Shown here one piece after another: positions 1 through 64,000 of a stretch of DNA of 64,000 nucleotides. Position 1 is the first letter of the stretch. Each line of letters starts with the position of its first letter. The DNA lies in NCBI RefSeq assembly GCF_900156605.1, contig NZ_FTOA01000002.1:1-64000 (forward strand), given 5' to 3'. The position numbers were made by a program, and so were the translations under genes. Source of the DNA: Insolitispirillum peregrinum. GTDB lineage: Bacteria; Pseudomonadota; Alphaproteobacteria; Rhodospirillales; Rhodospirillaceae. The notes beneath the pieces are model-generated. The model was not told the DNA's origin, ran no database searches, and saw nothing but the letters and a program-made list of their open reading frames with translations.

Positions 1-163
1 CTTGGCTTAAGGATGTGTGCGACAACTGCTCAACTGATCGAGCAACCGCCCACGCATCCCTTCCGTCTCTTCACGATGTCAAACAGCGAACCATTTCTGG
101 CGGACCCCGAAGGCCCTGAATTTCTTGACCGTTTGCCTCTCTCGAAGCTCCCCGTCAGCGGGA
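1..163 (-). ncRNA. rRNA operon leader (5' part of an rrn transcript; 16S gene lies beyond the left edge)
   Basis: Read on the minus strand, this stretch follows a strong rrn-type promoter (170-198) and carries a boxA-like antitermination element, GCTGTTTGACA, at 77-87. A small hairpin (TGCTC/GAGCA arms) follows near 28-45. This order is what precedes 16S rRNA in alphaproteobacteria. No mature rRNA sequence is inside the window, so the 16S gene should start just left of base 1. The 16S-23S spacer has similar boxA sequences, but a promoter directly upstream and no tRNA genes favour the leader. The short ORFs here are not credible genes. Confidence 0.7.
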
Positions 164-169
164 GGTCGG

Positions 170-198
170 TTTCTACCGCTGCATCAGCAGCATGTCAA
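170..198 (-). promoter_or_regulatory. rRNA operon promoter (-35 TTGACA, 17-bp spacer, -10 TAGAAA)
   Basis: On the minus strand TTGACA lies at 198-193 and TAGAAA at 175-170, separated by exactly 17 bp. A T-rich run on the plus strand at 203-209 (A-run on the transcribed strand) sits just upstream of the -35 box, like an UP element. A C-rich, GC-rich discriminator follows, as in growth-rate-regulated stable RNA promoters. The start site should be near 163. Bases 210-533 contain no convincing gene; they hold the upstream region of this promoter and that of the divergent REC-GGDEF gene. Confidence 0.75.
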
Positions 199-533
199 CC
201 GGTTTTTTTCATCGCTTCGTCACTTTTCAGATCCGCGCTACAGCGCCTCACGTCCTCGTTCCGAAACCGCTCACCGTGTCCGCCAGACCATTCTCACAAT
301 CGGCTAACCCGTTGAACTTCCCGGCGTTTTCAGCGTCGTTGCCGTCGCGTCGTCGTCGGTGGAGCAGGTTCTATCCCCCCAGCCGCTAACCGTCAACTCC
401 CTTTTTCAAAAAAGTTCACATTTTTCTGACGACCGTTTGTTGCTCGTTGTTTACTCCCCTGACTCACGCCTGCCACCAAAGGCTGAAAAGCCCTATGATC
501 CTGAGTAGAAAGACAGCCAGGGTGTGATCCTTC

Positions 534-1466
534 ATGCAGACCAAGCCCGCGACAATCCTGATCATTGATGATCAGCCGGCAACGCTCCGTTCTCTGGCCC
601 AGACCCTTCAGGGGGCCCATACCATTCTGGTCGCCTCGACCGGACAGGACGCACTGGACATTGCCCGCAGCCGAAGTCCTGACCTCATTCTGCTGGATGT
701 CATGCTGCCGGATATCAGTGGGCTGGATGTCTGCCGTATCCTGAAGGCCGATCCTGAGCTGAACGGGATCCCGGTGATCTTCGTCACCGCCCGCGACGAA
801 GCCGAAGACGAAGCTGCCGGGCTGGATATCGGTGCCATCGACTATATCAGCAAGCCGTTCAACCCGCCGATCGTCCGTGCCCGCGTTCGCAATCATCTGG
901 AACTCAAGCATCAACGCGACCTGCTGGAGCGGATTGCGATGATTGATGGCCTGACCGGCGTGGCCAACCGTCGTTGTTTTGACCGAACCCTGAAGAACGA
1001 ATGGCGCCGCGCCATGCGCAGTGCTGATCCTTTGGCTCTGGTGCTGGCCGATGTTGATCACTTCAAGGCCTATAACGATACCTATGGTCATCAGGATGGC
1101 GATGACTGCCTGCGGGCCATTGCCCGCGCCTTTGAAGAACAGACGCAGCGCAGCAGTGATCTGGTCGCCCGCTATGGCGGCGAAGAATTTGTCTGCCTGC
1201 TACCCTCCACCACCATCGACGGGGCCGGACAACTGGCCTCTGCCCTGTGTCAAGCCGTGCGGGATCTGGCCATCCCCCACCAGACCTCGTCTTGCGGAAC
1301 AACCGTTTCGGTCAGTCTGGGGGTCAGTTGCGTTGTCCCTCACCACGGTTTGACTCCGGATGATGTCCTGCGCCACGCCGACACCTTGTTGTATCGCGCC
1401 AAGCATGCCGGGCGGAATCAGCTGGTAATCGAAAACTTTCCAGTCTCCGCTACGCAAGCCTCCTGA
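534..1466 (+). CDS. Response regulator with diguanylate cyclase output (REC-GGDEF, PleD/WspR-like)
   Basis: This 310-residue protein has an N-terminal receiver domain (about 6-120) and a C-terminal GGDEF domain (about 135-300). The receiver keeps the acidic pair D12/D13, phospho-acceptor D55 in LLDVMLP, T85 and K107. The cyclase domain has an intact GGEEF signature at 215-219. An RSSD inhibitory I-site sits at 206-209, five residues before it, so product feedback inhibition by c-di-GMP is expected. Family knowledge predicts a cytoplasmic enzyme making c-di-GMP from two GTP when phosphorylated. The next gene encodes an Hpt-like protein, a plausible phosphorelay partner. No histidine kinase is adjacent. 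Confidence 0.93.
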   Translation: MQTKPATILIIDDQPATLRSLAQTLQGAHTILVASTGQDALDIARSRSPDLILLDVMLPDISGLDVCRILKADPELNGIPVIFVTARDEAEDEAAGLDIGAIDYISKPFNPPIVRARVRNHLELKHQRDLLERIAMIDGLTGVANRRCFDRTLKNEWRRAMRSADPLALVLADVDHFKAYNDTYGHQDGDDCLRAIARAFEEQTQRSSDLVARYGGEEFVCLLPSTTIDGAGQLASALCQAVRDLAIPHQTSSCGTTVSVSLGVSCVVPHHGLTPDDVLRHADTLLYRAKHAGRNQLVIENFPVSATQAS

Positions 1467-1521
1467 CCCGTTTCCCTTGGAGCGGTGTTTGCTCCAAAGC
1501 CCTCATCGCGCGAGGTGCCCG

Positions 1522-2142
1522 ATGCCGTTTCCGCTGTCCGCCGACCGCCTGGCTGTCTATGCCCCCTTTCAGGCCATCCTTGACGCCCAGCCTGCGCTGG
1601 AGCGGCTGGATGGCGATGAACGCCTGTATCTGTCCCTTTTACAGCATCTGCTGGAAAGCAACGTCACCGCCCCCGAAAGCATCGTTGTTGCCCTGCACCA
1701 GAATGCCCCCCACCAGGCTCTGGCGGTGGCCCATGCCCTGTGTGGTGCGGCGGGCCATATCGGGCTGATTGACGTCCATCGCATCACCCAAGACATCGTG
1801 CGCTCGCTGCGGCGCAACTCCACCGTTGATCTTGATGCCCTGTATGATCTGGAAAACGCCCTGCACGACGCCGAGACCCTGACCCTGGCGCTGGCCAGCA
1901 TCCTGCCGCCTCCACCACCACCTCCGCCCCTGCCGCCGTTGCCAGACGGGGCAGAGAGTGTGCAGAAGCTGTTGCGGGCCCTTGATGATCGCGATTTTGC
2001 CTCGGTCGATCTCTATACCCACTGCCGCCCATTCCTTGCTATCACCTATCCAGAGATTCTGCCCCGGCTTGACCTGGACATGGATTTGCTGAATTTCAAA
2101 GACGCCGCCACCCTTCTGGCGGCCCGGATAGGAAAGCCTTGA
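1522..2142 (+). CDS. Hpt-domain-like protein with polyproline linker
   Basis: I start this gene at ATG 1522, which has GAGGTG seven bases upstream; an in-frame TTG at 1477 has no such support. The 206-residue product has a helical N-terminal half with AHALCGAAGHIG around H71. This matches the histidine-phosphotransfer pattern (AHxLKGxAGxIG), except that the usual Lys is Cys. Residues 129-141 are almost entirely proline, followed by a C-terminal segment of about 65 residues that I do not recognise. Position directly behind a receiver-GGDEF gene supports a phosphotransfer role. The Hpt call is inference from the motif and context. Confidence 0.6.
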   Translation: MPFPLSADRLAVYAPFQAILDAQPALERLDGDERLYLSLLQHLLESNVTAPESIVVALHQNAPHQALAVAHALCGAAGHIGLIDVHRITQDIVRSLRRNSTVDLDALYDLENALHDAETLTLALASILPPPPPPPPLPPLPDGAESVQKLLRALDDRDFASVDLYTHCRPFLAITYPEILPRLDLDMDLLNFKDAATLLAARIGKP

Positions 2143-2660
2143 TGAACGTTTTGGGGATTGCGGGTTGGAGTGGCAGCGGAAAAACCACCCTGATTCTGTC
2201 ATTGCTGGGAGAATTCCGGCGGCGCGGCCTGCGGGTTTCCACAATCAAGCATGCCCATCACAAGGTGGAAATCGACACCCCGGGCAAAGACAGCTATGAG
2301 CACCGCCGCGCCGGAGCCCACGAGGTGATGCTGGTGACCGGCAAGCGCTTTGCCCTGATGCACGACTTCCCCGATCCTGACGAAGAGATCCCGCTGCACG
2401 ATCTGGTCGCCCGTTTGACTCCGGTCGATCTGCTGCTGATCGAAGGCTTTAAAACCTATGCCCACCCCAAGCTGGAGGTCCATCGCCCCAGTGTTGGCAA
2501 GCCGTTACTGGCGCCGCAGGACCCGCACATTGTCGGCATCGCCTGCGATGCTCCACCGGAACAGTCCTCTGACCGCCCCCTGCTGGCCCTGAACGATATT
2601 TCGGCGGTTGCGGACTTCATTGTTGCCCACGCCCGCCCCCTGCTTCCCCCGACGGTGTAA
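2142..2660 (+). CDS. mobB: Molybdopterin-guanine dinucleotide biosynthesis adapter protein MobB
   Basis: The 172-residue product begins with a P-loop, GWSGSGKTTL (about residues 7-16), followed by the MobB pattern STIKHAHH and a DSYEHRRAGA segment. MobB is a GTP-binding accessory protein that helps MobA attach GMP to molybdopterin for molybdoenzymes. The ATG overlaps the upstream stop codon in a TGATG arrangement, suggesting translational coupling with the Hpt-like gene, although the functions look unrelated. No other molybdenum cofactor gene is in the window. Length and start agree with the family. Confidence 0.93.
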   Translation: MNVLGIAGWSGSGKTTLILSLLGEFRRRGLRVSTIKHAHHKVEIDTPGKDSYEHRRAGAHEVMLVTGKRFALMHDFPDPDEEIPLHDLVARLTPVDLLLIEGFKTYAHPKLEVHRPSVGKPLLAPQDPHIVGIACDAPPEQSSDRPLLALNDISAVADFIVAHARPLLPPTV

Positions 2661-2665
2661 CGACA

Positions 2666-3394
2666 GTGTCCCACGCGGCTCCCTCCTCTCGCTGGGCCCC
2701 ATTGATTCTGGCGGCCCTGATCATGGTGGGATGGAGCGTGCGGGTCGTCGGACTGAGCCCGTGGGAAGCATCATGGCCCCCGATCACCCGGGCGGGAGCT
2801 GACCTTGCCTTGCGCTGGATCATTCTCGCCGTGCTGCCGCTGGCATGGGCGGCAACGGTGGAGTCTCCGTTTGGCTGGCGGCAGGCCCTTTACCCGACAC
2901 CCCAGACCCGACCTCATCGGCTGCGGGCCATGGCGGCCTGTTTCGGCTATTGGCTGGTGCTGCTCTGGCGCAGCCCAACCGCCCCCACGGGCGACCTGCT
3001 GGACCTTTATCGTCCGTTCGCCCATGACGGGGCGGCCCCGGTCTGGCCGATGGCGGCTCTTCTGGCGCAAATGGCTGCGGTTGCGGTGATCGAGGAAACC
3101 CTGTTCCGAGGCTATTTCCTGAACCGCTTCACTGCTTTGTGGGGGTTTTCCCGTGGGGCAATCCTGCAAGCCGCCCTGTTCGCCGCCATCCATCTACCGG
3201 GCTGGCTGTGGGGCAACCATCTCTCGGGAATCGTGATCGCCAGCTTTGCCCTGACCACCTTTGCCTACGGCCTGATTGCGGCTGTGGCGGTGCGCTGGGG
3301 CGGCATACTGCTGTGGGGCTATGCCCTGCATCTGGGAGCCAACCTGCTGAACAGCGGTGCTCCGGCGCTTTTTCGTCTGATAGTCCCTGACTGA
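2666..3394 (+). CDS. CPBP-family intramembrane glutamic-type protease
   Basis: This hydrophobic 242-residue protein has several predicted membrane segments and the three CPBP (Abi/CAAX protease) motifs: EETLFRGYF (about 140), FAAIH (about 170), and HLGANLLN near the C terminus. These supply the catalytic Glu and metal or water-coordinating His residues. Family members act in the inner membrane, either on prenylated proteins or in exosortase-like or bacteriocin-immunity settings; the substrate here is unknown. The start is GTG 2666, five bases after the mobB stop, so it is probably cotranscribed. A hairpin overlaps the stop codon. Confidence 0.85.
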   Translation: MSHAAPSSRWAPLILAALIMVGWSVRVVGLSPWEASWPPITRAGADLALRWIILAVLPLAWAATVESPFGWRQALYPTPQTRPHRLRAMAACFGYWLVLLWRSPTAPTGDLLDLYRPFAHDGAAPVWPMAALLAQMAAVAVIEETLFRGYFLNRFTALWGFSRGAILQAALFAAIHLPGWLWGNHLSGIVIASFALTTFAYGLIAAVAVRWGGILLWGYALHLGANLLNSGAPALFRLIVPD

Positions 3395-3421
3395 CGGACC
3401 CTCCTGCGGCTCCGTCAGTCA
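3388..3421. terminator. Bidirectional hairpin terminator between convergent genes
   Basis: Perfect 11-bp inverted repeat TGACTGACGGA (3388-3398) and TCCGTCAGTCA (3411-3421), overlapping the stop of the CPBP gene and lying 13 bases from the bacteriohemerythrin stop. There is no long T-run, so the efficiency is uncertain. Confidence 0.6.
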
Positions 3422-3434
3422 CGGCAGCTGCCCC

Positions 3435-3860
3435 TTACTCGGCGGGGATTCTGCCTTCGGCCACCAGTTTGGAACACACCGGCTTGTATTCCATATCAAC
3501 CTTCAGGATATGGGAGCGCAGCCAGTTTTCGAGGAATTCCTTGACCTTCCGTTCGGCTGACGGGCCGGGCATCAGGACATAGCTGTCGCGCAGCTCCATG
3601 AAGTGCTCTTCCAAAGCCCGGTGCGACTTCTTGTGCTGCTCCAGATCATTGTACTGAGCAAGCTCCATGATCTTTTCTTCACGGGTGAAGTGATAGTGCA
3701 CATAATCGCCCAACGCCGCAAAAATTGAGTCGGTCACCATCAGACCTTCGTCATTTTCCATGGCATCGGTGTAGTCATTGATCAGGCGGATCAGGACTTT
3801 GTGGTCTTCATCAAGCACCGGCACGCCGACGCTCATGTTGTCATCCCATTGGATGGTCAT
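3435..3860 (-). CDS. Bacteriohemerythrin
   Basis: The start chosen is ATG 3860 (MTIQWDDNMSVG); the open frame extends upstream but without family similarity. The 141-residue product has the hemerythrin iron ligand pattern: DEDHK, HYHFTREEKIM, and HKKSHRALEEHF. These supply the His and carboxylate ligands of the di-iron oxygen-binding site. Such single-domain cytoplasmic proteins bind O2 and serve as oxygen carriers or sensors in spirilla with aerotaxis and microaerobic metabolism. It lies 168 bp downstream of an uncharacterised 355-residue gene on the same strand. The roughly 30-residue extension after the domain ends KLVAEGRIPAE. Confidence 0.9.
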   Translation of the reverse strand: MTIQWDDNMSVGVPVLDEDHKVLIRLINDYTDAMENDEGLMVTDSIFAALGDYVHYHFTREEKIMELAQYNDLEQHKKSHRALEEHFMELRDSYVLMPGPSAERKVKEFLENWLRSHILKVDMEYKPVCSKLVAEGRIPAE

Positions 3861-4028
3861 TGCTGCGTTCCATTCTCCACGGGGCCAACCCCTCTGCATT
3901 CCAGGATCAGGTTTACCATAGCTTGCCATATTTTCGAATACGGACTGCTGTTCGGGGCATTCTTTTTTGCACGAAGGTATAGGAAGACTCCCGCAGGGGG
4001 AGAACCAGCGAAGCCCTTTCCTTTGCAT

Positions 4029-5096
4029 TTACTGGAATAAATGGTCCGGTGTTGCCTTTTCCAGGCGGCGCATTTCGGCAATCCCCTGCTTCATCTCGGA
4101 CATGATGAATTCACCCCGCCGCAACGGTCCGCCAACACTGTGCTTGGGAAAATGTTTGGCCCAGGCGTTCATCTTGACCGTCAGGGCGCACAGAATCCCG
4201 CCGATGGTGGTGTGATAGCTGGCGATCATCATTTTGACCTGCCGGAAACGCTGGGCCGAAATCGAGCTCCACATTTCCTGCGTCTGACGGTCAAAGTTCT
4301 CGAAACGGGCGATAATGGCCTGCGACAGGGCCCGCAACACCCGTTCAATGGAATCGCAGGTCCGCATCAGGGTGTAATCGGTTTTGACCTGCCAGTTTTT
4401 CCGCAGGATGTCCATCGAGCTGAGATAGTTATCAAGGTGTGGCTGCAAGCGGTCCAGACACTGGCGATAATAGCTGAGCGACAAAAAGATATCGCCATAG
4501 TCTTCGAGAAAAGCCGGAATCTCCATCACGTCGATTTCCAGCTTTTGCGCCATGATCTTCAGCTTCTGACGGGCGGCCTTAGGGTCCGGGTCGCGGAACA
4601 GCGCCACGATGTCACTGAAATCCTTGATGTCGATCCCTTCCGAGCCATAGATCTGCTGCAGCAAGGGGCCGGTAAAGGTCTTCATGTAGCCGGACAGCTC
4701 GCGGTTTTTGGCGTCACTCAGCCGCAGGACCGTACTGTCGTGAACCGATACACCAGACTCACGCAACAGAATGCGCAGGGAATAAACGTCATAGCTCGGC
4801 ATCGGTGCCAGGCGACGCAGAATCAGCAGATCGTCAGGAATTTCGTGGTCAATGTCCCACCCCATCGCGCTGGGAAGCTGCGTAACCTCCACCTGTCCTG
4901 ATCCGCTGTGCAGGTCGGAAAAGAACTCCACCACCCCTTGCAGGCGCTGGTTCTTGATCAGGCGGGCCCGCCCCAACGATGGCGTCTTGAGCGGAATGAT
5001 CGATAACGGCAGAACAAACAGCGAATCCATGTCGCTGTCTTCGATCTGTTCAAGCTCTTCGCGATCTGCTATCGACCTCAGGTGCCGTTCCACCAC
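4029..5096 (-). CDS. Uncharacterised 355-residue cytoplasmic protein
   Basis: I do not recognise this protein. It starts MVERHLRSIADREELEQI, has no signal peptide or membrane segment, and appears mostly helical after residue 130. It has repeated acidic and basic amphipathic stretches such as LRALSQAIIARFENFDRQ. No catalytic motif is visible. Codon usage matches neighbouring genes and the frame is long and uninterrupted, so it is a real gene. It is divergent from truA and lies upstream of bacteriohemerythrin, with which it may share a transcript. A role in oxygen or chemosensory signalling would be a guess from context only. Confidence 0.8.
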   Translation of the reverse strand: MVERHLRSIADREELEQIEDSDMDSLFVLPLSIIPLKTPSLGRARLIKNQRLQGVVEFFSDLHSGSGQVEVTQLPSAMGWDIDHEIPDDLLILRRLAPMPSYDVYSLRILLRESGVSVHDSTVLRLSDAKNRELSGYMKTFTGPLLQQIYGSEGIDIKDFSDIVALFRDPDPKAARQKLKIMAQKLEIDVMEIPAFLEDYGDIFLSLSYYRQCLDRLQPHLDNYLSSMDILRKNWQVKTDYTLMRTCDSIERVLRALSQAIIARFENFDRQTQEMWSSISAQRFRQVKMMIASYHTTIGGILCALTVKMNAWAKHFPKHSVGGPLRRGEFIMSEMKQGIAEMRRLEKATPDHLFQ

Positions 5097-5259
5097 CGTC
5101 CCTCATACACCGCTATAAGGAAAGACCGGACTGTATCACAGCTTCCGGTAAAAACGATGGCCTTTGCGGGGAACCGGCCATTTGGCAGGGGGGGATTCCA
5201 GCGGCGCCATCCCATGCCTTTCCCTTGCAGCGACCGGCAACGCAGGATACACCATCGCC

Positions 5260-6015
5260 ATGGCACGCTATAGACTCACCATCGAATTTGACGGCACCCC
5301 CTTTGTCGGCTGGCAACGGCAGGCCAACGGCATGTCGGTGCAAGGCTGTCTGGAACAGGCGGCCCTGCGTTATTGCGGTGAAACCGTCACCTTTCATGCC
5401 GCAGGCCGCACCGACGCCGGAGTCCACGGGCTGGGCATGGTCGTCCATGTCGATCTTGCCCGGGGCGACCGCGCCGACAAGGTTCGGGACGCCCTGAACG
5501 CCCTGTTGCGCCCCGATCCGGTGGTCGTTCTGGATGCACAGGTGGTCGATGACGACTTTCACGCCCGCTTTTCCTGCATCGAACGCTCCTACGTTTACCG
5601 CATCCTGAACCGGCGGGCTCCGGCGGCCCTGCAGGCAGGGAAAGTGTGGTGGTATGCCAAGCCGCTGAATGCCGAAGCGATGGACGAGGCGGCGCGGTGT
5701 CTGGTCGGCAAGCATGACTTCAGCAGCTTCCGGGCGTCGGAATGTCAGGCACAAAGCCCGGTGAAAACCCTCGACGAGCTGCGTATCCGCCGACAGGGCG
5801 AGATGCTGGAGGTCTACGTCCGTGCCCGCTCGTTCCTGCATCATCAGGTGCGCAACATGGTCGGCACGCTGGTTCTGGTCGGCGAGGGCAAGTGGGACCG
5901 CGACCGGCTGGCCGCGGCGCTGGCCGCCTGCAACCGCTCGGCGGCCGGGCAAACGGCTCCGGCGCAGGGGCTGTTCTTTTTGAACGCCCGCTATCCTGAA
6001 GACCAACAGGCATAA
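5260..6015 (+). CDS. truA: tRNA pseudouridine(38-40) synthase TruA
   Basis: The start at ATG 5260 gives MARYRLTIEFDGTPFVGWQRQ, the normal TruA N terminus; an upstream in-frame ATG at 5164 adds a non-conserved leader. The 251-residue enzyme isomerises uridines at positions 38-40 of the anticodon stem-loop of tRNAs. The catalytic aspartate is D52 in AGRTDAGVHG. Other family landmarks are FHARFSC, RRYVYRI-like RSYVYRILNR, and FLHHQVRNMVGTL. The gene stands alone between a divergent uncharacterised gene and a convergent hydroxybutyryl-CoA dehydrogenase. Confidence 0.97.
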   Translation: MARYRLTIEFDGTPFVGWQRQANGMSVQGCLEQAALRYCGETVTFHAAGRTDAGVHGLGMVVHVDLARGDRADKVRDALNALLRPDPVVVLDAQVVDDDFHARFSCIERSYVYRILNRRAPAALQAGKVWWYAKPLNAEAMDEAARCLVGKHDFSSFRASECQAQSPVKTLDELRIRRQGEMLEVYVRARSFLHHQVRNMVGTLVLVGEGKWDRDRLAAALAACNRSAAGQTAPAQGLFFLNARYPEDQQA

Positions 6016-6057
6016 GGAAACAGGGCCGGTGAGGTATTCCCCATCGGCCCCGTTTCC
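6016..6057. terminator. Long imperfect hairpin terminator between convergent truA and 3-hydroxybutyryl-CoA dehydrogenase
   Basis: The two arms (6016-6034 and 6039-6057) begin GGAAAC and end GTTTCC and pair over about 19 bp with a few mismatches or wobble pairs around a four-base loop. It starts on the base right after the truA stop and lies 21 bases from the opposing stop, so it likely terminates both transcripts. Confidence 0.65.
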
Positions 6058-6078
6058 TTACCAGAACATCCCGATAAA

Positions 6079-6948
6079 TCAGCGGGTCGGCATCGGCTTG
6101 TCGCCGCTGTAGTCATAAAAGCCCTTGCCGGTCTTGCGACCCAGCCAGCCGGCCTCGACGTACTTCACCAGCAGCGGGCAGGGGCGATACTTGGTGTCGG
6201 CCAGACCGTCGTGCAGGACGTGCATGATCGCCAGACAGGTGTCCAGACCGATGAAGTCCGCCAGTTCCAGCGGGCCCATCGGGTGGTTGGCCCCCAGCTT
6301 CATGGCGGTATCAATGGCGCTGACCGAGCCGACACCTTCATACAGGGTGTAGACGGCTTCGTTGATCATCGGCAGCAGGATGCGGTTGACGATGAACGCC
6401 GGGAAATCTTCGGCGGCGACGGCGGTCTTGCCCATCCGTTCGGCCAGCTCGCGCACCTGACGGAAGGTGTCTTCTTCGGTGGCAATGCCACGGATCAGCT
6501 CGACCAGCTGCATCACCGGCACCGGGTTCATGAAGTGCATGCCCATGAACTTGCCCGGACGATCGGTCGAAGCCCCCAGACGGGTGACCGAGATCGACGA
6601 GGTGTTGGTGCACAGGATCGCTTCCGGCTTCAGGTTCTGGCAAACCCTGGCGAAAATCTCGCGCTTGACGGATTCGTTTTCGGTCGCGGCCTCAATCACC
6701 AGATCGGCATCGGGGAAGACCATCTCGGTGCTGGTGGCAATGCGCCCCATGGCCGCCCGCATGTCGTCTTCGCTCACCTTGCCCTTCGACACCTGACGGA
6801 CGAGGTTCTTTTCAATGGTCTTCAGGGCTTTGGCAAGGGCTGCTTCGTTGATGTCGACCAGCGTGATGTCGTATCCGGCCAGCGCCGCCACGTGGGCGAT
6901 GCCGTTGCCCATCTGGCCCGCACCGACAATGCCAATATTCTGGATCAT
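6079..6948 (-). CDS. 3-hydroxybutyryl-CoA dehydrogenase
   Basis: The start at ATG 6948 is preceded by AGGGG. The 289-residue product opens with a Rossmann NAD-binding fold, [16 protein letters not shown], followed by TLVDIN. It carries [19 protein letters not shown] with the catalytic His, and the C-terminal domain signature [20 protein letters not shown]. The enzyme oxidises or reduces 3-hydroxybutyryl-CoA/acetoacetyl-CoA in butyrate and polyhydroxyalkanoate-related metabolism in the cytosol. In many relatives the gene follows etfBA; here no etf gene is adjacent. Length is normal for the short bacterial form. Confidence 0.94.
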
Positions 6949-7344
6949 GAGGGGTTCCCCTGGAATGAAAGAGTGCAACGAGTGACACGGTGACTGCCGG
7001 GCACGGAACAGTCCGGCAGGGTCGGATCCCGTCAAGCTTATTGTGCGCTTTAACCATCTGGCCGAATACGGCGGGCGGCGGGTACCGACGGAGCGAAACG
7101 TACTCTGTATCTGGTGTTACTGACCTGAGATCAGCGGACATCGGGGGAGCCGACAGCATGGCAGGCTGCCTGCGCTGGATGGCCTTCCATCCCCGGACAG
7201 CCGCTGAAATGCTGTCCCCTACTGCACTGCACACTAAAGGGCGCAGGCGGTGAAGTCAATCAGACGCCAATGATCGTTCTGTAACAACGATCTCCCGCCC
7301 GGCAGAAATGAACGAGCGTCCTTCCTGCCCCGGCAGGCGTCGCT
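6949..7344. other. Intergenic region without a recognisable gene
   Basis: This 396-bp stretch separates the adenosyltransferase stop from the dehydrogenase start, both on the minus strand. I looked for a cobalamin riboswitch because of the neighbouring adenosyltransferase, but did not find the conserved B12-box pattern. A weak TTGACG-like hexamer (minus strand, near 7035) could be the -35 of the dehydrogenase promoter. Open frames here are short and lack family similarity. Confidence 0.5.
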
Positions 7345-7914
7345 TCAGCGGTGGGCCCCCGGCGTCCACAGGACATCCCCGCCAGCCTGGGCATTCAGGT
7401 CGCGCGCCATCACGAACAAATGATCAGACAGCCGGTTGGCATACATCAGTGCCTGCCCATTGACCGGCTCGCGCTCGGCCAGCTCGGCAATCAGGCGCTC
7501 GGCGCGGCGGACCACCGTGCGGGCATGGTGCAAATGTGCGGCCGCAGGCGTCCCGCCCGGCAGGATGAACGACTTCAGCGGGGCCAGAGCGGCATTCATC
7601 GCATCAATTTCCTGCTCCAGCCGCTCGACCTGGGTGGCGACAATCCGCAAGGCGTGCTCTTCGTAATGGCCGCCCTCGGGCATGCACAGATCGGCCCCCA
7701 GATCGAACAGGTCATTCTGGATGCGGGTCAGCATCGCATCGGCCACCGGCAGGGTCGTCGTGTACAGGCGGGCAATCCCGATCACCGCATTGGCCTCATC
7801 CACCGTGCCATAGGATTCGACGCGCAGGTCGTTCTTGGCGACCCGTTTGCCACTGCCCAACGAGGTCTGGCCCTTGTCTCCGCCGCGGGTGTAGATGCGG
7901 GTCAGTTGTACCAT
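7345..7914 (-). CDS. Cob(I)yrinic acid a,c-diamide/cob(I)alamin adenosyltransferase, PduO/MMAB type
   Basis: I start at ATG 7914 (MVQLTRIYTRGGDKGQTSLG), 189 residues; the open frame upstream is not conserved. The ATP-binding N-terminal motif TRGGDKGQTSL, the segment RVESYGTVDEANA, and the C-terminal RTVVRRAER...NRLSDHLFVMAR are the hallmarks of the PduO-type family. The enzyme transfers adenosyl from ATP to cob(I)alamin, giving adenosylcobalamin for B12 enzymes. It is divergent from lptG, with about 160 bp between the starts. No other B12 genes are in the window. Confidence 0.95.
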   Translation of the reverse strand: MVQLTRIYTRGGDKGQTSLGSGKRVAKNDLRVESYGTVDEANAVIGIARLYTTTLPVADAMLTRIQNDLFDLGADLCMPEGGHYEEHALRIVATQVERLEQEIDAMNAALAPLKSFILPGGTPAAAHLHHARTVVRRAERLIAELAEREPVNGQALMYANRLSDHLFVMARDLNAQAGGDVLWTPGAHR

Positions 7915-8075
7915 GGTCGTTTCATCCTTATCTGTGTTCCGGGATACAGTCCCTGAAAGGTATTTCACATTCAAGCGGGCGAGAAGTCCTTGAGCCGGGG
8001 GGCTAACCTCATATAACGTCGCCCAACGCCTGCACCACCCCCGAACCACCCCTGCATCAGCCCACAGGATGATCC

Positions 8076-9200
8076 GTGTTTCGCATTTATCCCACATTGT
8101 CGGTCTATATCGGGCGCCATTTCCTGATGGCGCTGCTGGCGACATTGCTGGTGATCATGGGGTTGATCCTGCTGCTGGACTTTGTCGAGCTGATCCGGCG
8201 GGCGGCCGATCGTCCGGGGGCAACCCTGTGGATTTTGCTCGGCATGTCGCTGCTGAAACTGCCAAACATGGTCCATACGGTTCTGCCGTTTGCGGTGCTG
8301 ATTGGCGGCATGGTGGCCATGTGGCGGCTGACCCGGAACCATGAACTGGTGGTGATGCGCTCGGTTGGGGTGTCCGTGTGGCAGATTCTGGGCCCGGCCA
8401 TGCTGGTGGTCGGTACCATCGGGGCGCTGGATGTCGGGGTGGTCAATCCGATCTCGGCCACGCTCTATAAGAGTTACGAGCGGATGGAAGACAAGTTGAT
8501 CCTGAACCATCAGGGTTCGTTCGACCTGTCAAAGGAAGGCCTGTGGCTGCGCGAGTCGATCCCGGCCGGCCACGAACTGGCCGGGGGACAGGTGGTGGTC
8601 CATGCCGCCAACGTCCGGCAGGAAGAGATGATCCTGAACATGCGGATGCTGTCGTTCATCTATCTCGGCCCCTCGGAACGCTTTGTCCGCCGGATTGATG
8701 CCGCCATCGGACGGCTGGAAAACGGCCAGTTCGTCCTGCATGACGCCTGGGTGATGGAAGCAGGCAAGGCCGGACGGCACGAAGACACCCTGACGCTGTC
8801 CACCAGCCTGACGCTGGGCCGGGTGCAGGAAAACTTTGCCAGCCCGGAAACCCTCAGCTTTTGGGAACTGCCGCAATTCATCGCCTTTTTCGATGCTGCC
8901 GGCTTTTCCACCCAACAACACCGCATGTACTGGCACAGCCTGATCACCACCCCCTTCCAGCTGTGCGCGATGGTGCTGATGGCCGCCGTCTTTTCGGTCA
9001 GTCCCAACCAGCGCGGCGGCGGTGGATTCCGCCGGGTGGTCGGGGGTGTCAGCGCCGGTTTCCTGCTGTACTTCTTTACCCGCCTGACCTTCGCCCTCGG
9101 CCTCAGCGCCACCCTGCCCCTGTGGCTGGCGGTGTGGAGTCCGACCCTGATCACGGTGCTGCTGGGCACCGCAACCTTGTTGCATATGGAAGATGGCTGA
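8076..9200 (+). CDS. lptG: LPS export ABC transporter permease LptG
   Basis: The 374-residue protein starts at GTG 8076 with AGGATG upstream. It has the YjgP/YjgQ layout: an N-terminal pair of membrane helices (about 15-75), a periplasmic beta-jellyroll-like middle (about 120-270), and three or four C-terminal helices. The segment TRNHELVVMRSVGVSVWQIL near residue 95 is the cytoplasmic coupling region that contacts the LptB ATPase. LptG with LptF extracts LPS from the inner membrane. The lptF partner usually lies directly upstream but is absent here. The stop overlaps the start of the GT39 gene by eight bases. Confidence 0.92.
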   Translation: MFRIYPTLSVYIGRHFLMALLATLLVIMGLILLLDFVELIRRAADRPGATLWILLGMSLLKLPNMVHTVLPFAVLIGGMVAMWRLTRNHELVVMRSVGVSVWQILGPAMLVVGTIGALDVGVVNPISATLYKSYERMEDKLILNHQGSFDLSKEGLWLRESIPAGHELAGGQVVVHAANVRQEEMILNMRMLSFIYLGPSERFVRRIDAAIGRLENGQFVLHDAWVMEAGKAGRHEDTLTLSTSLTLGRVQENFASPETLSFWELPQFIAFFDAAGFSTQQHRMYWHSLITTPFQLCAMVLMAAVFSVSPNQRGGGGFRRVVGGVSAGFLLYFFTRLTFALGLSATLPLWLAVWSPTLITVLLGTATLLHMEDG

Positions 9201-10761
9201 ACAGTCTCCCCCTCCCCTGACCCTTTCGGCTGCCTGGCGCCTTGCGGTGCTGGCCTGTGTCGTCATCACCGTCTGGCGGCTGATGGAGCTGTTCGGCGCG
9301 CCGATCAACCTGTCGTTCGACGAAGCCCAGTACTGGGGGTGGGCACAGCAACCCGACTGGGGCTATTTCTCCAAGCCGCCGATGGTCGCCTGGATGATCT
9401 GGCTGACCACCGCGCTGGGTGGCAGCGATGCCGAGCCATGGGTCCGGCTCAGTGCCCCACTGTCCCATGTAATCACCGCCCTCAGCCTGTTCATGGTCGG
9501 TCGGCAGGTCGCCCCGCGCACACTGGCGCCGCAGGTGGCCCTGTGGTCGGCGATCATCTGGATCACCATGCCCGGCGTGGCGGTGTCGGCGATGATCGTT
9601 TCAACAGACGCCTATCTGCTGATGTTCTGGGCGCTGGCGCTGGCCGCCTATGGGCAAGCCGTCGGGTCGAACCGCCCCGGCTGGTGGGCGGTGCTCGGGC
9701 TGTGGGTCGGTCTGGGCTTGATGTCCAAATACGCCATGCTGTTCTTTTTGATCGGTGGCGCCATTCATCACCTGTGGGATGCCGACCTGCGCCAGAAGAT
9801 GCGCCATCTGCGCGCCTGGAGCGGTCCGGCAATCATGGCGGTGCTGGCCGGAGCGATCTATTTCCCCAACTGGCTGTGGAATCGCGCCCACGGCTTTGCC
9901 AGCTATCACCACACCAGCGAAAACGCCAATCTCGATCAGGGGCCGCAATACAGCCTTGGTCATCTGGCCGAATTCATCGGCAGCCAGTTCGGTGTGTTCG
10001 GGCCGTTCCTGTTTGCCACCCTGCTGGTTCTGGTGCTGTGGCGCTTGCGCTCTGCCCTGCGTCTGCAACCGGCTCTGGCGGTCGATGACGCCCGCCGGGT
10101 GGCATCGGGGCGGAAACTGCTGCTGGCGCTGACCCTGCCGCCGCTGGCCCTGATCACCGTGCAGGCGTTCCTGTCGCGGGCCAACGCCAACTGGGCGGCC
10201 ACCGCCTATGTCGCCGCCACGCCGCTGGTGGTGTGCTGGCTGCTCCAGAGCGGCAAGCCATGGCAGCACCTGCTGAAAGCCTCGGTGATCCTGCACGTTG
10301 TGGCCAGCGTCGTCCTCTATGATCTGGAAAGCATTGCCCGCACGGTCGGCGTCACCAACCCCGCCCGCTATGACCTGCAAAAGCGGGTGCGTGGCTGGGA
10401 TGATGCCGGGGAATGGCTGCGCGAGGTCAAAGCCGCCAACCCCGACGCCACCTTGCTGTATCTGGACCGCAAGGTTCTGGCGTCGATGCTGTACTATGCC
10501 CGGCCACAGGGCTGGGATGCGGTGATTTTCAATCCCGACGGCCATGTGATGAACCATTACGAGCTGACCACCACCATGAACGGACGGGAAGGCAAGGACT
10601 TCCTGCTGGTGGTGCGCGACCCGCCGCCGCCGGTTTTCAGCACGTTCTTTGAATCCGTCGAGCCGTTGGCGGTGTTCCGCAAACCGATTCACCCAACCTA
10701 TACCCTGACACTGCACGTTTACCGGGCCAAAGGGTTCAAGGGATACCAGCACCATGATTGA
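9193..10761 (+). CDS. GT39-family (ArnT/PMT-like) membrane glycosyltransferase
   Basis: This 522-residue protein has about ten to twelve hydrophobic segments. Its N-terminal periplasmic loop SFDEAQYWGWAQQPDWGYF carries the conserved Asp-Glu used as catalytic base, followed by SKPPMVAWMIW, typical of the dolichyl-phosphate-mannose/ArnT superfamily. Family enzymes move a sugar from a polyprenyl-phosphate donor to an acceptor on the periplasmic side. Overlaps of eight bases with both lptG and the PAP2 gene suggest one operon acting on lipid A or another envelope lipid. The donor sugar and acceptor cannot be read from the sequence. The C-terminal soluble part (after about 390) resembles the usual family tail. 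Confidence 0.88.
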   Translation: MAEQSPPPLTLSAAWRLAVLACVVITVWRLMELFGAPINLSFDEAQYWGWAQQPDWGYFSKPPMVAWMIWLTTALGGSDAEPWVRLSAPLSHVITALSLFMVGRQVAPRTLAPQVALWSAIIWITMPGVAVSAMIVSTDAYLLMFWALALAAYGQAVGSNRPGWWAVLGLWVGLGLMSKYAMLFFLIGGAIHHLWDADLRQKMRHLRAWSGPAIMAVLAGAIYFPNWLWNRAHGFASYHHTSENANLDQGPQYSLGHLAEFIGSQFGVFGPFLFATLLVLVLWRLRSALRLQPALAVDDARRVASGRKLLLALTLPPLALITVQAFLSRANANWAATAYVAATPLVVCWLLQSGKPWQHLLKASVILHVVASVVLYDLESIARTVGVTNPARYDLQKRVRGWDDAGEWLREVKAANPDATLLYLDRKVLASMLYYARPQGWDAVIFNPDGHVMNHYELTTTMNGREGKDFLLVVRDPPPPVFSTFFESVEPLAVFRKPIHPTYTLTLHVYRAKGFKGYQHHD

Positions 10762-11458
10762 TAGCCTGCTCGCCGCCTGGGGCGCGTCGCTCCGTCGTCA
10801 CTGGATGGCGTGGCTGCTGGGATCGATGCTGATATTCGTCACCTTCCCCGGCATCGATCTGACCGTTTCCAGCTGGTACTGGGACAGTGCCGCCGGCTGG
10901 CGCTGGGGCAGCCATCCGCTGGCCGAATTCGTCCGCAAAGGTCTGCCCGCGATCGTCATTGGCGCGGCCCTGTTCGTGCAGGTGCTGTATCTGGCTGGAA
11001 AGCTGCTGAAGCAGACGTTTTGGGGCATTGACGGGCGGATTGCCTTTTACATCCTGTCCAGTCTGGTGATCGGGCCGGGTATCCTGACCAACGAGCTGTT
11101 CAAGGCCCATTGGCACCGCGCCCGCCCCAGCCAGATCAGCCAGTTTGGCGGCGAAGCCCATTTCACCCCACCATTCATGATCACCGATCAATGCGCCAGC
11201 AACTGCTCCTTTGTCTCGGGGCATGCCGCGATGGGGTTCTGGGTGATCGCCTTCGCCTTTCTGGTTCCGCCGCCGTGGCGCGGCAAAGCCATTGCCGTCG
11301 CCCTGCTGTTCGGCGCGACGGTCGGCTGGGTCCGCATCCTGCAGGGCGGCCATTTCCTGTCAGACGTGGTCTATGCCGGTCTGCTGGTGGTCGCTGTCAC
11401 CTGGGGGCTGTGGCGGGCGCTGTGCCATCGCCCGACGGCCCCTACGGACGCGCCATAA
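10754..11458 (+). CDS. PAP2-family membrane phosphatase (lipid A or polyprenyl phosphatase candidate)
   Basis: The 234-residue membrane protein shows all three PAP2 motifs: KAHWHRARP (KX6RP, about 117-125), FVSGH (about 154), and RILQGGHFLSD (RX5HX3D, about 195). Family members dephosphorylate lipid A (LpxE/LpxF), undecaprenyl diphosphate or phosphatidylglycerophosphate in the inner membrane. Because it is translationally coupled to a GT39 transferase and lptG, lipid A remodelling is the best contextual guess. Its 3' end overlaps the 3' end of the convergent thioesterase gene by 17 bases. Confidence 0.9.
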   Translation: MIDSLLAAWGASLRRHWMAWLLGSMLIFVTFPGIDLTVSSWYWDSAAGWRWGSHPLAEFVRKGLPAIVIGAALFVQVLYLAGKLLKQTFWGIDGRIAFYILSSLVIGPGILTNELFKAHWHRARPSQISQFGGEAHFTPPFMITDQCASNCSFVSGHAAMGFWVIAFAFLVPPPWRGKAIAVALLFGATVGWVRILQGGHFLSDVVYAGLLVVAVTWGLWRALCHRPTAPTDAP

Positions 11459-11870
11459 AGCCTTGCGCCGCTGCCCGGATGTCGTCGGGCAGCGGTAATG
11501 CCTTGCCCGCCTGCACATCGGTCCATACCACCACGCTCGAGGTGGTGCCAATGCAGCGATCCCCCAGAAAGATCCCCTGCACCAACGTCACCGAGCTGGT
11601 TCCCAGCCGGGTAATCGCGGTGCCGATATCGACGGTGGCCGGATAATGGCCTTGCTGGCGGAAATCAACCTCCAGCCGGACGATGGTCCAGCCGATCCCG
11701 CTGCCATCGGTCGAGCCGGGGCACAGGTCTTCGGCAAATTTCACCCGCCCGGTTTCGGAATAGACGCAAAAGGCGATGTTGTTGACATGCCCCAGCCGAT
11801 CCAGATCCTGAAAGCGGACATGATCCTGTGCCCAATGGGGATAAATGCTGCGGTCGGTCGGGTCGGTCAT
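11442..11870 (-). CDS. Acyl-CoA thioesterase, 4HBT hotdog fold
   Basis: This 142-residue protein carries RFQDLDRLGHVNNIAF near the N terminus, the 4-hydroxybenzoyl-CoA thioesterase signature with catalytic Asp and the HVNN loop. The rest fits a single hotdog domain, with RLEVDFRQQGHY and VTLVQGIF strands. Such cytoplasmic enzymes hydrolyse acyl-CoA thioesters; the chain specificity is unknown. It starts nine bases after the stop of the Sel1/SPOR gene, so the two are probably cotranscribed. Confidence 0.9.
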   Translation of the reverse strand: MTDPTDRSIYPHWAQDHVRFQDLDRLGHVNNIAFCVYSETGRVKFAEDLCPGSTDGSGIGWTIVRLEVDFRQQGHYPATVDIGTAITRLGTSSVTLVQGIFLGDRCIGTTSSVVVWTDVQAGKALPLPDDIRAAAQGFMARP

Positions 11871-11879
11871 ATCCAGAGC

Positions 11880-14186
11880 CTAACGGTAAAAGCGATGAAT
11901 TTCACAGGCACCCTTCTGGGCGGTCACCGCATTGCACAGTGACACCAGCGCGGCATTGTCTGTGGTCTGCGCATACAGCATGTAGGAATAGCCCTGATCC
12001 GGCGTAAAGCCCTTGATCACGATCGCCTGAGCCTGTGCCAGCGCCGGGACTTTCCCCTGTAAAGCCATCCAGGCCCGTTCCGCCTCGGCTTTTGAGCGGA
12101 ACTGGCCGAGGTGGGCCATAAAGCCATCCACCGCCTGCGGGGCAACCTCAATCGCCTTGACGGTCGGAGCCTTGCCCGATGGAGTCGGGGCTTTCTGAGC
12201 GGCGAGTTTCTCAGCCGCAGCCTTCTCCGCAGCGACTTTCTCGGCGGCAGCCTTCTCAACCGCAGCCTTCTCCGCAGCGATCTTCTCGGCGGCAGCCTTT
12301 TCAGCCGCTGCCTTCTCCGCAGCGATCTTCTCGGCGGCAGCCTTTTCAGCCGCTGCCTTCTCCGCAGCGATCTTCTCGGCGGCAGCCTTTTCAGCCGCGG
12401 CCTTCTCCGCAGCGATCTTCTCGGCGGCAGCCTTTTCAGCCGCTGCCTTCTCCGCAGCGATCTTCTCGGCAGCAGCCTTTTCAGCCGCTGCCTTCTCCGC
12501 AGCGATCTTCTCGGCGGCAGCCTTTTCAGCAGCAGCCTTCTCCGCAGCGATCTTCTCGGCGGCAGCTTTCTCAGCCGCAGCCTTCTCCGCAGCGACCTTC
12601 CCGGCGGCAGCTTTCTCAGCCGCAGCCTTCTCCGCAGCGACCTTCTCGGCGGCAGCTTTCTCAGCAGCAGCCTTCTCCGCAGCGACCTTCTCGGCAGCAG
12701 CTTTCTCAGCCGCAGCCTTCTCCGCAGCGACCTTCTCGGCAGCAGCTTTCTCAGCCGCAGCCTTCTCCGCAGCGACCTTCTCGGCGGCAGCCTTTTCAGC
12801 CGCAACCTTCTCCGCAGCGGCTTTCTCGGCAGCAGCTTTCTCAGCCGCAGCCTTCTCCGCAGCGACCTTCTCGGCAGCAGCTTTCTCAGCCGCAGCCTTC
12901 TCCGCAGCGACTTTCTCGGCAGCAGCTTTCTCAGCCGCAACCTTCTCCGCAGCGACTTTCTCGGCGGCAGCCTTTTCAGCCGCAGCCTTCTCCGCAGCGA
13001 CTTTCTCGGCGGCAGCCTTTTCAGCCGCAGCCTTCTCCGCAGCGACCTTCTCGGCAGCAACTTTCTCAGCCGCAGCCTTCTCCGCAGCGACCTTCTCAGC
13101 AGCAGCCTTCTCCGCAGCGACTTTCTCGGCAGCAGCTTTCTCAGCAGCAGCCTTCTCCGCAGCGACTTTCTCGGCGGCAATCTTTTCAGCCGCAGCCTTC
13201 TCCGCAGCGACCTTCTCGGCAGCAGCTTTCTCAGCCGCAGCCTTCTCCGCAGCGACCTTCTCGGCGGCAGCTTTCTCAGCAGCAGCCTTGTCCGCCGCAG
13301 CTTTTTCGGCCGTCGCCTTTACAAAGGCCTGACGTTTTTCTGCCGCCGCCGCTTCCGCTGCGGCTTTCTGGGCCGCTATCTTCTCGGCCAGCGCCTTGCG
13401 GGCCTCTTCACTTTTTTGCTCGGACGTCTTTTCCACCGGCGCCGGACTTTCGGCTTTTGCCGGACTGGTCGCCACCGGCTCATCGACGGCGGACGGGTTC
13501 ACCACCACCGAGGCCGTAGCCCCCGCCTCCAGACTGTCGGATTGCGCTTCGCGCATCCGCTTCAGTTCGGCGCGCGCGCCCTCGTGCCCGGCCTCGGCGG
13601 CGTTTTCCAGCAAGCGCAGCGCCCGTTCCGGGTCACGCGGCACGCCCTGACCCTTTTCCAGCAACCGCGCCAGTTCCACCATCGCCGGCAGGCTGCCCAG
13701 CGAAGCCGCTTTCTGGAACCATTCAGCAGCCTTGGGATAGTCGGCAGGAATGCCGGAGTCGCCCATGTACATCACGGCCAGATTGTACTGCGCCCGGTCA
13801 AAGCCCAGATTGGCCGCCCGTTCGTACCACTCGCGGGCCTTTTCCGGGTCGCGCGGCACGCCCCGCCCCCAGCGGTACAGATGCGCCAGATTGCGCATTG
13901 CCGCGATCTGGCCCGGTTCGGGGGCACCTTTACCGCTTTCCGCCATTTTTTGCCCGGCTTCGGCGGCTTTTTGCCATTCCCGCGCCGCCAGGGCGTAATC
14001 ACCGTTCTGCCAGGCCTTCAGGCCAGCATCAAAGGAGCCATCCGCACTTTCAGCCGGAGCCGCTCCGGCCCAAACAGAGGAGGCGGGAAGCCCGATCAGC
14101 GCGCCAGACAGCAACAAGACACCGGAGAAGGCCCCGGCCGTCATCATCACTTTGACCCTGCTGGCCTTCAAGGAGCGGCCTGACAT
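11880..14186 (-). CDS. Sel1-repeat and SPOR-domain envelope protein with a long Ala-Lys-Glu repeat tract
   Basis: I start at ATG 14186, which has GGAGG twelve bases upstream, giving 768 residues. Order: basic N terminus and hydrophobic signal or anchor segment (about 10-42); several Sel1-like TPR repeats (about 55-215, e.g. [24 protein letters not shown]); a short linker; about 70 near-perfect pentapeptides of the type [15 protein letters not shown] (about 290-660); and a C-terminal SPOR domain (about 685-768, [18 protein letters not shown]). SPOR domains bind denuded septal peptidoglycan, so the protein probably spans the periplasm with the repeats as a long helical rod, as in TolA. Length of the tract likely varies between strains. 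The thioesterase gene follows nine bases downstream. Confidence 0.88.
12190..13320 (-). repeat. Coding 15-bp/45-bp tandem repeat ([15 protein letters not shown])
   Basis: About 1.1 kb of degenerate tandem repeat with a 15-bp basic unit and a clear 45-bp higher-order unit. The most homogeneous block is at about 12250-12560, where the unit containing GCAGCGATCTTC recurs every 45 bp. Because all units are multiples of three, unit gain or loss keeps the frame. The lack of stop codons on other frames produces long false ORFs on both strands. Confidence 0.95.
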
Positions 14187-14353
14187 GCGCGGTATCCTCC
14201 CCAACTGCTGGAGCCGGGCACGACACAGCCCGCCCATTGGCCTGTTAGACAGCCAATCCCCTCGGCCCACCTCACCGTGTGCCGATCATATACAGTTCCC
14301 TGTCCGGCAGTATTCTGCCATCCCACCTATAATTCGTTAACAAACTCAGCCCA

Positions 14354-14370
14354 TGAGACGATTTGTCTCA
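14354..14370. promoter_or_regulatory. Short palindrome (possible operator)
   Basis: TGAGAC-GATTT-GTCTCA is a perfect 6-bp inverted repeat in the 217-bp gap between the M32 carboxypeptidase stop and the Sel1/SPOR start. It could be an operator or a weak terminator stem; there is no following T-run. A second small GGGGC/GCCCC stem lies at about 14385-14401. Confidence 0.3.
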
Positions 14371-14403
14371 GATGTTACTTTGTCAGGGGCGCGTAAGCCC
14401 CCC

Positions 14404-15903
14404 TTACACCGCATAGCGCCGCTGGAGGTGAGCCTTGAACGCCTCGGTTGACAACGGCTTGCCGGTGGCGGCAATCAACAGGTCACGGGTTGACAGCGAC
14501 GACGCCCGCGCGTGGATATTCGGACGCAACCATGCCAGCAACGGCGCAAAGTCGCCCCGCTCCAGACCGGCGGGAATCTGCGGATCGGCAGCCACGGCAG
14601 CGGCAAACAGCTGGGCAGCGGTCAGCGCCCCCAGCGTATAGGTGGGGAAATAGCCCCACGCGCCATCATACCAGTGGATGTCCTGCAAACAGCCCACGCG
14701 ATCTTCCGGCACCGGCACCCCGACCAGCGACTGGAACAGCGCGTTCCACGCATCCGGCAGATCGGCGGCTTCCATCCGGCCTTCGATCAGGGCCTTTTCC
14801 AGCCGATAGCGCAAAATGACGTGCAACGGATAGGTGACTTCATCGGCATCGACGCGGATAAACCCCCGCTCGACCCGAATCGCCCGCTTGTACAGGGCGT
14901 CGGTTTCCCATGCCGGGCCACTGCCACCAAACGCCTCCCGCAACAGCGGAGCGGTATAGGTGACAAATTCCCGCGACCGGCAAGCCTGCATTTCCATCAG
15001 CAACGACTGGCTTTCATGGATGCTCATCCCGCGTGCCCGGCCGACCGGCTGCCCGGCCCACTCGGTCGGCAGTCCGCGTTCATACAGGCCATGGCCGGTT
15101 TCATGCAGCACGCCCATCATCGAGCCGCTGTAGTCGTCGTCGCGGTAGCGGGTGGTGATGCGCACATCCTGCGGCGTGCCACCGCAAAACGGATGGGTCG
15201 AGACATCAAGACGGCCATGGTCAAAATCAAACCCCAGCGTCTGCATCAGGCGGCGGCACAGGGCCTCTTGCGTCGCCACCGGGAACGGTCCCTGCGGTGC
15301 CGGAGGCTCGGCCCCTTGCGCCGCGAGAACCTGCGGCAGGAACGACGGCAGAAAGGCTTCCAGCTCGCTGAACAGCACGTCAATGTCTGCCGAGCGGCCA
15401 TCGGGTTCGTATTCGTCCAGCAGGGCATCATAGGCCGACACGCCCAGCGCCTGCGCCTTGGCCTGCGCCACCTCGCGCACCAGCCCCAGCAGGTGGGTCA
15501 GCGTTGGCTGCACCAGCGCAAAGTTCGACTCCGCCCGCGCCGTCCGCCAGACATGCTCGCACTCCGAGGCCGCCAGCGACACCGCCTCGACCAGCTCGCC
15601 GGACAGGGCAGTAGAGTGAATGTAGGACCGCTTCATTTCGCGCAGGTTGGCCGCCTGCCACGCGGTCAGCCCTGCCGCCCCTTCCGCTGCCTCATCCAGC
15701 CAGTCCCCGACATGGCCATCAACCAGCAAATCATGGTGCAGGGTGGCCAGCGCCGCCGACGTTTCGGCGCGCGACGCAGCCCCACCGGCAGGCATCATCA
15801 CCGACCGGTCCCACGACAGCATCCCCATCGCGTCTTCCAGGGCGCTCAGGCGGCGGAAACGATCACTCAGGGCCTGATAGGCACGGGCAGCGGGAGTGGA
15901 CAT
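14404..15903 (-). CDS. M32-family metallocarboxypeptidase (carboxypeptidase Taq)
   Basis: Starting at ATG 15903 with AGAGAGG upstream, this 499-residue protein contains the zinc motif HETGHGLYERG (HExxH, about residue 265) and the downstream IHESQSLLMEMQ segment, both diagnostic for family M32. Other family blocks are EMKRSYIHSTAL, DVRITTRYRDDDYSG and HWYDGAWGYFPTYTLG. The enzyme removes C-terminal residues from peptides in the cytoplasm. It is divergent from elbB with 112 bp between the starts. Confidence 0.95.
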   Translation of the reverse strand: MSTPAARAYQALSDRFRRLSALEDAMGMLSWDRSVMMPAGGAASRAETSAALATLHHDLLVDGHVGDWLDEAAEGAAGLTAWQAANLREMKRSYIHSTALSGELVEAVSLAASECEHVWRTARAESNFALVQPTLTHLLGLVREVAQAKAQALGVSAYDALLDEYEPDGRSADIDVLFSELEAFLPSFLPQVLAAQGAEPPAPQGPFPVATQEALCRRLMQTLGFDFDHGRLDVSTHPFCGGTPQDVRITTRYRDDDYSGSMMGVLHETGHGLYERGLPTEWAGQPVGRARGMSIHESQSLLMEMQACRSREFVTYTAPLLREAFGGSGPAWETDALYKRAIRVERGFIRVDADEVTYPLHVILRYRLEKALIEGRMEAADLPDAWNALFQSLVGVPVPEDRVGCLQDIHWYDGAWGYFPTYTLGALTAAQLFAAAVAADPQIPAGLERGDFAPLLAWLRPNIHARASSLSTRDLLIAATGKPLSTEAFKAHLQRRYAV

Positions 15904-16015
15904 GGTGAACCTCTCTGATGCAGAACAAGCCGGACAAGACTCCCTACCCCCTTTGCGCCAGCATGAAAAGAGCGCACTTTGGGGGACCACTCAGAAACCT
16001 TACGGAGGACTCCTG

Positions 16016-16690
16016 ATGTCTGCTTCGCAAGCCGCCCCCAAAGTGGCGGTCGTCCTGTCTGGCTGTGGCGTGTATGACGGGGCGGAAATCCATGAAGCCG
16101 TCCTGACCCTGCTGGCCCTGTCGCGACAGGGGGCAACGGTGCAGTGCTTTGCCCCGGATGTGGCCCAGCATCACGTCATCAACCATCTGACCGGTCAGCC
16201 GGACGATGGGGCCAGCCGTAACGTGCTGGTCGAGTCTGCGCGCATTGCCCGTGGCAGGATTGCCCCGCTCGGCGACTATCAGGCCGCCGACTTTGATGCC
16301 ATCGTTTTCCCCGGCGGCTTTGGGGCGGCCAAGAACCTGTGCTCGTTTGCCTTTGACGGCCCGGACTGCACCGTCAATCCCGACATTGAACAGGCCATCC
16401 GCACCACCCATGCCGCTGGCAAGCCGATCGGCGCCCTGTGCATTGCTCCGGCCCTGATCACCCGTGTCCTGAAATCGGTCACTGTCACCATCGGCAGCGA
16501 CAGTGGCACCGCCGAGGCCATTGCCGCCATGGGGGGCACCCATAGCGCCACCACCCACGGGGAAGTGGTGATTGATGCCGCCAACAAGATCGCAACCACC
16601 CCCTGCTACATGCTCGATGCCACCATCAGCCAGATTGCCGATGGTGCCGAGGCGGTGGTGAAGGCGGTCTTGTCATTGGCACGCCAATAG
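16016..16690 (+). CDS. elbB: ElbB/ES1-family glyoxalase-like protein (DJ-1/PfpI superfamily)
   Basis: A GGAGG site eight bases before ATG 16016 fixes the start, giving 224 residues. The N-terminal VAVVLSGCGVYDGAEIHEAV and the segment AIVFPGGFGAAKNLCSFA are characteristic of ElbB (sigma cross-reacting protein 27A). The nucleophile elbow GALCIAPAL supplies the likely catalytic Cys. Family members act as cytosolic glyoxalases linked to isoprenoid biosynthesis; the physiological role is not settled. Confidence 0.93.
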   Translation: MSASQAAPKVAVVLSGCGVYDGAEIHEAVLTLLALSRQGATVQCFAPDVAQHHVINHLTGQPDDGASRNVLVESARIARGRIAPLGDYQAADFDAIVFPGGFGAAKNLCSFAFDGPDCTVNPDIEQAIRTTHAAGKPIGALCIAPALITRVLKSVTVTIGSDSGTAEAIAAMGGTHSATTHGEVVIDAANKIATTPCYMLDATISQIADGAEAVVKAVLSLARQ

Positions 16691-16934
16691 AATTCCCCTT
16701 TTTGGTCAAGAGCCAACGGCCAAAGCGCACCATCGGGCGATGTGAATTTTTTATGTCGCCCGGTGGGCGTGCTTGACCTTCCCCTCCCGTTCTTTTTAAT
16801 CGACCCCGGTCGCTCGCACATCGGCTGAAAAGCGCCCGCCGCTTTTTCCCGCGACAGTGCGACAATATACGGGGCGCAATCCGTCCCTCTCCGGCTGTGC
16901 CGGGGTTCTTTACGACCAAGCAAAGGGGCCCGCG

Positions 16935-18872
16935 ATGCCTGCGAGCAGGGACTATTCAACCAAAGCCGTTCTTCTCAAGGAACTTGCTGCCCGCGAACAG
17001 GATGCCTGCCTCGACCTGCCGGACAACGACCATCGCCCGCAGGTGTATCAGCCGGTTTTTGCCCGCCACCGTTCGGTGGTGCCGTTGCCGCCGCGCTGGC
17101 TGGCAATCATGGACCAGCTAGAGATCGCCTTTCAGCCGATTGCCAGCATCCATTCGGCCCGCTGCATCGGCCTTGAGGCGCTGATGCGCGGTTATGACCG
17201 GCTGGGGTATGGCTCGATTCAGGCCGTCCTCGAAGACGCCTACAAAAGCGGCTGTCTGGTCGAAGTCGAAGCCGCCCTGCACGAAAAGGCCATGATCGCC
17301 TTTCAGCAGCATGCCGATTATCAGGACCTGCGCCTGTTCCTGAACATTGATGGCCGCAGCCTGCATGATGCCGCCTATCTGGCCGAATTGCTGTCGGCCA
17401 TCCGCAGCCGGCAGGACCTGCAACCAACCGCGCTGGTGCTGGAGATTTCCGAACACCTGCCGGGCACCCTGTCCGAGCGGATGACCCAGGGGCTCGACAT
17501 CCTGCGGCAGGCGGTCGGAAGACTGGCGATTGATGATTTCGGTACTGGCTCGGCCGGTTTCCCGTTGCTGTATTTCGCCCAGCCCGATTACATCAAGATC
17601 GACCGTTTTTTCATCGCCGACCTGCGCCGGGACACTCGCAAGAAAGTCTTTCTCCGCCACATGGTCAACCTCGCCCATCTGCTGGGGGTGCAGGTGATCG
17701 CCGAAGGCGTCGAGAACGAACGGGAATACCTGTTGTGCAAGGATATCGGCTGTGACCTGATTCAGGGCTACCTGCTGGCGGCTCCGCAGCTTCAGCCCCC
17801 CAGCACCGCCTGCTCCTGCGGGGTGATTGACCGGCTGAACGCACAAGACCGCCGGGGAGGCCGCTCCGATCAAAAGCTGATCCAGCAGGAAGTCGATTAC
17901 ATCATCCCGATTGATGTGAACAGCGATCTGGGCGCGGTGTTTGAACGGGTCCGTCACGAACAGGCGGTCAGCTTTTTCCCGGTGATCAATGACCGGCAGG
18001 AGCCGCTCGGCCTGCTGCGCGAAAGCGACCTGAAATCCTATGCCTATTCGCCTTTTGGCCGGGAATTGCTGACCAACAAGGGCTATGGCCGTCAGCTCAG
18101 CAGCTTTCTGGTCCGCTGCCCGGTGGCCGACATCAACACCCCGGCGGAAAAAATCCTCGAAATTTTCTCTGCTGACGAAGACTCCGAGGGCCTGCTGATC
18201 GTGCAGGATGGCCAGTATCAGGGCTTTCTGTCCGCCCGTTCGTTGCTGCGCATTCTCAACGAGAAAAATCTGGCGATGGCGCGCGATCAGAACCCGCTGA
18301 CCAAACTGCCCGGCAATGCGATGATCAACGAGTTTCTCGGCGGCGCGATGGCCGACCGCTCGGCGTCCTATGTCATCGCCTATATCGACTTCGACAACTT
18401 CAAGCCGTTCAACGACACCTACGGCTTCCGGCAGGGTGATCGGGCCATCACCCTGTTTGCCGACATCCTGAACAAGGATTTGCCGCGCGATAGCTGTTTT
18501 ATCGGCCATGTCGGCGGCGACGATTATTTTGCCGCCTTCCGCGATGTCGAATTTGACGACGCGCAGGCCCTGATCCGCCATGTCATCGAGCGGTTCCGGC
18601 AGGAGGTCGAAAGCTTTTATGACGCCGAGTCCCGTGCCCGCGGCTACATCGTCGCCAAGGACCGCGACGGCAACCAGCGCCACATGCCGCTGCTGGCCGC
18701 CAGCGCCGCACTGGTCCATATCCCGCGCGGCCATGCCCCGGGGAGCATCGACGACATTTCAGAAGTCATCGCGGTGATGAAAAAGGAAGCCAAAATCTCG
18801 CCCAACAAGCTGGCCTCGGTGTCAATCATCTCGCCGGGGCAGACCGGCAGACCCACCCTGCTGAGCGCCTGA
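16935..18872 (+). CDS. EAL-CBS-GGDEF protein (c-di-GMP phosphodiesterase with degenerate GGDEF)
   Basis: The start ATG 16935 follows AAGGGG by eight bases. The 645-residue protein has an EAL domain (about 60-290), a CBS pair (about 325-450) and a GGDEF domain (about 470-620). The EAL residues look intact: E81 in GLEALMRGY, FLNID, LEISEH, DDFGTG, YIKIDRFF, EGVEN and QGYLL. The cyclase signature is GGDDY at 527-531, so cyclase activity is doubtful and GTP sensing is possible. CBS domains bind adenine nucleotides and could tune the activity. The protein is cytoplasmic with no membrane segments. It opposes, in principle, the REC-GGDEF enzyme at 0.5 kb. Confidence 0.92.
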   Translation: MPASRDYSTKAVLLKELAAREQDACLDLPDNDHRPQVYQPVFARHRSVVPLPPRWLAIMDQLEIAFQPIASIHSARCIGLEALMRGYDRLGYGSIQAVLEDAYKSGCLVEVEAALHEKAMIAFQQHADYQDLRLFLNIDGRSLHDAAYLAELLSAIRSRQDLQPTALVLEISEHLPGTLSERMTQGLDILRQAVGRLAIDDFGTGSAGFPLLYFAQPDYIKIDRFFIADLRRDTRKKVFLRHMVNLAHLLGVQVIAEGVENEREYLLCKDIGCDLIQGYLLAAPQLQPPSTACSCGVIDRLNAQDRRGGRSDQKLIQQEVDYIIPIDVNSDLGAVFERVRHEQAVSFFPVINDRQEPLGLLRESDLKSYAYSPFGRELLTNKGYGRQLSSFLVRCPVADINTPAEKILEIFSADEDSEGLLIVQDGQYQGFLSARSLLRILNEKNLAMARDQNPLTKLPGNAMINEFLGGAMADRSASYVIAYIDFDNFKPFNDTYGFRQGDRAITLFADILNKDLPRDSCFIGHVGGDDYFAAFRDVEFDDAQALIRHVIERFRQEVESFYDAESRARGYIVAKDRDGNQRHMPLLAASAALVHIPRGHAPGSIDDISEVIAVMKKEAKISPNKLASVSIISPGQTGRPTLLSA

Positions 18873-18905
18873 AGCCCACACAGGCCCCCCCCCTACACTG
18901 GCCCC

Positions 18906-19235
18906 CTACACTGGCCGATGTAGCTTCCACGCCAGCACCACCTGCGTGATCCCCACCAGCGGACCCACCGGGATCAGGGCGAAAATCAGGATCGCATAGA
19001 TCATCGGAAACAGCATGCCCCGACGGTATTTCACCTGTCCGGCGGCAATCAGCGGCATGGCCACCGTCACCACCAGACTGATCACCCCCACCACCACGGC
19101 AATCACCATCGCCTGTTCCGCAGAGGTCTCGGGGGTCGCCTGCATCGCCGTGTAAAAGGCCATGCCCAGCCAGACACTGCCTGCCAGACCACAGACCGCA
19201 CAGAGATAATAGGACCAGAGCAGGACTTTCTGCAT
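18906..19235 (-). CDS. Small integral membrane protein of unknown function
   Basis: This 109-residue protein has three to four hydrophobic segments (about 5-30, 43-65, 75-103) separated by short loops, one being GQVKYRRGML. No family is recognised. The frame is uninterrupted, with composition like the neighbours. It is divergent from the secreted protein at 19410. A duplicated CCCTACACTGGCC sits just downstream of its stop (18892-18917 region), possibly a small local duplication. Confidence 0.65.
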   Translation of the reverse strand: MQKVLLWSYYLCAVCGLAGSVWLGMAFYTAMQATPETSAEQAMVIAVVVGVISLVVTVAMPLIAAGQVKYRRGMLFPMIYAILIFALIPVGPLVGITQVVLAWKLHRPV

Positions 19236-19409
19236 TGGTGGGGCTTTCCGATGTCACATCAAGGGGGCAATCAAAAGAGCTGGTCATTTCCCCAGCGCAG
19301 GATTTGCGGCATAGTAGCGGCACTCTTGGCAGAATGGCAATCTACCGCGCCTCTGCCTGCGGACTTTTTCCCCGGAGTCGTCCTCCGGGTTCTTCCAAGG
19401 AGCCTTCCC

Positions 19410-20057
19410 GTGCGCGCACCCCTCACCTCCCCTGCCAGAAACCGGATTCGCCGTGGCCTGCAAACCATCGGGCTGGCGTTGGGACTGCTGAGCGGTGTCT
19501 CCGCCGCCGAAGCCCAGCAGCAGCCCACCGGCGTCGCCCCGCCGCAGGGCGAGCAGTTTTTCCTGCGCATTCCCGATGGCTGGAAAGAAGTGGTCCGCAC
19601 CCGCCAGCAAGGTGCCGACATCGTTGCCTATGTCCCGCAGGAACAGAATGCCACCCAGTGGACGGACATGCTGTCGATTCAGGTGTTCCAGGGCATGACC
19701 GCCCTGCCCGCCCAGAGCTTTTACGAACGCTACAGCACCAGCTACCGGAAAAGCTGCGAAACGGTCCGCATCGGCCAGATGCAGACCGGTGTTTCCAACG
19801 GCTATCCCTCGGCATTCTGGATCATGGCCTGTGGCAATCAGGCACAGGCAGGCACCGGCGAAACCTCGTTCTTCCGGCTGGTGCAGGGCAACAAGGCCCT
19901 GTACGTCGCCCAGCGCACCTGGCGAACCGCCCGCTTCGATGCTCAAAAGACCTCGCCGATCACCGGCCCAGCGTCGGACGTGGCGATTGAAACCCTCAAG
20001 CACTTTGGCCTGTGCGACCCCAGCATGGCCGATCGTCCCTGTCCAAAGGGACAATAA
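19410..20057 (+). CDS. Exported protein of unknown function
   Basis: I choose GTG 19410 because AAGGAG lies seven bases upstream and the product then begins with a good signal peptide: basic RNRIRRG, hydrophobic LQTIGLALGLLSG, cleavage after AEA at about residue 36. The open frame extends upstream to 19251 but that part is not signal-like. The mature part (about 180 residues) contains FFLRIPDGWKEV, WTDMLSIQVF and four Cys, possibly disulfide paired in the periplasm. The pattern resembles small periplasmic proteins of unknown role. No catalytic residues are recognised. Confidence 0.75.
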   Translation: MRAPLTSPARNRIRRGLQTIGLALGLLSGVSAAEAQQQPTGVAPPQGEQFFLRIPDGWKEVVRTRQQGADIVAYVPQEQNATQWTDMLSIQVFQGMTALPAQSFYERYSTSYRKSCETVRIGQMQTGVSNGYPSAFWIMACGNQAQAGTGETSFFRLVQGNKALYVAQRTWRTARFDAQKTSPITGPASDVAIETLKHFGLCDPSMADRPCPKGQ

Positions 20058-20088
20058 CGCCGGACCTGCCAGCGGTCAGCGCACCCGA

Positions 20089-21315
20089 TCACACCGGGTT
20101 GGCTGGTAACTCACCGGGGTGCTCCTCTGGCTGGTCCACCTCACCGACCTGAACCTGCTCGATGCTGTCGGCCCGCCGCAGCACCTTGTCGGTGCTCATC
20201 TGGATTTGGCGGACGTCTTCCTGCACCTGTGAAAAATGGCTGGCCAGCTTGCCGACCCGGCCATCCAGCCGCCGCACGTCTTCCAGCAGGCGCAGGACTT
20301 CCTGCTGGATGACTGTTGCCTGCTGCTGCATGCGGGCGTCCTTCAGGATGGCCCGGACGGTGTTCAGGGTCGCCATCAGGGTGGTCGGGCTGACGATCCA
20401 CACCTTCGCCCGGTGGCTTTTGGCCACCACATCGGGGAAATGGGCGTGCAACTCGGCATAGACCGCTTCGGACGGCAGGAACATCAGCGCCGAGTCCGCC
20501 GTTTCGCCGGGAACGATATAGCGGTCGGCAATATCCTTGACGTGCTTCAGCACATCGCTGGCCAATCCCTTGGCGGCACTCTGGCGGCTGGCGTCGTCGG
20601 TGGCATCGCGCAGGGCGTAATAGCTTTCCAGCGGAAATTTGGAATCAACCGCGATCACCCCCGGCGGATTGGGCAACACCAGCAGACAGTCGGCCCGCCG
20701 CCCGTTCGACAGCACCGCCTGAAAGCTGTAGGCCGATGGTGGCAGGATGTCCTGCACCAGATCCTGCAACTGCACCTCGCCAAAGGCCCCACGCGCCTGC
20801 TTGTTGGACAGGATGTCCTGCAGGCTGACGATCTGGCTCGACAGGTCGGTGATGGTGCGCTGGGCGGCGTCGATCACCGCCAGCCGTTCGCGCAGGTCAT
20901 GCATCTGGGCGGCGGCCTTTTCGCTGCTGACCAGCAAGCCTTCGCCAACACGCTGAATGACGTCGGCCAGGCGTTCTTCCAGCACGCGGGTCACATGGCG
21001 TTCCTGCGCCTGCAACTGCTCGGCAAGCTGGGCCTGATGGGCGGCCTGCACCTCGGCCATGTGCGCCAGACGCCCGGCCAGCTCGGCCTGCGACTGGCTC
21101 AGGCGATAGGCCAGCGAGGTCTGGTCTCCGCCCCCCTCAAAAGCAGGTTCGCCACGGGACGGACCCCGCCCAAAGCCCGGCCCGAACCCCGGTTCAACCA
21201 TCTCGCCATCCGAACGGCGTGGCTGGTTGCTGCGCAGGAACAGGAACACCGCGCCGCCGGCAAGGCCCAGACCACCAACCAGAATAAAAACACCAAAAAG
21301 ACTATCGATCGCCAT
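20089..21315 (-). CDS. rmuC: DNA recombination protein RmuC
   Basis: The start ATG 21315 gives a 408-residue protein with an N-terminal membrane anchor (about 5-25), a long coiled coil rich in Gln, Ala and Glu (about 60-180), and the conserved RmuC core. The core contains RGAFGEVQLQDLVQDIL, NPPGVIAVDSKFPLESYY, and ALMFLPSEAVYAELH, and resembles a restriction-endonuclease-like fold. RmuC limits DNA inversion at short repeats in E. coli, which is notable in a genome rich in palindromic repeats. The C-terminal tail is acidic. Confidence 0.94.
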   Translation of the reverse strand: MAIDSLFGVFILVGGLGLAGGAVFLFLRSNQPRRSDGEMVEPGFGPGFGRGPSRGEPAFEGGGDQTSLAYRLSQSQAELAGRLAHMAEVQAAHQAQLAEQLQAQERHVTRVLEERLADVIQRVGEGLLVSSEKAAAQMHDLRERLAVIDAAQRTITDLSSQIVSLQDILSNKQARGAFGEVQLQDLVQDILPPSAYSFQAVLSNGRRADCLLVLPNPPGVIAVDSKFPLESYYALRDATDDASRQSAAKGLASDVLKHVKDIADRYIVPGETADSALMFLPSEAVYAELHAHFPDVVAKSHRAKVWIVSPTTLMATLNTVRAILKDARMQQQATVIQQEVLRLLEDVRRLDGRVGKLASHFSQVQEDVRQIQMSTDKVLRRADSIEQVQVGEVDQPEEHPGELPANPV

Positions 21316-21466
21316 AGTCCTGCCGTCATACCATGCTGAATTGAATGCGGATGAACACACCCCCGGTTTTCAGTGCAAACAGAAGGGTGTCGACCGCTGC
21401 TATAGCATGCTTTGCGTTCGACCGACCACTCCCCCTTCTCCTTCCCTCTGACTCATGAGGACTCCG

Positions 21467-22855
21467 ATGAAAGCGCGCCCGTCTCTTGCCGTTACCCTGC
21501 TGGCCTCGGCGGCCTCGATCCTGCCGGTGCTGGCCCATGCCGAAACGGCCAGCTCGCCCGATGTGGCACTGACCGTTTACCAGAATGGCCTGACCCTGGT
21601 CGAAGACCACCGCCGGATGAGCCTTGCCGGTGGAAGCGGGACACTGGCCTTTGATGGCGTGGCACAGGACCTGCTTCCAACCTCGGTGCAGGTCAGCGTT
21701 CCCAAGGGTGCGGTGGTGCGCGAACAAAGCTATCAGCCGCCGCTGGACCTGCAGCAGTTGCTGCGCGCCAATGTCGGGCAGACCATCACCGTGGTTCAGA
21801 CCTCCCCCACCGGAGCCCCGCAACGTCAGACCATGCGCCTGCTGCGCGCCCAGCCGGATGTGTTGCTGGACAACAATGGTACAGTGATCAGTGGCCTGCC
21901 CGGCCAGCCGGAATTTTCCGGCATTCCCGCCGGTCTGGCCGTCACCCCCCGCCTGAGCGCGGTGGTGCAGGGCATGCCCGATGGCGAGCAGGATGTGGTG
22001 CTGCGCTATCTCAGTGGCGGGCTGAGCTGGCATGCCGACCATGTGCTGACCCTCGCCCCCGGCGGCAAGTCGGTGGCCCTGACCACCTGGGCCACCCTGA
22101 CCAACGGCAGCGGCGCGGCATGGTCGCAAGCCAAAGTGGCGTTGATTGCCGGGCAGGTCAATCGGGCCGAGCCGGTCCCGATGCCCGCCCCGATGATGAT
22201 GAAGGCCGAACGGGTCGGGGCAGCGGCTCCGGCACCGCAGGACAGCACCCCGCAGCGGGAAAGCCTGGGCGGCTATCACCTGTACACCCTGCCGGGCAAG
22301 GTGACGCTGGCCGACGGTGAAACCCGCCAGTTCGCCCTGCTGCAAACCACCTCGCTGCCCGCCGAAGTCCTCTATGAAATCCGTGGCTCCAGCTATGGTT
22401 CACGCTCCGGGGAAGAAAGCCACCCGGCGCAAATCCTGTCGTTCCGCAACGAAGGCCTGTCGGCCCCCCTGCCTGCCGGGACGGCGCGGGTCTATGGTGC
22501 CGACAGCAGCGGGGCGGCCCGCTTCCTTGGCGAAGACAGTATCGCCTCGACCTCGGACAAGGGAGCGGTGCGGCTGGCGCTGGGCGAAGCCTTTGACATC
22601 GGTGTCACCCGCAGCCAGACCAGTTTCCGCAAGGTCTCCGACAACACCTATGAAGCGGCCTACAAGATCGTCCTGCGCAATGCGCAAAACACTCCGGTCA
22701 CGGTCAAGGTGATCGACTCGCTGCCGGGGGATTGGTCGATCACGGCTGAAAGTGCTGCCCATCAGAGCCCGGATGCCAGCCGCGCCGAGTGGTCGATTGC
22801 CCTGCCCGCCGCTGGGTCAACCACCCTGACCTACAGTGTGCGCGTGACATCGTAA
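21467..22855 (+). CDS. Exported DUF4139-domain protein
   Basis: I place the start at ATG 21467, five bases after GAGGA; another ATG at 21455 overlaps that site. The 462-residue product has a signal peptide, MKARPSLAVTLLASAASILP, cut after AHA. The mature chain shows the DUF4139 arrangement: an N-terminal VALTVYQNGLTLVEDHRRM strand, LSWHADHVLTL near the middle, and a C-terminal beta-rich domain ending in VRVTS. DUF4139 proteins are secreted or periplasmic with unknown function. A hairpin separates it from the DUF2889 gene, with which it may share a transcript. Confidence 0.88.
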   Translation: MKARPSLAVTLLASAASILPVLAHAETASSPDVALTVYQNGLTLVEDHRRMSLAGGSGTLAFDGVAQDLLPTSVQVSVPKGAVVREQSYQPPLDLQQLLRANVGQTITVVQTSPTGAPQRQTMRLLRAQPDVLLDNNGTVISGLPGQPEFSGIPAGLAVTPRLSAVVQGMPDGEQDVVLRYLSGGLSWHADHVLTLAPGGKSVALTTWATLTNGSGAAWSQAKVALIAGQVNRAEPVPMPAPMMMKAERVGAAAPAPQDSTPQRESLGGYHLYTLPGKVTLADGETRQFALLQTTSLPAEVLYEIRGSSYGSRSGEESHPAQILSFRNEGLSAPLPAGTARVYGADSSGAARFLGEDSIASTSDKGAVRLALGEAFDIGVTRSQTSFRKVSDNTYEAAYKIVLRNAQNTPVTVKVIDSLPGDWSITAESAAHQSPDASRAEWSIALPAAGSTTLTYSVRVTS

Positions 22856-22868
22856 ACGCCCTTGTCTT

Positions 22869-22907
22869 AGCCTTGCAGGCAGAAGCTCTCTTTTTGTCTG
22901 CAAGGCT
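22869..22907 (+). promoter_or_regulatory. Hairpin that covers the ribosome-binding site of the DUF2889 gene
   Basis: The arms AGCCTTGCAG (22869-22878) and CTGCAAGGCT (22898-22907) are a perfect 10-bp inverted repeat. The right arm contains AAGG, the only purine-rich ribosome site, four bases later followed by ATG 22912. The loop includes CTCTTTTTG. It could be an attenuator or an RBS-masking element. Confidence 0.5.
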
Positions 22908-22911
22908 GACC

Positions 22912-23526
22912 ATGACCGAGACCCTTTCTCCCGTTGACTCCGGCGCGCCGCGTCGCCTGCTGCATCGTCGCTCGATCGAGTGTTATGGCTATCAGCGCGA
23001 CGACGGGCTGTGGGATATCGAAGCCCGGATGGTCGATACCAAGACCTATGGCTTTGCCAACCATGACCGCGGCCGGATCGAGCCCGGCGAGCCGTTGCAT
23101 GGCATGTGGCTGCGGGTCACCTGTGACGACGATCTGACCATCGTCGATGCACAGGCGGTGACCGAACACGGCCCGTTTCGCCAGTGCCCGGACATTGCCC
23201 CGGCCTATGACCGCCTGAAGGGCCTGCAGATTGGCAAGGGTTTTGACCGTGCCATCCGCTCGCTGTTTGACGGCGCGGCGGGCTGCACCCACCTGCGCGA
23301 GCTGTTGCGCCCCATCGCCACCACCGCTTTCCAGACCATTTTCCCCGCCCGCGAGAAAAAGCGCCGCGAGCAGGCCGCCGACCACAAGCCGGGGATTCTC
23401 GACAGTTGCTATGCCCTGCGCAGCGATGGCGAGGTGGTGCAGCGGGAATGGCCTGCCTTTTACACCGGTGCAGAAACGCCCCCCGCAAACGCGCTGGACA
23501 AAGCGGTGGAAACACCGGACAGTTGA
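22912..23526 (+). CDS. DUF2889-domain protein
   Basis: The 204-residue product begins at ATG 22912. It matches the DUF2889 pattern: RRLLHRRSIECYGYQRDDGLWDIEARMVDTK, then HGMWLRVTCDDDLTIVDA, and a C-terminal Cys-containing half with GCTHLRELL and TAFQTI. The conserved Cys/His residues suggest a possible metal or redox site. The function of the family is not established. It lies 56 bp after the DUF4139 gene, behind a hairpin. Confidence 0.88.
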   Translation: MTETLSPVDSGAPRRLLHRRSIECYGYQRDDGLWDIEARMVDTKTYGFANHDRGRIEPGEPLHGMWLRVTCDDDLTIVDAQAVTEHGPFRQCPDIAPAYDRLKGLQIGKGFDRAIRSLFDGAAGCTHLRELLRPIATTAFQTIFPAREKKRREQAADHKPGILDSCYALRSDGEVVQREWPAFYTGAETPPANALDKAVETPDS

Positions 23527-23551
23527 ACCAGATCATCCCTGACCTGAGAGC

Positions 23552-23986
23552 ATGATCATGAACCGTCCCGCACCCGCCCATTATCCTCCCGAACAGGATC
23601 TGCCCACCCTGCTGCCGTTGGGGGGCGTGGCGGTGCGCGTCGGTGCCTTGGGCAGTGAATGGAAAACCGCTCTGGCCAAGGCCGTCGGCCCCAAGGGGCA
23701 GGTGCTGGTCCTCAGCGGCGGCGAAACGCCTGCCGATTGCCTCGACCTGCTGGTTGAACGAAGCGATATCCAGGCGATCCATCTGGTGGTGGTCGGGCCG
23801 CTGCTCAGCTCGTTGCGGGTGTTGCGTCTGGCCCGCCGGGCGATGGCCACCTTTGGCCCGGTGATCGCCCTGCTGGGCGGCCCGCAACAACGGGATGCGA
23901 TCAGTGAAACCATGCTGGCCGAGCTGCATTATGAAATGCGCTCCCTGCCTGACGGCCTGACGGTGTTATTGCCAAAGGACGATTGA
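23552..23986 (+). CDS. Uncharacterised 144-residue protein
   Basis: No family is recognised. The frame starts ATG 23552 (a second ATG is at 23558) and follows the DUF2889 stop by 25 bases. The sequence alternates hydrophobic strands and helices, GQVLVLSGGETPADCLDLL then HLVVVGPLLSSLRVLRLA then VIALLGGPQQRD, which suggests an alpha/beta fold like a receiver or small Rossmann-like domain. There is no signal peptide or membrane segment. Confidence 0.6.
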   Translation: MIMNRPAPAHYPPEQDLPTLLPLGGVAVRVGALGSEWKTALAKAVGPKGQVLVLSGGETPADCLDLLVERSDIQAIHLVVVGPLLSSLRVLRLARRAMATFGPVIALLGGPQQRDAISETMLAELHYEMRSLPDGLTVLLPKDD

Positions 23987-24037
23987 CGACCTGCCGAAGA
24001 TGGCGTTTGGTACCGTGCTATCTTCGATTATTCTGGA

Positions 24038-24322
24038 ATGATCGTTTCAATGGATACCCCTGCTGCCACCACCACCCTGTCGGCGCTGGCCCATCAGGCC
24101 CGGCTGGATATCTTTCGCACCCTGCTGCGTCATGGGGAACTCCCTGCCGGAGAACTGGCGACCGAACTCGGTATCCCGTCCTCGACCCTGTCCTTTCACC
24201 TGAAAGACCTGCGCATCGCCGGTCTGATCGTCAGCCGTCGTCAGGGTCGCCACCTGCTGTACCGGGCCGACCGCGACCGGCTGGCCGAGCTGATGGCGTT
24301 CCTGATGGCCTTTCCGGCATAG
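24038..24322 (+). CDS. ArsR-family winged-helix transcriptional regulator
   Basis: This 94-residue protein is a minimal ArsR/SmtB DNA-binding fold: LSALAHQARLDIFRTLL, then LATELGIPSSTLSFHLKDLRIAGLI (recognition helix), then the beta wing SRRQGRHLLYRAD. It has no cysteine, so the usual thiolate metal site is absent and the inducer is unknown. No efflux or arsenic gene is adjacent. The stop TAG at 24320-24322 is directly continued by AGCAGCG, the edge of the repeat element downstream. Confidence 0.88.
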   Translation: MIVSMDTPAATTTLSALAHQARLDIFRTLLRHGELPAGELATELGIPSSTLSFHLKDLRIAGLIVSRRQGRHLLYRADRDRLAELMAFLMAFPA

Positions 24323-24324
24323 AG

Positions 24325-24543
24325 CAGCGTGCGTGAATGTGACCACAGTACACGACAGTTTGAAAACAAGAGCGGGCTGCCGCCCGGACCTGCTCGGGGC
24401 CTGAGGCCCCGAACCCCCATTTTTCTTTTATAATCAAAGAAATGGGGTCTGGGGCCGACTGGCCCCGGCGAGGTGTGGAGCAGCGCTCCACGTCCTTGTT
24501 TCCCAACTGTCGTGTACTGTGGCGTCACATTTAACGCACGCTG
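24325..24543. repeat. Family E structured repeat, full-length copy E1 (terminal inverted repeats plus internal hairpins)
   Basis: Terminal inverted repeats of about 40 bp (24325-24361 and 24502-24543, imperfect) both contain ACAGTACACGACAGT or its complement. Inside are ordered hairpins: CGGGC-TGCC-GCCCG near 24373, TCGGGGCC-TGA-GGCCCCGA (24394-24412), an arm pair ACCCCC...TGGGGT around an AT-rich loop (24413-24448), GGGGCC-GACT-GGCCCC (about 24451-24466), and GTGGAGC-AGC-GCTCCAC (24475-24491). Other copies are at 46347-46500, 60563-60736, 43192-43423 (degenerate) and 56826-56915 (half). There is no coding capacity. It may be a MITE-like element or a structured RNA. Confidence 0.85.
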
Positions 24544-24544
24544 G

Positions 24545-24651
24545 TCTAGAGCATTTCTCGGTCTCCAAGGATCACGAGAAATGCTCTAATGACTTGTTAT
24601 TTAAGCAAATACGTCGTCACAGATGTGTCCATCTGCTCGGGATTTGCTCTA
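24545..24651. repeat. Family C and family B palindromic repeats in tandem
   Basis: 24545-24588 is a C copy: perfect 13-bp arms AGAGCATTTCTCG and its complement. After AATGACTTGTTATTTA comes a B copy at 24604-24651 (minus-strand reading TAGAGCAAATCCCGAGCAG...). The B copy's outer TAG is the stop codon of the TIGR02302 gene. The same B and C order with the spacer ATAACAAGT recurs at 46191-46303. Confidence 0.85.
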
Positions 24652-27117
24652 GAACTGCTGTAACAGCCGGTGGATATAATCCCGCTCGTCCTGTGGCCGG
24701 GACAGATCATTGGCCCGGCGGCGCAGTTCCAGCAGGATTTCCCGCCCACGGGACACGTCGCCGGTCGCAGGCACCTTGACCGTCCCGTCGTCGACAGCCG
24801 GGCCGTTTTGCAACGGGCCATTGCCCCCTGCCCGTTTGCGCCCACCGCCGGGCAGGACCATCATCCCCTTGCCGCCGCCCATCGCCTGCAACATCTGTTG
24901 CTGCGCCTGTTGGCGGCCCTGTTGCAGGGCCTCGAGAGCCTTGCCTTGCCAGTCGGTGGCTTTGGACCATTGTCCCTGCCCCAGCGCCTTGCCCGCCTGC
25001 TGCATCGCCTGTTCCGCCTGCCCCAGCGAGGGAGGAGCCGCCCCACCGGCCTGGCCTGCCACCTTGGCCATCGTGTCCAGCAGTTTGTCGCGCAAGGCAG
25101 TCTGGTGGGCCTGCATCTCGCTGGCCGCATCGTCAGAAGGATCGCTGGTGCTTTTGGAGAATGTGCTGTCGAGCAGCTCTTGCTGTTGCCGGGCCAGCGC
25201 CGTCAGTTGCTGCATGGTCTCGGCCATTGCCTTCAACGCCGCCGGATCAGGGGCCTGAGCCGAGCGCAAGGCTTGCAAGGACTGGCGGATCTTTTCCCGC
25301 AAGGCATCGGCCGCCTCGCGGGCCCCGGCTTCTTCAAGGGCGCGCAACTGTTGCAGCATCGCATCAAGGTCCATCTGCGGGCTGTCACTGCCCAGCGCCT
25401 CCAGATCGACGGCTTCGCCCTGATGCATCATGTAGGCCGCCGACGAAGACGACAGCACCGCCTGCATGTAGTCCTGAACCGCCTGCCGCAACGCATCGAC
25501 CCGCTCGGCAATCGTTTGCGGGTCGGCATTGGCGGCAATCGCGTCATCCAGCGCCTTTTCTGCCGCCGCCAGCGCCTGCTCGGCATCGGCCCGGTCACCG
25601 TCTTCCAGCCGCAGGGCAATGGCCCACAGCAGGCTGGCGTCACGGGCCTCCAGTCGCCCACTGTCCGGGGCAGACAGCGCCGAGGCCGCAACCCGTAACC
25701 CCAGCAGACTGGCGAAATCACGGATGGCCGGATTCTGGCCGATCTGATACAGCCCCTCGGCGGCTTGCAGGTGAATTGCCGCATAGTCGGCCAGCAAGCG
25801 GCGCCGCCATTCGGCGACCTCGCGGGCCAGCGGATTATGGAATACCCGTTCCGGGATGGTCCGCCGCACGGTGGCGGTGGCGCTGACCGACCCGGCGGCA
25901 TCCTGCACCAGCAGACGCAGGTCAACGTCTTGCCCGGCCAGCGGATCACTGGCCAGATCCAGCCGCGCCTGTCCCTGATAGCGCAGCGGTTTGCCCGCCT
26001 CGCGCCGGGCGGTGGGCACCGGCAGGGAAAGCTGGCGGGTGCGGCCATCCGGGCCGGTGACTTCGGCAGTGACACTGGTCAGGCCATAATCATCCAGCGC
26101 CAGATAGGGTTCCTGCAGGACACCGCCCGGCCCATTGGGGGGCGGCCCCTGCTGATCATCAACCAGCACAATCTGTGGCGGACGGTCCTTGGTAATCTCC
26201 AGCGGCCAGGAGGCAATGGTGTGCCTGCCATCGCGAATCTCCAGCCGGATTTCACCGCTGCTCTCACTGGTCAGCAGCAGGTCGAGGCGGTGGCTGCCGG
26301 TGCCTTCACTGACCGGAGGAATATCGGTCGGCACGGAGTCGATCCGCACCACCGGATGCTCAGCCCCCTGCACCAACACCAGCAGGTGGCTACCCTCGGG
26401 GACACGCACGGGCGCCTCAGCCGGTGTGCGGGTGCTGCGCTGGACCGGCGGCAAGCCGGTATAGGCCGGGGGCGTCAGCCAAACGGTTGCCGTTGCCGGT
26501 TCGGTAGCGCTGCCCCAGCTCAGGGTCGGTTGAAAGGCGCGCGCCAGTCGGGTAAGCGGATCGTCCAGCGCCAGCGGGGCCACCACCACCAGCGCCAAAG
26601 CCGGCAGCACCCGCAGGCCCCACGGGTCGTGTTCGGGCAGCACCGGGCGCGGCCAGCGGAGCGGCAGGGCCCGCACGGCAGCCAGCATCCGTTGTTGATG
26701 CAGTTGCCACAGAGCGGCGGTCAGCGGATCGGCCGTTAACGGTGTCAGCGGGGAATCGCGCAGGGCGGTCAGCGGCTGATGCGGCGTGGTGCCCTCGGCA
26801 AAGGCCAGCACCTCGTCAGGGGTGGGCCGCCGTAAACGCCGCAGACCACCAACAAGCAGCAGACCAAGGGCTATGACCACAGCCAGCAGAACCACCGCGT
26901 GCAGCCAGCCGGGCAACAGGCGCAGGCCATCACTGAGGAACAGCGCCAATACCAGCCCGGCAAGCGTCAGGCTGGACCACAGCGCGGCAGTCAGCCGTTC
27001 AGCCCATAACGCCAGTCGGCACAGGGCCAGCCGGCGCAACAGCCGACGGCCTTCCTCTGGCCCCAACAGGGCAGGCCAGTCAGGCAGGGACGGAGGTACC
27101 GGTGTAGGATGACCCAT
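24649..27117 (-). CDS. TIGR02302-family (DUF4175) membrane protein
   Basis: The start ATG 27117 follows a GGGAGGGAG site. The 822-residue protein has two or three N-terminal membrane helices (about 45-110), a further hydrophobic segment near 165-185, a beta-rich periplasmic-looking middle (about 230-420), and a helical Gln/Ala-rich C terminus with AQAGGAAPPSLGQAEQAM. This is the layout of the alphaproteobacterial TIGR02302 family, whose function is unknown. The gene is last in argH-lptM-lysA-TIGR02302, an arrangement common in alphaproteobacteria. The stop codon TAG is the edge of a B-family repeat. Confidence 0.87.
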   Translation of the reverse strand: MGHPTPVPPSLPDWPALLGPEEGRRLLRRLALCRLALWAERLTAALWSSLTLAGLVLALFLSDGLRLLPGWLHAVVLLAVVIALGLLLVGGLRRLRRPTPDEVLAFAEGTTPHQPLTALRDSPLTPLTADPLTAALWQLHQQRMLAAVRALPLRWPRPVLPEHDPWGLRVLPALALVVVAPLALDDPLTRLARAFQPTLSWGSATEPATATVWLTPPAYTGLPPVQRSTRTPAEAPVRVPEGSHLLVLVQGAEHPVVRIDSVPTDIPPVSEGTGSHRLDLLLTSESSGEIRLEIRDGRHTIASWPLEITKDRPPQIVLVDDQQGPPPNGPGGVLQEPYLALDDYGLTSVTAEVTGPDGRTRQLSLPVPTARREAGKPLRYQGQARLDLASDPLAGQDVDLRLLVQDAAGSVSATATVRRTIPERVFHNPLAREVAEWRRRLLADYAAIHLQAAEGLYQIGQNPAIRDFASLLGLRVAASALSAPDSGRLEARDASLLWAIALRLEDGDRADAEQALAAAEKALDDAIAANADPQTIAERVDALRQAVQDYMQAVLSSSSAAYMMHQGEAVDLEALGSDSPQMDLDAMLQQLRALEEAGAREAADALREKIRQSLQALRSAQAPDPAALKAMAETMQQLTALARQQQELLDSTFSKSTSDPSDDAASEMQAHQTALRDKLLDTMAKVAGQAGGAAPPSLGQAEQAMQQAGKALGQGQWSKATDWQGKALEALQQGRQQAQQQMLQAMGGGKGMMVLPGGGRKRAGGNGPLQNGPAVDDGTVKVPATGDVSRGREILLELRRRANDLSRPQDERDYIHRLLQQF

Positions 27118-27197
27118 GAACTCCCTCCCCTGATGAGCTGATCTCACCCTGCTGATCGCCGCCTGTCGTGCCGCACGGCTTTACTCGAGGCTTTACT

Positions 27198-28463
27198 TTA
27201 CGCCAGCCACTCCGGCACCTGCTCCAGAGCGCGCATTTCCTCGAAGGTAGGACGGCGACGCACCACCGCAAAGCGGTTTCCATCCACCAGCACTTCCGGC
27301 ACCAGCGGACGGGCGTTGTACTGGCTGGACATGGTGGCACCATAGGCCCCGGCGGTCTTGAAGGCGATCAGGTCCCCGGCCTTCAGCGGCGGCAGCGGAC
27401 GCTGCTTGGCAAAGGTGTCGCCGGTCTCGCACACCGGACCAACCACATCATAGTCAATGGTGGCTTCGCCGGGGACCGGTTCGGCAACCGGAATGATGCC
27501 GTGGAAAGCTTCGTACATCGCCGGACGAACCAGATCGTTCATCGCCGCATCGACGATCGCAAAGGTGCGGGTCGAGCCTTCCTTGATGAACATCACTTCC
27601 GAGACCAGCAGCCCGGCATTGCCCGCGATCAGGCGGCCCGGCTCGGCGCTGATGCTGCACCCCAGATCGCCCAGCGTCGACCGCACGATGGCGGCGTATT
27701 CCGGCGGCGGCGGGATGTCGTTGCCGTCTTCATAGGGAACACCCAGACCACCGCCCAGATCGATCCGGCTGAGCGAAATGCCATCGGCACGCAGCATCAG
27801 CACCAGATCGCGCACGCGCAGGAAGGCATCCTCAAACGGCTGCAGGTCGGCAATCTGGCTGCCGATATGAACGGCAACGCCCTTGACGTCCAGACCCGGC
27901 AGGGAACAGGCATGACGATAGGCCGCCGGAGCCGCCGTCCAGTCGATGCCGAACTTGTTTTCCTTTTTGCCGGTGGTGATCTTGGCATGACCACCCGCAC
28001 CGACGTCAGGATTGACACGCAGCGCCACCGGAGCCTTGACGCCACGGGCCAGCGCCACCTCGTTCAGCAAATCGAGTTCCGGCACGCTTTCGACGTTGAT
28101 CTGGTGGATGCCTTCGTCGAGCGCCAGTTCCATTTCCGCCCGGGTTTTGCCGACACCGGAAAAGATGATCCGCTCAGCCGGGACGCCTGCGGCGCGGGCA
28201 ACCATCAGTTCGCCCCCTGAAACGACATCGGCACCAGCCCCCAGACGGGCCAGCGTGCGGATGACGGCGGTGTTGCCATTCGACTTCACCGCAAAGCAGA
28301 CCAGCCCGCCAAACTCTTTCAGCGAGTCGGCAAAGACCTGGAAGTGGCGGGTCAGGGTAGCCGTCGAATAGATGTAAACCGGCGAGCCAACGGCCTGCAC
28401 GATATCGTCAATCGCCACGTCTTCGGCGTACAGGCGACCGTTACGATAGTGAAAATGATGCAT
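27198..28463 (-). CDS. lysA: Diaminopimelate decarboxylase LysA
   Basis: The 421-residue enzyme is a fold-III PLP decarboxylase that makes L-lysine from meso-diaminopimelate. K60 in CFAVKSNGN should hold PLP. Other landmarks are the HIGSQI strand, DLGGGLGVPY, EPGRLIAGNAGLL, and the catalytic VGPVCETGDTF. The start MHHFHYRNGRLYAEDV is typical of alphaproteobacterial LysA. It follows lptM by 87 bp and precedes the TIGR02302 gene by 80 bp on the same strand. Confidence 0.97.
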   Translation of the reverse strand: MHHFHYRNGRLYAEDVAIDDIVQAVGSPVYIYSTATLTRHFQVFADSLKEFGGLVCFAVKSNGNTAVIRTLARLGAGADVVSGGELMVARAAGVPAERIIFSGVGKTRAEMELALDEGIHQINVESVPELDLLNEVALARGVKAPVALRVNPDVGAGGHAKITTGKKENKFGIDWTAAPAAYRHACSLPGLDVKGVAVHIGSQIADLQPFEDAFLRVRDLVLMLRADGISLSRIDLGGGLGVPYEDGNDIPPPPEYAAIVRSTLGDLGCSISAEPGRLIAGNAGLLVSEVMFIKEGSTRTFAIVDAAMNDLVRPAMYEAFHGIIPVAEPVPGEATIDYDVVGPVCETGDTFAKQRPLPPLKAGDLIAFKTAGAYGATMSSQYNARPLVPEVLVDGNRFAVVRRRPTFEEMRALEQVPEWLA

Positions 28464-28550
28464 GGTCCCAAAAACCTTTGCAAAGCGCGACAGCCCGCGG
28501 GGCTGCCAGAGGGGGGCAACCGGGACGCAGTCTTGCGCCCCGGAAAGGGG

Positions 28551-28688
28551 TCATTGAGTCGGATAATCGCGGGGATAGGTTGATCCCTCGGGGGCTTCAA
28601 GCCTGCTCTTTTTCCCGCAGGCCGCCAGCGGTGCAGCCAGTGCCAGCACCACCAGCAGCGTGAGTGCCAACTGCACGCCCGCTTTCAT
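28551..28688 (-). CDS. lptM: LptM-like small lipoprotein (YifL family)
   Basis: This 45-residue gene is easy to miss. ATG 28688 overlaps the argH stop in a TGATG arrangement. The product has a signal peptide ending in the lipobox LAAC at about residues 21-24 (Cys24), followed by GKKSRLEAPEGSTYP. In enterobacteria LptM assists LptD maturation at the outer membrane. The position between argH and lysA is the conserved location of this family in alphaproteobacteria, which together with the lipobox supports the call. Confidence 0.88.
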   Translation of the reverse strand: MKAGVQLALTLLVVLALAAPLAACGKKSRLEAPEGSTYPRDYPTQ

Positions 28689-30106
28689 CAACCGTTTCCT
28701 TCGCTATCGACAAAACGCTGACGGGCCAGAGCCGCCTGCGCCTTGACGTTATCCGGCGCCGTGCCGCCATAACTGGCACGGGCGGCCACCGAATATTCCA
28801 CCGTCAGGCAGGCAAGGGCGTCTTCGGTAATCCCGGCTTCGATGCTTTGCAGATCGGCCAGCGACAGGTCTTCCAGACCCACGCCGCGATCTTCGGCCAT
28901 CTTCACCAGCTCCCCGGCGATTTCATGCGCCCGGCGGAACGGCACGTTCAGCTTGCGCACGCACCAGTCAGCCAGATCGGTCGCCGTGGTATAGCCCACC
29001 CCGGCCTGATCGCGCAGGCGGGCGACGTTGACCGTCAGGTCGGCAATCATCCCGGCAGCAGCGGTAATGCACAGGTCGAGGGTGTCCGAGACTTCGAAAA
29101 CCGGTTCCTTGTCTTCCTGCATGTCCTTGGAATAGGCCAGCGGCAGCCCTTTCATAACGATCAACAGGGCGTTCAAATCACCGATCACCCGCCCGGCCTT
29201 GGCACGCACCAGTTCGGCGGCGTCCGGATTGCGCTTTTGCGGCATGATCGACGAGCCGGTCGACAGCTCATCCGGCAGGCGGACAAAGCGGAATTGCGCC
29301 GAGGTCCAGATCACCAGCTCTTCGGCCAGACGCGACAGGTGAGTCGCGGTAATGGCCGCTGCGGCCATGTATTCCAGCGCAAAGTCGCGGTCCGACACCG
29401 AGTCGAGTGAATTGTAGGTCGGGCGGTCAAAGCCCAGCTCGCGGGCGGTCATCTCGCGGTCAATCGGATAGCCGGTGCCAGCCAGCGCCGCCGAGCCCAG
29501 CGGGCATTCATTCATGCGAGCGCGGGCATCGGCAAAGCGGCTGCGGTCGCGGCCAAACATTTCGACATAGGCCAGCATGTGATGGCCAAAGGTCACCGGC
29601 TGGGCGGCCTGCAGGTGGGTAAAGCCCGGCATGACGGTGGCGTAATGCTGTTCCGCCTGCGTAATCATGGCGTTCTGCAACGCCTGCAACTGCCCCTGCA
29701 CCCGGTCACAGGCCTCGCGCACCCACAGGCGGAAATCGGTCGCCACCTGATCGTTGCGCGACCGGGCTGTGTGCAGACGCCCCGCCGGTTCGCCGATCAG
29801 TGCCTTCAGGCGGGTTTCGACGTTCATGTGAATGTCTTCGAGGGCACTGGAGAACTCGAAGGTGCCAGCGTCAATTTCCTGCTCGACCTGCGCCAGACCG
29901 TCCAGAATGGCGTCCCGATCAGCTTCGGTGATCACGCCAACCTTCGCCAGCATCTTGCAATGGGCGCGCGATCCGGCGATATCCTGACGGTACAGGCGCT
30001 TGTCAAAGCCAATGGAAGCATTAATCGCCTCCATCACCGCCGACGGCCCGCTCTTGAAGCGGCCGCCCCAAATCTGACTGGTTGAGGAGGACGAGGAGTT
30101 GCTCAT
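28688..30106 (-). CDS. argH: Argininosuccinate lyase ArgH
   Basis: The 472-residue enzyme cleaves argininosuccinate to arginine and fumarate. I start at ATG 30106 ([17 protein letters not shown]), giving a Ser-rich tail before the conserved IWGGRF. The fumarase/aspartase superfamily signature [12 protein letters not shown] and the segments [13 protein letters not shown] and [14 protein letters not shown] are intact. Its start codon lies opposite that of tlpA: both use the same CATG at 30104-30107. Confidence 0.97.
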
Positions 30107-30776
30107 GGACGCTGATCTCGATGCTGAAGGACACAACCGCCCGACCCTTGCACACAGGCATCAGGCCGGAAACACACCCCAACGGTGGGGCAAAGGGATG
30201 CTGGCGATTGTCACTATTGTAGCGGCGGTTGCAAGTCTTATGGGAGGGGAGGCCCATGCGCAGACGCCGGAACAGGCGTGCTCGCTGGCAACGACGCCGT
30301 TATTGCCGACCACCATCAACCGCCTGATCGAGACCAAACCTCCGTGTCAAATGCCCGATCTGGCCTTTAGCGATGGTGACAACCGACCGCTGAAACTGTC
30401 ATCGTTTCGCGGCAAGGTGGTGCTGCTGAACCTGTGGGCCACATGGTGCCCGCCGTGCGTGAAGGAAATGCCGTCGCTTGACCGCTTGCAAAGCAAGCTG
30501 GGAGGCGAGCGTTTTGCCGTGGTGGCCATCAGTCAGGATAAGGGCGGGGCAGGGGTGGTTGTTCCGTGGTTGGCAACCAACAGGCTTACACACCTGACGG
30601 CCTATCTGGACCCGCAGTCAACGATCAGCCAGACCTTGCAAACACCGGGCCTGCCGGTGTCGATGGTGCTGGATGCCGAAGGGCGTGAAGTCGCCCGTCT
30701 GTTTGGAAAAACCGAGTGGGATGCGCCTGAAATGATCGCCCGCTTACAGGCGTTGATTTCAGCCTCACCCAAATGA
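30105..30776 (+). CDS. TlpA-family thiol-disulfide oxidoreductase
   Basis: I place the start at ATG 30105, eight bases after GGAG, giving 223 residues. After a hydrophilic N-terminal stretch of about 31 residues there is a membrane/signal segment [20 protein letters not shown]. The thioredoxin domain carries WATWCPPC and the cis-Pro region [14 protein letters not shown]. Two more Cys are in EQACSLA and KPPCQMP. TlpA proteins are periplasmic, usually reducing cytochrome c maturation or CuA centres. An alternative start is ATG 30198 (directly at the signal segment). The divergent overlap with argH is seen in many alphaproteobacteria as a neighbouring pair. Confidence 0.93.
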
Positions 30777-30821
30777 AGCCACGTCAAGGGCTTCAACGAT
30801 CGAGACACCGGGAAGGTGCCC

Positions 30822-30848
30822 CACAGAGGGGCACCTTCGGCAGCTTTC
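30822..30848. terminator. Bidirectional hairpin terminator
   Basis: GAAGGTGCCCC-ACAGA-GGGGCACCTTC is a perfect 11-bp stem with a 5-base loop. It lies between the convergent tlpA (ends 30776) and Gly/Ala-rich gene (ends 30888). Confidence 0.75.
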
Positions 30849-30887
30849 CCTGGACGGACCAGAAAAGCACAGGCGGTGCAGGGTAGC

Positions 30888-31250
30888 TTAGTTGGTTCCG
30901 GAGGTACCCGAGGTACCAGTGGTCCCAGAGGTCGTGTTGTTGTTGTTGTCGCTGCTGGCAGCGACGGCAACGCCAACGGCAGCGGCAGCGGCAACACCAG
31001 CAGCAGCAGCGGCGGCACCAATACCAATGCCACCAGCAGCAGCACCGGCAGCACCGGCGCCAGCAGCGGCACCAGCGCCCGCACCGGCACCGGCACCAGC
31101 GCCCGCACCGGCACCAGCGCCCGCGCCAGCGCCGCTACCGGTCGTACCAGCACCAGCAGCACCACCAGCGGCCTGCGCATGAACCAGAGCCGGAGCCAGC
31201 GCCATGCTGGCAGCCATAACAGAAGCGAGAACGAGTTTTTTCACAGACAT
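30888..31250 (-). CDS. Gly/Ala-rich exported protein (YjbE-like)
   Basis: The 120-residue product starts at ATG 31250 with a clear signal peptide, MSVKKLVLASVMAASMALAP, cut after VHA. The mature protein is almost entirely Gly, Ala, Val, Ser and Thr: a GAGAGA tract (about 40-65), then an Ala/Val-rich hydrophobic segment, then SSDNNNN and a Thr/Ser/Gly tail. The organisation, especially the VGVAVAAS-then-Asn/Thr tail, resembles YjbE-type small proteins found beside exopolysaccharide genes. It is divergent from a GT2 glycosyltransferase. The similarity is low-complexity, so the family call is tentative. Confidence 0.65.
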   Translation of the reverse strand: MSVKKLVLASVMAASMALAPALVHAQAAGGAAGAGTTGSGAGAGAGAGAGAGAGAGAGAGAAAGAGAAGAAAGGIGIGAAAAAAGVAAAAAVGVAVAASSDNNNNTTSGTTGTSGTSGTN

Positions 31251-31975
31251 GTCACCACCTGTCAGTAAAGGGATTTGCAGACCATATATGCCCGATTTGC
31301 GCCAGTAAAACAACCGCGTTACGCGTTCTTTTCCCGAAGCAATGCCGTGCATATCCCGCACTGCAGCCGGTGCTGGAAAGGGATAAGGGCGACACCACAG
31401 CCCAACACAAAAGACCTTATCCATATGGGATACAACACGATTCCACTCCGACACCAAGTCAGGCACCCATTGATGGAGCAGGGATGCCAGCCTGTGCTAT
31501 TTTAGCAACACACAAAAAAAAGCATATGCGGCACCACGCAGGAGAGGCGAAAATAATGGGGCAAACTGCATCAGGCTTCCGGCTTGCAGAAGTATATTTC
31601 ATCCAGAGTCGTGAAATCATGGCCGACCATAAAGGCTGATATCAGGGCATTATTTTACGGCAGAAGACGATCTGTCGATGCGTAAAGGATTTTTTTCCTG
31701 TCCATTTGCGGCCACCATGTATTTATCAGTCTGAGACTCCATAGGGGTACTTGGGGGAACCGTACGGGGGAAAAACCCGAACTCCATAGAAATCATGTTT
31801 ATTTTCATGTCATTAGCATACCGTGCCCGCATCACATCATGACGCGGTCCCCCTGCGGCTGCGACATGCTCGGCACTGGCCTCCCTGCTCGCTGCGTGGT
31901 AGAGTGAGCCCCCATTGGGAAAACGCTTGAATGTCAGGGTGTTGCATGTGTGATGATACGAACAAGGCGGCCAGT
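31251..31975. promoter_or_regulatory. Long AT-richer intergenic region between the Gly/Ala-rich gene and the GT2 gene
   Basis: No credible gene is seen in about 700 bp. The stretch 31500-31830 is visibly richer in A and T than the surroundings. It contains direct and inverted short motifs such as GGGGTAC and CCGTACGGGGGAAAAA (31744-31776), which look regulatory. Such long upstream regions are typical for exopolysaccharide genes under complex control. The open frames here have no ribosome sites and no recognisable similarity. Confidence 0.4.
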
Positions 31976-32800
31976 ATGATCAACTCGGCGCTCGTCGATA
32001 TTGTCATTGTACATTACAAAACCTACGACGATACGATGAAGTGCGTCACCCGTTTGCTGGAACAAGGGCAAGTCCGGCCACAAAATATTCACGTGGTCGA
32101 CAATCTGTCGCCCGATGGATCGGGGCAGCGTCTGAAAGAGACCTTGCCGCCCGAAGTTGACCTGATCCTGTCACCGACCAATGGCGGATTTGGGTCCGGG
32201 GTGAACATCGGCGCACGCGCCGGGACGGCGCCTTACATTCTGGTACTGAATCCCGATTGCGTCCCTGAAACCGCCAATTTACACATCGCACTGACCTATC
32301 TGGACGCGCATCCGGATGTCGGACTGGTGGGGGCAGAGCTGATCAATCCTGACGGGTCTTTGCAATATTCGGCGCGGACATTTTATTCGGCACTGGATGT
32401 GGCGGTTCGCAGGTCACCTCTGAAACGCCTTTTCCCGTTCAACCGGCTCAACCGCAGCCACTTGCTGATGGACCATCCCAGAACAGCCCCCTTTGATGTG
32501 GATTGGGTGATGGGAACCGGCTTGATCGTGCGGCGGAATGTGTTCGAACAGGCCGGCGCGATGGACGAGTCCTATTTCCTCTATATGGATGACGTAGACC
32601 TGTGCGCCCGCGTTCACCGGCACGGGTATCGGGTCCAGTTGCTGCCAGCGGTTCGCTTTATCCACGACCACCGTCGCCAGAGCAGTGGCAGCCTGCGCTG
32701 GACCCCCGCCCATTCCATGCACCTGAAAAGCCTGAAGCTGTTTGCCAAACGCTATGGCCTGCCGCTGTTTCAGCGCCCCGGAATCCGCAAGGTCCGATAA
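31976..32800 (+). CDS. GT2-family (rhamnosyltransferase-like, WbbL type) glycosyltransferase
   Basis: The start is uncertain: ATG 31931, 31946 and 31976 are in frame; 31976 places the conserved first strand VDIVIVHYKTYDD near the N terminus. The 274-residue GT-A protein shows VVDNLSPDGSG, TNGGFGSGVNIGA, YILVLNPDC (DXD-like metal and nucleotide site), INPDGSLQYSARTF and FLYMDDVDLCARVHRHGY. The last pattern is typical for dTDP-rhamnose or similar transferases acting on lipid-linked polysaccharide precursors. There is no membrane segment. The next gene (opposite strand) is a sulfotransferase, and repeats of family A separate them. Confidence 0.88.
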   Translation: MINSALVDIVIVHYKTYDDTMKCVTRLLEQGQVRPQNIHVVDNLSPDGSGQRLKETLPPEVDLILSPTNGGFGSGVNIGARAGTAPYILVLNPDCVPETANLHIALTYLDAHPDVGLVGAELINPDGSLQYSARTFYSALDVAVRRSPLKRLFPFNRLNRSHLLMDHPRTAPFDVDWVMGTGLIVRRNVFEQAGAMDESYFLYMDDVDLCARVHRHGYRVQLLPAVRFIHDHRRQSSGSLRWTPAHSMHLKSLKLFAKRYGLPLFQRPGIRKVR

Positions 32801-32810
32801 ACAGGCGAGA

Positions 32811-32915
32811 CCAGTGTGCGAAAACCGGTTCCCATTTTTGCGCTCACTGCTCTATTTCATGTGCCGCAGTGATGATGCGCAAAACCGGTTCCCACTTTTG
32901 CGCTCACTGCTCTAT
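32811..32915. repeat. Family A repeat, two tandem copies with 60-bp period
   Basis: AAAACCGGTTCCCA occurs at 32821 and again at 32881. Each copy reads (G)TGCGC/GAAAACCGGTTCCCA...TTTTTGCGCTCACTGCTCTA, an imperfect palindrome. The outer CTA of the second copy (32912-32914) is the complement of the stop codon TAG of the sulfotransferase. Further copies of the family are at 41664-41831, 43236-43279, 46499-46530, 60486-60527 and 60735-60766. Confidence 0.88.
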
Positions 32916-33733
32916 ACGGTGTAGCCAAACACCTTCATCGTGTCCCCGGCCACCCGGTTGATGTAGTCGGTGTGTTCGGTGGTCATCGCGTCCTTGTGCG
33001 AACTGCCTCCCTTGCGGACAAAGGTAAAATCTTTGGGCAAGGTCAGGTTCTTTTCGGCACAGAAGGCTTCATTTTCCTTCATGACGGAAAAGGAGCCCGC
33101 CTGCACTGCTTTTTGAATGACATCCTCTTCAATCGCAAAGCCAAGCAGCTCGTAAACATGCCGCAGGACCGCTGCCGGATCGGCCAGCAGGTCTTCATAG
33201 CGCACAACGCTGAACGACACGCTGGGGCGGGTCTGCGTCAGCCAGCTTTGCGCGTGGGCGCACCAGGCCTCGATCCCGAACTCCCGGTCCCGGATCATCT
33301 CGCCCAGCGAGCCATGATACCAGCCCAGTTTACTGGCAAAGGCATGGTACGAGGCCATCACGTCACGGGGGTCGCGGACCAGATAAATAACCTTGTTATA
33401 CAATGGATTATAAGGCGCATGGCTTTTGATCATGCGGTGCCCCGGAAACGGCAGCGGCGGTGGCAGATGCCGCGAGCTGTGAATGTCGGGTACCGTATCA
33501 TTGATCGCAAAGAAGGTCGGCTTTCGGTCCACACCGCTTTTCTGCAAATTGACCGAAGCAATCAGGAACGTCAGCCAGGTAATGCCGCTTTTGGGGAATT
33601 CGACCAGAAAAGTATCATCAATCCGTGGCTGTGACGGCGAGGTCAGCAGGTGTGGGTGATCGCGCAGGGAACGGCGCAAGGAATGCCAGAAAGCACGGGA
33701 TGCGGCCTGCAGTTTCTGAAAATTGGCTGCCAC
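32912..33733 (-). CDS. Sulfotransferase-domain protein (PAPS-dependent)
   Basis: The 273-residue protein contains the two PAPS-binding elements of cytosolic-type sulfotransferases: the 5'-phosphosulfate loop FPKSGITWLTFLI (about 46-58) and the 3'-phosphate loop LVRDPRDVMASYHAF (about 117-131). IKSHAPYN with a likely catalytic His and a C-terminal RKGGSSHKD complete the pattern. It would sulfate a small molecule, glycan or lipid; the substrate is unknown. The gene sits beside a GT2 gene, consistent with sulfated surface polysaccharide. Its stop codon is the edge of the family A repeat. Confidence 0.88.
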   Translation of the reverse strand: MAANFQKLQAASRAFWHSLRRSLRDHPHLLTSPSQPRIDDTFLVEFPKSGITWLTFLIASVNLQKSGVDRKPTFFAINDTVPDIHSSRHLPPPLPFPGHRMIKSHAPYNPLYNKVIYLVRDPRDVMASYHAFASKLGWYHGSLGEMIRDREFGIEAWCAHAQSWLTQTRPSVSFSVVRYEDLLADPAAVLRHVYELLGFAIEEDVIQKAVQAGSFSVMKENEAFCAEKNLTLPKDFTFVRKGGSSHKDAMTTEHTDYINRVAGDTMKVFGYTV

Positions 33734-33825
33734 GGGATCAAATCCTTGTTCTCAAAAAGCGGTCGGACAATATCACGGGCGTCTTTCTGATGCGAGCATG
33801 TCTGTCGGACTGCTGAAAGCCGGAC

Positions 33826-33858
33826 GAGAGCGTTTTCGCTCAGTATGAAAACGCTCTA
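33826..33858. repeat. Family C palindrome
   Basis: Arms AGAGCGTTTTC and GAAAACGCTCT flank a 9-base loop GCTCAGTAT. The same palindrome with a slightly different loop recurs at 46317-46347. The rest of the 248-bp gap between the sulfotransferase and the FAD oxidoreductase shows no gene. Confidence 0.8.
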
Positions 33859-33981
33859 AATCATCTTTCTGGCGCAGCACTCTATTCCAGGAACGACTGA
33901 TGTCTTGAGGAAAAGTCGCTGGCAGGACACCGACGGGATTGCCACTGTTTCCGTCCCTTGTCCTGATCGGGAAGTTTCACC

Positions 33982-35250
33982 ATGTCTGCTGTAAAGACGC
34001 TCCCTGTTGCGGTGATCGGTGCCGGTATCATCGGTACGGCGATCGCCTGTGAATTGACCCGCCGAGGTCATGCGGTGGTTCTGGTGGAACGAGAGGAACC
34101 CGGCAAAGGGGCCTCGTTCGGCAATATGGCCAGCATTGCCGTCACCGAATTTCTCCCCGGTTCGCGTCCGGCCATCTGGGCACAGATGCCCGGATGGCTG
34201 CTGGACCCGGAAGGACCGGTTCGCCTTGACCCGGCATACCTGCCGCGCATGATCCCCTGGGCGTGGCGGTTCCTGCTGGCCAGCCTGCCCGGCAGGGTGC
34301 GGGCGCTGGCCGATGCCGGGGCCGTTCTGGCGCGGCGGGCGTTGGGGGACATGCAACAGATGCTGGCCCGGGCCGGACTGGACGACCACCTGAGTTCCAC
34401 CGGCTGTCTGTGCCTGTATGCCAGCGATGACGAATACCGCCGGGATGCCGACCATATCGCCCTGTTGCAGGATCAGGGCCTGCCCTTTCAGCCCCTTCGT
34501 GGGCCCGAAGCCGTGGAGCTGGAACCGGCCCTGTCGCCGACTCTGGCGCGGGCGGTGCTGTTGCCGGACAACCGGTCAGTACGCGACCCGTACCGGCTGG
34601 TGGTGGCACTGGCCGAACAGGCACAGGCCAGCGGGCGCTGTACGATGATCACTGGCCGGGTGGTCGGATTTGACCATCAGGAAGGCGGGGTGAATGCCAT
34701 CCGTCTGGCCGATGGGCGTTCGCTGGCGGTGTCGGCGACTGTTCTGTGTGCCGGGGCGCATACCGGCGAACTGGCCCGCCTGTTATCCGAACCGATCCCA
34801 CTGGAAACCGAGCGCGGCTATCACACCCAGATCATGGCCCCGGACATCGCGTTGCATCATTCGCTGATCTGGCCCGCCCATGCCTTCATGGTCACCCCGA
34901 CCGCAGGCGGTATCCGGGTGGGAGGAACGGTGGAGATGGCGGGCCTCGACAAGCCGCCCGATTACCGGCGGGCCAAAGTGCTGGTCCGCCACGCGCAGCG
35001 GGCCCTGCCCCGACTGGCCTGCGCCGAGGCCAGCGAGTGGATGGGGCACCGACCGGCCTTCCCGGATACCATTCCGCTGCTCAGCCGGTCAGCAAAACAT
35101 CAGGGTGTGTTCTATGCGACCGGGCACGGCCATCTGGGACTGACCTGTTCGGCCACTTCGGCGCTGCTGATGGCGGACCTGATCGACGGTCGCCCGCCGG
35201 TGGTCGATCCGGCACCCTACAGCATCACCCGTTTCCGCAGCCTGTTCTGA
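33982..35250 (+). CDS. FAD-dependent amino acid oxidoreductase, DadA-like
   Basis: The 422-residue protein starts with the dinucleotide-binding motif AVIGAGIIGTAIACELTRRG, followed by VVLVEREEPGKGASFGNMA, the region typical of D-amino acid dehydrogenase small-subunit homologues. The C terminus carries GVFYATGHGHLGLTCSATSALLMADLI, the second FAD-binding element. Such enzymes deaminate D-amino acids or related amines and feed electrons to the respiratory chain. Substrate specificity cannot be read. It stands alone and converges on hslU. Confidence 0.88.
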   Translation: MSAVKTLPVAVIGAGIIGTAIACELTRRGHAVVLVEREEPGKGASFGNMASIAVTEFLPGSRPAIWAQMPGWLLDPEGPVRLDPAYLPRMIPWAWRFLLASLPGRVRALADAGAVLARRALGDMQQMLARAGLDDHLSSTGCLCLYASDDEYRRDADHIALLQDQGLPFQPLRGPEAVELEPALSPTLARAVLLPDNRSVRDPYRLVVALAEQAQASGRCTMITGRVVGFDHQEGGVNAIRLADGRSLAVSATVLCAGAHTGELARLLSEPIPLETERGYHTQIMAPDIALHHSLIWPAHAFMVTPTAGGIRVGGTVEMAGLDKPPDYRRAKVLVRHAQRALPRLACAEASEWMGHRPAFPDTIPLLSRSAKHQGVFYATGHGHLGLTCSATSALLMADLIDGRPPVVDPAPYSITRFRSLF

Positions 35251-35310
35251 TGGTTCACAGGGCAGCCGGGCGCGGTGATGCTGTTCGGGTCGGTTGGGGC
35301 CGTCTCTTTT

Positions 35311-36621
35311 TTACAGGATGAAGCGCGACAGGTCGCCCTTCACCGCCAGCGCACCAACACGCTCGCGCACCATATCGGCGGTGATGGTGATCGTCTCGCC
35401 ACCCCGGTCGGTGGCGCTGAAGGAAATCTCTTCCAGCAAGCGCTCCAGCACGGTGTGCAGACGGCGCGCCCCAATGTTTTCAACACTGCGGTTGATGTCG
35501 GCGGCCAGATCGGCCAGCGCGTCGATGGCCTCGTCGGTGAACTCGAGCGTCACCTTTTCGGTCGCCAGCAGCGCCTTGTACTGCACCAGCAGGCTGGCTT
35601 CCGGCTCGATCAGGATGCGGCGGAAGTCTTCCTTGCGCAGCGGCTGCAACTCGACCCGGATCGGCAGACGGCCCTGCAATTCGGGCAGCAGGTCCGACGG
35701 CTTGGCGAGGTGGAACGCCCCGGAAGCGATAAACAGGATGTGATCGGTTTTCACCGGGCCGTGCTTGGTATTGACGGTGGTGCCTTCGATCAGCGGCAAC
35801 AGGTCACGCTGGACGCCCTCGCGCGAAACGTCGCCACCCCGCGCTTCCTGCCGGGCGGCGATCTTGTCGATTTCGTCAAGGAAAACAATGCCATCTTCCT
35901 GCACTGACCGGATGGCATCCTTGACCACCGCGTCTTCGTCCAGCAGCTTGTCGGCTTCTTCGCGCAGCAGAACCTGATAGCTCTCGGCCACCGTCATCTT
36001 GCGCGGTTTGGTGCGGTTGCCCAGCGCCTTGCCGAAAATGTCGCCCAGATTCAGCATCCCCATCTGCGCCCCCGGCATGCCGGGAATGTCCATCGACGGG
36101 ATGGTCATGCCGCTGGTGTCCTGCACGTTCAGCTCGATTTCCTTGTCGTCGAGCTGGCCTTCGCGCAGCTTTTTGCGGAAGGTCTGGCGGGTGCCTTCGC
36201 TGGCGTTTTCCCCCACCAGAGCATCCAGTACGCGGGCTTCGGCGTTGGCTTCAGCGCGCACTTCGACATTCTTGCGCATGCGGTCGCGGGTTTCGGTGAT
36301 CGCCGTTTCCAGCAGGTCGCGGATGATGCTGTCCACGTCACGGCCGACATAGCCGACTTCGGTGAACTTGGTCGCTTCGACCTTGATGAACGGCGCCTGC
36401 GCCAGCCGGGCCAGTCGGCGGGCGATTTCGGTTTTGCCGACACCGGTCGGGCCGATCATCAGGATGTTTTTCGGCAGCACCTCTTCCCGCAGCCCCTCCG
36501 GCAGCTGCTGCCGCCGCCAGCGGTTGCGCAGGGCGATGGCCACCGCCCGTTTGGCCTCGTTCTGGCCGACAATGTGCCGGTCAAGCTCGGAAACAATTTC
36601 GCGCGGGCTGAACGACGACAT
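35311..36621 (-). CDS. hslU: HslU ATPase subunit of the HslVU (ClpYQ) protease
   Basis: The 436-residue AAA+ unfoldase has the [17 protein letters not shown] terminus, Walker [16 protein letters not shown] (about 59-73), an intermediate I-domain (about 110-240), Walker [10 protein letters not shown], and the C-terminal tail ...GDLSRFIL that inserts into HslV. It unfolds substrates and feeds them into the HslV chamber in the cytoplasm. The start follows the hslV stop by two bases, a coupled operon. Confidence 0.98.
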
Positions 36622-36623
36622 GA

Positions 36624-37178
36624 TTACAGGCTCTCCAGCACAACATTATGGTTGGTGTAAATGCAGATGTCGGCGGCCACCGCCATCGACTTGCGGACAA
36701 TCGCTTCGGCGTCAATATCGGGCATGTCGATCAGGGCGCGGGCCGCCGCCAGGGCATAGGAACCGCCGGAGCCGATGCCGATGATGCCGTCTTCGGGTTC
36801 CAGCACGTCGCCGGTGCCGGACAGGATCAGCGAAACATCGCGGTCAACCACCGCCATCATCGCTTCCAGACGGCGCAGGTAACGGTCAGTGCGCCAGTCC
36901 TTGGCCAGCTCGACGCAGGCGCGGGTCAGTTGGCCGGGATGCTTTTCCAGCTTGGCTTCCAGACGCTCGAACAGGGTAAAGGCATCCGCTGTTGCCCCGG
37001 CAAACCCGGCCAGCACCGAACCATCGCCCAGCGGGCGCACCTTGCGGGCATTGGACTTCACCACCGTGTGGCCCAGCGTCACCTGACCGTCACCAGCGAC
37101 CACCACCTTGCCGTTCTTGCGCACCGACAGAATGGTCGTGCCGTGCCAGGTCGGGATGTTTTGCGAATCAGACATCAA
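36624..37178 (-). CDS. hslV: HslV peptidase subunit of the HslVU protease
   Basis: The 184-residue protein is a proteasome-type Ntn hydrolase. A propeptide of about 13 residues ([13 protein letters not shown]) precedes the mature sequence [23 protein letters not shown], whose first Thr is the nucleophile. Such a short propeptide is usual in alphaproteobacteria. The conserved [14 protein letters not shown] region is present. Two starts (ATG 37178 and 37175) are possible. It lies directly before hslU. Confidence 0.97.
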
Positions 37179-37288
37179 AAATCACCGCGCTTGAACAGGG
37201 ATCACAAGGGCCCCCGTTTTTTATGGATACTGCTTGTGTTCCGCCAAGATGGGGCACGGATGCCAACAGATCAAGGCACCCGATCAGA

Positions 37289-38329
37289 TCAACGGCCAGG
37301 CAGGTGATAGGGATTGCGGTCGATCCAGTCGGAGACAAAGCCGGTCAAGGCGTCGTCGGCATTGGGCGGCAGGACGACGGCAATGGTCAGGTACAGGTCG
37401 CCGGTCATTTCTCCGGCCCGCAGTCCCAGCTTGCTGACCCGCAGCACCTGCCCGTTACCGATCCCGGCGGGAACCATCACCGCCAGTTGCCCGCGCAGCC
37501 CGGTCATGGTGATGCGGCCCCCGCGCAGGGCTTCGGCCAGATTGAGCGACAGCAGGGCATGCAGGTCCAGTCCCTTGCGGGTAAAGAACGGGTGCGGCTG
37601 AACCTGCAACTCGACCAGCAAATCCCCGGCCAGCGCCGCTGTCGCCCCGTGCTGGCCCTGACCACTGAGGCGGATCACCTGACCGTTTTCGCTGGCCGGA
37701 GGAATGGGGACCGTCACATCCCGTCCGGTGTTCAGCGGCAAGCGCTTGCGGGTGCCATAACACGCCTCGGCAAAGCTGAGGGTTAGGGTATAGCGCACAT
37801 CGCGCCCGCGCAGGCCATTGCCGCCACTGCCACGCCCGGCCTGAGGCCGAGAGGCTCCGTCCTGAAAAATCTCGCGGAACAGGTCGGTCAGGTCGTCGTC
37901 AGCGGGCGGTGGCGGCGGCGCAAAATCATCCCGGCTGTGGGGCGACGCCCCTTGTGTCCGGCTCTGCCAGATCGCCGGATCATCCGCTTCGTCAAAGGAT
38001 TCATCCAGATAGGGATCGCGAAAGGGCTTGTTGTGGCCGCGCATGCCGCCAAAGTCCGGGCCGCTGCTGGCGGCAGAGGACTGGCGGGCCCGTGCGGTGC
38101 CATCCGGCCCCAGCTCCCCCCGGTCATAGCGGCGGCGCTTGTCGGCATCGTTCAGGATGGCATAGGCAACAGACAGCGCCTTGAAGCGTTCTTCGGCCTG
38201 CCGGTCGCCGGGGTGAAGGTCGGGATGGCAATCCTTGACCTTCTGGCGATAGGCCGAGCGGATTGTCCGTTCGTCAGCCGTCCGCAGAACGCCCAGCAGG
38301 CGGTACGGATCCTGGACCCCCACAGTCAT
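37289..38329 (-). CDS. DnaJ-like co-chaperone (CbpA type: J domain plus C-terminal peptide-binding domain)
   Basis: The 346-residue protein has an N-terminal J domain (about 7-70) with the DnaK-stimulating HPD at CHPDLHPGDRQAEERFK, a low-complexity linker rich in Gly, Asp and Pro (about 75-170, including PPPPPADDD), and a C-terminal DnaJ beta-barrel domain (VTVPIPPASENGQVIRLSGQGQHG, LLVELQVQPHPFF). The zinc-finger domain of DnaJ is absent, as in CbpA. It acts with DnaK in protein folding. It lies upstream of hslVU on the same strand with a 110-bp gap. Confidence 0.9.
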   Translation of the reverse strand: MTVGVQDPYRLLGVLRTADERTIRSAYRQKVKDCHPDLHPGDRQAEERFKALSVAYAILNDADKRRRYDRGELGPDGTARARQSSAASSGPDFGGMRGHNKPFRDPYLDESFDEADDPAIWQSRTQGASPHSRDDFAPPPPPADDDLTDLFREIFQDGASRPQAGRGSGGNGLRGRDVRYTLTLSFAEACYGTRKRLPLNTGRDVTVPIPPASENGQVIRLSGQGQHGATAALAGDLLVELQVQPHPFFTRKGLDLHALLSLNLAEALRGGRITMTGLRGQLAVMVPAGIGNGQVLRVSKLGLRAGEMTGDLYLTIAVVLPPNADDALTGFVSDWIDRNPYHLPGR

Positions 38330-38523
38330 CCTCTCAACTCCCCCCTGTTGTCGCCCTGCCCTACACCCATCAGTCTAAAAGATTACGAAAAGCGGAGGTA
38401 TCGCTTTTTTCCCCCTTTTGCCCCCTGCCCCCGCCTCGGAGATTGCCCGACGGCACCATACCCTATAACATCGCCGGTTCGCTCGTTATGCGCTGTAAGG
38501 CATGAACGTTTGGAGTGCGGTCG

Positions 38524-39921
38524 GTGAAGTACGTTTCCACGCGGGGGAAAGCCCCGGTTCTGGGCTTTGATGATGTGTTGCTGGCAGGGTTGGCCCGGGA
38601 TGGTGGCCTGTATGTGCCCGAAAGCTGGCCGTCGTTTTCCCGCAGTGAAATTGCAGCCCTGCGCGGGCTGTCCTATGCAGATCTTGCTGTGCGGGTGATG
38701 GCTCCGTTCGTGGAAGACACGATCGCCGAAGCCGACCTGAAGCGGATCGTGCGCGAGACCTATGGGGTGTTCGGTCACAAGGCGGTCGCCCCGCTGAAGC
38801 AGCTCGACGGCAACCTGTGGCTGATGGAGTTGTTCCATGGCCCGACGCTGGCTTTCAAGGACTACGCCCTGCAGTTCCTCGGCCGGATGTTTGATCACGT
38901 CCTGACCAAGCGCGGCGAGCGGGTGACCATCGTCGGGGCAACCTCGGGCGATACCGGCTCGGCGGCCATCGAAGCCTGCCGCGACCGCGACGCCATCGAC
39001 ATTTTCATCCTGTTCCCCAATGGCCGGGTGTCCGACGTCCAGCGGCGGCAGATGACCACCGTGCCGTCGGCCAACGTTCATTGTGTTGCCGTTGATGGCA
39101 CCTTTGACGATTGTCAGGACGCGGTGAAGGCGATGTTCAACCACACCGCCTTCCGCGACGAATTCAACCTGTCAGCGGTCAATTCGATCAACTGGGCCCG
39201 CATCATGGCGCAGGTGGTCTATTATTTCTGGGCCGCCCTGCGGCTGGGTGCGCCGGATCGCCCGGTGGCGTTCTCGGTGCCGACCGGCAACTTCGGCAAC
39301 GTCTTTGCCGGCTATGTGGCGATGAAGATGGGCCTGCCGATCGAACGCTTCGTGATCGGCTCGAACAGCAATGACATCCTGACCCGCTTCTTTGAAACCG
39401 GCTCGATGACCATGGAAGGCGTCCATCCGACCATCAGCCCCAGCATGGACATTCAGGTGTCGTCGAACTTTGAACGACTGCTGTTCGATCTGGTCGGACG
39501 CGATGGCGAACAGGTCGAAAGCCTGATGAACCGCTTCCGTCAAAGCGGCACCTATGCGCTGGAAGGAACGCCGCTGGCCGATGCCCGCCGTCTGTTCCGG
39601 GGCGTGCGCCTGTCCGATGAACAGACCAAAACAGTGATTGGTCAGTGGTATCAGGGCTGTGGCGAGCTGCTGGACCCCCATTCGGCGATTGGTGTCGATG
39701 CGGCGGTACGCGGCGATCTGGACCCGGCGGTGCCGGTGGTGGCGCTTGCGACAGCCCACCCGGCCAAATTCCCGGCGGCGGTCAAGGATGCCAGCGGCGT
39801 CCACCCGGCCCTGCCACCCCGCATGGCCGACCTGTTCGACCGTCCGGAACGTTTTACCGTCCTGCCCAATGATGTGGCCGGACTGGAAGCCTTTGTGCGT
39901 GAAAAGGTTGCTGCCCGATGA
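38524..39921 (+). CDS. thrC: Threonine synthase ThrC
   Basis: I place the start at GTG 38524 (MKYVSTRGKAPVLGFDDV), eight bases after GGAG; a GTG at 38515 is also in frame. The 465-residue PLP enzyme converts O-phosphohomoserine to threonine. The PLP lysine lies in HGPTLAFKDYALQFLG, and the SGDTGSAAIEA and SVPTGNFGNVFAGY motifs bind the cofactor phosphate. It is the long (type II) bacterial form. The stop overlaps the next gene by four bases (ATGA). Confidence 0.97.
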   Translation: MKYVSTRGKAPVLGFDDVLLAGLARDGGLYVPESWPSFSRSEIAALRGLSYADLAVRVMAPFVEDTIAEADLKRIVRETYGVFGHKAVAPLKQLDGNLWLMELFHGPTLAFKDYALQFLGRMFDHVLTKRGERVTIVGATSGDTGSAAIEACRDRDAIDIFILFPNGRVSDVQRRQMTTVPSANVHCVAVDGTFDDCQDAVKAMFNHTAFRDEFNLSAVNSINWARIMAQVVYYFWAALRLGAPDRPVAFSVPTGNFGNVFAGYVAMKMGLPIERFVIGSNSNDILTRFFETGSMTMEGVHPTISPSMDIQVSSNFERLLFDLVGRDGEQVESLMNRFRQSGTYALEGTPLADARRLFRGVRLSDEQTKTVIGQWYQGCGELLDPHSAIGVDAAVRGDLDPAVPVVALATAHPAKFPAAVKDASGVHPALPPRMADLFDRPERFTVLPNDVAGLEAFVREKVAAR

Positions 39922-41177
39922 GTGTCGCTGAAACCCGTCTCGACAACGGCCTGATCGTCCTGACCGATACCATGCGCACGGTGGAAACCGTGTCGCTGGG
40001 GGCGTGGGTCGATGTTGGTACCCGCCATGAAACGCCCGAGGTCAACGGGATTTCCCACCTGCTGGAACACATGGCCTTCAAGGGTACCGAACGGCGGTCG
40101 GCGCAGAAAATCGCCGAGGAAATCGAAAACGTCGGCGGTCATCTGAACGCCTACACCTCGCGCGAGCACACCGCCTATTACGCCAAGGTGCTGAAGAATG
40201 ATGCCGCGCTGGCGGTCGATATCATTGCTGACATCCTGCAGCATTCGGCCTTCGACCCCGAAGAGCTGCAACGTGAGCAGTCGGTGGTGATTCAGGAGAT
40301 TCATCAGGCGGATGATACCCCCGATGACATCATCTTCGACTACTTCCAGAACACCGCCTATCCCGATCAGGCGCTGGGTCAGCCGGTTCTGGGGCGTCCC
40401 GACATCGTGCGCTCGATCAGCTCGGATGTGCTGAAAGACTACATGCAGAGCCGCTATACCACCGGCTCGATGGTGCTGACGGCGGCGGGCAACATCGACC
40501 ACGACGACTTCGTGCGTCAGGTCGAACGCCAGTTCACCGCCTTGCGGACGGCTCCGGCGCAAAAGCCGACGGCAGCGGCCTACAAGGGCGGCGACTTCCG
40601 GCAGGACCGCGATCTGGAACAGGTGCATCTGGTTCTCGGCTTTGACGGTATCGCCTACGAAGACCCGCTGTTCTATTCGGCGGCGGTGCTGTCCACCCTG
40701 CTGGGTGGCGGCATGTCGTCGCGCCTGTTCCAGGAAGTGCGGGAAAAGCGCGGGTTGGTCTATTCGATCTATTCCTACGCCAGCGCCTATACCGACGGCG
40801 GCCTGTTCACCATCTACGCCGGGACCGGCGAAGACGACGTGGCCGAGATGATCCCGGTGATGTGCGATGAAATCCGCAAGGTGACCGACGGCCTGACCGA
40901 AGACGAACTGGCCCGCGCCCGCGCCCAGTTGAAGGCCGGTATCCTGATGGGGATGGAAAGCACCTCGAACCGCTGCGAGCAGGCAGCCCGGCACATCATG
41001 TCCTACCAGCGGTCGATTACCGCCGAAGAACTGGTTGAGAGCATCGAAGGCGTCACCGCCGATGGTGTGGTGAGCGCAGCCCAGCGCATTTTCGCCTCGG
41101 CTCCGACACTGACCACGCTGGGGGCAATCAGCAAGGTCGAGACCTACGACGCCGTGTGCCGTCGCCTGAACGGGTGA
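39918..41177 (+). CDS. M16-family zinc peptidase (mitochondrial processing peptidase-like)
   Basis: The 419-residue protein has the inverted zinc motif H47-LLE50-H51 (HLLEHMAFKGT) and the third ligand E127 exactly 76 residues after H51, as in active M16 enzymes. The second half contains the conserved RLFQEVREKRGLVYSIYS substrate-binding element. Such single-chain peptidases are the bacterial relatives of the mitochondrial processing peptidase beta subunit and are commonly found after thrC in alphaproteobacteria. Location is probably periplasmic or cytoplasmic; there is no signal peptide. The start overlaps the thrC stop. Confidence 0.94.
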   Translation: MSVAETRLDNGLIVLTDTMRTVETVSLGAWVDVGTRHETPEVNGISHLLEHMAFKGTERRSAQKIAEEIENVGGHLNAYTSREHTAYYAKVLKNDAALAVDIIADILQHSAFDPEELQREQSVVIQEIHQADDTPDDIIFDYFQNTAYPDQALGQPVLGRPDIVRSISSDVLKDYMQSRYTTGSMVLTAAGNIDHDDFVRQVERQFTALRTAPAQKPTAAAYKGGDFRQDRDLEQVHLVLGFDGIAYEDPLFYSAAVLSTLLGGGMSSRLFQEVREKRGLVYSIYSYASAYTDGGLFTIYAGTGEDDVAEMIPVMCDEIRKVTDGLTEDELARARAQLKAGILMGMESTSNRCEQAARHIMSYQRSITAEELVESIEGVTADGVVSAAQRIFASAPTLTTLGAISKVETYDAVCRRLNG

Positions 41178-41185
41178 TCAGGGTA

Positions 41186-41236
41186 TCAACGGGGTGTGGG
41201 GTGTGGAGCATGACTCCACACCCCACACCCCGTTGA
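41186..41236. terminator. Perfect 23-bp stem bidirectional terminator
   Basis: The arms 41186-41208 and 41214-41236 are perfectly complementary over 23 bp with loop CATGA. The arms contain the direct repeat GGGGTGTGG/GGTGTGG. The stem fills nearly the whole gap between the stop of the M16 gene (41177) and the stop of the convergent DUF1178 gene (41237-41239). Confidence 0.85.
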
Positions 41237-41491
41237 TTACCCCATCATCGCCGGGCAACCACCGCAGCCCGCACCGGGTTCGGCACCGCAGGCATGGGCC
41301 GGTTCGCTGCGCCCGACAGTCCCGCCCGAGCCGGTCAGGCTGGGGGCCATCAGCGCCTTGCTGATGTGGGTATCACCGCACTCGGGGCAGACAATCGCCT
41401 GCTGGTCCCGTTTGAGATCATAGTCCGCCATGTTGTCGAACCATTGATCAAAGGTGTGCTTTTCCGCACATATCAATCGATAGAGAATCAT
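41237..41491 (-). CDS. DUF1178-family protein (short form)
   Basis: The start at ATG 41491 gives MILYRLICAEKHTFDQWFDNM, the usual DUF1178 N terminus; the open frame upstream runs through repeats and is not coding. The 84-residue product has CPECGDTHISKALMAPSL and ends with a Cys-rich tail CGAEPGAGCGGCPAMMG, so it may bind a metal. The usual family length is about 140-160 residues, so this copy is short. The function of the family is unknown. A strong hairpin terminator follows the stop. Confidence 0.82.
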   Translation of the reverse strand: MILYRLICAEKHTFDQWFDNMADYDLKRDQQAIVCPECGDTHISKALMAPSLTGSGGTVGRSEPAHACGAEPGAGCGGCPAMMG

Positions 41492-41538
41492 CGCCGTGGT
41501 GTCCTGACCAGAACCGGAACGGTTTCCAAAAGGTAACC

Positions 41539-41653
41539 AGAGCAAATCCCGAGCAGATGGACACATCTGCGACGACGTATTTGCTCTAATGGCAGGGTTA
41601 TAGCACCAGCCTGGACCAGCGTGCGTTAAATCTGATGCAGGCACGCTGGTCTA
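41539..41653. repeat. Family B palindrome followed by a family D palindrome
   Basis: 41539-41588 is a complete B copy with both edges (AGAGCAAATCCCGAGCAG ... TATTTGCTCTA) and a central hairpin CAGATG-GACA-CATCTG. At 41612-41653 lies a compact palindrome whose arms ACCAGCGTGC and GCACGCTGGT flank GTTAAATCTGATGCAG. The arm and the GTTAAAT match the outer end of element E1 (24525-24548), as if an E element had lost its interior. Confidence 0.8.
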
Positions 41654-41663
41654 GTCTTTTGTA

Positions 41664-41831
41664 TTGCCGCATTGTTGTTGCGAAAACCGGTTCCCACTTT
41701 TCGCACAATGCCGGGTTTTTCATGCCGCATTGTTGTTGCGAAAACCGGTTCCCACTTTTCGCACAATGCCGGGTTTTTCATGCCGCATTGTTGTTGCGAA
41801 AACCGGTTCCCACTTTTCGCACAATGCTCTA
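41664..41831. repeat. Family A repeat, about three tandem copies with 58-bp period
   Basis: GCCGCATTGTTGTTGCGAAA begins at 41666, 41724 and 41782, each followed by ACCGGTTCCCACTTTTCGCA. The copies are nearly identical. The array ends with CAATGCTCTA, and the CTA at 41829-41831 is the complement of the TAG stop codon of the ABC ATPase gene. It is not a CRISPR, since the whole 58 bp is repeated. Confidence 0.93.
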
Positions 41832-42791
41832 GGCGGCGGTGCTACGGGTCAGTTGCAGGAAGATGTCCTCAAGGTCGGCTTCGTCGGTGGTCAGGTCGGC
41901 AATGGTCAGGCCCGCAGCGCTTATGGCGGCCAGAATCTCGGCAATGGCCGTTTCCGACGGGCGATAGCGCAACACCAGCCCGTTGCCACGGCGGGCCTTT
42001 TCCGCCCCAAAGGCTTGCAGGGCAGGCGGAATGTCGCCCAACGGCTCGGTCAGCATCACCGTCAGGGTCTTGGAATCCAGCCGCCCGATCAAGGCTTCGG
42101 TCGGTTCGCAGGCCACCACGCTACCGTGGTTGATGATGGCGATCTGGTCGCACAGCTCCTGCGCTTCTTCCAGATAATGGGTGGTCAGCAGGATGGTGGT
42201 GCCGCGTTCATTCATCGCCCGGATCTGGGTCCACAACTGCTGGCGCAGCTCGATATCCACCCCGGCGGTCGGCTCGTCGAGCACCAGAATGGGCGGAAAA
42301 TGGACCATTGCCTTGGCCACCAGCAACCGCCGCCGCATCCCGCCGGACAGGGTACGGGCATAGGCGTCGGCCTTGTCGCTGAGACCAACGGTGGCCAGAA
42401 TTTCGTCGGTGCGGCGCTCGGAACGCGGCACGCCATACAACCCGGCCTGCACTTCCAGCAGCTCTCGCGGGGTAAAGAACGGGTCGAGGTTCAGCTCCTG
42501 CGGCACGATGCCGATTGCCAGTCGCGCGCCCCGCTCGTCGCGGTCCAGATCACGGTCCCAGATTTCCACCTGCCCGGCGGTCTTCTTCACCAGCCCGGCC
42601 ATGATGTTGATCAGGGTGGACTTCCCCGCCCCGTTCGGCCCCAGCAGGCCGAAAAAGCTGCCGCGCGGAATGGTCAGGTCCACACCCTTCAGCGCCTGCT
42701 TCGGCGGCTGGCCATTGCGGGAGGCATAGGTTTTCGACAGGCCGCGAATGCGGATGGCATCGGCGGGAAAGGCAGGAGCGGAAGCGGTCAT
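41829..42791 (-). CDS. ABC transporter ATP-binding protein (ABC-2 type, YadG/CcmA-like)
   Basis: The 320-residue protein, starting at ATG 42791, has Walker A GLLGPNGAGKSTL, Q-loop IGIVPQELNLDPFF, signature LSGGMRRRLLVAKAM, Walker B ILVLDEPTAGVD and switch His TTHYLEEAQ. The C-terminal extension of about 80 residues (after HGSVVACEPTEALIG) is typical of ABC-2 exporters of the YadG group. The membrane partner (YadH-like permease) is not adjacent, which is unusual. The stop codon TAG coincides with the edge of the family A array. It may act with a permease elsewhere. Confidence 0.93.
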   Translation of the reverse strand: MTASAPAFPADAIRIRGLSKTYASRNGQPPKQALKGVDLTIPRGSFFGLLGPNGAGKSTLINIMAGLVKKTAGQVEIWDRDLDRDERGARLAIGIVPQELNLDPFFTPRELLEVQAGLYGVPRSERRTDEILATVGLSDKADAYARTLSGGMRRRLLVAKAMVHFPPILVLDEPTAGVDIELRQQLWTQIRAMNERGTTILLTTHYLEEAQELCDQIAIINHGSVVACEPTEALIGRLDSKTLTVMLTEPLGDIPPALQAFGAEKARRGNGLVLRYRPSETAIAEILAAISAAGLTIADLTTDEADLEDIFLQLTRSTAA

Positions 42792-42980
42792 CAGGGGGGT
42801 CCATCGTCTAAAAAGGAAACGCCGGGGCGGGAAAGACACCATCCAGTATCCATGCCCTGATGTCAGGCGTTGATTACCGGACGTATCCGGGTATCATCCG
42901 CCTCTGAATGGGTCAATGCCGGACCCGGTCAGGACACTACAGGCAGCCCCCGGCTGTCGTCTGTTGGGAGATAGGAACAA

Positions 42981-43178
42981 ATGTCGCAGGCCGCCACTAC
43001 CCCGGTGCAGGAAGTCATCGAAGTCGAAGCTCTGGAAGTTTCCTGTGATGGCGGAACCCCCGCCCTGGGCCACCCCAAGGTTTACCTGCACGTCGATGCC
43101 GAAGACGGCGTGGTCTGCCCGTACTGCTCCAGGCATTTCGTGCTGAAGCCGGGTGCGAAGATCAGCGCCGCCCACTAA
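42981..43178 (+). CDS. CHCC-type zinc-finger protein (NDUFS6-like)
   Basis: The 65-residue protein carries the zinc ligands C22, H31, C46 and C49 in SCDGG, ALGHPKVYLHV and CPYCSRHFVL. This is the zf-CHCC family, homologous to the NDUFS6 subunit of mitochondrial complex I, and common in alphaproteobacteria as a small separate gene. It has a good ribosome site (GGGAG ten bases before ATG). The role in bacteria is not established beyond possible complex I association. Confidence 0.93.
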   Translation: MSQAATTPVQEVIEVEALEVSCDGGTPALGHPKVYLHVDAEDGVVCPYCSRHFVLKPGAKISAAH

Positions 43179-43191
43179 GGCACGGGGGCAC

Positions 43192-43423
43192 AGGATCGTG
43201 GAGCGCGGCTCCACACCTCGCTGGGGCCTTCGGAGTATTGTGCGAAAAGTGGGAACCGGTTTTCGCAAAAACAATACGACACTTCAAAGAGAAAGACCTG
43301 TAAGCTTTACAGCTCACAGGTCTTGGCCCCAGACCCCATTAATTCGATTATCAAAGAAAAAACGGGAGCATTGGCCCTCGAAAGGGTACGGGCGGTAGCC
43401 TGCTGTTCTTCTGTTTTTTTACC
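43192..43423. repeat. Degenerate family E element (E4) with a family A copy inserted into a hairpin loop
   Basis: The outer parts match E elements: GTGGAGC-hairpin and CACCTCGCTGGGGCC (43198-43229), then GGCCCCAGACCCCATT (43325-43340), an AT-rich loop and GGGCGGTAGCC (43390-43400). In the intact copies the hairpin GGGGCC-AGTC-GGCCCC is continuous; here about 95 bp are inserted in its loop. The insertion contains a family A palindrome (43236-43279: TGCGAAAAGTGGGAACCGG) and a second hairpin AAGACCTGT/ACAGGTCTT (43291-43324). Confidence 0.8.
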
Positions 43424-43442
43424 CTGCTGATTGGGAAACGGT

Positions 43443-46193
43443 ATGAAGCACCTGTTCTTGGTGGATGGCTCGGGATTCATCTTTCGCGCCTATCATGCGC
43501 TGCCACCGCTGACCACCCGCGACGGGACGCCGACCAACGCCGTTTCCGGCTTCACCTCGATGATGATGAAGCTGATCGAGGATACCGACGCCAGCCATGT
43601 GGCGGTGATCCTTGATGCCGCCCGCAAGTCATTCCGCAACGACTTTTACCCGGACTACAAGGCCCATCGCCCCCCTGCCCCCGAAGACTTGGTGCCGCAG
43701 TTTCCGCTGATCCGCGAGGCGGTGCGGGCACTGAACGTGCCGTGCATCGAGATGGAAGGCTACGAGGCCGACGACATCATTGCCACCTATGCCCGCCAAG
43801 CGGCGGCGCAGGGGTTCATGGTGACGGTGGTCTCTTCCGACAAGGACCTGATGCAGCTGGTCGATGACCGCATCAGCCTGTGGGATGCGATGAAGAACAA
43901 GGCGATCACCCGCGCCGAAGTGATCGAGAAGTTCGGCGTCCCGCCCGAGCAGGTGGTGGACGTGCAGGCCCTGTGTGGCGATGCCGCCGACAACGTGCCG
44001 GGGGTGCCGGGGATCGGCATCAAGACCGCCGCCCAGTTGATCGGCGAGTTCGGCACGCTGGAAGCCCTACTGGAACAGGCCGGAACCATCAAGCAGCCCA
44101 AGCGCCGCCAGACCCTGCTGGACAATGCCGAACTGGCGCGGGTGTCCAAGCGGTTGGTGACGTTGTGCGACACCGTGCCGCTGGCCGAAACCATCGAGCA
44201 GTTCACCAAGACCGTGCCGGTGGTTGATGACCTGTCTGCCTTCCTTGAGCGGATGGAATTCCGCCGCCTGCTGGCACAGGTGCAGGGTCGGGCCGCCGCA
44301 CAGGCCAGCACGCCGCAGGCTGCCGCCAGTGCAGCACCGAGCGACGTTGCCTATGAACTGGTGCAGGATGCCGACCGTCTGCGCTGGTGGGTGGCGCAGG
44401 CGCAAACGATGGTGGCGATTGATACCGAAACCACCGGTCTGGATACCCAGAAAGCCGATCTGGTCGGGGTGTCACTGGCCCTGACGCCGGGCAAGGCGTG
44501 CTATGTCCCGCTGGCCCACGTCAACCCGGACGGCGCAGGCGATCTGCTGAGTGGCGGCGGGGCACCACCGCGCCAGATTCCGCTGGCCGAGGCGCTGGAA
44601 ATCCTGCGCCCGCTGCTGGAAAACCCCGGCGTGCTGAAGGTCGGCCATAACCTGAAATACGACCTGCACATCCTGCGGCGGGCCTATCGCCTGCATGGAA
44701 CGACGGTGCCTGTCGTTGCCCCGGTCGATGACAGCATGGTGCTGTCCTACGTGCTGGATGGCTCCCTGCACGGTCACGGCATGGATGAACTGGCCAAACT
44801 GCACCTGTCGCACACCACCATTCCCTTCAGTGAGGTCTGTGGCTCCGGGCGGTCGATGATCACCTTTGACAAGGTACCGCTCGACAAGGCGCTGGCCTAT
44901 GCCGCCGAGGACGCCGACATCACCCTGCGCCTGTACCTGCTGCTGCGCGAGCGCCTGCTGAGCGAACGAATGGTCGCGGTCCACGAGACGCTCGACCGGC
45001 CACTGGTGCCGCTGCTGTTTGCGATGGAGCAGCAGGGGATCAAGATCAACGCCCTGTATCTGAAAGAACTGTCGAACGATTTTGCTGGCCGGATGGTCGA
45101 GCTGGAAAAGCAGATTCACGCGCTGGCCGGGGAAGAATTCAACGTTGGCTCACCCAAGCAACTGGCCGAGATCCTGTTTGAGAAAATGGGCCTGAAGGGC
45201 GGCAAAAAGGGCAAGACCGGCACCTATTCCACCAACGCCGAAGTGCTGGAAGAGTTGGCCGCCGCAGGCCACGACCTGCCCGCCCGCGTGCTGGACTGGC
45301 GTTCGATCCAGAAGCTGAAAAGCACCTACACCGACGCCCTGATTGCGGCGATGGACGAGCAGCAGCGGGTCCACACCAGCTTTGCCCTGACCATCACCTC
45401 GACTGGACGGCTGTCGTCGTCGGACCCCAACCTGCAAAACATCCCGATCCGCACCGAGGAAGGCCGCAAAATCCGCGCCGCCTTCGTCGCCGAGCCGGGC
45501 TATAAAATCCTCGCCGCCGACTATTCACAGATCGAACTGCGCCTGATGGCCCATGTGGCCGACATTCCGGCCCTGCGCACGGCCTTTGCCGAGGATCAGG
45601 ACATCCACGCCCTGACCGCCAGTCAGGTGTTCGGGGTGCCGATGGACGGCATGGACCCGATGATCCGCCGCCGGGCCAAGGCGATCAACTTCGGGATCAT
45701 CTATGGCATTTCGGCCTTTGGGCTGGCGCGGCAACTGGGGATTTCCCGTGGCGAGGCACAGGCGTTCATTGATGCCTACTTTGCCCGCTTCCCGGAAATC
45801 CTCGCCTATATGGAGCGGACCAAGGACGAGGCACGCAAGAACGGCTTTGTGCGCACCCTGTTTGGCCGCAAGTGCTTTACGCCGGGAATCGGGGAAAAGA
45901 ACCCCACCCTGCGCGGCTTTGCCGAACGGTCGGCAATCAATGCGCCAATTCAGGGCGGGGCCGCTGACATCATCAAGCGGGCGATGATTGCCCTGCCCGC
46001 CGCCTTGCAGGCAGCGGGCCTTCAGGCCCGGCTGCTGTTGCAGGTCCACGATGAACTGGTGCTGGAAGTCCCCGAAGCCGAGGCCGACGCCACTGCCGCG
46101 CTGGTGCGGCAGGTGATGGAAGGTGCGGCCTCGTTGTCAGTGCCGCTGGTGGTGGAAACCGGCGTGGCCGACACCTGGGCCGAGGCGCATTAG
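43443..46193 (+). CDS. polA: DNA polymerase I
   Basis: I start at ATG 43443 (MKHLFLVDGSGFIFRAYHAL) rather than TTG 43431, giving 916 residues. Domains: 5'-3' exonuclease (about 1-290, with GIGIKTAAQLI helix-hairpin-helix), 3'-5' exonuclease with intact Exo I DTETTGL (near 326), Exo II GHNLKYDLHIL, Exo III YAAEDAD, and polymerase A (about 530-916). The latter has motif A DYSQIELRLMAH, O-helix RRRAKAINFGIIYG and motif C VHDELVLEV. Proofreading therefore should be active. The stop codon TAG (46191-46193) is the edge of a family B repeat. Confidence 0.98.
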   Translation: MKHLFLVDGSGFIFRAYHALPPLTTRDGTPTNAVSGFTSMMMKLIEDTDASHVAVILDAARKSFRNDFYPDYKAHRPPAPEDLVPQFPLIREAVRALNVPCIEMEGYEADDIIATYARQAAAQGFMVTVVSSDKDLMQLVDDRISLWDAMKNKAITRAEVIEKFGVPPEQVVDVQALCGDAADNVPGVPGIGIKTAAQLIGEFGTLEALLEQAGTIKQPKRRQTLLDNAELARVSKRLVTLCDTVPLAETIEQFTKTVPVVDDLSAFLERMEFRRLLAQVQGRAAAQASTPQAAASAAPSDVAYELVQDADRLRWWVAQAQTMVAIDTETTGLDTQKADLVGVSLALTPGKACYVPLAHVNPDGAGDLLSGGGAPPRQIPLAEALEILRPLLENPGVLKVGHNLKYDLHILRRAYRLHGTTVPVVAPVDDSMVLSYVLDGSLHGHGMDELAKLHLSHTTIPFSEVCGSGRSMITFDKVPLDKALAYAAEDADITLRLYLLLRERLLSERMVAVHETLDRPLVPLLFAMEQQGIKINALYLKELSNDFAGRMVELEKQIHALAGEEFNVGSPKQLAEILFEKMGLKGGKKGKTGTYSTNAEVLEELAAAGHDLPARVLDWRSIQKLKSTYTDALIAAMDEQQRVHTSFALTITSTGRLSSSDPNLQNIPIRTEEGRKIRAAFVAEPGYKILAADYSQIELRLMAHVADIPALRTAFAEDQDIHALTASQVFGVPMDGMDPMIRRRAKAINFGIIYGISAFGLARQLGISRGEAQAFIDAYFARFPEILAYMERTKDEARKNGFVRTLFGRKCFTPGIGEKNPTLRGFAERSAINAPIQGGAADIIKRAMIALPAALQAAGLQARLLLQVHDELVLEVPEAEADATAALVRQVMEGAASLSVPLVVETGVADTWAEAH

Positions 46194-46347
46194 AGCAAAT
46201 CCCGAGCAGATGGACACATCTGCGACGACGTATTTGCCTGGATAACAAGTCCTTAGAGCATTTTCAAGTTGACCGTCTCCGGTCAACGGCTCGGAAAATG
46301 CGGCCCTAAAAAGGGAGAGCGTTTTCGCTCGGTGTGAAAACGCTCTA
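46191..46347. repeat. Mosaic of family B and two family C repeats
   Basis: 46191-46239 is a B copy (TAGAGCAAATCCCGAGCAG), whose first three bases are the polA stop. It lacks the final TCTA and runs into CTGGATAACAAGTCC. 46254-46303 is a C copy, TAGAGCATTTTCAA, with a nested hairpin GTTGACCG-TCTC-CGGTCAAC. 46316-46347 is a second C palindrome (AGAGCGTTTTC/GAAAACGCTCT). The pair of C units together corresponds to the single composite copy at 57904-57969. Confidence 0.85.
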
Positions 46348-46530
46348 AGGATGTGGAGCGCTGCTCCACACCTCGCTGGGGCCAGTCGGCCCCAGACCCC
46401 ATTCCTTTGATCATAAAAGAAAAATGGGGGTTCGGGGCCTCAGGCCCCGAGCCGGTCCGGGCGGCAGCCCGCTCTTGTTTTCAAACTGTCGTGTACCGTG
46501 CCGGTTCCCACTTTTCGCACAATGCTTTAA
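46347..46530. repeat. Family E element copy E2 (reverse orientation) joined to a family A end
   Basis: 46347-46500 is the reverse complement of about three quarters of element E1, including all internal hairpins and the end ACTGTCGTGTACCGTG. The distal terminal repeat is missing where it meets the C palindrome at 46347. It joins directly to half of a family A copy (46499-46530, CCGGTTCCCACTTTTCGC). The latter's outer edge TTAA/TTTAAT gives the TAA stop codon of glutamate dehydrogenase. No gene is present in this 333-bp gap. Confidence 0.85.
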
Positions 46531-49500
46531 TGCCCCTTCAGGGTACCGAACTGGCGGCTGGCCACGGTCAGCATCGCCAGATCGACAGCGACGGCGGCCC
46601 GCAGTTCCCCAATCAGTTGCTCGGCCCGTTCCACCGCCGGTCGGCGGATATCGGCCCAGGATTCGATGGCGGCCAGCGGGTCGTGCAGGCTGCCTCCGGC
46701 CTGTTGCAGCACAGCGGCAGTCATCGCCCGCTGATCGGCATACAGCTCGTCAATGACCGCCGCAATCGCCAGCTTCTCCCAGTGGCTGCCATGCTTGGCC
46801 ACCCCTTCGGCACAGCCACGCAGCCAACCCAGCAGGAAGCGAGACCCCACCAGGAAGAAGTAGCGGGCGGCGGTTGCCACTGGCACCGCCTGATCCTGTG
46901 CCAGTCGCACCACATCCGGTGCTGACGCCAGCACAATCATTTCGGCGACCTGACTGGCCAGACGGGACGGGACGTTGGCCTGACCATAGCGGGTGGCCCG
47001 CGCTTCGATGGCGGCGGCCAGATCGGACGGGCAGACCTCATGCAGGCACTGGCTGAGGGCAATGCGCCCTTCGCCAACGTCGGCAATCAGACGGCCCATA
47101 TCAATCGGACGGGCAGCATGGCGCAACACCCACAGGGTAGCCCGTTCCAGCAGCCGGTTGGTTTCCTGCAACATTTCCTGTTGCAGTTCCGCCGACACCT
47201 CGTTGTCGAGCTGCTCGATCCCCTGCCAGACATCACGCACCCCAAAGGCATCGCGGGCTACCAGATAGGCGCGGGCAATGTCGGCGGGCGGCATGCCGGT
47301 CTTTTCGATGATCTGGGTGACAAAGGTTCCGCCGACCCGGTTGATCATGCTGTTGGTGGCATGCGTTGCGATGATTTCACGCCGCAGCTTGTGTGCGCCG
47401 ATCTGCTCGCGGAACCGCTGCTGCAACGGCGCCGGGAAGTAGCTGACCAGATCCTCGACCATCATCGGATCATCGGGCAAATCGCTCTGCACGATTTCGT
47501 CAAACAGCCACATCTTGGAATAGGCGATCAGCACCGCCAGTTCGGGCCGGGTCAGGCCCTGCTTGGCCTTTTGCCGGTTGGCCAGTTCCTCGTCATCGGG
47601 CAGGAACTCGATGGCGCGGTTCAGGCGACCCGACTTTTCCAGCATCCGCATCAGGCGGGCCTGATGGTCCAGCAGGTCAACGCCCTGACTCTGCATCAGG
47701 CTGATGGCCTGCGTTTGCAGATAATTGTCGCGCAGAACCTGCAGGCCGACCTCTTCGGTCATGTCCACCAGCAGGCTGTTGCGCTGCTTCAGGGTCATGT
47801 CGCCTTCGGCGACGATGCCGTTCAGCAGGATCTTGATGTTCACTTCATGGTCAGAGCAGTCCACACCGGCCGAATTGTCGATGGCGTCGGTGTTGATCCG
47901 GCCCCCGCGACCACCAGCCCCCTGACGGGCGTATTCGATACGGCCCCGCTGGGTCACCCCCAGATTGGCCCCTTCGCCGATCACCTTGGCGCGGACATCG
48001 CGGCCATTGATGCGGATGGCATCGTTGGCGCGGTCGCCCACCTGCGAGTCGGCTTCGCTGGCGGCCTTGATGTAGGTGCCGATGCCGCCAAACCACAGCA
48101 AATCGACTTCGGCTTTCAGCATCGCCAGAATCAGGTCGTTGGGGGCAATCTCGTCCACCGTCAGGCCAAAGGCGGCCTTGATCTGCGGGCTGAGCGGGAT
48201 TTTCTTGGCGCTGCGCTCGAACACGCCGCCGCCTTCGGAGATCAGCGCGCGGTCATAGTCGGCCCAGCTCGAACGTGGCAGGGCAAACATGCGCTGACGT
48301 TCGGCCAGCGTCGCCGCCGGATCGGTCGGGTTGGGGTCCACAAAGATGTGCATGTGGTTAAAGGCCCCGATCAGGCGGATGTGCGGGCTGAGCAGCATGC
48401 CGTTGCCGAACACGTCGCCGGACATGTCGCCAATGCCGATCACCGTAAAGTCTTCGGCCTGGGTGTTGCGGCCCATTTCACGGAAATGGCGCTTCACCGC
48501 TTCCCAGCCGCCCCGGGCGGTGATGCCCATCGCCTTGTGGTCATAGCCCTGACTGCCGCCCGAGGCAAAGGCATCGCCCAGCCAGAAGCCGTAATCCAGC
48601 GAGATGCCGTTGGCGATGTCCGAGAAGGTCGCGGTGCCCTTGTCGGCAGCCACCACCAGATACGGGTCGTCTTCGTCCAGACGCACCACATCGACCGGCG
48701 GCACCACCTGCCCGCTGACCAGATTGTCGGTGATGTCGAGCAGGCCGCGCATCAGCGTCTTGTAGCATTCGATGCCTTCGGCCATGAACGCATCACGCCC
48801 GCCCTCGGTCGGGGGCCGCTTGACCACAAAGCCGCCCTTCGAGCCAACCGGCACGATCACCGCATTCTTGACCATCTGGGCCTTGATCAGGCCGAGGATC
48901 TCGGTACGGAAGTCTTCACGGCGGTCGGACCAGCGGATACCGCCACGGGCGACCTTGCCGCCACGCAGATGGATGGCTTCGACGCGCGGGCTATAGACCC
49001 ACACTTCGACCATCGGACGCGGCAGGGGCAAGCCTTCGACATTGCGGCTGTCGATCTTGAACGACAGATAGCCCTTCGGTTGCCCTTCGGCGTCCTTCTG
49101 GTAAAAGTTGGTGCGCAGGGTGCAGTCGATCAGGTTCAGGAAGCGCCGCAGGATGCGGTCTTCGTCCGGGCTGGAGACCTGTTCCAGCGCATCAACGATC
49201 CGCTGACGGAACACCGCGGCATCGCCACCGGCACCATGCGGGTCAAAGCGGGCATGGAACAGGCGGATCAGTGTGCGGGCAATGTCGGGATGGGCTGCCA
49301 GTGCCGCTTCGATGCTGGCCTGACTGAAGGTAAAGGTGGCCTGCCGAAGGTACTTGGCATAGGCGCGCAGCACCACCACGTCCCGCCATGACAGACCGGC
49401 GGCGACCACCAGACGGTTAAAGCCGTCGTTTTCTGCCTCGCCGTTCCACACGCGGGCAAAGGCTTCCTGGAAGGCCGCACGGGTGGTGACAATGTCCACC

Positions 49501-51476
49501 CGGTCGATGTCAGCGGCGCGCATGTCAAAGTCATGCAGCCAGACGGTACGGGCCGGATGGCCCTTTTCCGCCCCCAGCGAGGCTTCAAACGGCACTTCGC
49601 CGATCACCTTGAAACCCATGTTTTCCAGCATCGGCAGGATTTCGCTCAGCGGGACAGCGCTGTCGGGGTGATAAATCTTGAAGTGGACCGCATCGTCGTC
49701 GGCTTCCAGCGGACGATAGAGGTTCATCGCCAGCGGATGGCTGTTGCCGGCATTGGCCTGTTCCAGCGCCTCTTCCATGCGGTCGATGTCAAACACCGCC
49801 CCTTGTGCCGAGGTCTGTTCCTCGTAGAAGGTCGGGAAGGCATCGCCATAGCGGCGGATCAGGCGGGTGCCCTGCTCTTCGCCCTTGGCGGCCAGAATGG
49901 CGTCGGCCAGGTGGTCGGACCAGGCGCGGGCGGCCAGCTGGATGCGGGCTTCGATCGCCGTCACGTCATAGGCCGGCAGGCGACCGGGCTGGGTGCGGAT
50001 GATGAAATGCAGACGGGCCAGCGGGCTGTCGGCCACCTGGGTGTAATAGGCGTCAAGGCCGCCGTGGAAGACGTTTTCCAGAATGCCCTTGATCGCCAGC
50101 CGCAGCGCGGTGTCATAACGGTCGCGCGGCACATAGACCAGACAGGAAACAAAGCGTTCAAACTCGTCCTGCCGGACCAGCACCGCCGTCCGCTGGCGTT
50201 CCTGCAGGTGCAGGATGCTGACCGCCATCTCCTGCAGCTTTTCATCGCTGGCCTGGAACAGCTCGTCGCGCGGCAGGTTTTCCAGAATGTTCAGCAGCGC
50301 CTTGCCGTCATGGCTGAACGGGCGGGTGCCGGTGCGGGCCAGAACGCGCTCGATCTTGCGGCGCAGGACCGGCACAAAGCTGGCGCTGTTGGTGTAAACG
50401 TTGGAGGTGAACAAGCCGACCAGCATGTGCAGGCCGATCACCCGGCCTTCGGCATCAAAACGCTTGATCCCGATCACATCCATATGCACTGCCCGATGGA
50501 CCCGTGCCCGGCGGTTGGCCTTGGTGATCAGCAGGAAGGTCGGACGGTTCAGAAAGGCGGTCACATCGGCCGGCAGGCCGGACAGGTTGCGCAGCTCGTC
50601 AAACACCAGCTGGCTTTCATCGCGCAGGATGCCCAGACCATCGCTGACGCTGACCGTCCACTGTCCTCCGGCACCATCGGCACCATCCGGGGTGCTGTGG
50701 TGATCGAACACATGGTTGCGATAGCCCAGCAGGGTGAAGTGGTTGTCGAGCAGCCAGCTGAGGAATTCGTGGACTTCACCGGCATCTTCGACGGCCAGAC
50801 CGGCCTCGGTTGCGGCAATGTCGTCCAGGGCTTGCGCCACTTTCCCGCGCACCAGTTCCCAGTCCTCGACCGCCGCCCGGTTTTCGGACAGGACGCCTTC
50901 CAGGTCACGGTGAATGGCCTGCAAGCGGGCCGGGTCAGAAATCTCGGTGATTTCGATGTGCATCACCGATTCCGTCACCATGCCGTCCAGCACCTCGCCG
51001 CGCAGGTCGGCATCGGGTTCCAGCAGGTCGAACAGCTCGCCGGTCGCATCACGGCGGATGTGCATCACCGGATGGATCACCATCAGGATCTGGGCATCCT
51101 GCATCGACAGCGCGGCAGTAACGGAATCAACCAGAAACGGCATGTCGTCATTGATGATTTCGACCACCGTGTGGTCACTCTGCCAGCCGTGCTGCTCGAT
51201 GCGGGGGGTAAAGACCCGGATTTTCGGCGCCCCCGGCTGACGCTGGCGGGCAAAGGCCAGCAGCGACGCCACCGCGCCGTACAGTTGATCCGGGTCGCGC
51301 CCGTCAACGTCATCGGGCGGAACATCACGGTAATACTGACGGGCAAAAGCCTCGGCCACCACACCGGGAGCCGGAGCGTTATCGTGTCCCGGCGCGCCCT
51401 TGTTGCGATCACGGGCCATCCTGGCAACCCGTTCAATCAAATCCTGTTTGGTCGCTGCCGCCTTCTTGGCCATCAT
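46527..51476 (-). CDS. gdhB: NAD-specific glutamate dehydrogenase, large (about 180-kDa) form
   Basis: The 1649-residue protein matches the large NAD-GDH family that converts glutamate to 2-oxoglutarate and ammonium. ATG 51476 and 51473 follow AAGGAG. The N-terminal half (about 1-700) holds ACT-like regulatory segments. The catalytic part contains RGGIRWSDRREDFRTEILGL, VPVGSKGGFVVKRPP with the catalytic Lys, and a Rossmann domain with GIGDMSGDVFGNGML. The C-terminal part (about 1250-1649) is helical and also usual for this class. The stop codon TAA is the edge of a family A repeat. It is the only gene on its strand here and is likely monocistronic. Confidence 0.96.
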   Translation of the reverse strand: MMAKKAAATKQDLIERVARMARDRNKGAPGHDNAPAPGVVAEAFARQYYRDVPPDDVDGRDPDQLYGAVASLLAFARQRQPGAPKIRVFTPRIEQHGWQSDHTVVEIINDDMPFLVDSVTAALSMQDAQILMVIHPVMHIRRDATGELFDLLEPDADLRGEVLDGMVTESVMHIEITEISDPARLQAIHRDLEGVLSENRAAVEDWELVRGKVAQALDDIAATEAGLAVEDAGEVHEFLSWLLDNHFTLLGYRNHVFDHHSTPDGADGAGGQWTVSVSDGLGILRDESQLVFDELRNLSGLPADVTAFLNRPTFLLITKANRRARVHRAVHMDVIGIKRFDAEGRVIGLHMLVGLFTSNVYTNSASFVPVLRRKIERVLARTGTRPFSHDGKALLNILENLPRDELFQASDEKLQEMAVSILHLQERQRTAVLVRQDEFERFVSCLVYVPRDRYDTALRLAIKGILENVFHGGLDAYYTQVADSPLARLHFIIRTQPGRLPAYDVTAIEARIQLAARAWSDHLADAILAAKGEEQGTRLIRRYGDAFPTFYEEQTSAQGAVFDIDRMEEALEQANAGNSHPLAMNLYRPLEADDDAVHFKIYHPDSAVPLSEILPMLENMGFKVIGEVPFEASLGAEKGHPARTVWLHDFDMRAADIDRVDIVTTRAAFQEAFARVWNGEAENDGFNRLVVAAGLSWRDVVVLRAYAKYLRQATFTFSQASIEAALAAHPDIARTLIRLFHARFDPHGAGGDAAVFRQRIVDALEQVSSPDEDRILRRFLNLIDCTLRTNFYQKDAEGQPKGYLSFKIDSRNVEGLPLPRPMVEVWVYSPRVEAIHLRGGKVARGGIRWSDRREDFRTEILGLIKAQMVKNAVIVPVGSKGGFVVKRPPTEGGRDAFMAEGIECYKTLMRGLLDITDNLVSGQVVPPVDVVRLDEDDPYLVVAADKGTATFSDIANGISLDYGFWLGDAFASGGSQGYDHKAMGITARGGWEAVKRHFREMGRNTQAEDFTVIGIGDMSGDVFGNGMLLSPHIRLIGAFNHMHIFVDPNPTDPAATLAERQRMFALPRSSWADYDRALISEGGGVFERSAKKIPLSPQIKAAFGLTVDEIAPNDLILAMLKAEVDLLWFGGIGTYIKAASEADSQVGDRANDAIRINGRDVRAKVIGEGANLGVTQRGRIEYARQGAGGRGGRINTDAIDNSAGVDCSDHEVNIKILLNGIVAEGDMTLKQRNSLLVDMTEEVGLQVLRDNYLQTQAISLMQSQGVDLLDHQARLMRMLEKSGRLNRAIEFLPDDEELANRQKAKQGLTRPELAVLIAYSKMWLFDEIVQSDLPDDPMMVEDLVSYFPAPLQQRFREQIGAHKLRREIIATHATNSMINRVGGTFVTQIIEKTGMPPADIARAYLVARDAFGVRDVWQGIEQLDNEVSAELQQEMLQETNRLLERATLWVLRHAARPIDMGRLIADVGEGRIALSQCLHEVCPSDLAAAIEARATRYGQANVPSRLASQVAEMIVLASAPDVVRLAQDQAVPVATAARYFFLVGSRFLLGWLRGCAEGVAKHGSHWEKLAIAAVIDELYADQRAMTAAVLQQAGGSLHDPLAAIESWADIRRPAVERAEQLIGELRAAVAVDLAMLTVASRQFGTLKGH

Positions 51477-51685
51477 AACTCTCCTTGGTGCAGACAGGCG
51501 GTTTGGGGGGGAAGGGGGAGGCCCGTCTGCAGATCAGTCCTTGGGCACAAACAGGGATCGGGTGTTGCAGAGCAGCATTCCTCTGCCCTGACCCAAGTTT
51601 GCCTGCCCAAAAGAATTGATCTTTTTGCCGTTTATATTCAAGTACTTCCTGGAATTTCTTTTTTGGAAACAGAAGAGGGTAAATA

Positions 51686-51901
51686 ATGGATCGTTCACAG
51701 ACCATGATCGGTTTGGGGATCGCCCTGACAGTGGTGATTCTGGCCGTCATCAAGGAGCGTGCGCCTTACCAGCCGGGCCGCTTGTGGGTGGTCCCCTGGC
51801 GCTGGCTGCTTGCATTCGCTTTGCTGGCTGTTCTGGTTCTTTCTGCGCACCTGATCAGCGAGCTGAGCGGGCATCCGCTCACAGGCCGTGCGGCATTTTA
51901 G
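51686..51901 (+). CDS. Small membrane protein of unknown function
   Basis: This 71-residue protein has two hydrophobic helices (about 7-22 and 41-59) separated by KERAPYQPGRLWVVPWRW. It has its own ribosome site AGAGGG six bases before ATG 51686 and is followed by a good hairpin terminator, so it is very likely a real monocistronic gene. No family is recognised. Confidence 0.7.
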   Translation: MDRSQTMIGLGIALTVVILAVIKERAPYQPGRLWVVPWRWLLAFALLAVLVLSAHLISELSGHPLTGRAAF

Positions 51902-51930
51902 GGCATTCTGAAGCGCGCCGATGAGACACC

Positions 51931-51962
51931 AAGGCCCGGCTGCTGGGTTGGCCGGGCCTTTG
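51931..51962 (+). terminator. Hairpin terminator of the small membrane protein gene
   Basis: AAGGCCCGGC (51931-51940) pairs perfectly with GCCGGGCCTT (51951-51960) around TGCTGGGTTG; TT(T) follows. It lies 30 bp after the gene's stop. Confidence 0.8.
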
Positions 51963-52175
51963 CGGTCCAACCGGAAACGACAGTCCGCTGGAACGATCCT
52001 GGTCGCAACCGGAACCAGCGGGCGATCAGGGGAAGCAGTGGATCATGCTGCCACAGTTGGACAGGCTAACTGTTGCGATTGTTGCATACGCAACAAAATG
52101 GCGACCGCGACAGAAGATGAAAAACCGTGTCGCTGACCGCTTTTTCATCCTGTCCGCATCTTTCCCTGACAAGGC

Positions 52176-52985
52176 TCAGGGGGCGATGATCGGGGCCAGA
52201 CCGTTCTTTTCGGCATAGGTGGTCAGGCGACCATCCCGCTTGATATCGCTGACAAACTGATTGACCCGCGCCAGCCAGACACTATCCCCCTTGGGGACGG
52301 CGTAGGCATAGGGCGTCGGAGCCAGCGGAGTCGGCGGAGCCAGCAGAGTCGCCCACGGCGTTTGGGTCGCCATGCGCTGACCATAGGGGTAATCGGTCAT
52401 GAACACGTCAGCACGGCCACTTTCGACCTCCTGCTCCCGCTGCTTGAAATCCTCAACCACCGCCACCTGGGCCTTTTTCAGCGTTTCCCGCATCACCGGC
52501 TCCATGTAGGTGCCTTTCTGGACCACCACCACATGGCCGGGCTGGTCGATATCCGCCCAGGTCCTGATCGAGGCATGAGTCCGGGGCGCAACGGCATAGA
52601 TACCGCTGACCAGATAGGGGGCGCTGAAATCCATGTGCTCGGCCCGGTCCGGACGGACTCCGACGGCGTGCATGGCGATGTCGCAGGCGTCGGTGGTCAG
52701 GTTTTTCACCAGATCGGCAAACGAACTGTCAACAAACTCGGCCGACACCTTCAGGTCACTGGCCAGTTGGTGGGCAAGGTCGATATCGATGCCTTCCAGC
52801 TGACCATTGCGGGGATTGCGATAGGTAATACCAAAGTAGGCCGGCCAGATGCAGACCCGCAGGCGCCCGCTCTTCTGAATGCTGTCCAGATGGGAGGCAG
52901 CCCTGGCTCCCGCACTGTCAATACCAACGGAGGCGGCCAGAACGACGGCCAGCAGGCCGACAGAACGAAGCAGGGGAAGGCGCAT
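52176..52985 (-). CDS. Periplasmic amino-acid-type substrate-binding protein (SBP family 3)
   Basis: The start ATG 52985 gives MRLPLLRSVGLLAVVLAAS, a signal peptide cut after ARA; an upstream ATG 53027 would also keep the frame. The 269-residue protein has the SBP-3 pattern: GRLRVCIWPAYFGITYRNPRNGQLEGIDIDLAHQLA, MDFSAPYLVSG, and KGTYMEPVMRETLKKAQ with a C-terminal VNQFVSDIKRDGRL. No permease or ATPase is beside it; it faces a histidine kinase gene on the other strand. It could feed that kinase as a sensor partner or be an orphan transporter component. Confidence 0.88.
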   Translation of the reverse strand: MRLPLLRSVGLLAVVLAASVGIDSAGARAASHLDSIQKSGRLRVCIWPAYFGITYRNPRNGQLEGIDIDLAHQLASDLKVSAEFVDSSFADLVKNLTTDACDIAMHAVGVRPDRAEHMDFSAPYLVSGIYAVAPRTHASIRTWADIDQPGHVVVVQKGTYMEPVMRETLKKAQVAVVEDFKQREQEVESGRADVFMTDYPYGQRMATQTPWATLLAPPTPLAPTPYAYAVPKGDSVWLARVNQFVSDIKRDGRLTTYAEKNGLAPIIAP

Positions 52986-53214
52986 GGCAGAAATCCTGTT
53001 GGTCTGGACAAAAAGCTCCTTGACCATACCCGAAGGAGGTCTTTTTTGCCATAGACATGAATAAATCTGAATTGCGCTTCGGCGGGAGGTCGTTATCCTA
53101 AGTTCCGATGGATCATTCCCCACAAGGTATGGTCAAGTAACACCAGATCGCACTCAACCCCGGTCGTGAACCCGCGTTCCTGAAGCTTGACAACAAAAAA
53201 GGTCGGATACCGCC

Positions 53215-55779
53215 GTGACCCCCCGCCTGAACGAGCGCTCCCTGTCCCGGCGCTTTGTTTTTTCCATGATTGTCATTGCCGGGGTGGTTGTTTCCATGAT
53301 TCTGGGAACGGCAGGGGTCGGGCTGTGGACCGCCCTGCAGCAAAGCCGGTCGGCCAGCGCCCGCACGCTGGCGTCCTCCGCCGAGCTGGTGGAAAAGGGC
53401 ATGACCCGCTCGGTCGAGTCGATTGACGTACTGCTGGCATCCCTGTCCTACCGGCTGGCCGATCTGGGCGGCCATCCGGCCTTGCATGCCGAGGTCGTTC
53501 GGGGTGACGTCGTTGCCGGGATGGCGCAGGACATGATGCGCTTTGCCCCGCATGTGCGGCAAATCATGATTCTTGATCAACAGGGGGTCGTCCTGTTTGA
53601 CAGTGCGCCGTCGGCGGCCGTCGGCGGGCAGATTGATCTGGCAGCCCTGGGACTGGGAGATCAGGCGCCGCGGGCTCTGGCGGGCAACCTGCAAATCGGC
53701 CTGTCGGTCGCCGGGCGCTTTCTTGGACAGGCCGGGGTGGCCCCGGTCGGGGTGTCAGTGATCCCGGTGGCCTACCCGTTCCAGGTGACCATGGCAAGCG
53801 GTCAGCAGGAAACATTCTATGCGGTCGCGGCGATCAATCCGGGGTTTGTGCAGGACAGCTTTGACGCGGTGGTGGCGCAGGATCGGGGCGGCATTGCCGA
53901 GGAAGTGATTCTGGCCCGCTATGATGGACCGATCCTGGCCGTACGGGCTTCTGCGGCTCTGCCGATCGAAATCCCGAAGCAGGTTCCGGCGGTGTTGAGT
54001 GGCGCCATTGAGCGGGCCGAAAGCGGTCGGCTGGCCGATATCCTGCCATTGTCTGCACAGTTTGGTGACCTGCACTGGCAGGTATCATCCCGCTATCCAC
54101 TGGTGGTGGTGGTTGGCCGCAGTGAACATGCCCTGCTGAATGGCTGGTATGATGATCAACGGGTGGTGCTGGTCTCCGTGCCGGTGTTGCTGCTGGTTGT
54201 GCTGGCGATGATGGGGGGGCTGATCTGGCAGGTGATCGGGCGCGGCCGGTTGCAGGAACAGGTCCGGGTGCTGTCGCAGGCACTGGAGCAGGGACCAACG
54301 GCGGTCCTGATCACCTCGGCTCAGGGACGCATCGAATACGTCAATCAGGCCTTTACCGAGATGCTGGGCTATAGCCGGACTGACGTTGTGGGCGAAACAC
54401 CCCGGCTGATCAAAAGCGGCCTGATGCAGGAGGCCGTCTATCGCGAGCTGTGGGATACCATCACCAAAGGAAAGGTCTGGAGTGGGGAACTGCTGAACCG
54501 CACCAAAGATGGCCATCTGCGCTGGATGATCGCCGCCATTTCGGGTGTGCGGGGTGATGACGGAGACATCAGCCACTTCATCGCCGTCGAAACCGATGTC
54601 AGTGAGCAAAAACGGCTGGATCAGCGGTTGAATGAAATCCAGAAGCTGGTCGAGGGTTTGCTGGCCCTGCCAGTGGTCCTTTATCGCATCAACCGCTCTG
54701 GCGTGCTGACCGATGCGCTGGGGGCCGGGCTGGAGCAGTTGAAGCTGACGCGGGACGCCCTGATTGGCCGCCGCTATGACGACCTGTTCCCCGGCTTTGC
54801 CCCGCAGGTTCAGCAGGCGCTGGAGGGGCAGACGGTTCGTTTTGAAGGCCAAAGCCGTTTTGCCCACAAGACGGTGTGGCTGGAACACTTGCTGGTGTTT
54901 GATCCGGCTCGCCCGGAAAGCCCTTATATCAAGCATGGCCTTCCCCTGAGCGGAAACGGTACCGAAAGTGATCTGTTGCTGGACCATGAAGACGGTGCCA
55001 TCGGCATTGCACTGGACGTGACCGCCCGCAGGCAGGCCGAAGGACGGCTGTCGGCCACCATTGACCGCCTGAATGCCTCGAATCACGAGCTGGAACAGTT
55101 CGCCTATGTCGCCTCCCACGATTTGCAGGAGCCATTGCGCATTGTGTCGAGTTACCTGTCCTTGCTGAAGCGGCGCTACACCGACCAGCTTGACGAAGAT
55201 GCGCAGGTGTTCATCGGCTATGCAATCGAGGGATCACACCGCATGCAAAGCCTGATCCTTGACTTGCTGCAACTGTCGCGGATCGGGACACAGGGCCGGG
55301 AACTGGGGCCAACGGACCTCAGCCCGGTGATTGAAACGGCGCTGGCCAACCTTGACCTGTCGATCAAGGAAACGCAGGCCTCGATCATCATCCGCGACCC
55401 GTTACCCACCGTTCTGGGGGACGGCGCACAGTTGATCCGCCTGTTTCAGAACCTGATCGGGAACGCCCTGAAATACCGTCATCCAGACCGTCCGCCGGTG
55501 GTGATGATTCAGTGCCGTTTTGAGGGCGGTTTGTGGCACCTGGTCGTCGAGGACAATGGTCTGGGGATCGGGGAAGCCTTCCGGGACCGGATTTTCCTGA
55601 TTTTCCAGCGTTTGCAATCCCGCGAAGACTCGCAGGGGAACGGGATTGGCCTGGCCATCTGCCGCAAGATCGCCGAACGCCATGGCGGCTCGATCTGGGT
55701 CGACGGCGAAGAAGGCAGAGGCAGCCGTTTCCATGTCACCTTGCGGCGTCAGGATGACATGCTGCCCCCTGTGTCATGA
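53215..55779 (+). CDS. Membrane sensor histidine kinase with two PAS-like domains
   Basis: The 854-residue protein starts at GTG 53215. It has an N-terminal membrane helix (about 17-40), a periplasmic sensor region (about 45-310), a second helix (about 322-345), a PAS domain (about 355-465, ending in ISHFIAVETDVSEQ), another PAS-like region (about 475-610), HisKA with H635 in ASHDLQEPLRIV, and HATPase (about 725-850; NLIGNALKY N box, EDNGLGIGEAF G1, GNGIGLAICRKI G2). The H-box type is that of phytochrome-like and NtrY-like kinases without a receiver. No response regulator is adjacent. The periplasmic domain and adjacent binding protein hint at ligand sensing. The next gene follows after 49 bp. 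Confidence 0.9.
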   Translation: MTPRLNERSLSRRFVFSMIVIAGVVVSMILGTAGVGLWTALQQSRSASARTLASSAELVEKGMTRSVESIDVLLASLSYRLADLGGHPALHAEVVRGDVVAGMAQDMMRFAPHVRQIMILDQQGVVLFDSAPSAAVGGQIDLAALGLGDQAPRALAGNLQIGLSVAGRFLGQAGVAPVGVSVIPVAYPFQVTMASGQQETFYAVAAINPGFVQDSFDAVVAQDRGGIAEEVILARYDGPILAVRASAALPIEIPKQVPAVLSGAIERAESGRLADILPLSAQFGDLHWQVSSRYPLVVVVGRSEHALLNGWYDDQRVVLVSVPVLLLVVLAMMGGLIWQVIGRGRLQEQVRVLSQALEQGPTAVLITSAQGRIEYVNQAFTEMLGYSRTDVVGETPRLIKSGLMQEAVYRELWDTITKGKVWSGELLNRTKDGHLRWMIAAISGVRGDDGDISHFIAVETDVSEQKRLDQRLNEIQKLVEGLLALPVVLYRINRSGVLTDALGAGLEQLKLTRDALIGRRYDDLFPGFAPQVQQALEGQTVRFEGQSRFAHKTVWLEHLLVFDPARPESPYIKHGLPLSGNGTESDLLLDHEDGAIGIALDVTARRQAEGRLSATIDRLNASNHELEQFAYVASHDLQEPLRIVSSYLSLLKRRYTDQLDEDAQVFIGYAIEGSHRMQSLILDLLQLSRIGTQGRELGPTDLSPVIETALANLDLSIKETQASIIIRDPLPTVLGDGAQLIRLFQNLIGNALKYRHPDRPPVVMIQCRFEGGLWHLVVEDNGLGIGEAFRDRIFLIFQRLQSREDSQGNGIGLAICRKIAERHGGSIWVDGEEGRGSRFHVTLRRQDDMLPPVS

Positions 55780-55828
55780 CAACATCTGTCATGACAACAG
55801 TGTGCGCTCAAAAAAAGGAAAACAGGTC

Positions 55829-56737
55829 ATGTTCGACCGGCTGTATGACATGCCCTTGTTCCGGCCACCGTCAGAAGGGGACAACCTGATCTGGCAAGTG
55901 ACGATCGGCTGCAGCTTTAACCGCTGCTCCTTTTGCTCGATGTATCGCAGCAAGGAGTTCCGCGCCCGCTCCCTCGCCGAAGCAGAGGCCGATCTGACGA
56001 CCCTCGCCCGCCTGTGGCCCGAGGCCCGGCGAATTTTTCTCGCCGATGGCGATGCCTTTGCGTTGCCAACCGATCATTTGCTGGCCCTGTGCGCCATTGC
56101 CCGGCGGCTGTTTCCCGGCGTGAGCCGGATTTCGGCCTATGCCACTCCGGCCAACCTGTTGCAAAAGACCCCCGAAGAGCTGACCGCCCTGCGGCAGGCA
56201 GGACTATCCCTGGTGTACGTCGGGATCGAAAGCGGTGATGCCGTTACCCTGCGCCGGATCACCAAAGGGGCTTCCCCCGACGGCATCGTGACGGCGGTGA
56301 TCAAGGCGCGGGATGCCGGGATCAAGGTCTCGGCGACGGTGATTCTGGGACTGTCAGGAGAAAATGACTGGGAGCGCCACATCCGGGGCACCGCCGAGGT
56401 TTTGAGCGCCTGTGCCCCGACCTATGTCTCGACCCTGCAACTCCATCTGGAGGAAGAGCGGATTGACGATTTTATCACCCGCTTTCAGCGCGTTGAGCGG
56501 GGTGTTTTTTTGCCGCGCAGCGATCAGGGGATGCTGGAGGAGCTGGAACTGCTGATCGACAGGCTTCACCCCCAGCGCCCGATCATTTTCCGTTCCAATC
56601 ATGTTTCCAACACCGTGCCGCTGGCGGGAACCCTGCCAAAGGATCGTCAACGCCTGCTGGCAGAAATTGGAATGGCCCGCAAAGCGTGGAGCACGCACCG
56701 CGACCTGACGACGAGACGCAGGCGCAGACTGCTGTAA
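55829..56737 (+). CDS. Radical SAM protein of unknown specificity
   Basis: The start ATG 55829 gives MFDRLYDMPLFRPPSEG; the frame upstream overlaps the kinase and is not conserved. The 302-residue protein carries the cluster motif CSFNRCSFCSMY, with Cys spacing 4 and 2 rather than the usual 3 and 2. This spacing is typical of a radical SAM subgroup with CSHN(K/R)C(T/S)FC. FLADGDAFALP, VYVGIESGDAVTL and SATVILGLSGEND are typical barrel elements. The reaction is unknown. The gene follows the histidine kinase by 49 bp and may be in the same transcript. Confidence 0.88.
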   Translation: MFDRLYDMPLFRPPSEGDNLIWQVTIGCSFNRCSFCSMYRSKEFRARSLAEAEADLTTLARLWPEARRIFLADGDAFALPTDHLLALCAIARRLFPGVSRISAYATPANLLQKTPEELTALRQAGLSLVYVGIESGDAVTLRRITKGASPDGIVTAVIKARDAGIKVSATVILGLSGENDWERHIRGTAEVLSACAPTYVSTLQLHLEEERIDDFITRFQRVERGVFLPRSDQGMLEELELLIDRLHPQRPIIFRSNHVSNTVPLAGTLPKDRQRLLAEIGMARKAWSTHRDLTTRRRRRLL

Positions 56738-56825
56738 CAGGCTGTCCGACACCTGACCGTCGAGGCTGTTTGTTTCACGCTGAATCAGATACTCTGCGCC
56801 GGGCAACGACGCACAATGCGGCAAA

Positions 56826-56942
56826 ACAAAATGGGGGCTTGGGGCCTCAAGCCCCAAACGGGTTCGGGCGGTAGCACGCTCTTTGAATCCAACTGTCGTG
56901 TACTGTGGGTTCACGTCTGGAGCAGTGAGCGCAAAAGCAGGA
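56826..56942. repeat. Half family E element (E5) running into a degenerate family A copy that supplies an RBS
   Basis: Read on the minus strand, 56826-56915 contains the E terminal repeat (ACAGTACACGACAGT) and the two first hairpins, TTGGGGCT-TGA-GGCCCCAA replacing the E1 stem TCGGGGCC/GGCCCCGA. From 56921 follows GGAGCAGTGAGCGCAAAAGC, the edge of a family A element. Its continuation AGGAAGC lies just before ATG 56949 of the Wzz-like gene, so the ribosome-binding site derives from the repeat. Confidence 0.75.
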
Positions 56943-56948
56943 AGCGTA

Positions 56949-57887
56949 ATGGCGGACATGACGACACGGGATGATACACCTTTGAACCTGTCATTACTCA
57001 GACTGATGACCCGTGGAAAGAAAACGATCATTGTTACCATGATCGTCTTTATGGCTCTCTCGATCGTATACATGCGAGGAAACCCGCCAGTCTTTACCGC
57101 ACAATTCACGATTGACACCCTCGGACCAGAGGATCGTTTCCTGCAGGAAAGCAAGATTGGTCTCACCATCAAACGGCCATCATACAGTCTGAATGATGAC
57201 ATGATGGTGTATTACCAGACCTTCACCTCCCAGCGGGTTTTTGACCGGGCAATTGATCACTATGGCCTGTCCCGAATCCTGTATCCGGCACTGTGGGATT
57301 CGCACCAGGAACGCTGGATACAGTCAGACGGCGTCCTGCCGTCAATCCGGAATTTTCTGAACAGGCTGATCGGGAGAAACCTGCCCCCGAATGGCCCTGA
57401 AAATCACCTGTTCATGGCAGACAAGATCCGAAAATCCCTGACATTGATCCGCGGTTACGGCCGTCTCCTCAACATCACTTTTGCCCATGAGGATGCCGCC
57501 GTTGCGGTGCGCGTGCTCGAGGTGCTGCACCAGGCAACCATCGATGAAATGCGCCAGTCACGGTTACAAAACGCCCTGAATATCGTTCGCATGATGAAGG
57601 CGGGATACGAGGAGCAGGTCAATGTCATTACGAAGAGGGAAGTCCTTGACGAGATCATACACCACGAACAACGGGCAATGATCCTGTCCTATGAAGAAAC
57701 ACCAATCATATCAATGACCATCAAGCCCATCATTATCTCGGTAAAATCTTCGCTCGAGCCAGTTTCCGCCCTGCCATTGAGCGCAATCGCTGGCATCATC
57801 TCGGGCGGGGTCCTGAATATTCTGATCTTTTTATGGCAGATAGCTCGACAGCGACAAATTCGTTTATACGGTACCCAAGGGTCATAG
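56949..57887 (+). CDS. Wzz-like chain-length/tyrosine-autokinase-adaptor family membrane protein, copy 1
   Basis: ATG 56949 is preceded by AGGAAG. The 312-residue protein has two terminal membrane helices (about 25-45 and 272-295) flanking a periplasmic part of about 220 residues with a helical second half. This is the topology of Wzz/polysaccharide co-polymerase proteins. PLNLSLLRLMTRGKKTIIVTMIVF near the start and the C-terminal PLSAIAGIISGGVLNILIFL with a Pro-rich lead-in fit that family. The base composition is lower in GC than neighbouring housekeeping genes. A paralogous gene of similar layout is at 60773-61705. No polymerase or flippase is adjacent. Confidence 0.72.
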   Translation: MADMTTRDDTPLNLSLLRLMTRGKKTIIVTMIVFMALSIVYMRGNPPVFTAQFTIDTLGPEDRFLQESKIGLTIKRPSYSLNDDMMVYYQTFTSQRVFDRAIDHYGLSRILYPALWDSHQERWIQSDGVLPSIRNFLNRLIGRNLPPNGPENHLFMADKIRKSLTLIRGYGRLLNITFAHEDAAVAVRVLEVLHQATIDEMRQSRLQNALNIVRMMKAGYEEQVNVITKREVLDEIIHHEQRAMILSYEETPIISMTIKPIIISVKSSLEPVSALPLSAIAGIISGGVLNILIFLWQIARQRQIRLYGTQGS

Positions 57888-57903
57888 GACCAGAGCTGTG
57901 ACT

Positions 57904-57969
57904 TAGAGCGTTTTCAGTGCCGCATTTTCCGGGCTGTTGACCGTAGACGGTCACCTTGAAAATGCTCTG
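57904..57969. repeat. Composite family C repeat
   Basis: One end reads TAGAGCGTTTTCAGTGCCGC and the other, on the opposite strand, AGAGCATTTTCAAGGTGACC. It carries a hairpin TTGACCGT-AGAC-GGTCACC-like core, matching the C unit pair at 46254-46347. It lies 16 bp after the Wzz-like stop and 25 bp before the MFS pseudogene end. Confidence 0.8.
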
Positions 57970-57993
57970 AACAGGTTGCGCCAGAGCACAGCG

Positions 57994-59306
57994 TTACCGG
58001 ACAGGAACCCGCCGCAACAGGAACAGGCCCGTCAGCAGGAAAAACAGGATGCTCGCCATCCCGACCCGCTGACTGCCGGTGGCCGCCGTCGCCCATGCCA
58101 GAACCATCGGCCCGGCAAAGGCGGTGACTTTGCCAGACAGGGCAAACAACCCGAACATTTCGTTACGCGCTTCGGCAGGGGCCAATCGGGCCATCAGGCT
58201 GCGGCTGGCGGATTGTGCCGGGCCAAAGAACACCCCCAGCAACACGGCCACCCCCCAGAACATCGCCTGCGACGTGATCACCAGCAGCGTTCCGCCCAGC
58301 AGCAGGATGGCCAGCAGGGCGATGGTGATGGTCCGGCGGGCACCAAAACGGTGTCATCGCACCAGCCAAACAGAAAGGCCCCGGCCCCAGCCGAAACGTT
58401 CAGCAGAATGCCGAGCAGGATAATCTGGTCAAAGCTCATCCCGAAAGTGCCCGCCGCATAAATGCCGCCAAAGGCAAACAGGGTGTTAAGACCATCGGTA
58501 TAAAGCATCTGGGCCAACAGAAAGCGCAAAACGGTCGGGTGAGCGCGCAGGACGCGCCACAGGTGTTTCAGGTCTGCCACAGCATGGCGACAGGCCTGCC
58601 GGACGGACTCCCGCCGGGGCACATCGGGCACCCACAGAAACAGCGGTATGGCAAAGACGGTAAACCAGGCGGCGGTCAACAGAACCGTCGCGCGGACCGG
58701 TTCCTGTAAGCTTTTGTCCAGCCCGAAGGGGGGTGTGTCGGCCTTGATCAGCACAAACAGGGCAATCACCAGCGCGGTCAGACCGCCCAGATAGCCCAGC
58801 CCCCACGCCCAGCCCGAGAGCCGCCCCAACCGCTGCGGAGAGGCCACGTCGGTCAGCATCGCGTTATAAAAAATCAGCCCCAGTTCATAGCCGACCGTGG
58901 CCAGCACCAACCAGCCCAGCGCCCAACCCACCGAGGATGGATCAGGGGTGGTGAACCACAGCATGGCGGTGGCGACGATACACAATCCCGACAGGCCCGC
59001 CAGCCACGGTTTGCGTTGTCCCAACCGATCGACACAAGCCCCCAGCAAGGGAGCCAGAACCGCAATGATCAGCCCGGCGGTGGCCACCGCCCACCCCCAT
59101 TGACTGGTGCCGGTGGCCGGATCGCTGGCAACCGCCTTGGTGAAGTAGGTGGCAAAGATAAAGGTGGTGATGATGGTGGCGAACGGAGAATTCGCCCAGT
59201 CGAACAGGCACCACGCCATCGCTGCCCTGCGGGAAGACGGGGTCCTGCGGGAAGACGGGGCCGGCCGATCGGCATCCGGTCTGCGGGAAAGATCGACCGG
59301 CTCCAT
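57994..59306 (-). pseudogene. UMF1-type (Atg22-like) MFS transporter gene with a frameshift
   Basis: The frame from ATG 59306 (342 codons) runs AMAWCLFDWANSPFATIITTF (the UMF1 family N terminus) through about nine membrane segments to GAFLFGWCDD. It then goes into nonsense (VLVPAGPSPSP). The adjacent frame picks up immediately with FGARRTITIALLAILLLGG and VITSQAMFWGVAV... ending at 57994. Inserting one C in the ACCG at about 58350-58354 restores a continuous protein of about 435 residues. It is a single-base frameshift or sequencing error. If real, the transporter is truncated before its last three helices. It follows a small gene whose stop lies one base upstream. Confidence 0.85.
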
Positions 59307-59307
59307 G

Positions 59308-59652
59308 TTAGTGGTCCGAGCCGTGCAGGACGACGGACTTCAGGCCGGTGTCATAGCTCAGCCCTTCTTCGGTCAGCACGATCCCGAACGGGTGACGGCT
59401 TTCGGCCAGACCCTTGCGCTGCAAGGCAACCCAGACGGCTTCGTTGCGCAGGCCGGTGGCATCGGCGCCGGACACCACATAGGGACCGACATGGAAATGA
59501 TGGCCGTGGGCATCGGGAAAATTGGTGATGAACGGACGCCCGGTTTCCGGTTCGCGCTGGCACGACGAGTCGCTGGACCCCAGAACCTGCAGGATGGTCA
59601 GGGTCTTGGCCTGCAGCTGGTTGAGCTTTTTCGGATTGGCTTTAGGGGGCAT
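59308..59652 (-). CDS. Conserved-looking 114-residue protein of unknown function
   Basis: The start ATG 59652 gives MPPKANPKKLNQLQAKTLTILQ. The rest, DAHGHHFHVGPYVVSGADATGL and GIVLTEEGLSYDTGLKSVVL, looks like a compact mixed-fold domain with several His residues. There is no signal peptide. It ends one base before the start of the MFS gene, so the two are one transcript. I do not recognise the family. Confidence 0.7.
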   Translation of the reverse strand: MPPKANPKKLNQLQAKTLTILQVLGSSDSSCQREPETGRPFITNFPDAHGHHFHVGPYVVSGADATGLRNEAVWVALQRKGLAESRHPFGIVLTEEGLSYDTGLKSVVLHGSDH

Positions 59653-59961
59653 GTGAGTGTGATCCTTGATGCGTCCGGAAGGACCGGACAAATGGCACGA
59701 ACCAAGGGTGTTCTGCGAGCGGCAGTGCCCGTCAGCCCTGAGAGGACCGGTCGGGCGCCTTGGTTGGGAGATGGTTAGCTGAAATTGCGACTAACTCCCA
59801 CCCGCAATTTATACCCTCCCGCAAAAGCAGGTTGGCACTCTGGCGCGGTTCACGTACCGTACCCTTGCTCCCCGCCCTTCATCAATGGCTTTGCATCGCA
59901 GTGGTTATGCGCAAAACCGCAACCGCTTTTGCGCGTGCTGCCCAGGCGGAGAAACCGTACC
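59653..59961. other. Intergenic region with a degenerate family A palindrome
   Basis: This 309-bp gap separates divergent genes. The only structure is at about 59896-59940, where GCAGTGGTTATGCGCAAAACC and CGCTTTTGCGCGTGCTG resemble the GCGCAAAACCGG/TTTTGCGCTCACTGC arms of the family A copy at 32865-32912. No gene is visible. Confidence 0.5.
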
Positions 59962-60480
59962 GTGACCTCTGATGTTTCCAGCGACTGGACTGACCGTATT
60001 TACTATGGCGGCGATCTGCCCCGCGCAGCGGAAAAGGCCCTGCATCTGGCCGCGGCCCACTGGCATGACCCGCCGCAAGCCGAAGCATGGCTGGCCGAAG
60101 CATGGCGGCTGGCAGCGGACCATCGGGCGGTCAAGCTGGGACATTACAAGTATTTCTTTTATCGGCAGGATTTACGCCGGGCTGCCCCCTATGCCCTGTT
60201 GTGCGTCGAGGACGCCGCCCGGCAGCTGAACCTGCCTGCCGACTGGCGGCTGGTCACACCAGCGGATGCGGCATTTGATGTGCCGCTTGACGATATCGAG
60301 GCCGAGCCACGGTTCTTTCTGTATGCCCTGAAGGCTTATGGCTACGTGCTGTTCCGACAAGGTGCCCATGACGACGGGCTGGAGGCCCTGCGCAAAGTGG
60401 CTGACCTCGACCCGCAGGACCGCACCGCCACCCGCCTGTTGCTGGCGGTGATCGAACGGGGGCAAGAGGATGAGGATTAA
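59962..60480 (+). CDS. TPR-like helical protein of unknown function
   Basis: I use GTG 59962 (MTSDVSSDWTDRIYYGGDLPRA), 172 residues; the upstream frame is non-conserved. The protein is made of helical pairs, AAEKALHLAAAHWHDPPQAEAWLAEAW and RAAPYALLCVEDAARQLN and FFLYALKAYGYVLFRQGAHDDGLEALRKVADLDPQD. The last pair is a canonical TPR unit. No catalytic motif is seen. Such proteins typically mediate protein contacts. It is an isolated gene between repeat regions. Confidence 0.75.
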   Translation: MTSDVSSDWTDRIYYGGDLPRAAEKALHLAAAHWHDPPQAEAWLAEAWRLAADHRAVKLGHYKYFFYRQDLRRAAPYALLCVEDAARQLNLPADWRLVTPADAAFDVPLDDIEAEPRFFLYALKAYGYVLFRQGAHDDGLEALRKVADLDPQDRTATRLLLAVIERGQEDED

Positions 60481-60485
60481 CGTAC

Positions 60486-60527
60486 CGTGCGAAAAGCGGG
60501 AACCGGTTCTCGCAAAAACAATGCGAC
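60486..60527. repeat. Family A palindrome
   Basis: TGCGAAAAGCGGGAACCGGT followed by TCTCGCAAAAACAATGCGACA: the same orientation and interior as the copy at 43236-43279. It begins six bases after the stop of the TPR-like gene. Confidence 0.85.
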
Positions 60528-60562
60528 AGATCAAAAGGTTGGAACTGTGAGCATGTTTCACA

Positions 60563-60736
60563 CCACAGGACACGACAGTTGACAAGAAAGTGCAGGCTGC
60601 CGCCTGAAACCGCTCGGGGCCTGAGGCCCCGAACCCCCATTTTTTCTTTTAATATCAAATCAATGGGGTCTGGGGCCGACTGGCCCCGGCGAGGTGTGGA
60701 GCAGCGCTCCACGTCTTTGTTCACAAGCTGTCGTGG
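60563..60736. repeat. Family E structured element, full-length copy E3
   Basis: Same order of hairpins as E1 with both terminal inverted repeats (ACACGACAGTT at 60569-60580 and AGCTGTCGTG near 60726-60735). The first hairpin reads CAGGC-TGCC-GCCTG, where E1 has CGGGC-TGCC-GCCCG: a compensatory pair change. A family A half copy (60735-60766, GGTTCCCACTGTTGCGCTCAC) follows directly. No gene is present between 60481 and 60772. Confidence 0.85.
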
Positions 60737-60772
60737 TTGGTTCCCACTGTTGCGCTCACGGCTCCAGGCGGG

Positions 60773-61705
60773 TCAGATGCCAGCCGTCTTGCGCCCTTTA
60801 AACAGGTACAGCAGAATATTCAGAATGAAGGCGATGAAAAAGCCTGCCATCAGACCAGCGGCAAGACCGATTGCAATCGGAATGACCTGCGGTGCAGATG
60901 CAAAAGAAGGCGGGTCAACCAGATCAATAATCGGATATTGCGGGTCCTGTAACATCAACAGGCGTTTTTCCTGCCGCATGATTTGCTCAAGAAAGGCAGA
61001 ACGATAGGCAATTTCCGTCGATTCTGTATACCGCTTGCGCAGCCCGTTCAACAATGCCTGCGCATTGCGAATCTTGTTTTCCCGAATCACGGAAATCGTC
61101 TCTTCATGCAGAATGGTCAGGACATTCAAGGCCATATCCGGACTTTTTGCCTTGACCACCACTGCATAGATATTCGGGGTCAACTTGTTGTCTGCCCGAT
61201 CGACCGTGATCATCTTGCTGACAAGCCCCCCGACAATTGCCGGGTCTGCCGGATTACGGGTCCAGGACCGGCCGACAAGGCTGTTCAGGCCCGAACGAAC
61301 GGCAGCCAGCAAACCGGAAGGCGGAATCCATTCCTTTTTCTGCGCATCCCACAGATTGGGCTGCACCAGCTGAGCCAGACCGCGCTGACTGATTGCCCGC
61401 TGCATCATTTCAACAGAAGACATCGTGCCGATGTAGAGGGCGATATTTTCATCCGTCGTTTGCCCCAACAGTCCACCGCTCAGTGACAATCCCTGCGTTG
61501 CCGACAGGCTGTCCTCTGCCGCCAGGGGGCGGATCATCAGTCGGGCTGTGTACTCGGGACTGTTAAACCTGAGGGCAATGAAGGCCATCACAAAGCAGAC
61601 TGAAATCGAAATAATGAAAGTACGTTTCCGCCGGAACGCAATGCAGATGAGATCAAAGAATGATAACTCATCGTCTTCGATACGTGTAACATCATCGGGA
61701 CTCAT
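60773..61705 (-). CDS. Wzz-like polysaccharide co-polymerase family protein, copy 2
   Basis: The 310-residue protein starts at ATG 61705 and ends near the repeat junction at 60773. It has an N-terminal cytoplasmic stretch with DELSFFDLICIAFRRKRTF, a membrane helix (about 30-50), a periplasmic region (about 52-270) and a second helix preceded by a Pro-containing stretch DPPSFASAPQVIPIAIGLAAGLMAGFF. This is the Wzz/BexC topology. It resembles the copy at 56949 in layout and in fragments such as LWDAQKKEWI versus LWDSHQERWI, so they are probably paralogues. It would modulate chain length or export of a polysaccharide. Confidence 0.78.
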   Translation of the reverse strand: MSPDDVTRIEDDELSFFDLICIAFRRKRTFIISISVCFVMAFIALRFNSPEYTARLMIRPLAAEDSLSATQGLSLSGGLLGQTTDENIALYIGTMSSVEMMQRAISQRGLAQLVQPNLWDAQKKEWIPPSGLLAAVRSGLNSLVGRSWTRNPADPAIVGGLVSKMITVDRADNKLTPNIYAVVVKAKSPDMALNVLTILHEETISVIRENKIRNAQALLNGLRKRYTESTEIAYRSAFLEQIMRQEKRLLMLQDPQYPIIDLVDPPSFASAPQVIPIAIGLAAGLMAGFFIAFILNILLYLFKGRKTAGI

Positions 61706-61975
61706 TGCGCTGCCTTTCTTTTCTGCTTTTTTCCACTGCCCGATAATGGCTGGTGTTCCTCAGGAATGGCTTTTGGAAACAGTGCCATGACACAATTGCC
61801 AGGGCGAGAGTGATCGTGACCGGCGACAGACGTCCAACGTGGCAGTTGTCGAAACCCTCCTGCCTGGGTCAAAGCCTGAAGGACCGGGAAACGCCAGATG
61901 TAGATACCATAGGAAAAGTCCCCATAGCGACCAAAATTGCCTGTATCCTGACGTGCCCGTCCGGCGCCAGAGCCC
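61692..61975 (-). pseudogene. Remnant of an acyltransferase-3 (OafA/YrhL family) gene, C-terminal part with a frameshift
   Basis: On the minus strand the frame at 61975 reads NFGRYGDFSYGIYIWRFPVLQALTQ up to about 61850, the conserved last-third motif of acyltransferase-3 membrane enzymes. After a frame change near 61815-61835 it continues VTITLALAIVSWHCFQKPFLR, the classical C-terminal SWxxxEKPxLR ending. The fragment then runs to TGA 61694-61692, overlapping the Wzz-like start. The preceding eight membrane segments are missing; an unrelated small gene (62019) starts there on the other strand. O-acetyltransferases of this family decorate polysaccharides. Confidence 0.78.
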
Positions 61976-62018
61976 AACGGTTTTTTTGTTGTCTGCCCCA
62001 CCTGCCGGAGCCTGTGCC

Positions 62019-62255
62019 ATGACCTGTAAAATCTGCGGAGCCCCCGTCTCTGATGCCGAATGCTGCAGCAAGGCCTGTAGCGTAAAGCTGGACTGCGCCC
62101 GCATCGCCTGGGACCGGGACGCCCGCAAAATCGGGGTCAACGGCTACTATGACCAGCGTTACCGCGAGCATGTACGGACCAACAACAGCCGGGGTGCCAG
62201 GGTGATGCTGAAGGAATGGAACGCCGCCAAGGCAGCCCTGGGCGAGCGGCCCTGA
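62019..62255 (+). CDS. Small Cys-rich (zinc-ribbon-like) protein
   Basis: The start ATG 62019 has GGAG eight bases upstream. The 78-residue product has CKICGAPVSDAECCSKACSVKLDC at the N terminus (C3, C6, C15, C16, C20, C26), a likely zinc-binding knuckle pair, then a basic helical tail WDRDARKIGVNGYYDQRYREHV. It may bind nucleic acid or protein; no family is recognised. It has no adjacent partner on its strand. Confidence 0.65.
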   Translation: MTCKICGAPVSDAECCSKACSVKLDCARIAWDRDARKIGVNGYYDQRYREHVRTNNSRGARVMLKEWNAAKAALGERP

Positions 62256-62285
62256 TGATGACGCGCCCCGCTCGGCCCAGCCCCC

Positions 62286-63809
62286 TCAGCCCAGACCGAT
62301 GCCGATGTTTTCGTCTGCTGCCTGCGAGGCGAACCCGAAATCCGCCGAGCGGCAGGCATGGATACGGTAAAGCAGATCGCCCTTGCGCACCACCTGCCCA
62401 ACGCGGGTGAACAGGTCAATCCCGGCACCCTTGTCCATCGGGCAGCCTGCCAGACGGGCAATGTGGTTCATCTGGGCGCAGTCGATCACCACCACCGTCC
62501 CGTCAGCGGGGGCGTAAATGTCGCGGGTCAGGCTGCCGAGCTGGCACGGTTCGGGCGCGGCCCCTTGCGCGGCAATGATCGCCTCCATCTTGGCCAGTGC
62601 CCGGCCATCGCGCAGGATTTCGCGCGCCAAGGCCTGTCCCTGACCGCCGGGAACTGCCGGATCAAAGTCGAGAATCCGCCCGGCCAGCATGATCGATTTT
62701 TCTTCCAGGTCCAGCGGCCGGTCCGGCTCCTGCCGCAGCACCTGCATCACGTCGCGGGCTTCCAGCACCGGGCCGATGCCGCGCCCGATTGGCTGGTGAC
62801 CATCGGTAATGACGATATCCAGCGTCAACCCCAGCGCCGTGCCGACATATTCGAACATTTTGCGCAGACGCACCGCCTCGACCTGGCTTTTGACCTTTGC
62901 CTGCGGTCCCATCGGAATGTCGATCAGCAGATGGGTGGAGCCAGCGGCGACCTTTTTCGACAGGATCGAGGCCACCATCTGCTCTTGCGTATCAATCCCC
63001 AGAGGCCGTTCGACCGAGATCATGATGTCGTCGGCAGGGGCCATCTTCATATGCCCCCCCCACACCAGAAAACCGCTTTCGCTGTGGATCAGCCGCCGCA
63101 TCGCCGCCATGTCGAGGTTGACGTTGCACAGAACCTCCATCGTGTCGGCAGTCCCGGCGGGCGAGGTGATGGCGCGCGAACTGGTTTTCGGCATCGCCAA
63201 ACCGTGGGCGGCAATGATCGGTACCACCACCATGGTGGTGCGGTTGCCGGGAATACCGCCGATACAATGCTTGTCAACCACCACCTCGCGCTGCCAGTCC
63301 AGCCGGGTGCCGACTGCCACCATCGCTTTGGTCAGCGCCAGCACTTCTTCGGTGGTCATAAAGGCAGCGGCAGCGACCAGAAAGGCGGCCAGCTCCATCC
63401 GCGAATAGCGGTGGTTGGAAATGTCTTCGACAATCGACTGGTAATCCTGTGCCGTCAGCACCGCACCATTGATCTTTTGGCGCACTGCCGACAGGCTGCG
63501 CGGCGGCGGGGCAGGCTCGATGGTGACGTCGCAGCCTTCCTCCAGTCCCAGACGGTCAAAGGCTTCGGTGGACAGCCCCAGTTCGTTGGCGCCGATCAGC
63601 GCCGGGCAACTGGCCTCAGCCGCCGGTTCTTCGATCAGGTTCAGCGTCGCCAACAGATGCCGCCGCCGCCCGCTGACCTCGATCTTGGTCAGCGCCCGCA
63701 ACCCTTCCGCCTGATACAGCGGGCAGTCCCGCCGCAGGAACGCAACGTTTTCGGAATGGGTATCAATCGGGACGCGGCGAACCTTCAGGGGAATCTGCGA
63801 GGGGGACAT
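62286..63809 (-). CDS. Thymidine phosphorylase family protein, AMP-phosphorylase-like
   Basis: The 507-residue protein has an N-terminal extension (about 1-100, with PIDTHSENVAFLRRDC) followed by the glycosyltransferase family 3 core: INGAVLTAQDYQSIV, MELAAFLVAAAAF, DKHCIGGIPGNRTTMVVVPI (phosphate-binding), KTSSRAITSPAGTADTMEVL. A swivelling C-terminal domain contains APADGTVVVIDC. This extended form resembles archaeal AMP phosphorylase and bacterial homologues rather than classical DeoA (about 440 residues). It releases the base from a nucleoside or nucleotide by phosphorolysis; the substrate (thymidine versus AMP) cannot be decided from sequence. Confidence 0.88.
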   Translation of the reverse strand: MSPSQIPLKVRRVPIDTHSENVAFLRRDCPLYQAEGLRALTKIEVSGRRRHLLATLNLIEEPAAEASCPALIGANELGLSTEAFDRLGLEEGCDVTIEPAPPPRSLSAVRQKINGAVLTAQDYQSIVEDISNHRYSRMELAAFLVAAAAFMTTEEVLALTKAMVAVGTRLDWQREVVVDKHCIGGIPGNRTTMVVVPIIAAHGLAMPKTSSRAITSPAGTADTMEVLCNVNLDMAAMRRLIHSESGFLVWGGHMKMAPADDIMISVERPLGIDTQEQMVASILSKKVAAGSTHLLIDIPMGPQAKVKSQVEAVRLRKMFEYVGTALGLTLDIVITDGHQPIGRGIGPVLEARDVMQVLRQEPDRPLDLEEKSIMLAGRILDFDPAVPGGQGQALAREILRDGRALAKMEAIIAAQGAAPEPCQLGSLTRDIYAPADGTVVVIDCAQMNHIARLAGCPMDKGAGIDLFTRVGQVVRKGDLLYRIHACRSADFGFASQAADENIGIGLG

Positions 63810-63871
63810 CCGGCACTCTCTGTTGCGGGCAAAAAACAGGATCAGCAGAAGATCATGAAATGGCCCATAAA

Positions 63872-63911
63872 AACAGCCCCCTGCGATGGCATGGCACCGC
63901 AGGGGGCTGTT
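63872..63911 (-). terminator. Rho-independent terminator of the manC-like gene
   Basis: On the minus strand a perfect 13-bp stem AACAGCCCCCTGC/GCAGGGGGCTGTT with a 14-base loop is followed by a run of T (63871 leftwards, complement of AAAA). It lies 16 bp after the stop of the partial gene at the right edge. Confidence 0.85.
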
Positions 63912-63926
63912 CGGCTCAGGCGAATG

Positions 63927-64000
63927 TCAGCAGCGACCGTAGGTATCTTCCAGCCGGACGATATCATCCTCGCCCAGATAGCTGCCCGATTGCACTTCGA
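63927..64000 (-). CDS. manC: 3' end of manC (mannose-1-phosphate guanylyltransferase/mannose-6-phosphate isomerase), partial
   Basis: The last 23 codons, entering from beyond the right edge, read EVQSGSYLGEDDIVRLEDTYGRC then TGA at 63929-63927. This is the highly conserved C terminus of the bifunctional ManC/AlgA/CpsB enzymes (cupin domain), which make GDP-mannose for polysaccharides. Only this tail is visible, so the rest of the gene and its upstream neighbours are unknown. It is consistent with polysaccharide genes continuing to the right. Confidence 0.82.
   Translation of the reverse strand, partial: EVQSGSYLGEDDIVRLEDTYGRC

Follow-up and report, generated by a model that had tools for sequence, protein, structure and literature searches.

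The repeat family E, carried by the 64,000-nucleotide stretch of DNA analysed here (the window), is very probably a miniature gene-less DNA transposon (MITE), a reading to which we assign a probability of about 0.9, the figure applying to the best explanation as a whole. E is short and non-coding, ends in terminal inverted repeats (TIRs), is accompanied by a target duplication and occurs as dispersed copies alongside empty sites, which are the features of a MITE. It would have been moved in trans by a transposase of the DDE type making a 9-bp staggered cut, and the preference for a repeat loop would have brought it into intergenic sequence 3' of genes, where its presence may do little harm. 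Its interior is a five-hairpin module with order-wide relatives that, in the source genome, is borne between these TIRs; the stems would stay paired in the sequences founding subfamilies, at the DNA level as far as within-genome tests tell, resident copies would decay afterwards, and copies would be mosaics formed by exchange of left and right halves. An earlier note on this DNA described E as a multi-hairpin repeat under selection on structure, with a role either in mobility or as an RNA, and missed both the nesting of E in another palindromic repeat and the order-wide recurrence of its interior.

The layout of the copy E1 is given in Table 1; the inverted symmetry around it extends into the flanks, to 24325/24543. 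Its predicted RNA fold has an energy of -141.4 kcal/mol, while shuffled versions average -75.2 (z -14.8; equalled by none of 200 shuffles), and folding is comparable as DNA and on the opposite strand. The TIRs and ordered hairpins reported previously can be seen directly in E1, and the TIR occurs with up to two mismatches 106 + 105 = 211 times genome-wide versus 1 + 0 times for a reversed control pattern. The four further copies proposed in the window (E2, 46347-46500; E3, 60563-60736; E4, 43192-43423; E5, 56826-56915) are all homologous to E1, each partial or degenerate, and two stem changes that had been singled out are indeed present, namely CGGGC/GCCCG in E1 becoming CAGGC/GCCTG in E3, and TCGGGGCC/GGCCCCGA in E1 becoming TTGGGGCT/GGCCCCAA in E5. 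The absence of coding capacity holds for E1, which is covered by no open reading frame of at least 100 aa in the mechanical list, but not so simply for the other copies, as mechanical frames overlap E2, E3 and E5. No named family was recognised either: none of 4227 Rfam models matched the window at its gathering score, and neither E nor its five-hairpin interior appeared in the open-licence PMC papers listed by literature searches, which is not proof of absence.

Table 1. Copies of E and of its target repeat O in the window, with the parts of E1
Feature	Position	Strand	Remark
E1, complete element	24344..24521	+	178 bp quasi-palindrome, 17-bp TIRs, five internal hairpins P1-P5
E1 left terminal inverted repeat	24344..24360	+	CACAGTACACGACAGTT
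E1 hairpin P1	24373..24386	+	CGGGC-TGCC-GCCCG
E1 hairpin P2	24394..24412	+	TCGGGGCC-TGA-GGCCCCGA
E1 central hairpin P3	24415..24447	+	centre T-rich/A-rich
E1 hairpin P4	24449..24468	+	
E1 hairpin P5	24476..24490	+	
E1 right terminal inverted repeat	24505..24521	+	
E1 left flank, arm of host repeat O (second palindrome)	24325..24343	.	9-bp duplication not matching (3/9)
E1 right flank, opposite arm of host repeat O	24522..24552	+	
E2	46347..46500	-	without right end; abuts O piece at 46501-46529
E3	60564..60735	+	degenerate right end; O left part upstream at 60479-60559
E4, P5-side piece	43187..43230	-	
O-type repeat in P4 hairpin of E4	43233..43322	+	P4 placement by eye
E4, remaining piece	43323..43412	-	profile match 43275-43412 overlaps nested O-type repeat
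E5, reduced to its left half (from TIR to centre)	56823..56907	-	
Empty target repeat O	41605..41711	-	two palindromes, loop CTGCATCAGATTTAAC unbroken

The search for further copies that had been proposed was run as a profile search of two contiguous stretches totalling 864 kb (C17:1-464000, which includes the window, and C4:550001-950000) and gave 73 E matches, 50 of them at least 100 bp long; scaled to 4.64 Mb, this corresponds to approximately 390 copies (all matches) or 270 (those of at least 100 bp), whole or partial. Both ends were located in 71 copies, obtained from 160 matches in 1.008 Mb, a sample which includes 60 short stretches picked around TIR or E matches and is thus enriched in intact copies; 52 of these 71 are 178-181 bp long, within a range of 142-181. 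Among 73 genomes of the same taxonomic family, a set that includes no congener, the TIR (up to two mismatches) is abundant in the source genome alone, the other 16 genomes with any match having at most two each, which is about the level of the control pattern, and the plasmid and phage collections gave no match. Inspection by eye of seven isolated TIR-like matches from this sample assigned them to E fragments or chance; among these, A138558 has an exact TIR next to an O-type flank.

The usual landing site of E is the hairpin loop of another repeat. This target, O, is a two-palindrome repeat of approximately 110 bp, consisting of AGAGCATTGTGCGAAAAGTGGGAACCGGTTTTCGC... followed by TTAGACCAGCGTGC-CTGCGTCAGATTTAAC-GCACGCTGGTCTA, and E is inserted in the loop GCGTCAGAT of its second palindrome, in both orientations (19 + 14 clear cases). 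At a threshold of 0.68 identity (the shuffled 99.9% point being 0.56), an O flank is found on at least one side of 59 of the 71 copies, on both sides of 34 and on neither side of 12. Empty sites also exist: seven O copies in the 864 kb differ from the closed-up consensus by 1-3 positions (one other match to this consensus being a filled site), and 15 span the greater part of the O profile with no E close by. E is itself invaded in its P4 hairpin, where by eye O lies in E4, a second E lies in the copy at C4:561446, and an element with an rve transposase (L215 879-2350), which we take to be IS481-like, lies in the copy at C17:467843. E constitutes a clear case of nested repeats. Several smaller palindromic repeats share the neighbourhood: a first palindrome of the O type occurs three times head-to-tail, 58 bp each, at 41658-41831, adjoining the empty O copy; a palindromic family with ends AGAGCAAATCCCGAGCAGATGG...ATTTGCTCT adjoins E or O at 24579-24651, 41539-41590 and 46191-46263; short palindromes starting with AGAGCATTTTC or AGAGCGTTTTC are found at 46255-46312 and 57911-57968, and at 33826-33859 and 46315-46348; and AGAGC...GCTCT ends are common to several repeats of this region.

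The mobility role that had been suggested is borne out by duplications of 9 bp at the target. When the flanks of the 71 copies are compared as direct repeats, mean identity is 0.646 at length 9 versus 0.16-0.27 at lengths 5-8 and 10-13. The 9-bp flanks match perfectly in 14 of 71 copies, compared with 1.1% of mismatched left/right pairings, and at six or more positions in 44, the remaining 27, E1 included, falling below six. As most copies share the same kind of target, own and swapped flanks were compared within one orientation of O, where own flanks matched better: 7.0 versus 6.3 bases in one orientation (n=19; 1/5000 permutations) and 8.36 versus 6.85 in the other (n=14; 0/5000 permutations). 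That the 9-bp repeats merely belong to the O consensus on both sides is argued against by the existence of empty O copies. Moreover, variants of the target are duplicated on both sides, for example ACCGGACGC (L079) and GCGTCCGGT (L094), and the E copy that by eye lies inside another E (C4:561446-561622) is flanked by a 9/9 duplication of an unrelated 9-mer, GGGGCCGGG.

Compensatory change in the stems had been claimed from single examples, and it is upheld by the alignment of 38 copies, in which the six helices contain 43 cells changed on both sides versus 11.9 in shuffles (0/500) and the covariation score is 0.101 versus 0.064 shuffled (0/500) and at most 0.031 in slid controls. On the other hand, the number of pairs with a change on both sides (8 versus 6.3 shuffled; 100/500) and that of further pair types (21 versus 22.9; 473/500) are unexceptional, so that pairing is kept, in few but widely shared variants. 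When the variant pairs of the internal stems are divided by their frequency, both sides have changed in 7 of 8 cases present in at least eight copies and in 2 of 66 types present in at most two, types in 3-7 copies being left unclassed. Selection on structure, as proposed earlier, must therefore be qualified: compensation belongs to widely shared variants and is scarcely found in private ones, so that any constraint would act on the amplifying or ancestral sequence and not on resident copies. We read this as constraint, or palindrome-driven correction, acting on amplifying sequences and followed by unconstrained decay, although the shared compensated excess could also reflect merely the greater age of shared changes. 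E in this way separates compensation in shared (amplified) variants from its near-absence in the private changes of resident copies, two things that are usually confounded.

A structured RNA, either cis-regulatory or small, that is selected for its fold and dispersed only secondarily, would account for the very stable fold of E1, for covariation beyond the shuffled and slid controls, and for a constant hairpin order with compensatory changes between genera; nevertheless, both strands fold about equally well, two of the five shuffle-test measures are unexceptional and the window has no Rfam match. RNA transcribed from either strand should furthermore favour one class of mismatch, and within the genome neither class is favoured: mismatched pairs number 65 G-T and 74 A-C over the stem pairs of 71 copies (p=0.50), and 34 G-T and 47 A-C in the internal hairpins only (p=0.18). 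This count replaces two earlier ones, of which the first (113 versus 70 in 30 copies, p=0.002) was dropped as it included badly chosen pairs, such as a supposed outermost pair of P5 which reads T-G in 28 copies, and the second, a hand recount of the internal stems of that set (10 G-T versus 27 A-C), has been superseded. Between genera there is a lean towards G-T among mismatched cells, of 34 versus 21 in P1, P2, P4 and P5 (p=0.10) and of 73 versus 38 with P3 included (p=0.001), which would favour an RNA; yet the alignment was fitted with a model whose own pair scoring accepts G-U and may cause the lean, so that it is given no weight either way and the within-genome count, as the cleaner test, is weighed above it. 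Beside tandem genes, E lies on the gene strand in 11 cases and on the opposite strand in 12, so that the RNA role envisaged in the earlier note is not upheld by either of the two within-genome tests, and we consider a primary function as RNA very improbable. A spread of the copies through homologous recombination, or through template switching among palindromes, instead of transposition, would find some support in their mosaic structure. Distances between neighbouring blocks correlate (Mantel r 0.23-0.43) except across P2 and the centre (0.03; 171/500 permutations as high), outer left and outer right blocks scarcely correlate at all, and the left and right halves of the 38 copies correlate at r = 0.09 (113/2000 permutations); this independence is incomplete, as P4 retains small correlations with the outermost left block (0.15) and with P2 (0.11). 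With genealogies so nearly independent, the two halves of the element appear to have been swapped among copies, but 9-bp duplications of varied target sequence on both sides are not expected from recombination, and as the means of dispersal it is extremely improbable.

The remaining alternatives concern the agent of dispersal and the reason for which copies are kept. A REP/REPIN-type nature, in which a RAYT (Y1) transposase would mobilise E and recognise it by its hairpins, is suggested by extragenic palindromes in high copy number and in a nested mosaic arrangement, and is hardly credible in view of the 9-bp target duplications, which IS200/IS605-type chemistry is not known to make, and of the lack of any match to Y1_Tnp (PF01797) in the genome under a search that detects this family in 5 of 14 control genomes. 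More serious is the proposal that the host retains the module chiefly for bidirectional transcription termination or 3' insulation, transposition having done no more than supply copies; it is compatible with the best explanation of how E spread. With putative genes predicted by a simple in-house codon-usage caller, and with each E placed by its midpoint, the 50 matches of 100 bp or more occupy 48 distinct gaps; 27 matches lie in convergent gaps, 23 in tandem gaps, 0 in divergent gaps and 0 in genes, compared with 74 convergent, 293 tandem and 104 divergent among all gaps of at least 50 bp. This confinement to convergent and tandem gaps speaks for termination, as do terminator-like sites called by a consensus scan at P1 in three copies (E2, E3, E4) and at P2 in E5, the 29 such sites in 43000-61000 versus 16.1 in shuffles, a T-run directly after P5 in 9 of 23 relatives in genome G003, and a centre resembling an A-stem-T bidirectional terminator hairpin, perfect in G038 (L168) and near-perfect in G040 (L172). 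In contrast, the tails in the source genome are not clean T-runs (CTTGTTTC), one relative (L212) comes after a separate terminator-like hairpin, and purifying selection against insertions in promoters would leave the same 3' bias. O copies without E show a similar lean in placement, with 13 convergent, 18 tandem, 4 divergent and 1 in a gene (n=36); they differ from E in the divergent-or-genic fraction (5/36 versus 0/50; Fisher p=0.011) and not in the convergent share (p=0.13). Taken together, a mainly terminating or insulating role appears rather unlikely.

The interior of the proposed MITE has a much wider distribution than its ends. With a covariance model of E (R1) at a cutoff of E<=0.001, and with scoring of the top 37 or top 9 candidates from each genome, relatives were detected in at least 20 of 73 genomes of the family (at least 10 of 23 genera) and in at least 49 of 297 genomes of the order (at least 20 of 111 genera), the source genome being counted in each case; of the 49, 16 are members of the same family and 33 come from other families. 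The relatives that were read show the order P1, ACCC, P2, ACCCC, a T-rich centre or large hairpin, GGGGT, P4, GGGT, P5, the linkers L1/L1' and L2/L2' look complementary by eye in the copies read, and homology ends, again by eye, at P1 and P5 in most of those read. In a cross-genus alignment of the best match from each of 54 loci in other genomes, which covers part of the loci and leans towards the model, Watson-Crick pairing amounts to 92-98% in P1, P2, P4 and P5, 76% in P3 and 70% at the TIR positions, and cells that differ on both sides from the commonest pair number 26 in P1, 83 in P2, 92 in P4 and 38 in P5. The ends found around the module vary: one element in G007 has E-like ends and flanks matching at 7/9 by eye; in G049 the module lies between different inverted ends (CTATCATGTTCACAC...), with a 9-bp duplication that is by eye perfect in one of three copies (L171/L195) and not in L198/L192 or L201; and most other relatives read have no recognisable terminal inverted ends. 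It can be proposed tentatively, with the odds leaning against it, that the arrangement P1-L1-P2-L2-P3-L2'-P4-L1'-P5, possibly folded as stacked four-way junctions, represents a previously undescribed class of DNA element spread across the order Rhodospirillales, each lineage amplifying a version with its own sequence and only some lineages having TIRs, which would imply either a shared machinery that recognises structure or a 3'-end function that is not sequence-specific. If the architecture is truly order-wide and independent of TIRs, then what reads it, be it a recombinase, a DNA-binding protein or the polymerase as it terminates, can be tested directly. Other arrangements were also observed: G010 (L007 1311-1851) contains about three 187-bp units in tandem, each bearing a hairpin module related to E, and further copies at a spacing of approximately 182 bp (G010:C5:135467-136241), and in G047 (L197, L200) lone inverted ends of the G049 type (TATCATATTCACACTTC) lie beside a repeat GTCATTGCGAACCCTCGTC...GAAGCAATCCAG.

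Nested repeats and insertion sequences that target REP elements are already known, and the interior module of E has no Rfam match in the window. Bacterial MITEs, among which a review names QMITE2 (approximately 190 bp) and CIR, resemble E in being short, non-coding and mostly intergenic, with TIRs, target duplications and many copies, and BOX, RUP and SPRITE elements are reported to insert into one another (PMC10969869). E differs from these in strongly favouring a single other repeat, in whose hairpin loop it inserts, and in a five-hairpin interior related to order-wide repeats that mostly lack such TIRs. Several insertion sequences (ISPsy8, ISPa11, ISPpu9/10, ISRm22 and ISRm19) likewise have a palindromic extragenic repeat as target, namely REP palindromes, but these carry a transposase, whereas E carries none and duplicates 9 bp (PMC1525189). 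With REP/BIME/REPIN systems, E shares a palindromic, mosaic and extragenic character; unlike them, it has TIRs and target duplications and resides in a genome without a match to the Y1 transposase (PMC3733652).

The earlier note had also pointed to a transposase sharing the ends of E as a thing to look for, and none of the matches to five Pfam transposase families in the source genome carries E termini (CACRGTACACGACAGTT) of its own. PF01797 (Y1_Tnp), PF00872 (Transposase_mut) and PF03400 (DDE_Tnp_IS1) gave 0 matches, PF01609 (DDE_Tnp_1) gave three at two places and PF00665 (rve) gave two. The DDE_Tnp_1 matches were rejected as partners, being fragments or short frames without E ends. The rve transposase gene that a TIR closely precedes at C17:467843 was set aside, as the transposase is part of the element with other ends that is inserted in this E copy. 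Facing TIRs 1.4 kb apart (C10:221832-223253) were considered as an autonomous element but belong to two E copies, one on either side of a gene, presumably for ribonucleotide reductase. When an autonomous element bearing the G049 ends was looked for in genus g28, further module copies and lone ends came to light, and no transposase was recognised at the three g28 lone-end loci when their frames were read by eye.

As for O, RIME1 and Bru-RS are two-palindrome extragenic repeats of alphaproteobacteria, and O resembles them in general layout, being extragenic, of approximately 110 bp and composed of two palindromes; the likeness concerns O, and E itself is not claimed as either. Two further features of the window deserve mention. 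The 920-aa frame at 43431-46193, which we take to encode DNA polymerase I, has its closest protein match in Rhodospira trueperi (66%; the source genome's own records were possibly excluded from this comparison), which places the source organism in or near the Rhodospirillaceae. Finally, a dense 15-bp periodic repeat runs through a long reading frame at about 12058-13500, with 71 overlapping matches to a 300-nt reference, and looks like a repetitive protein.
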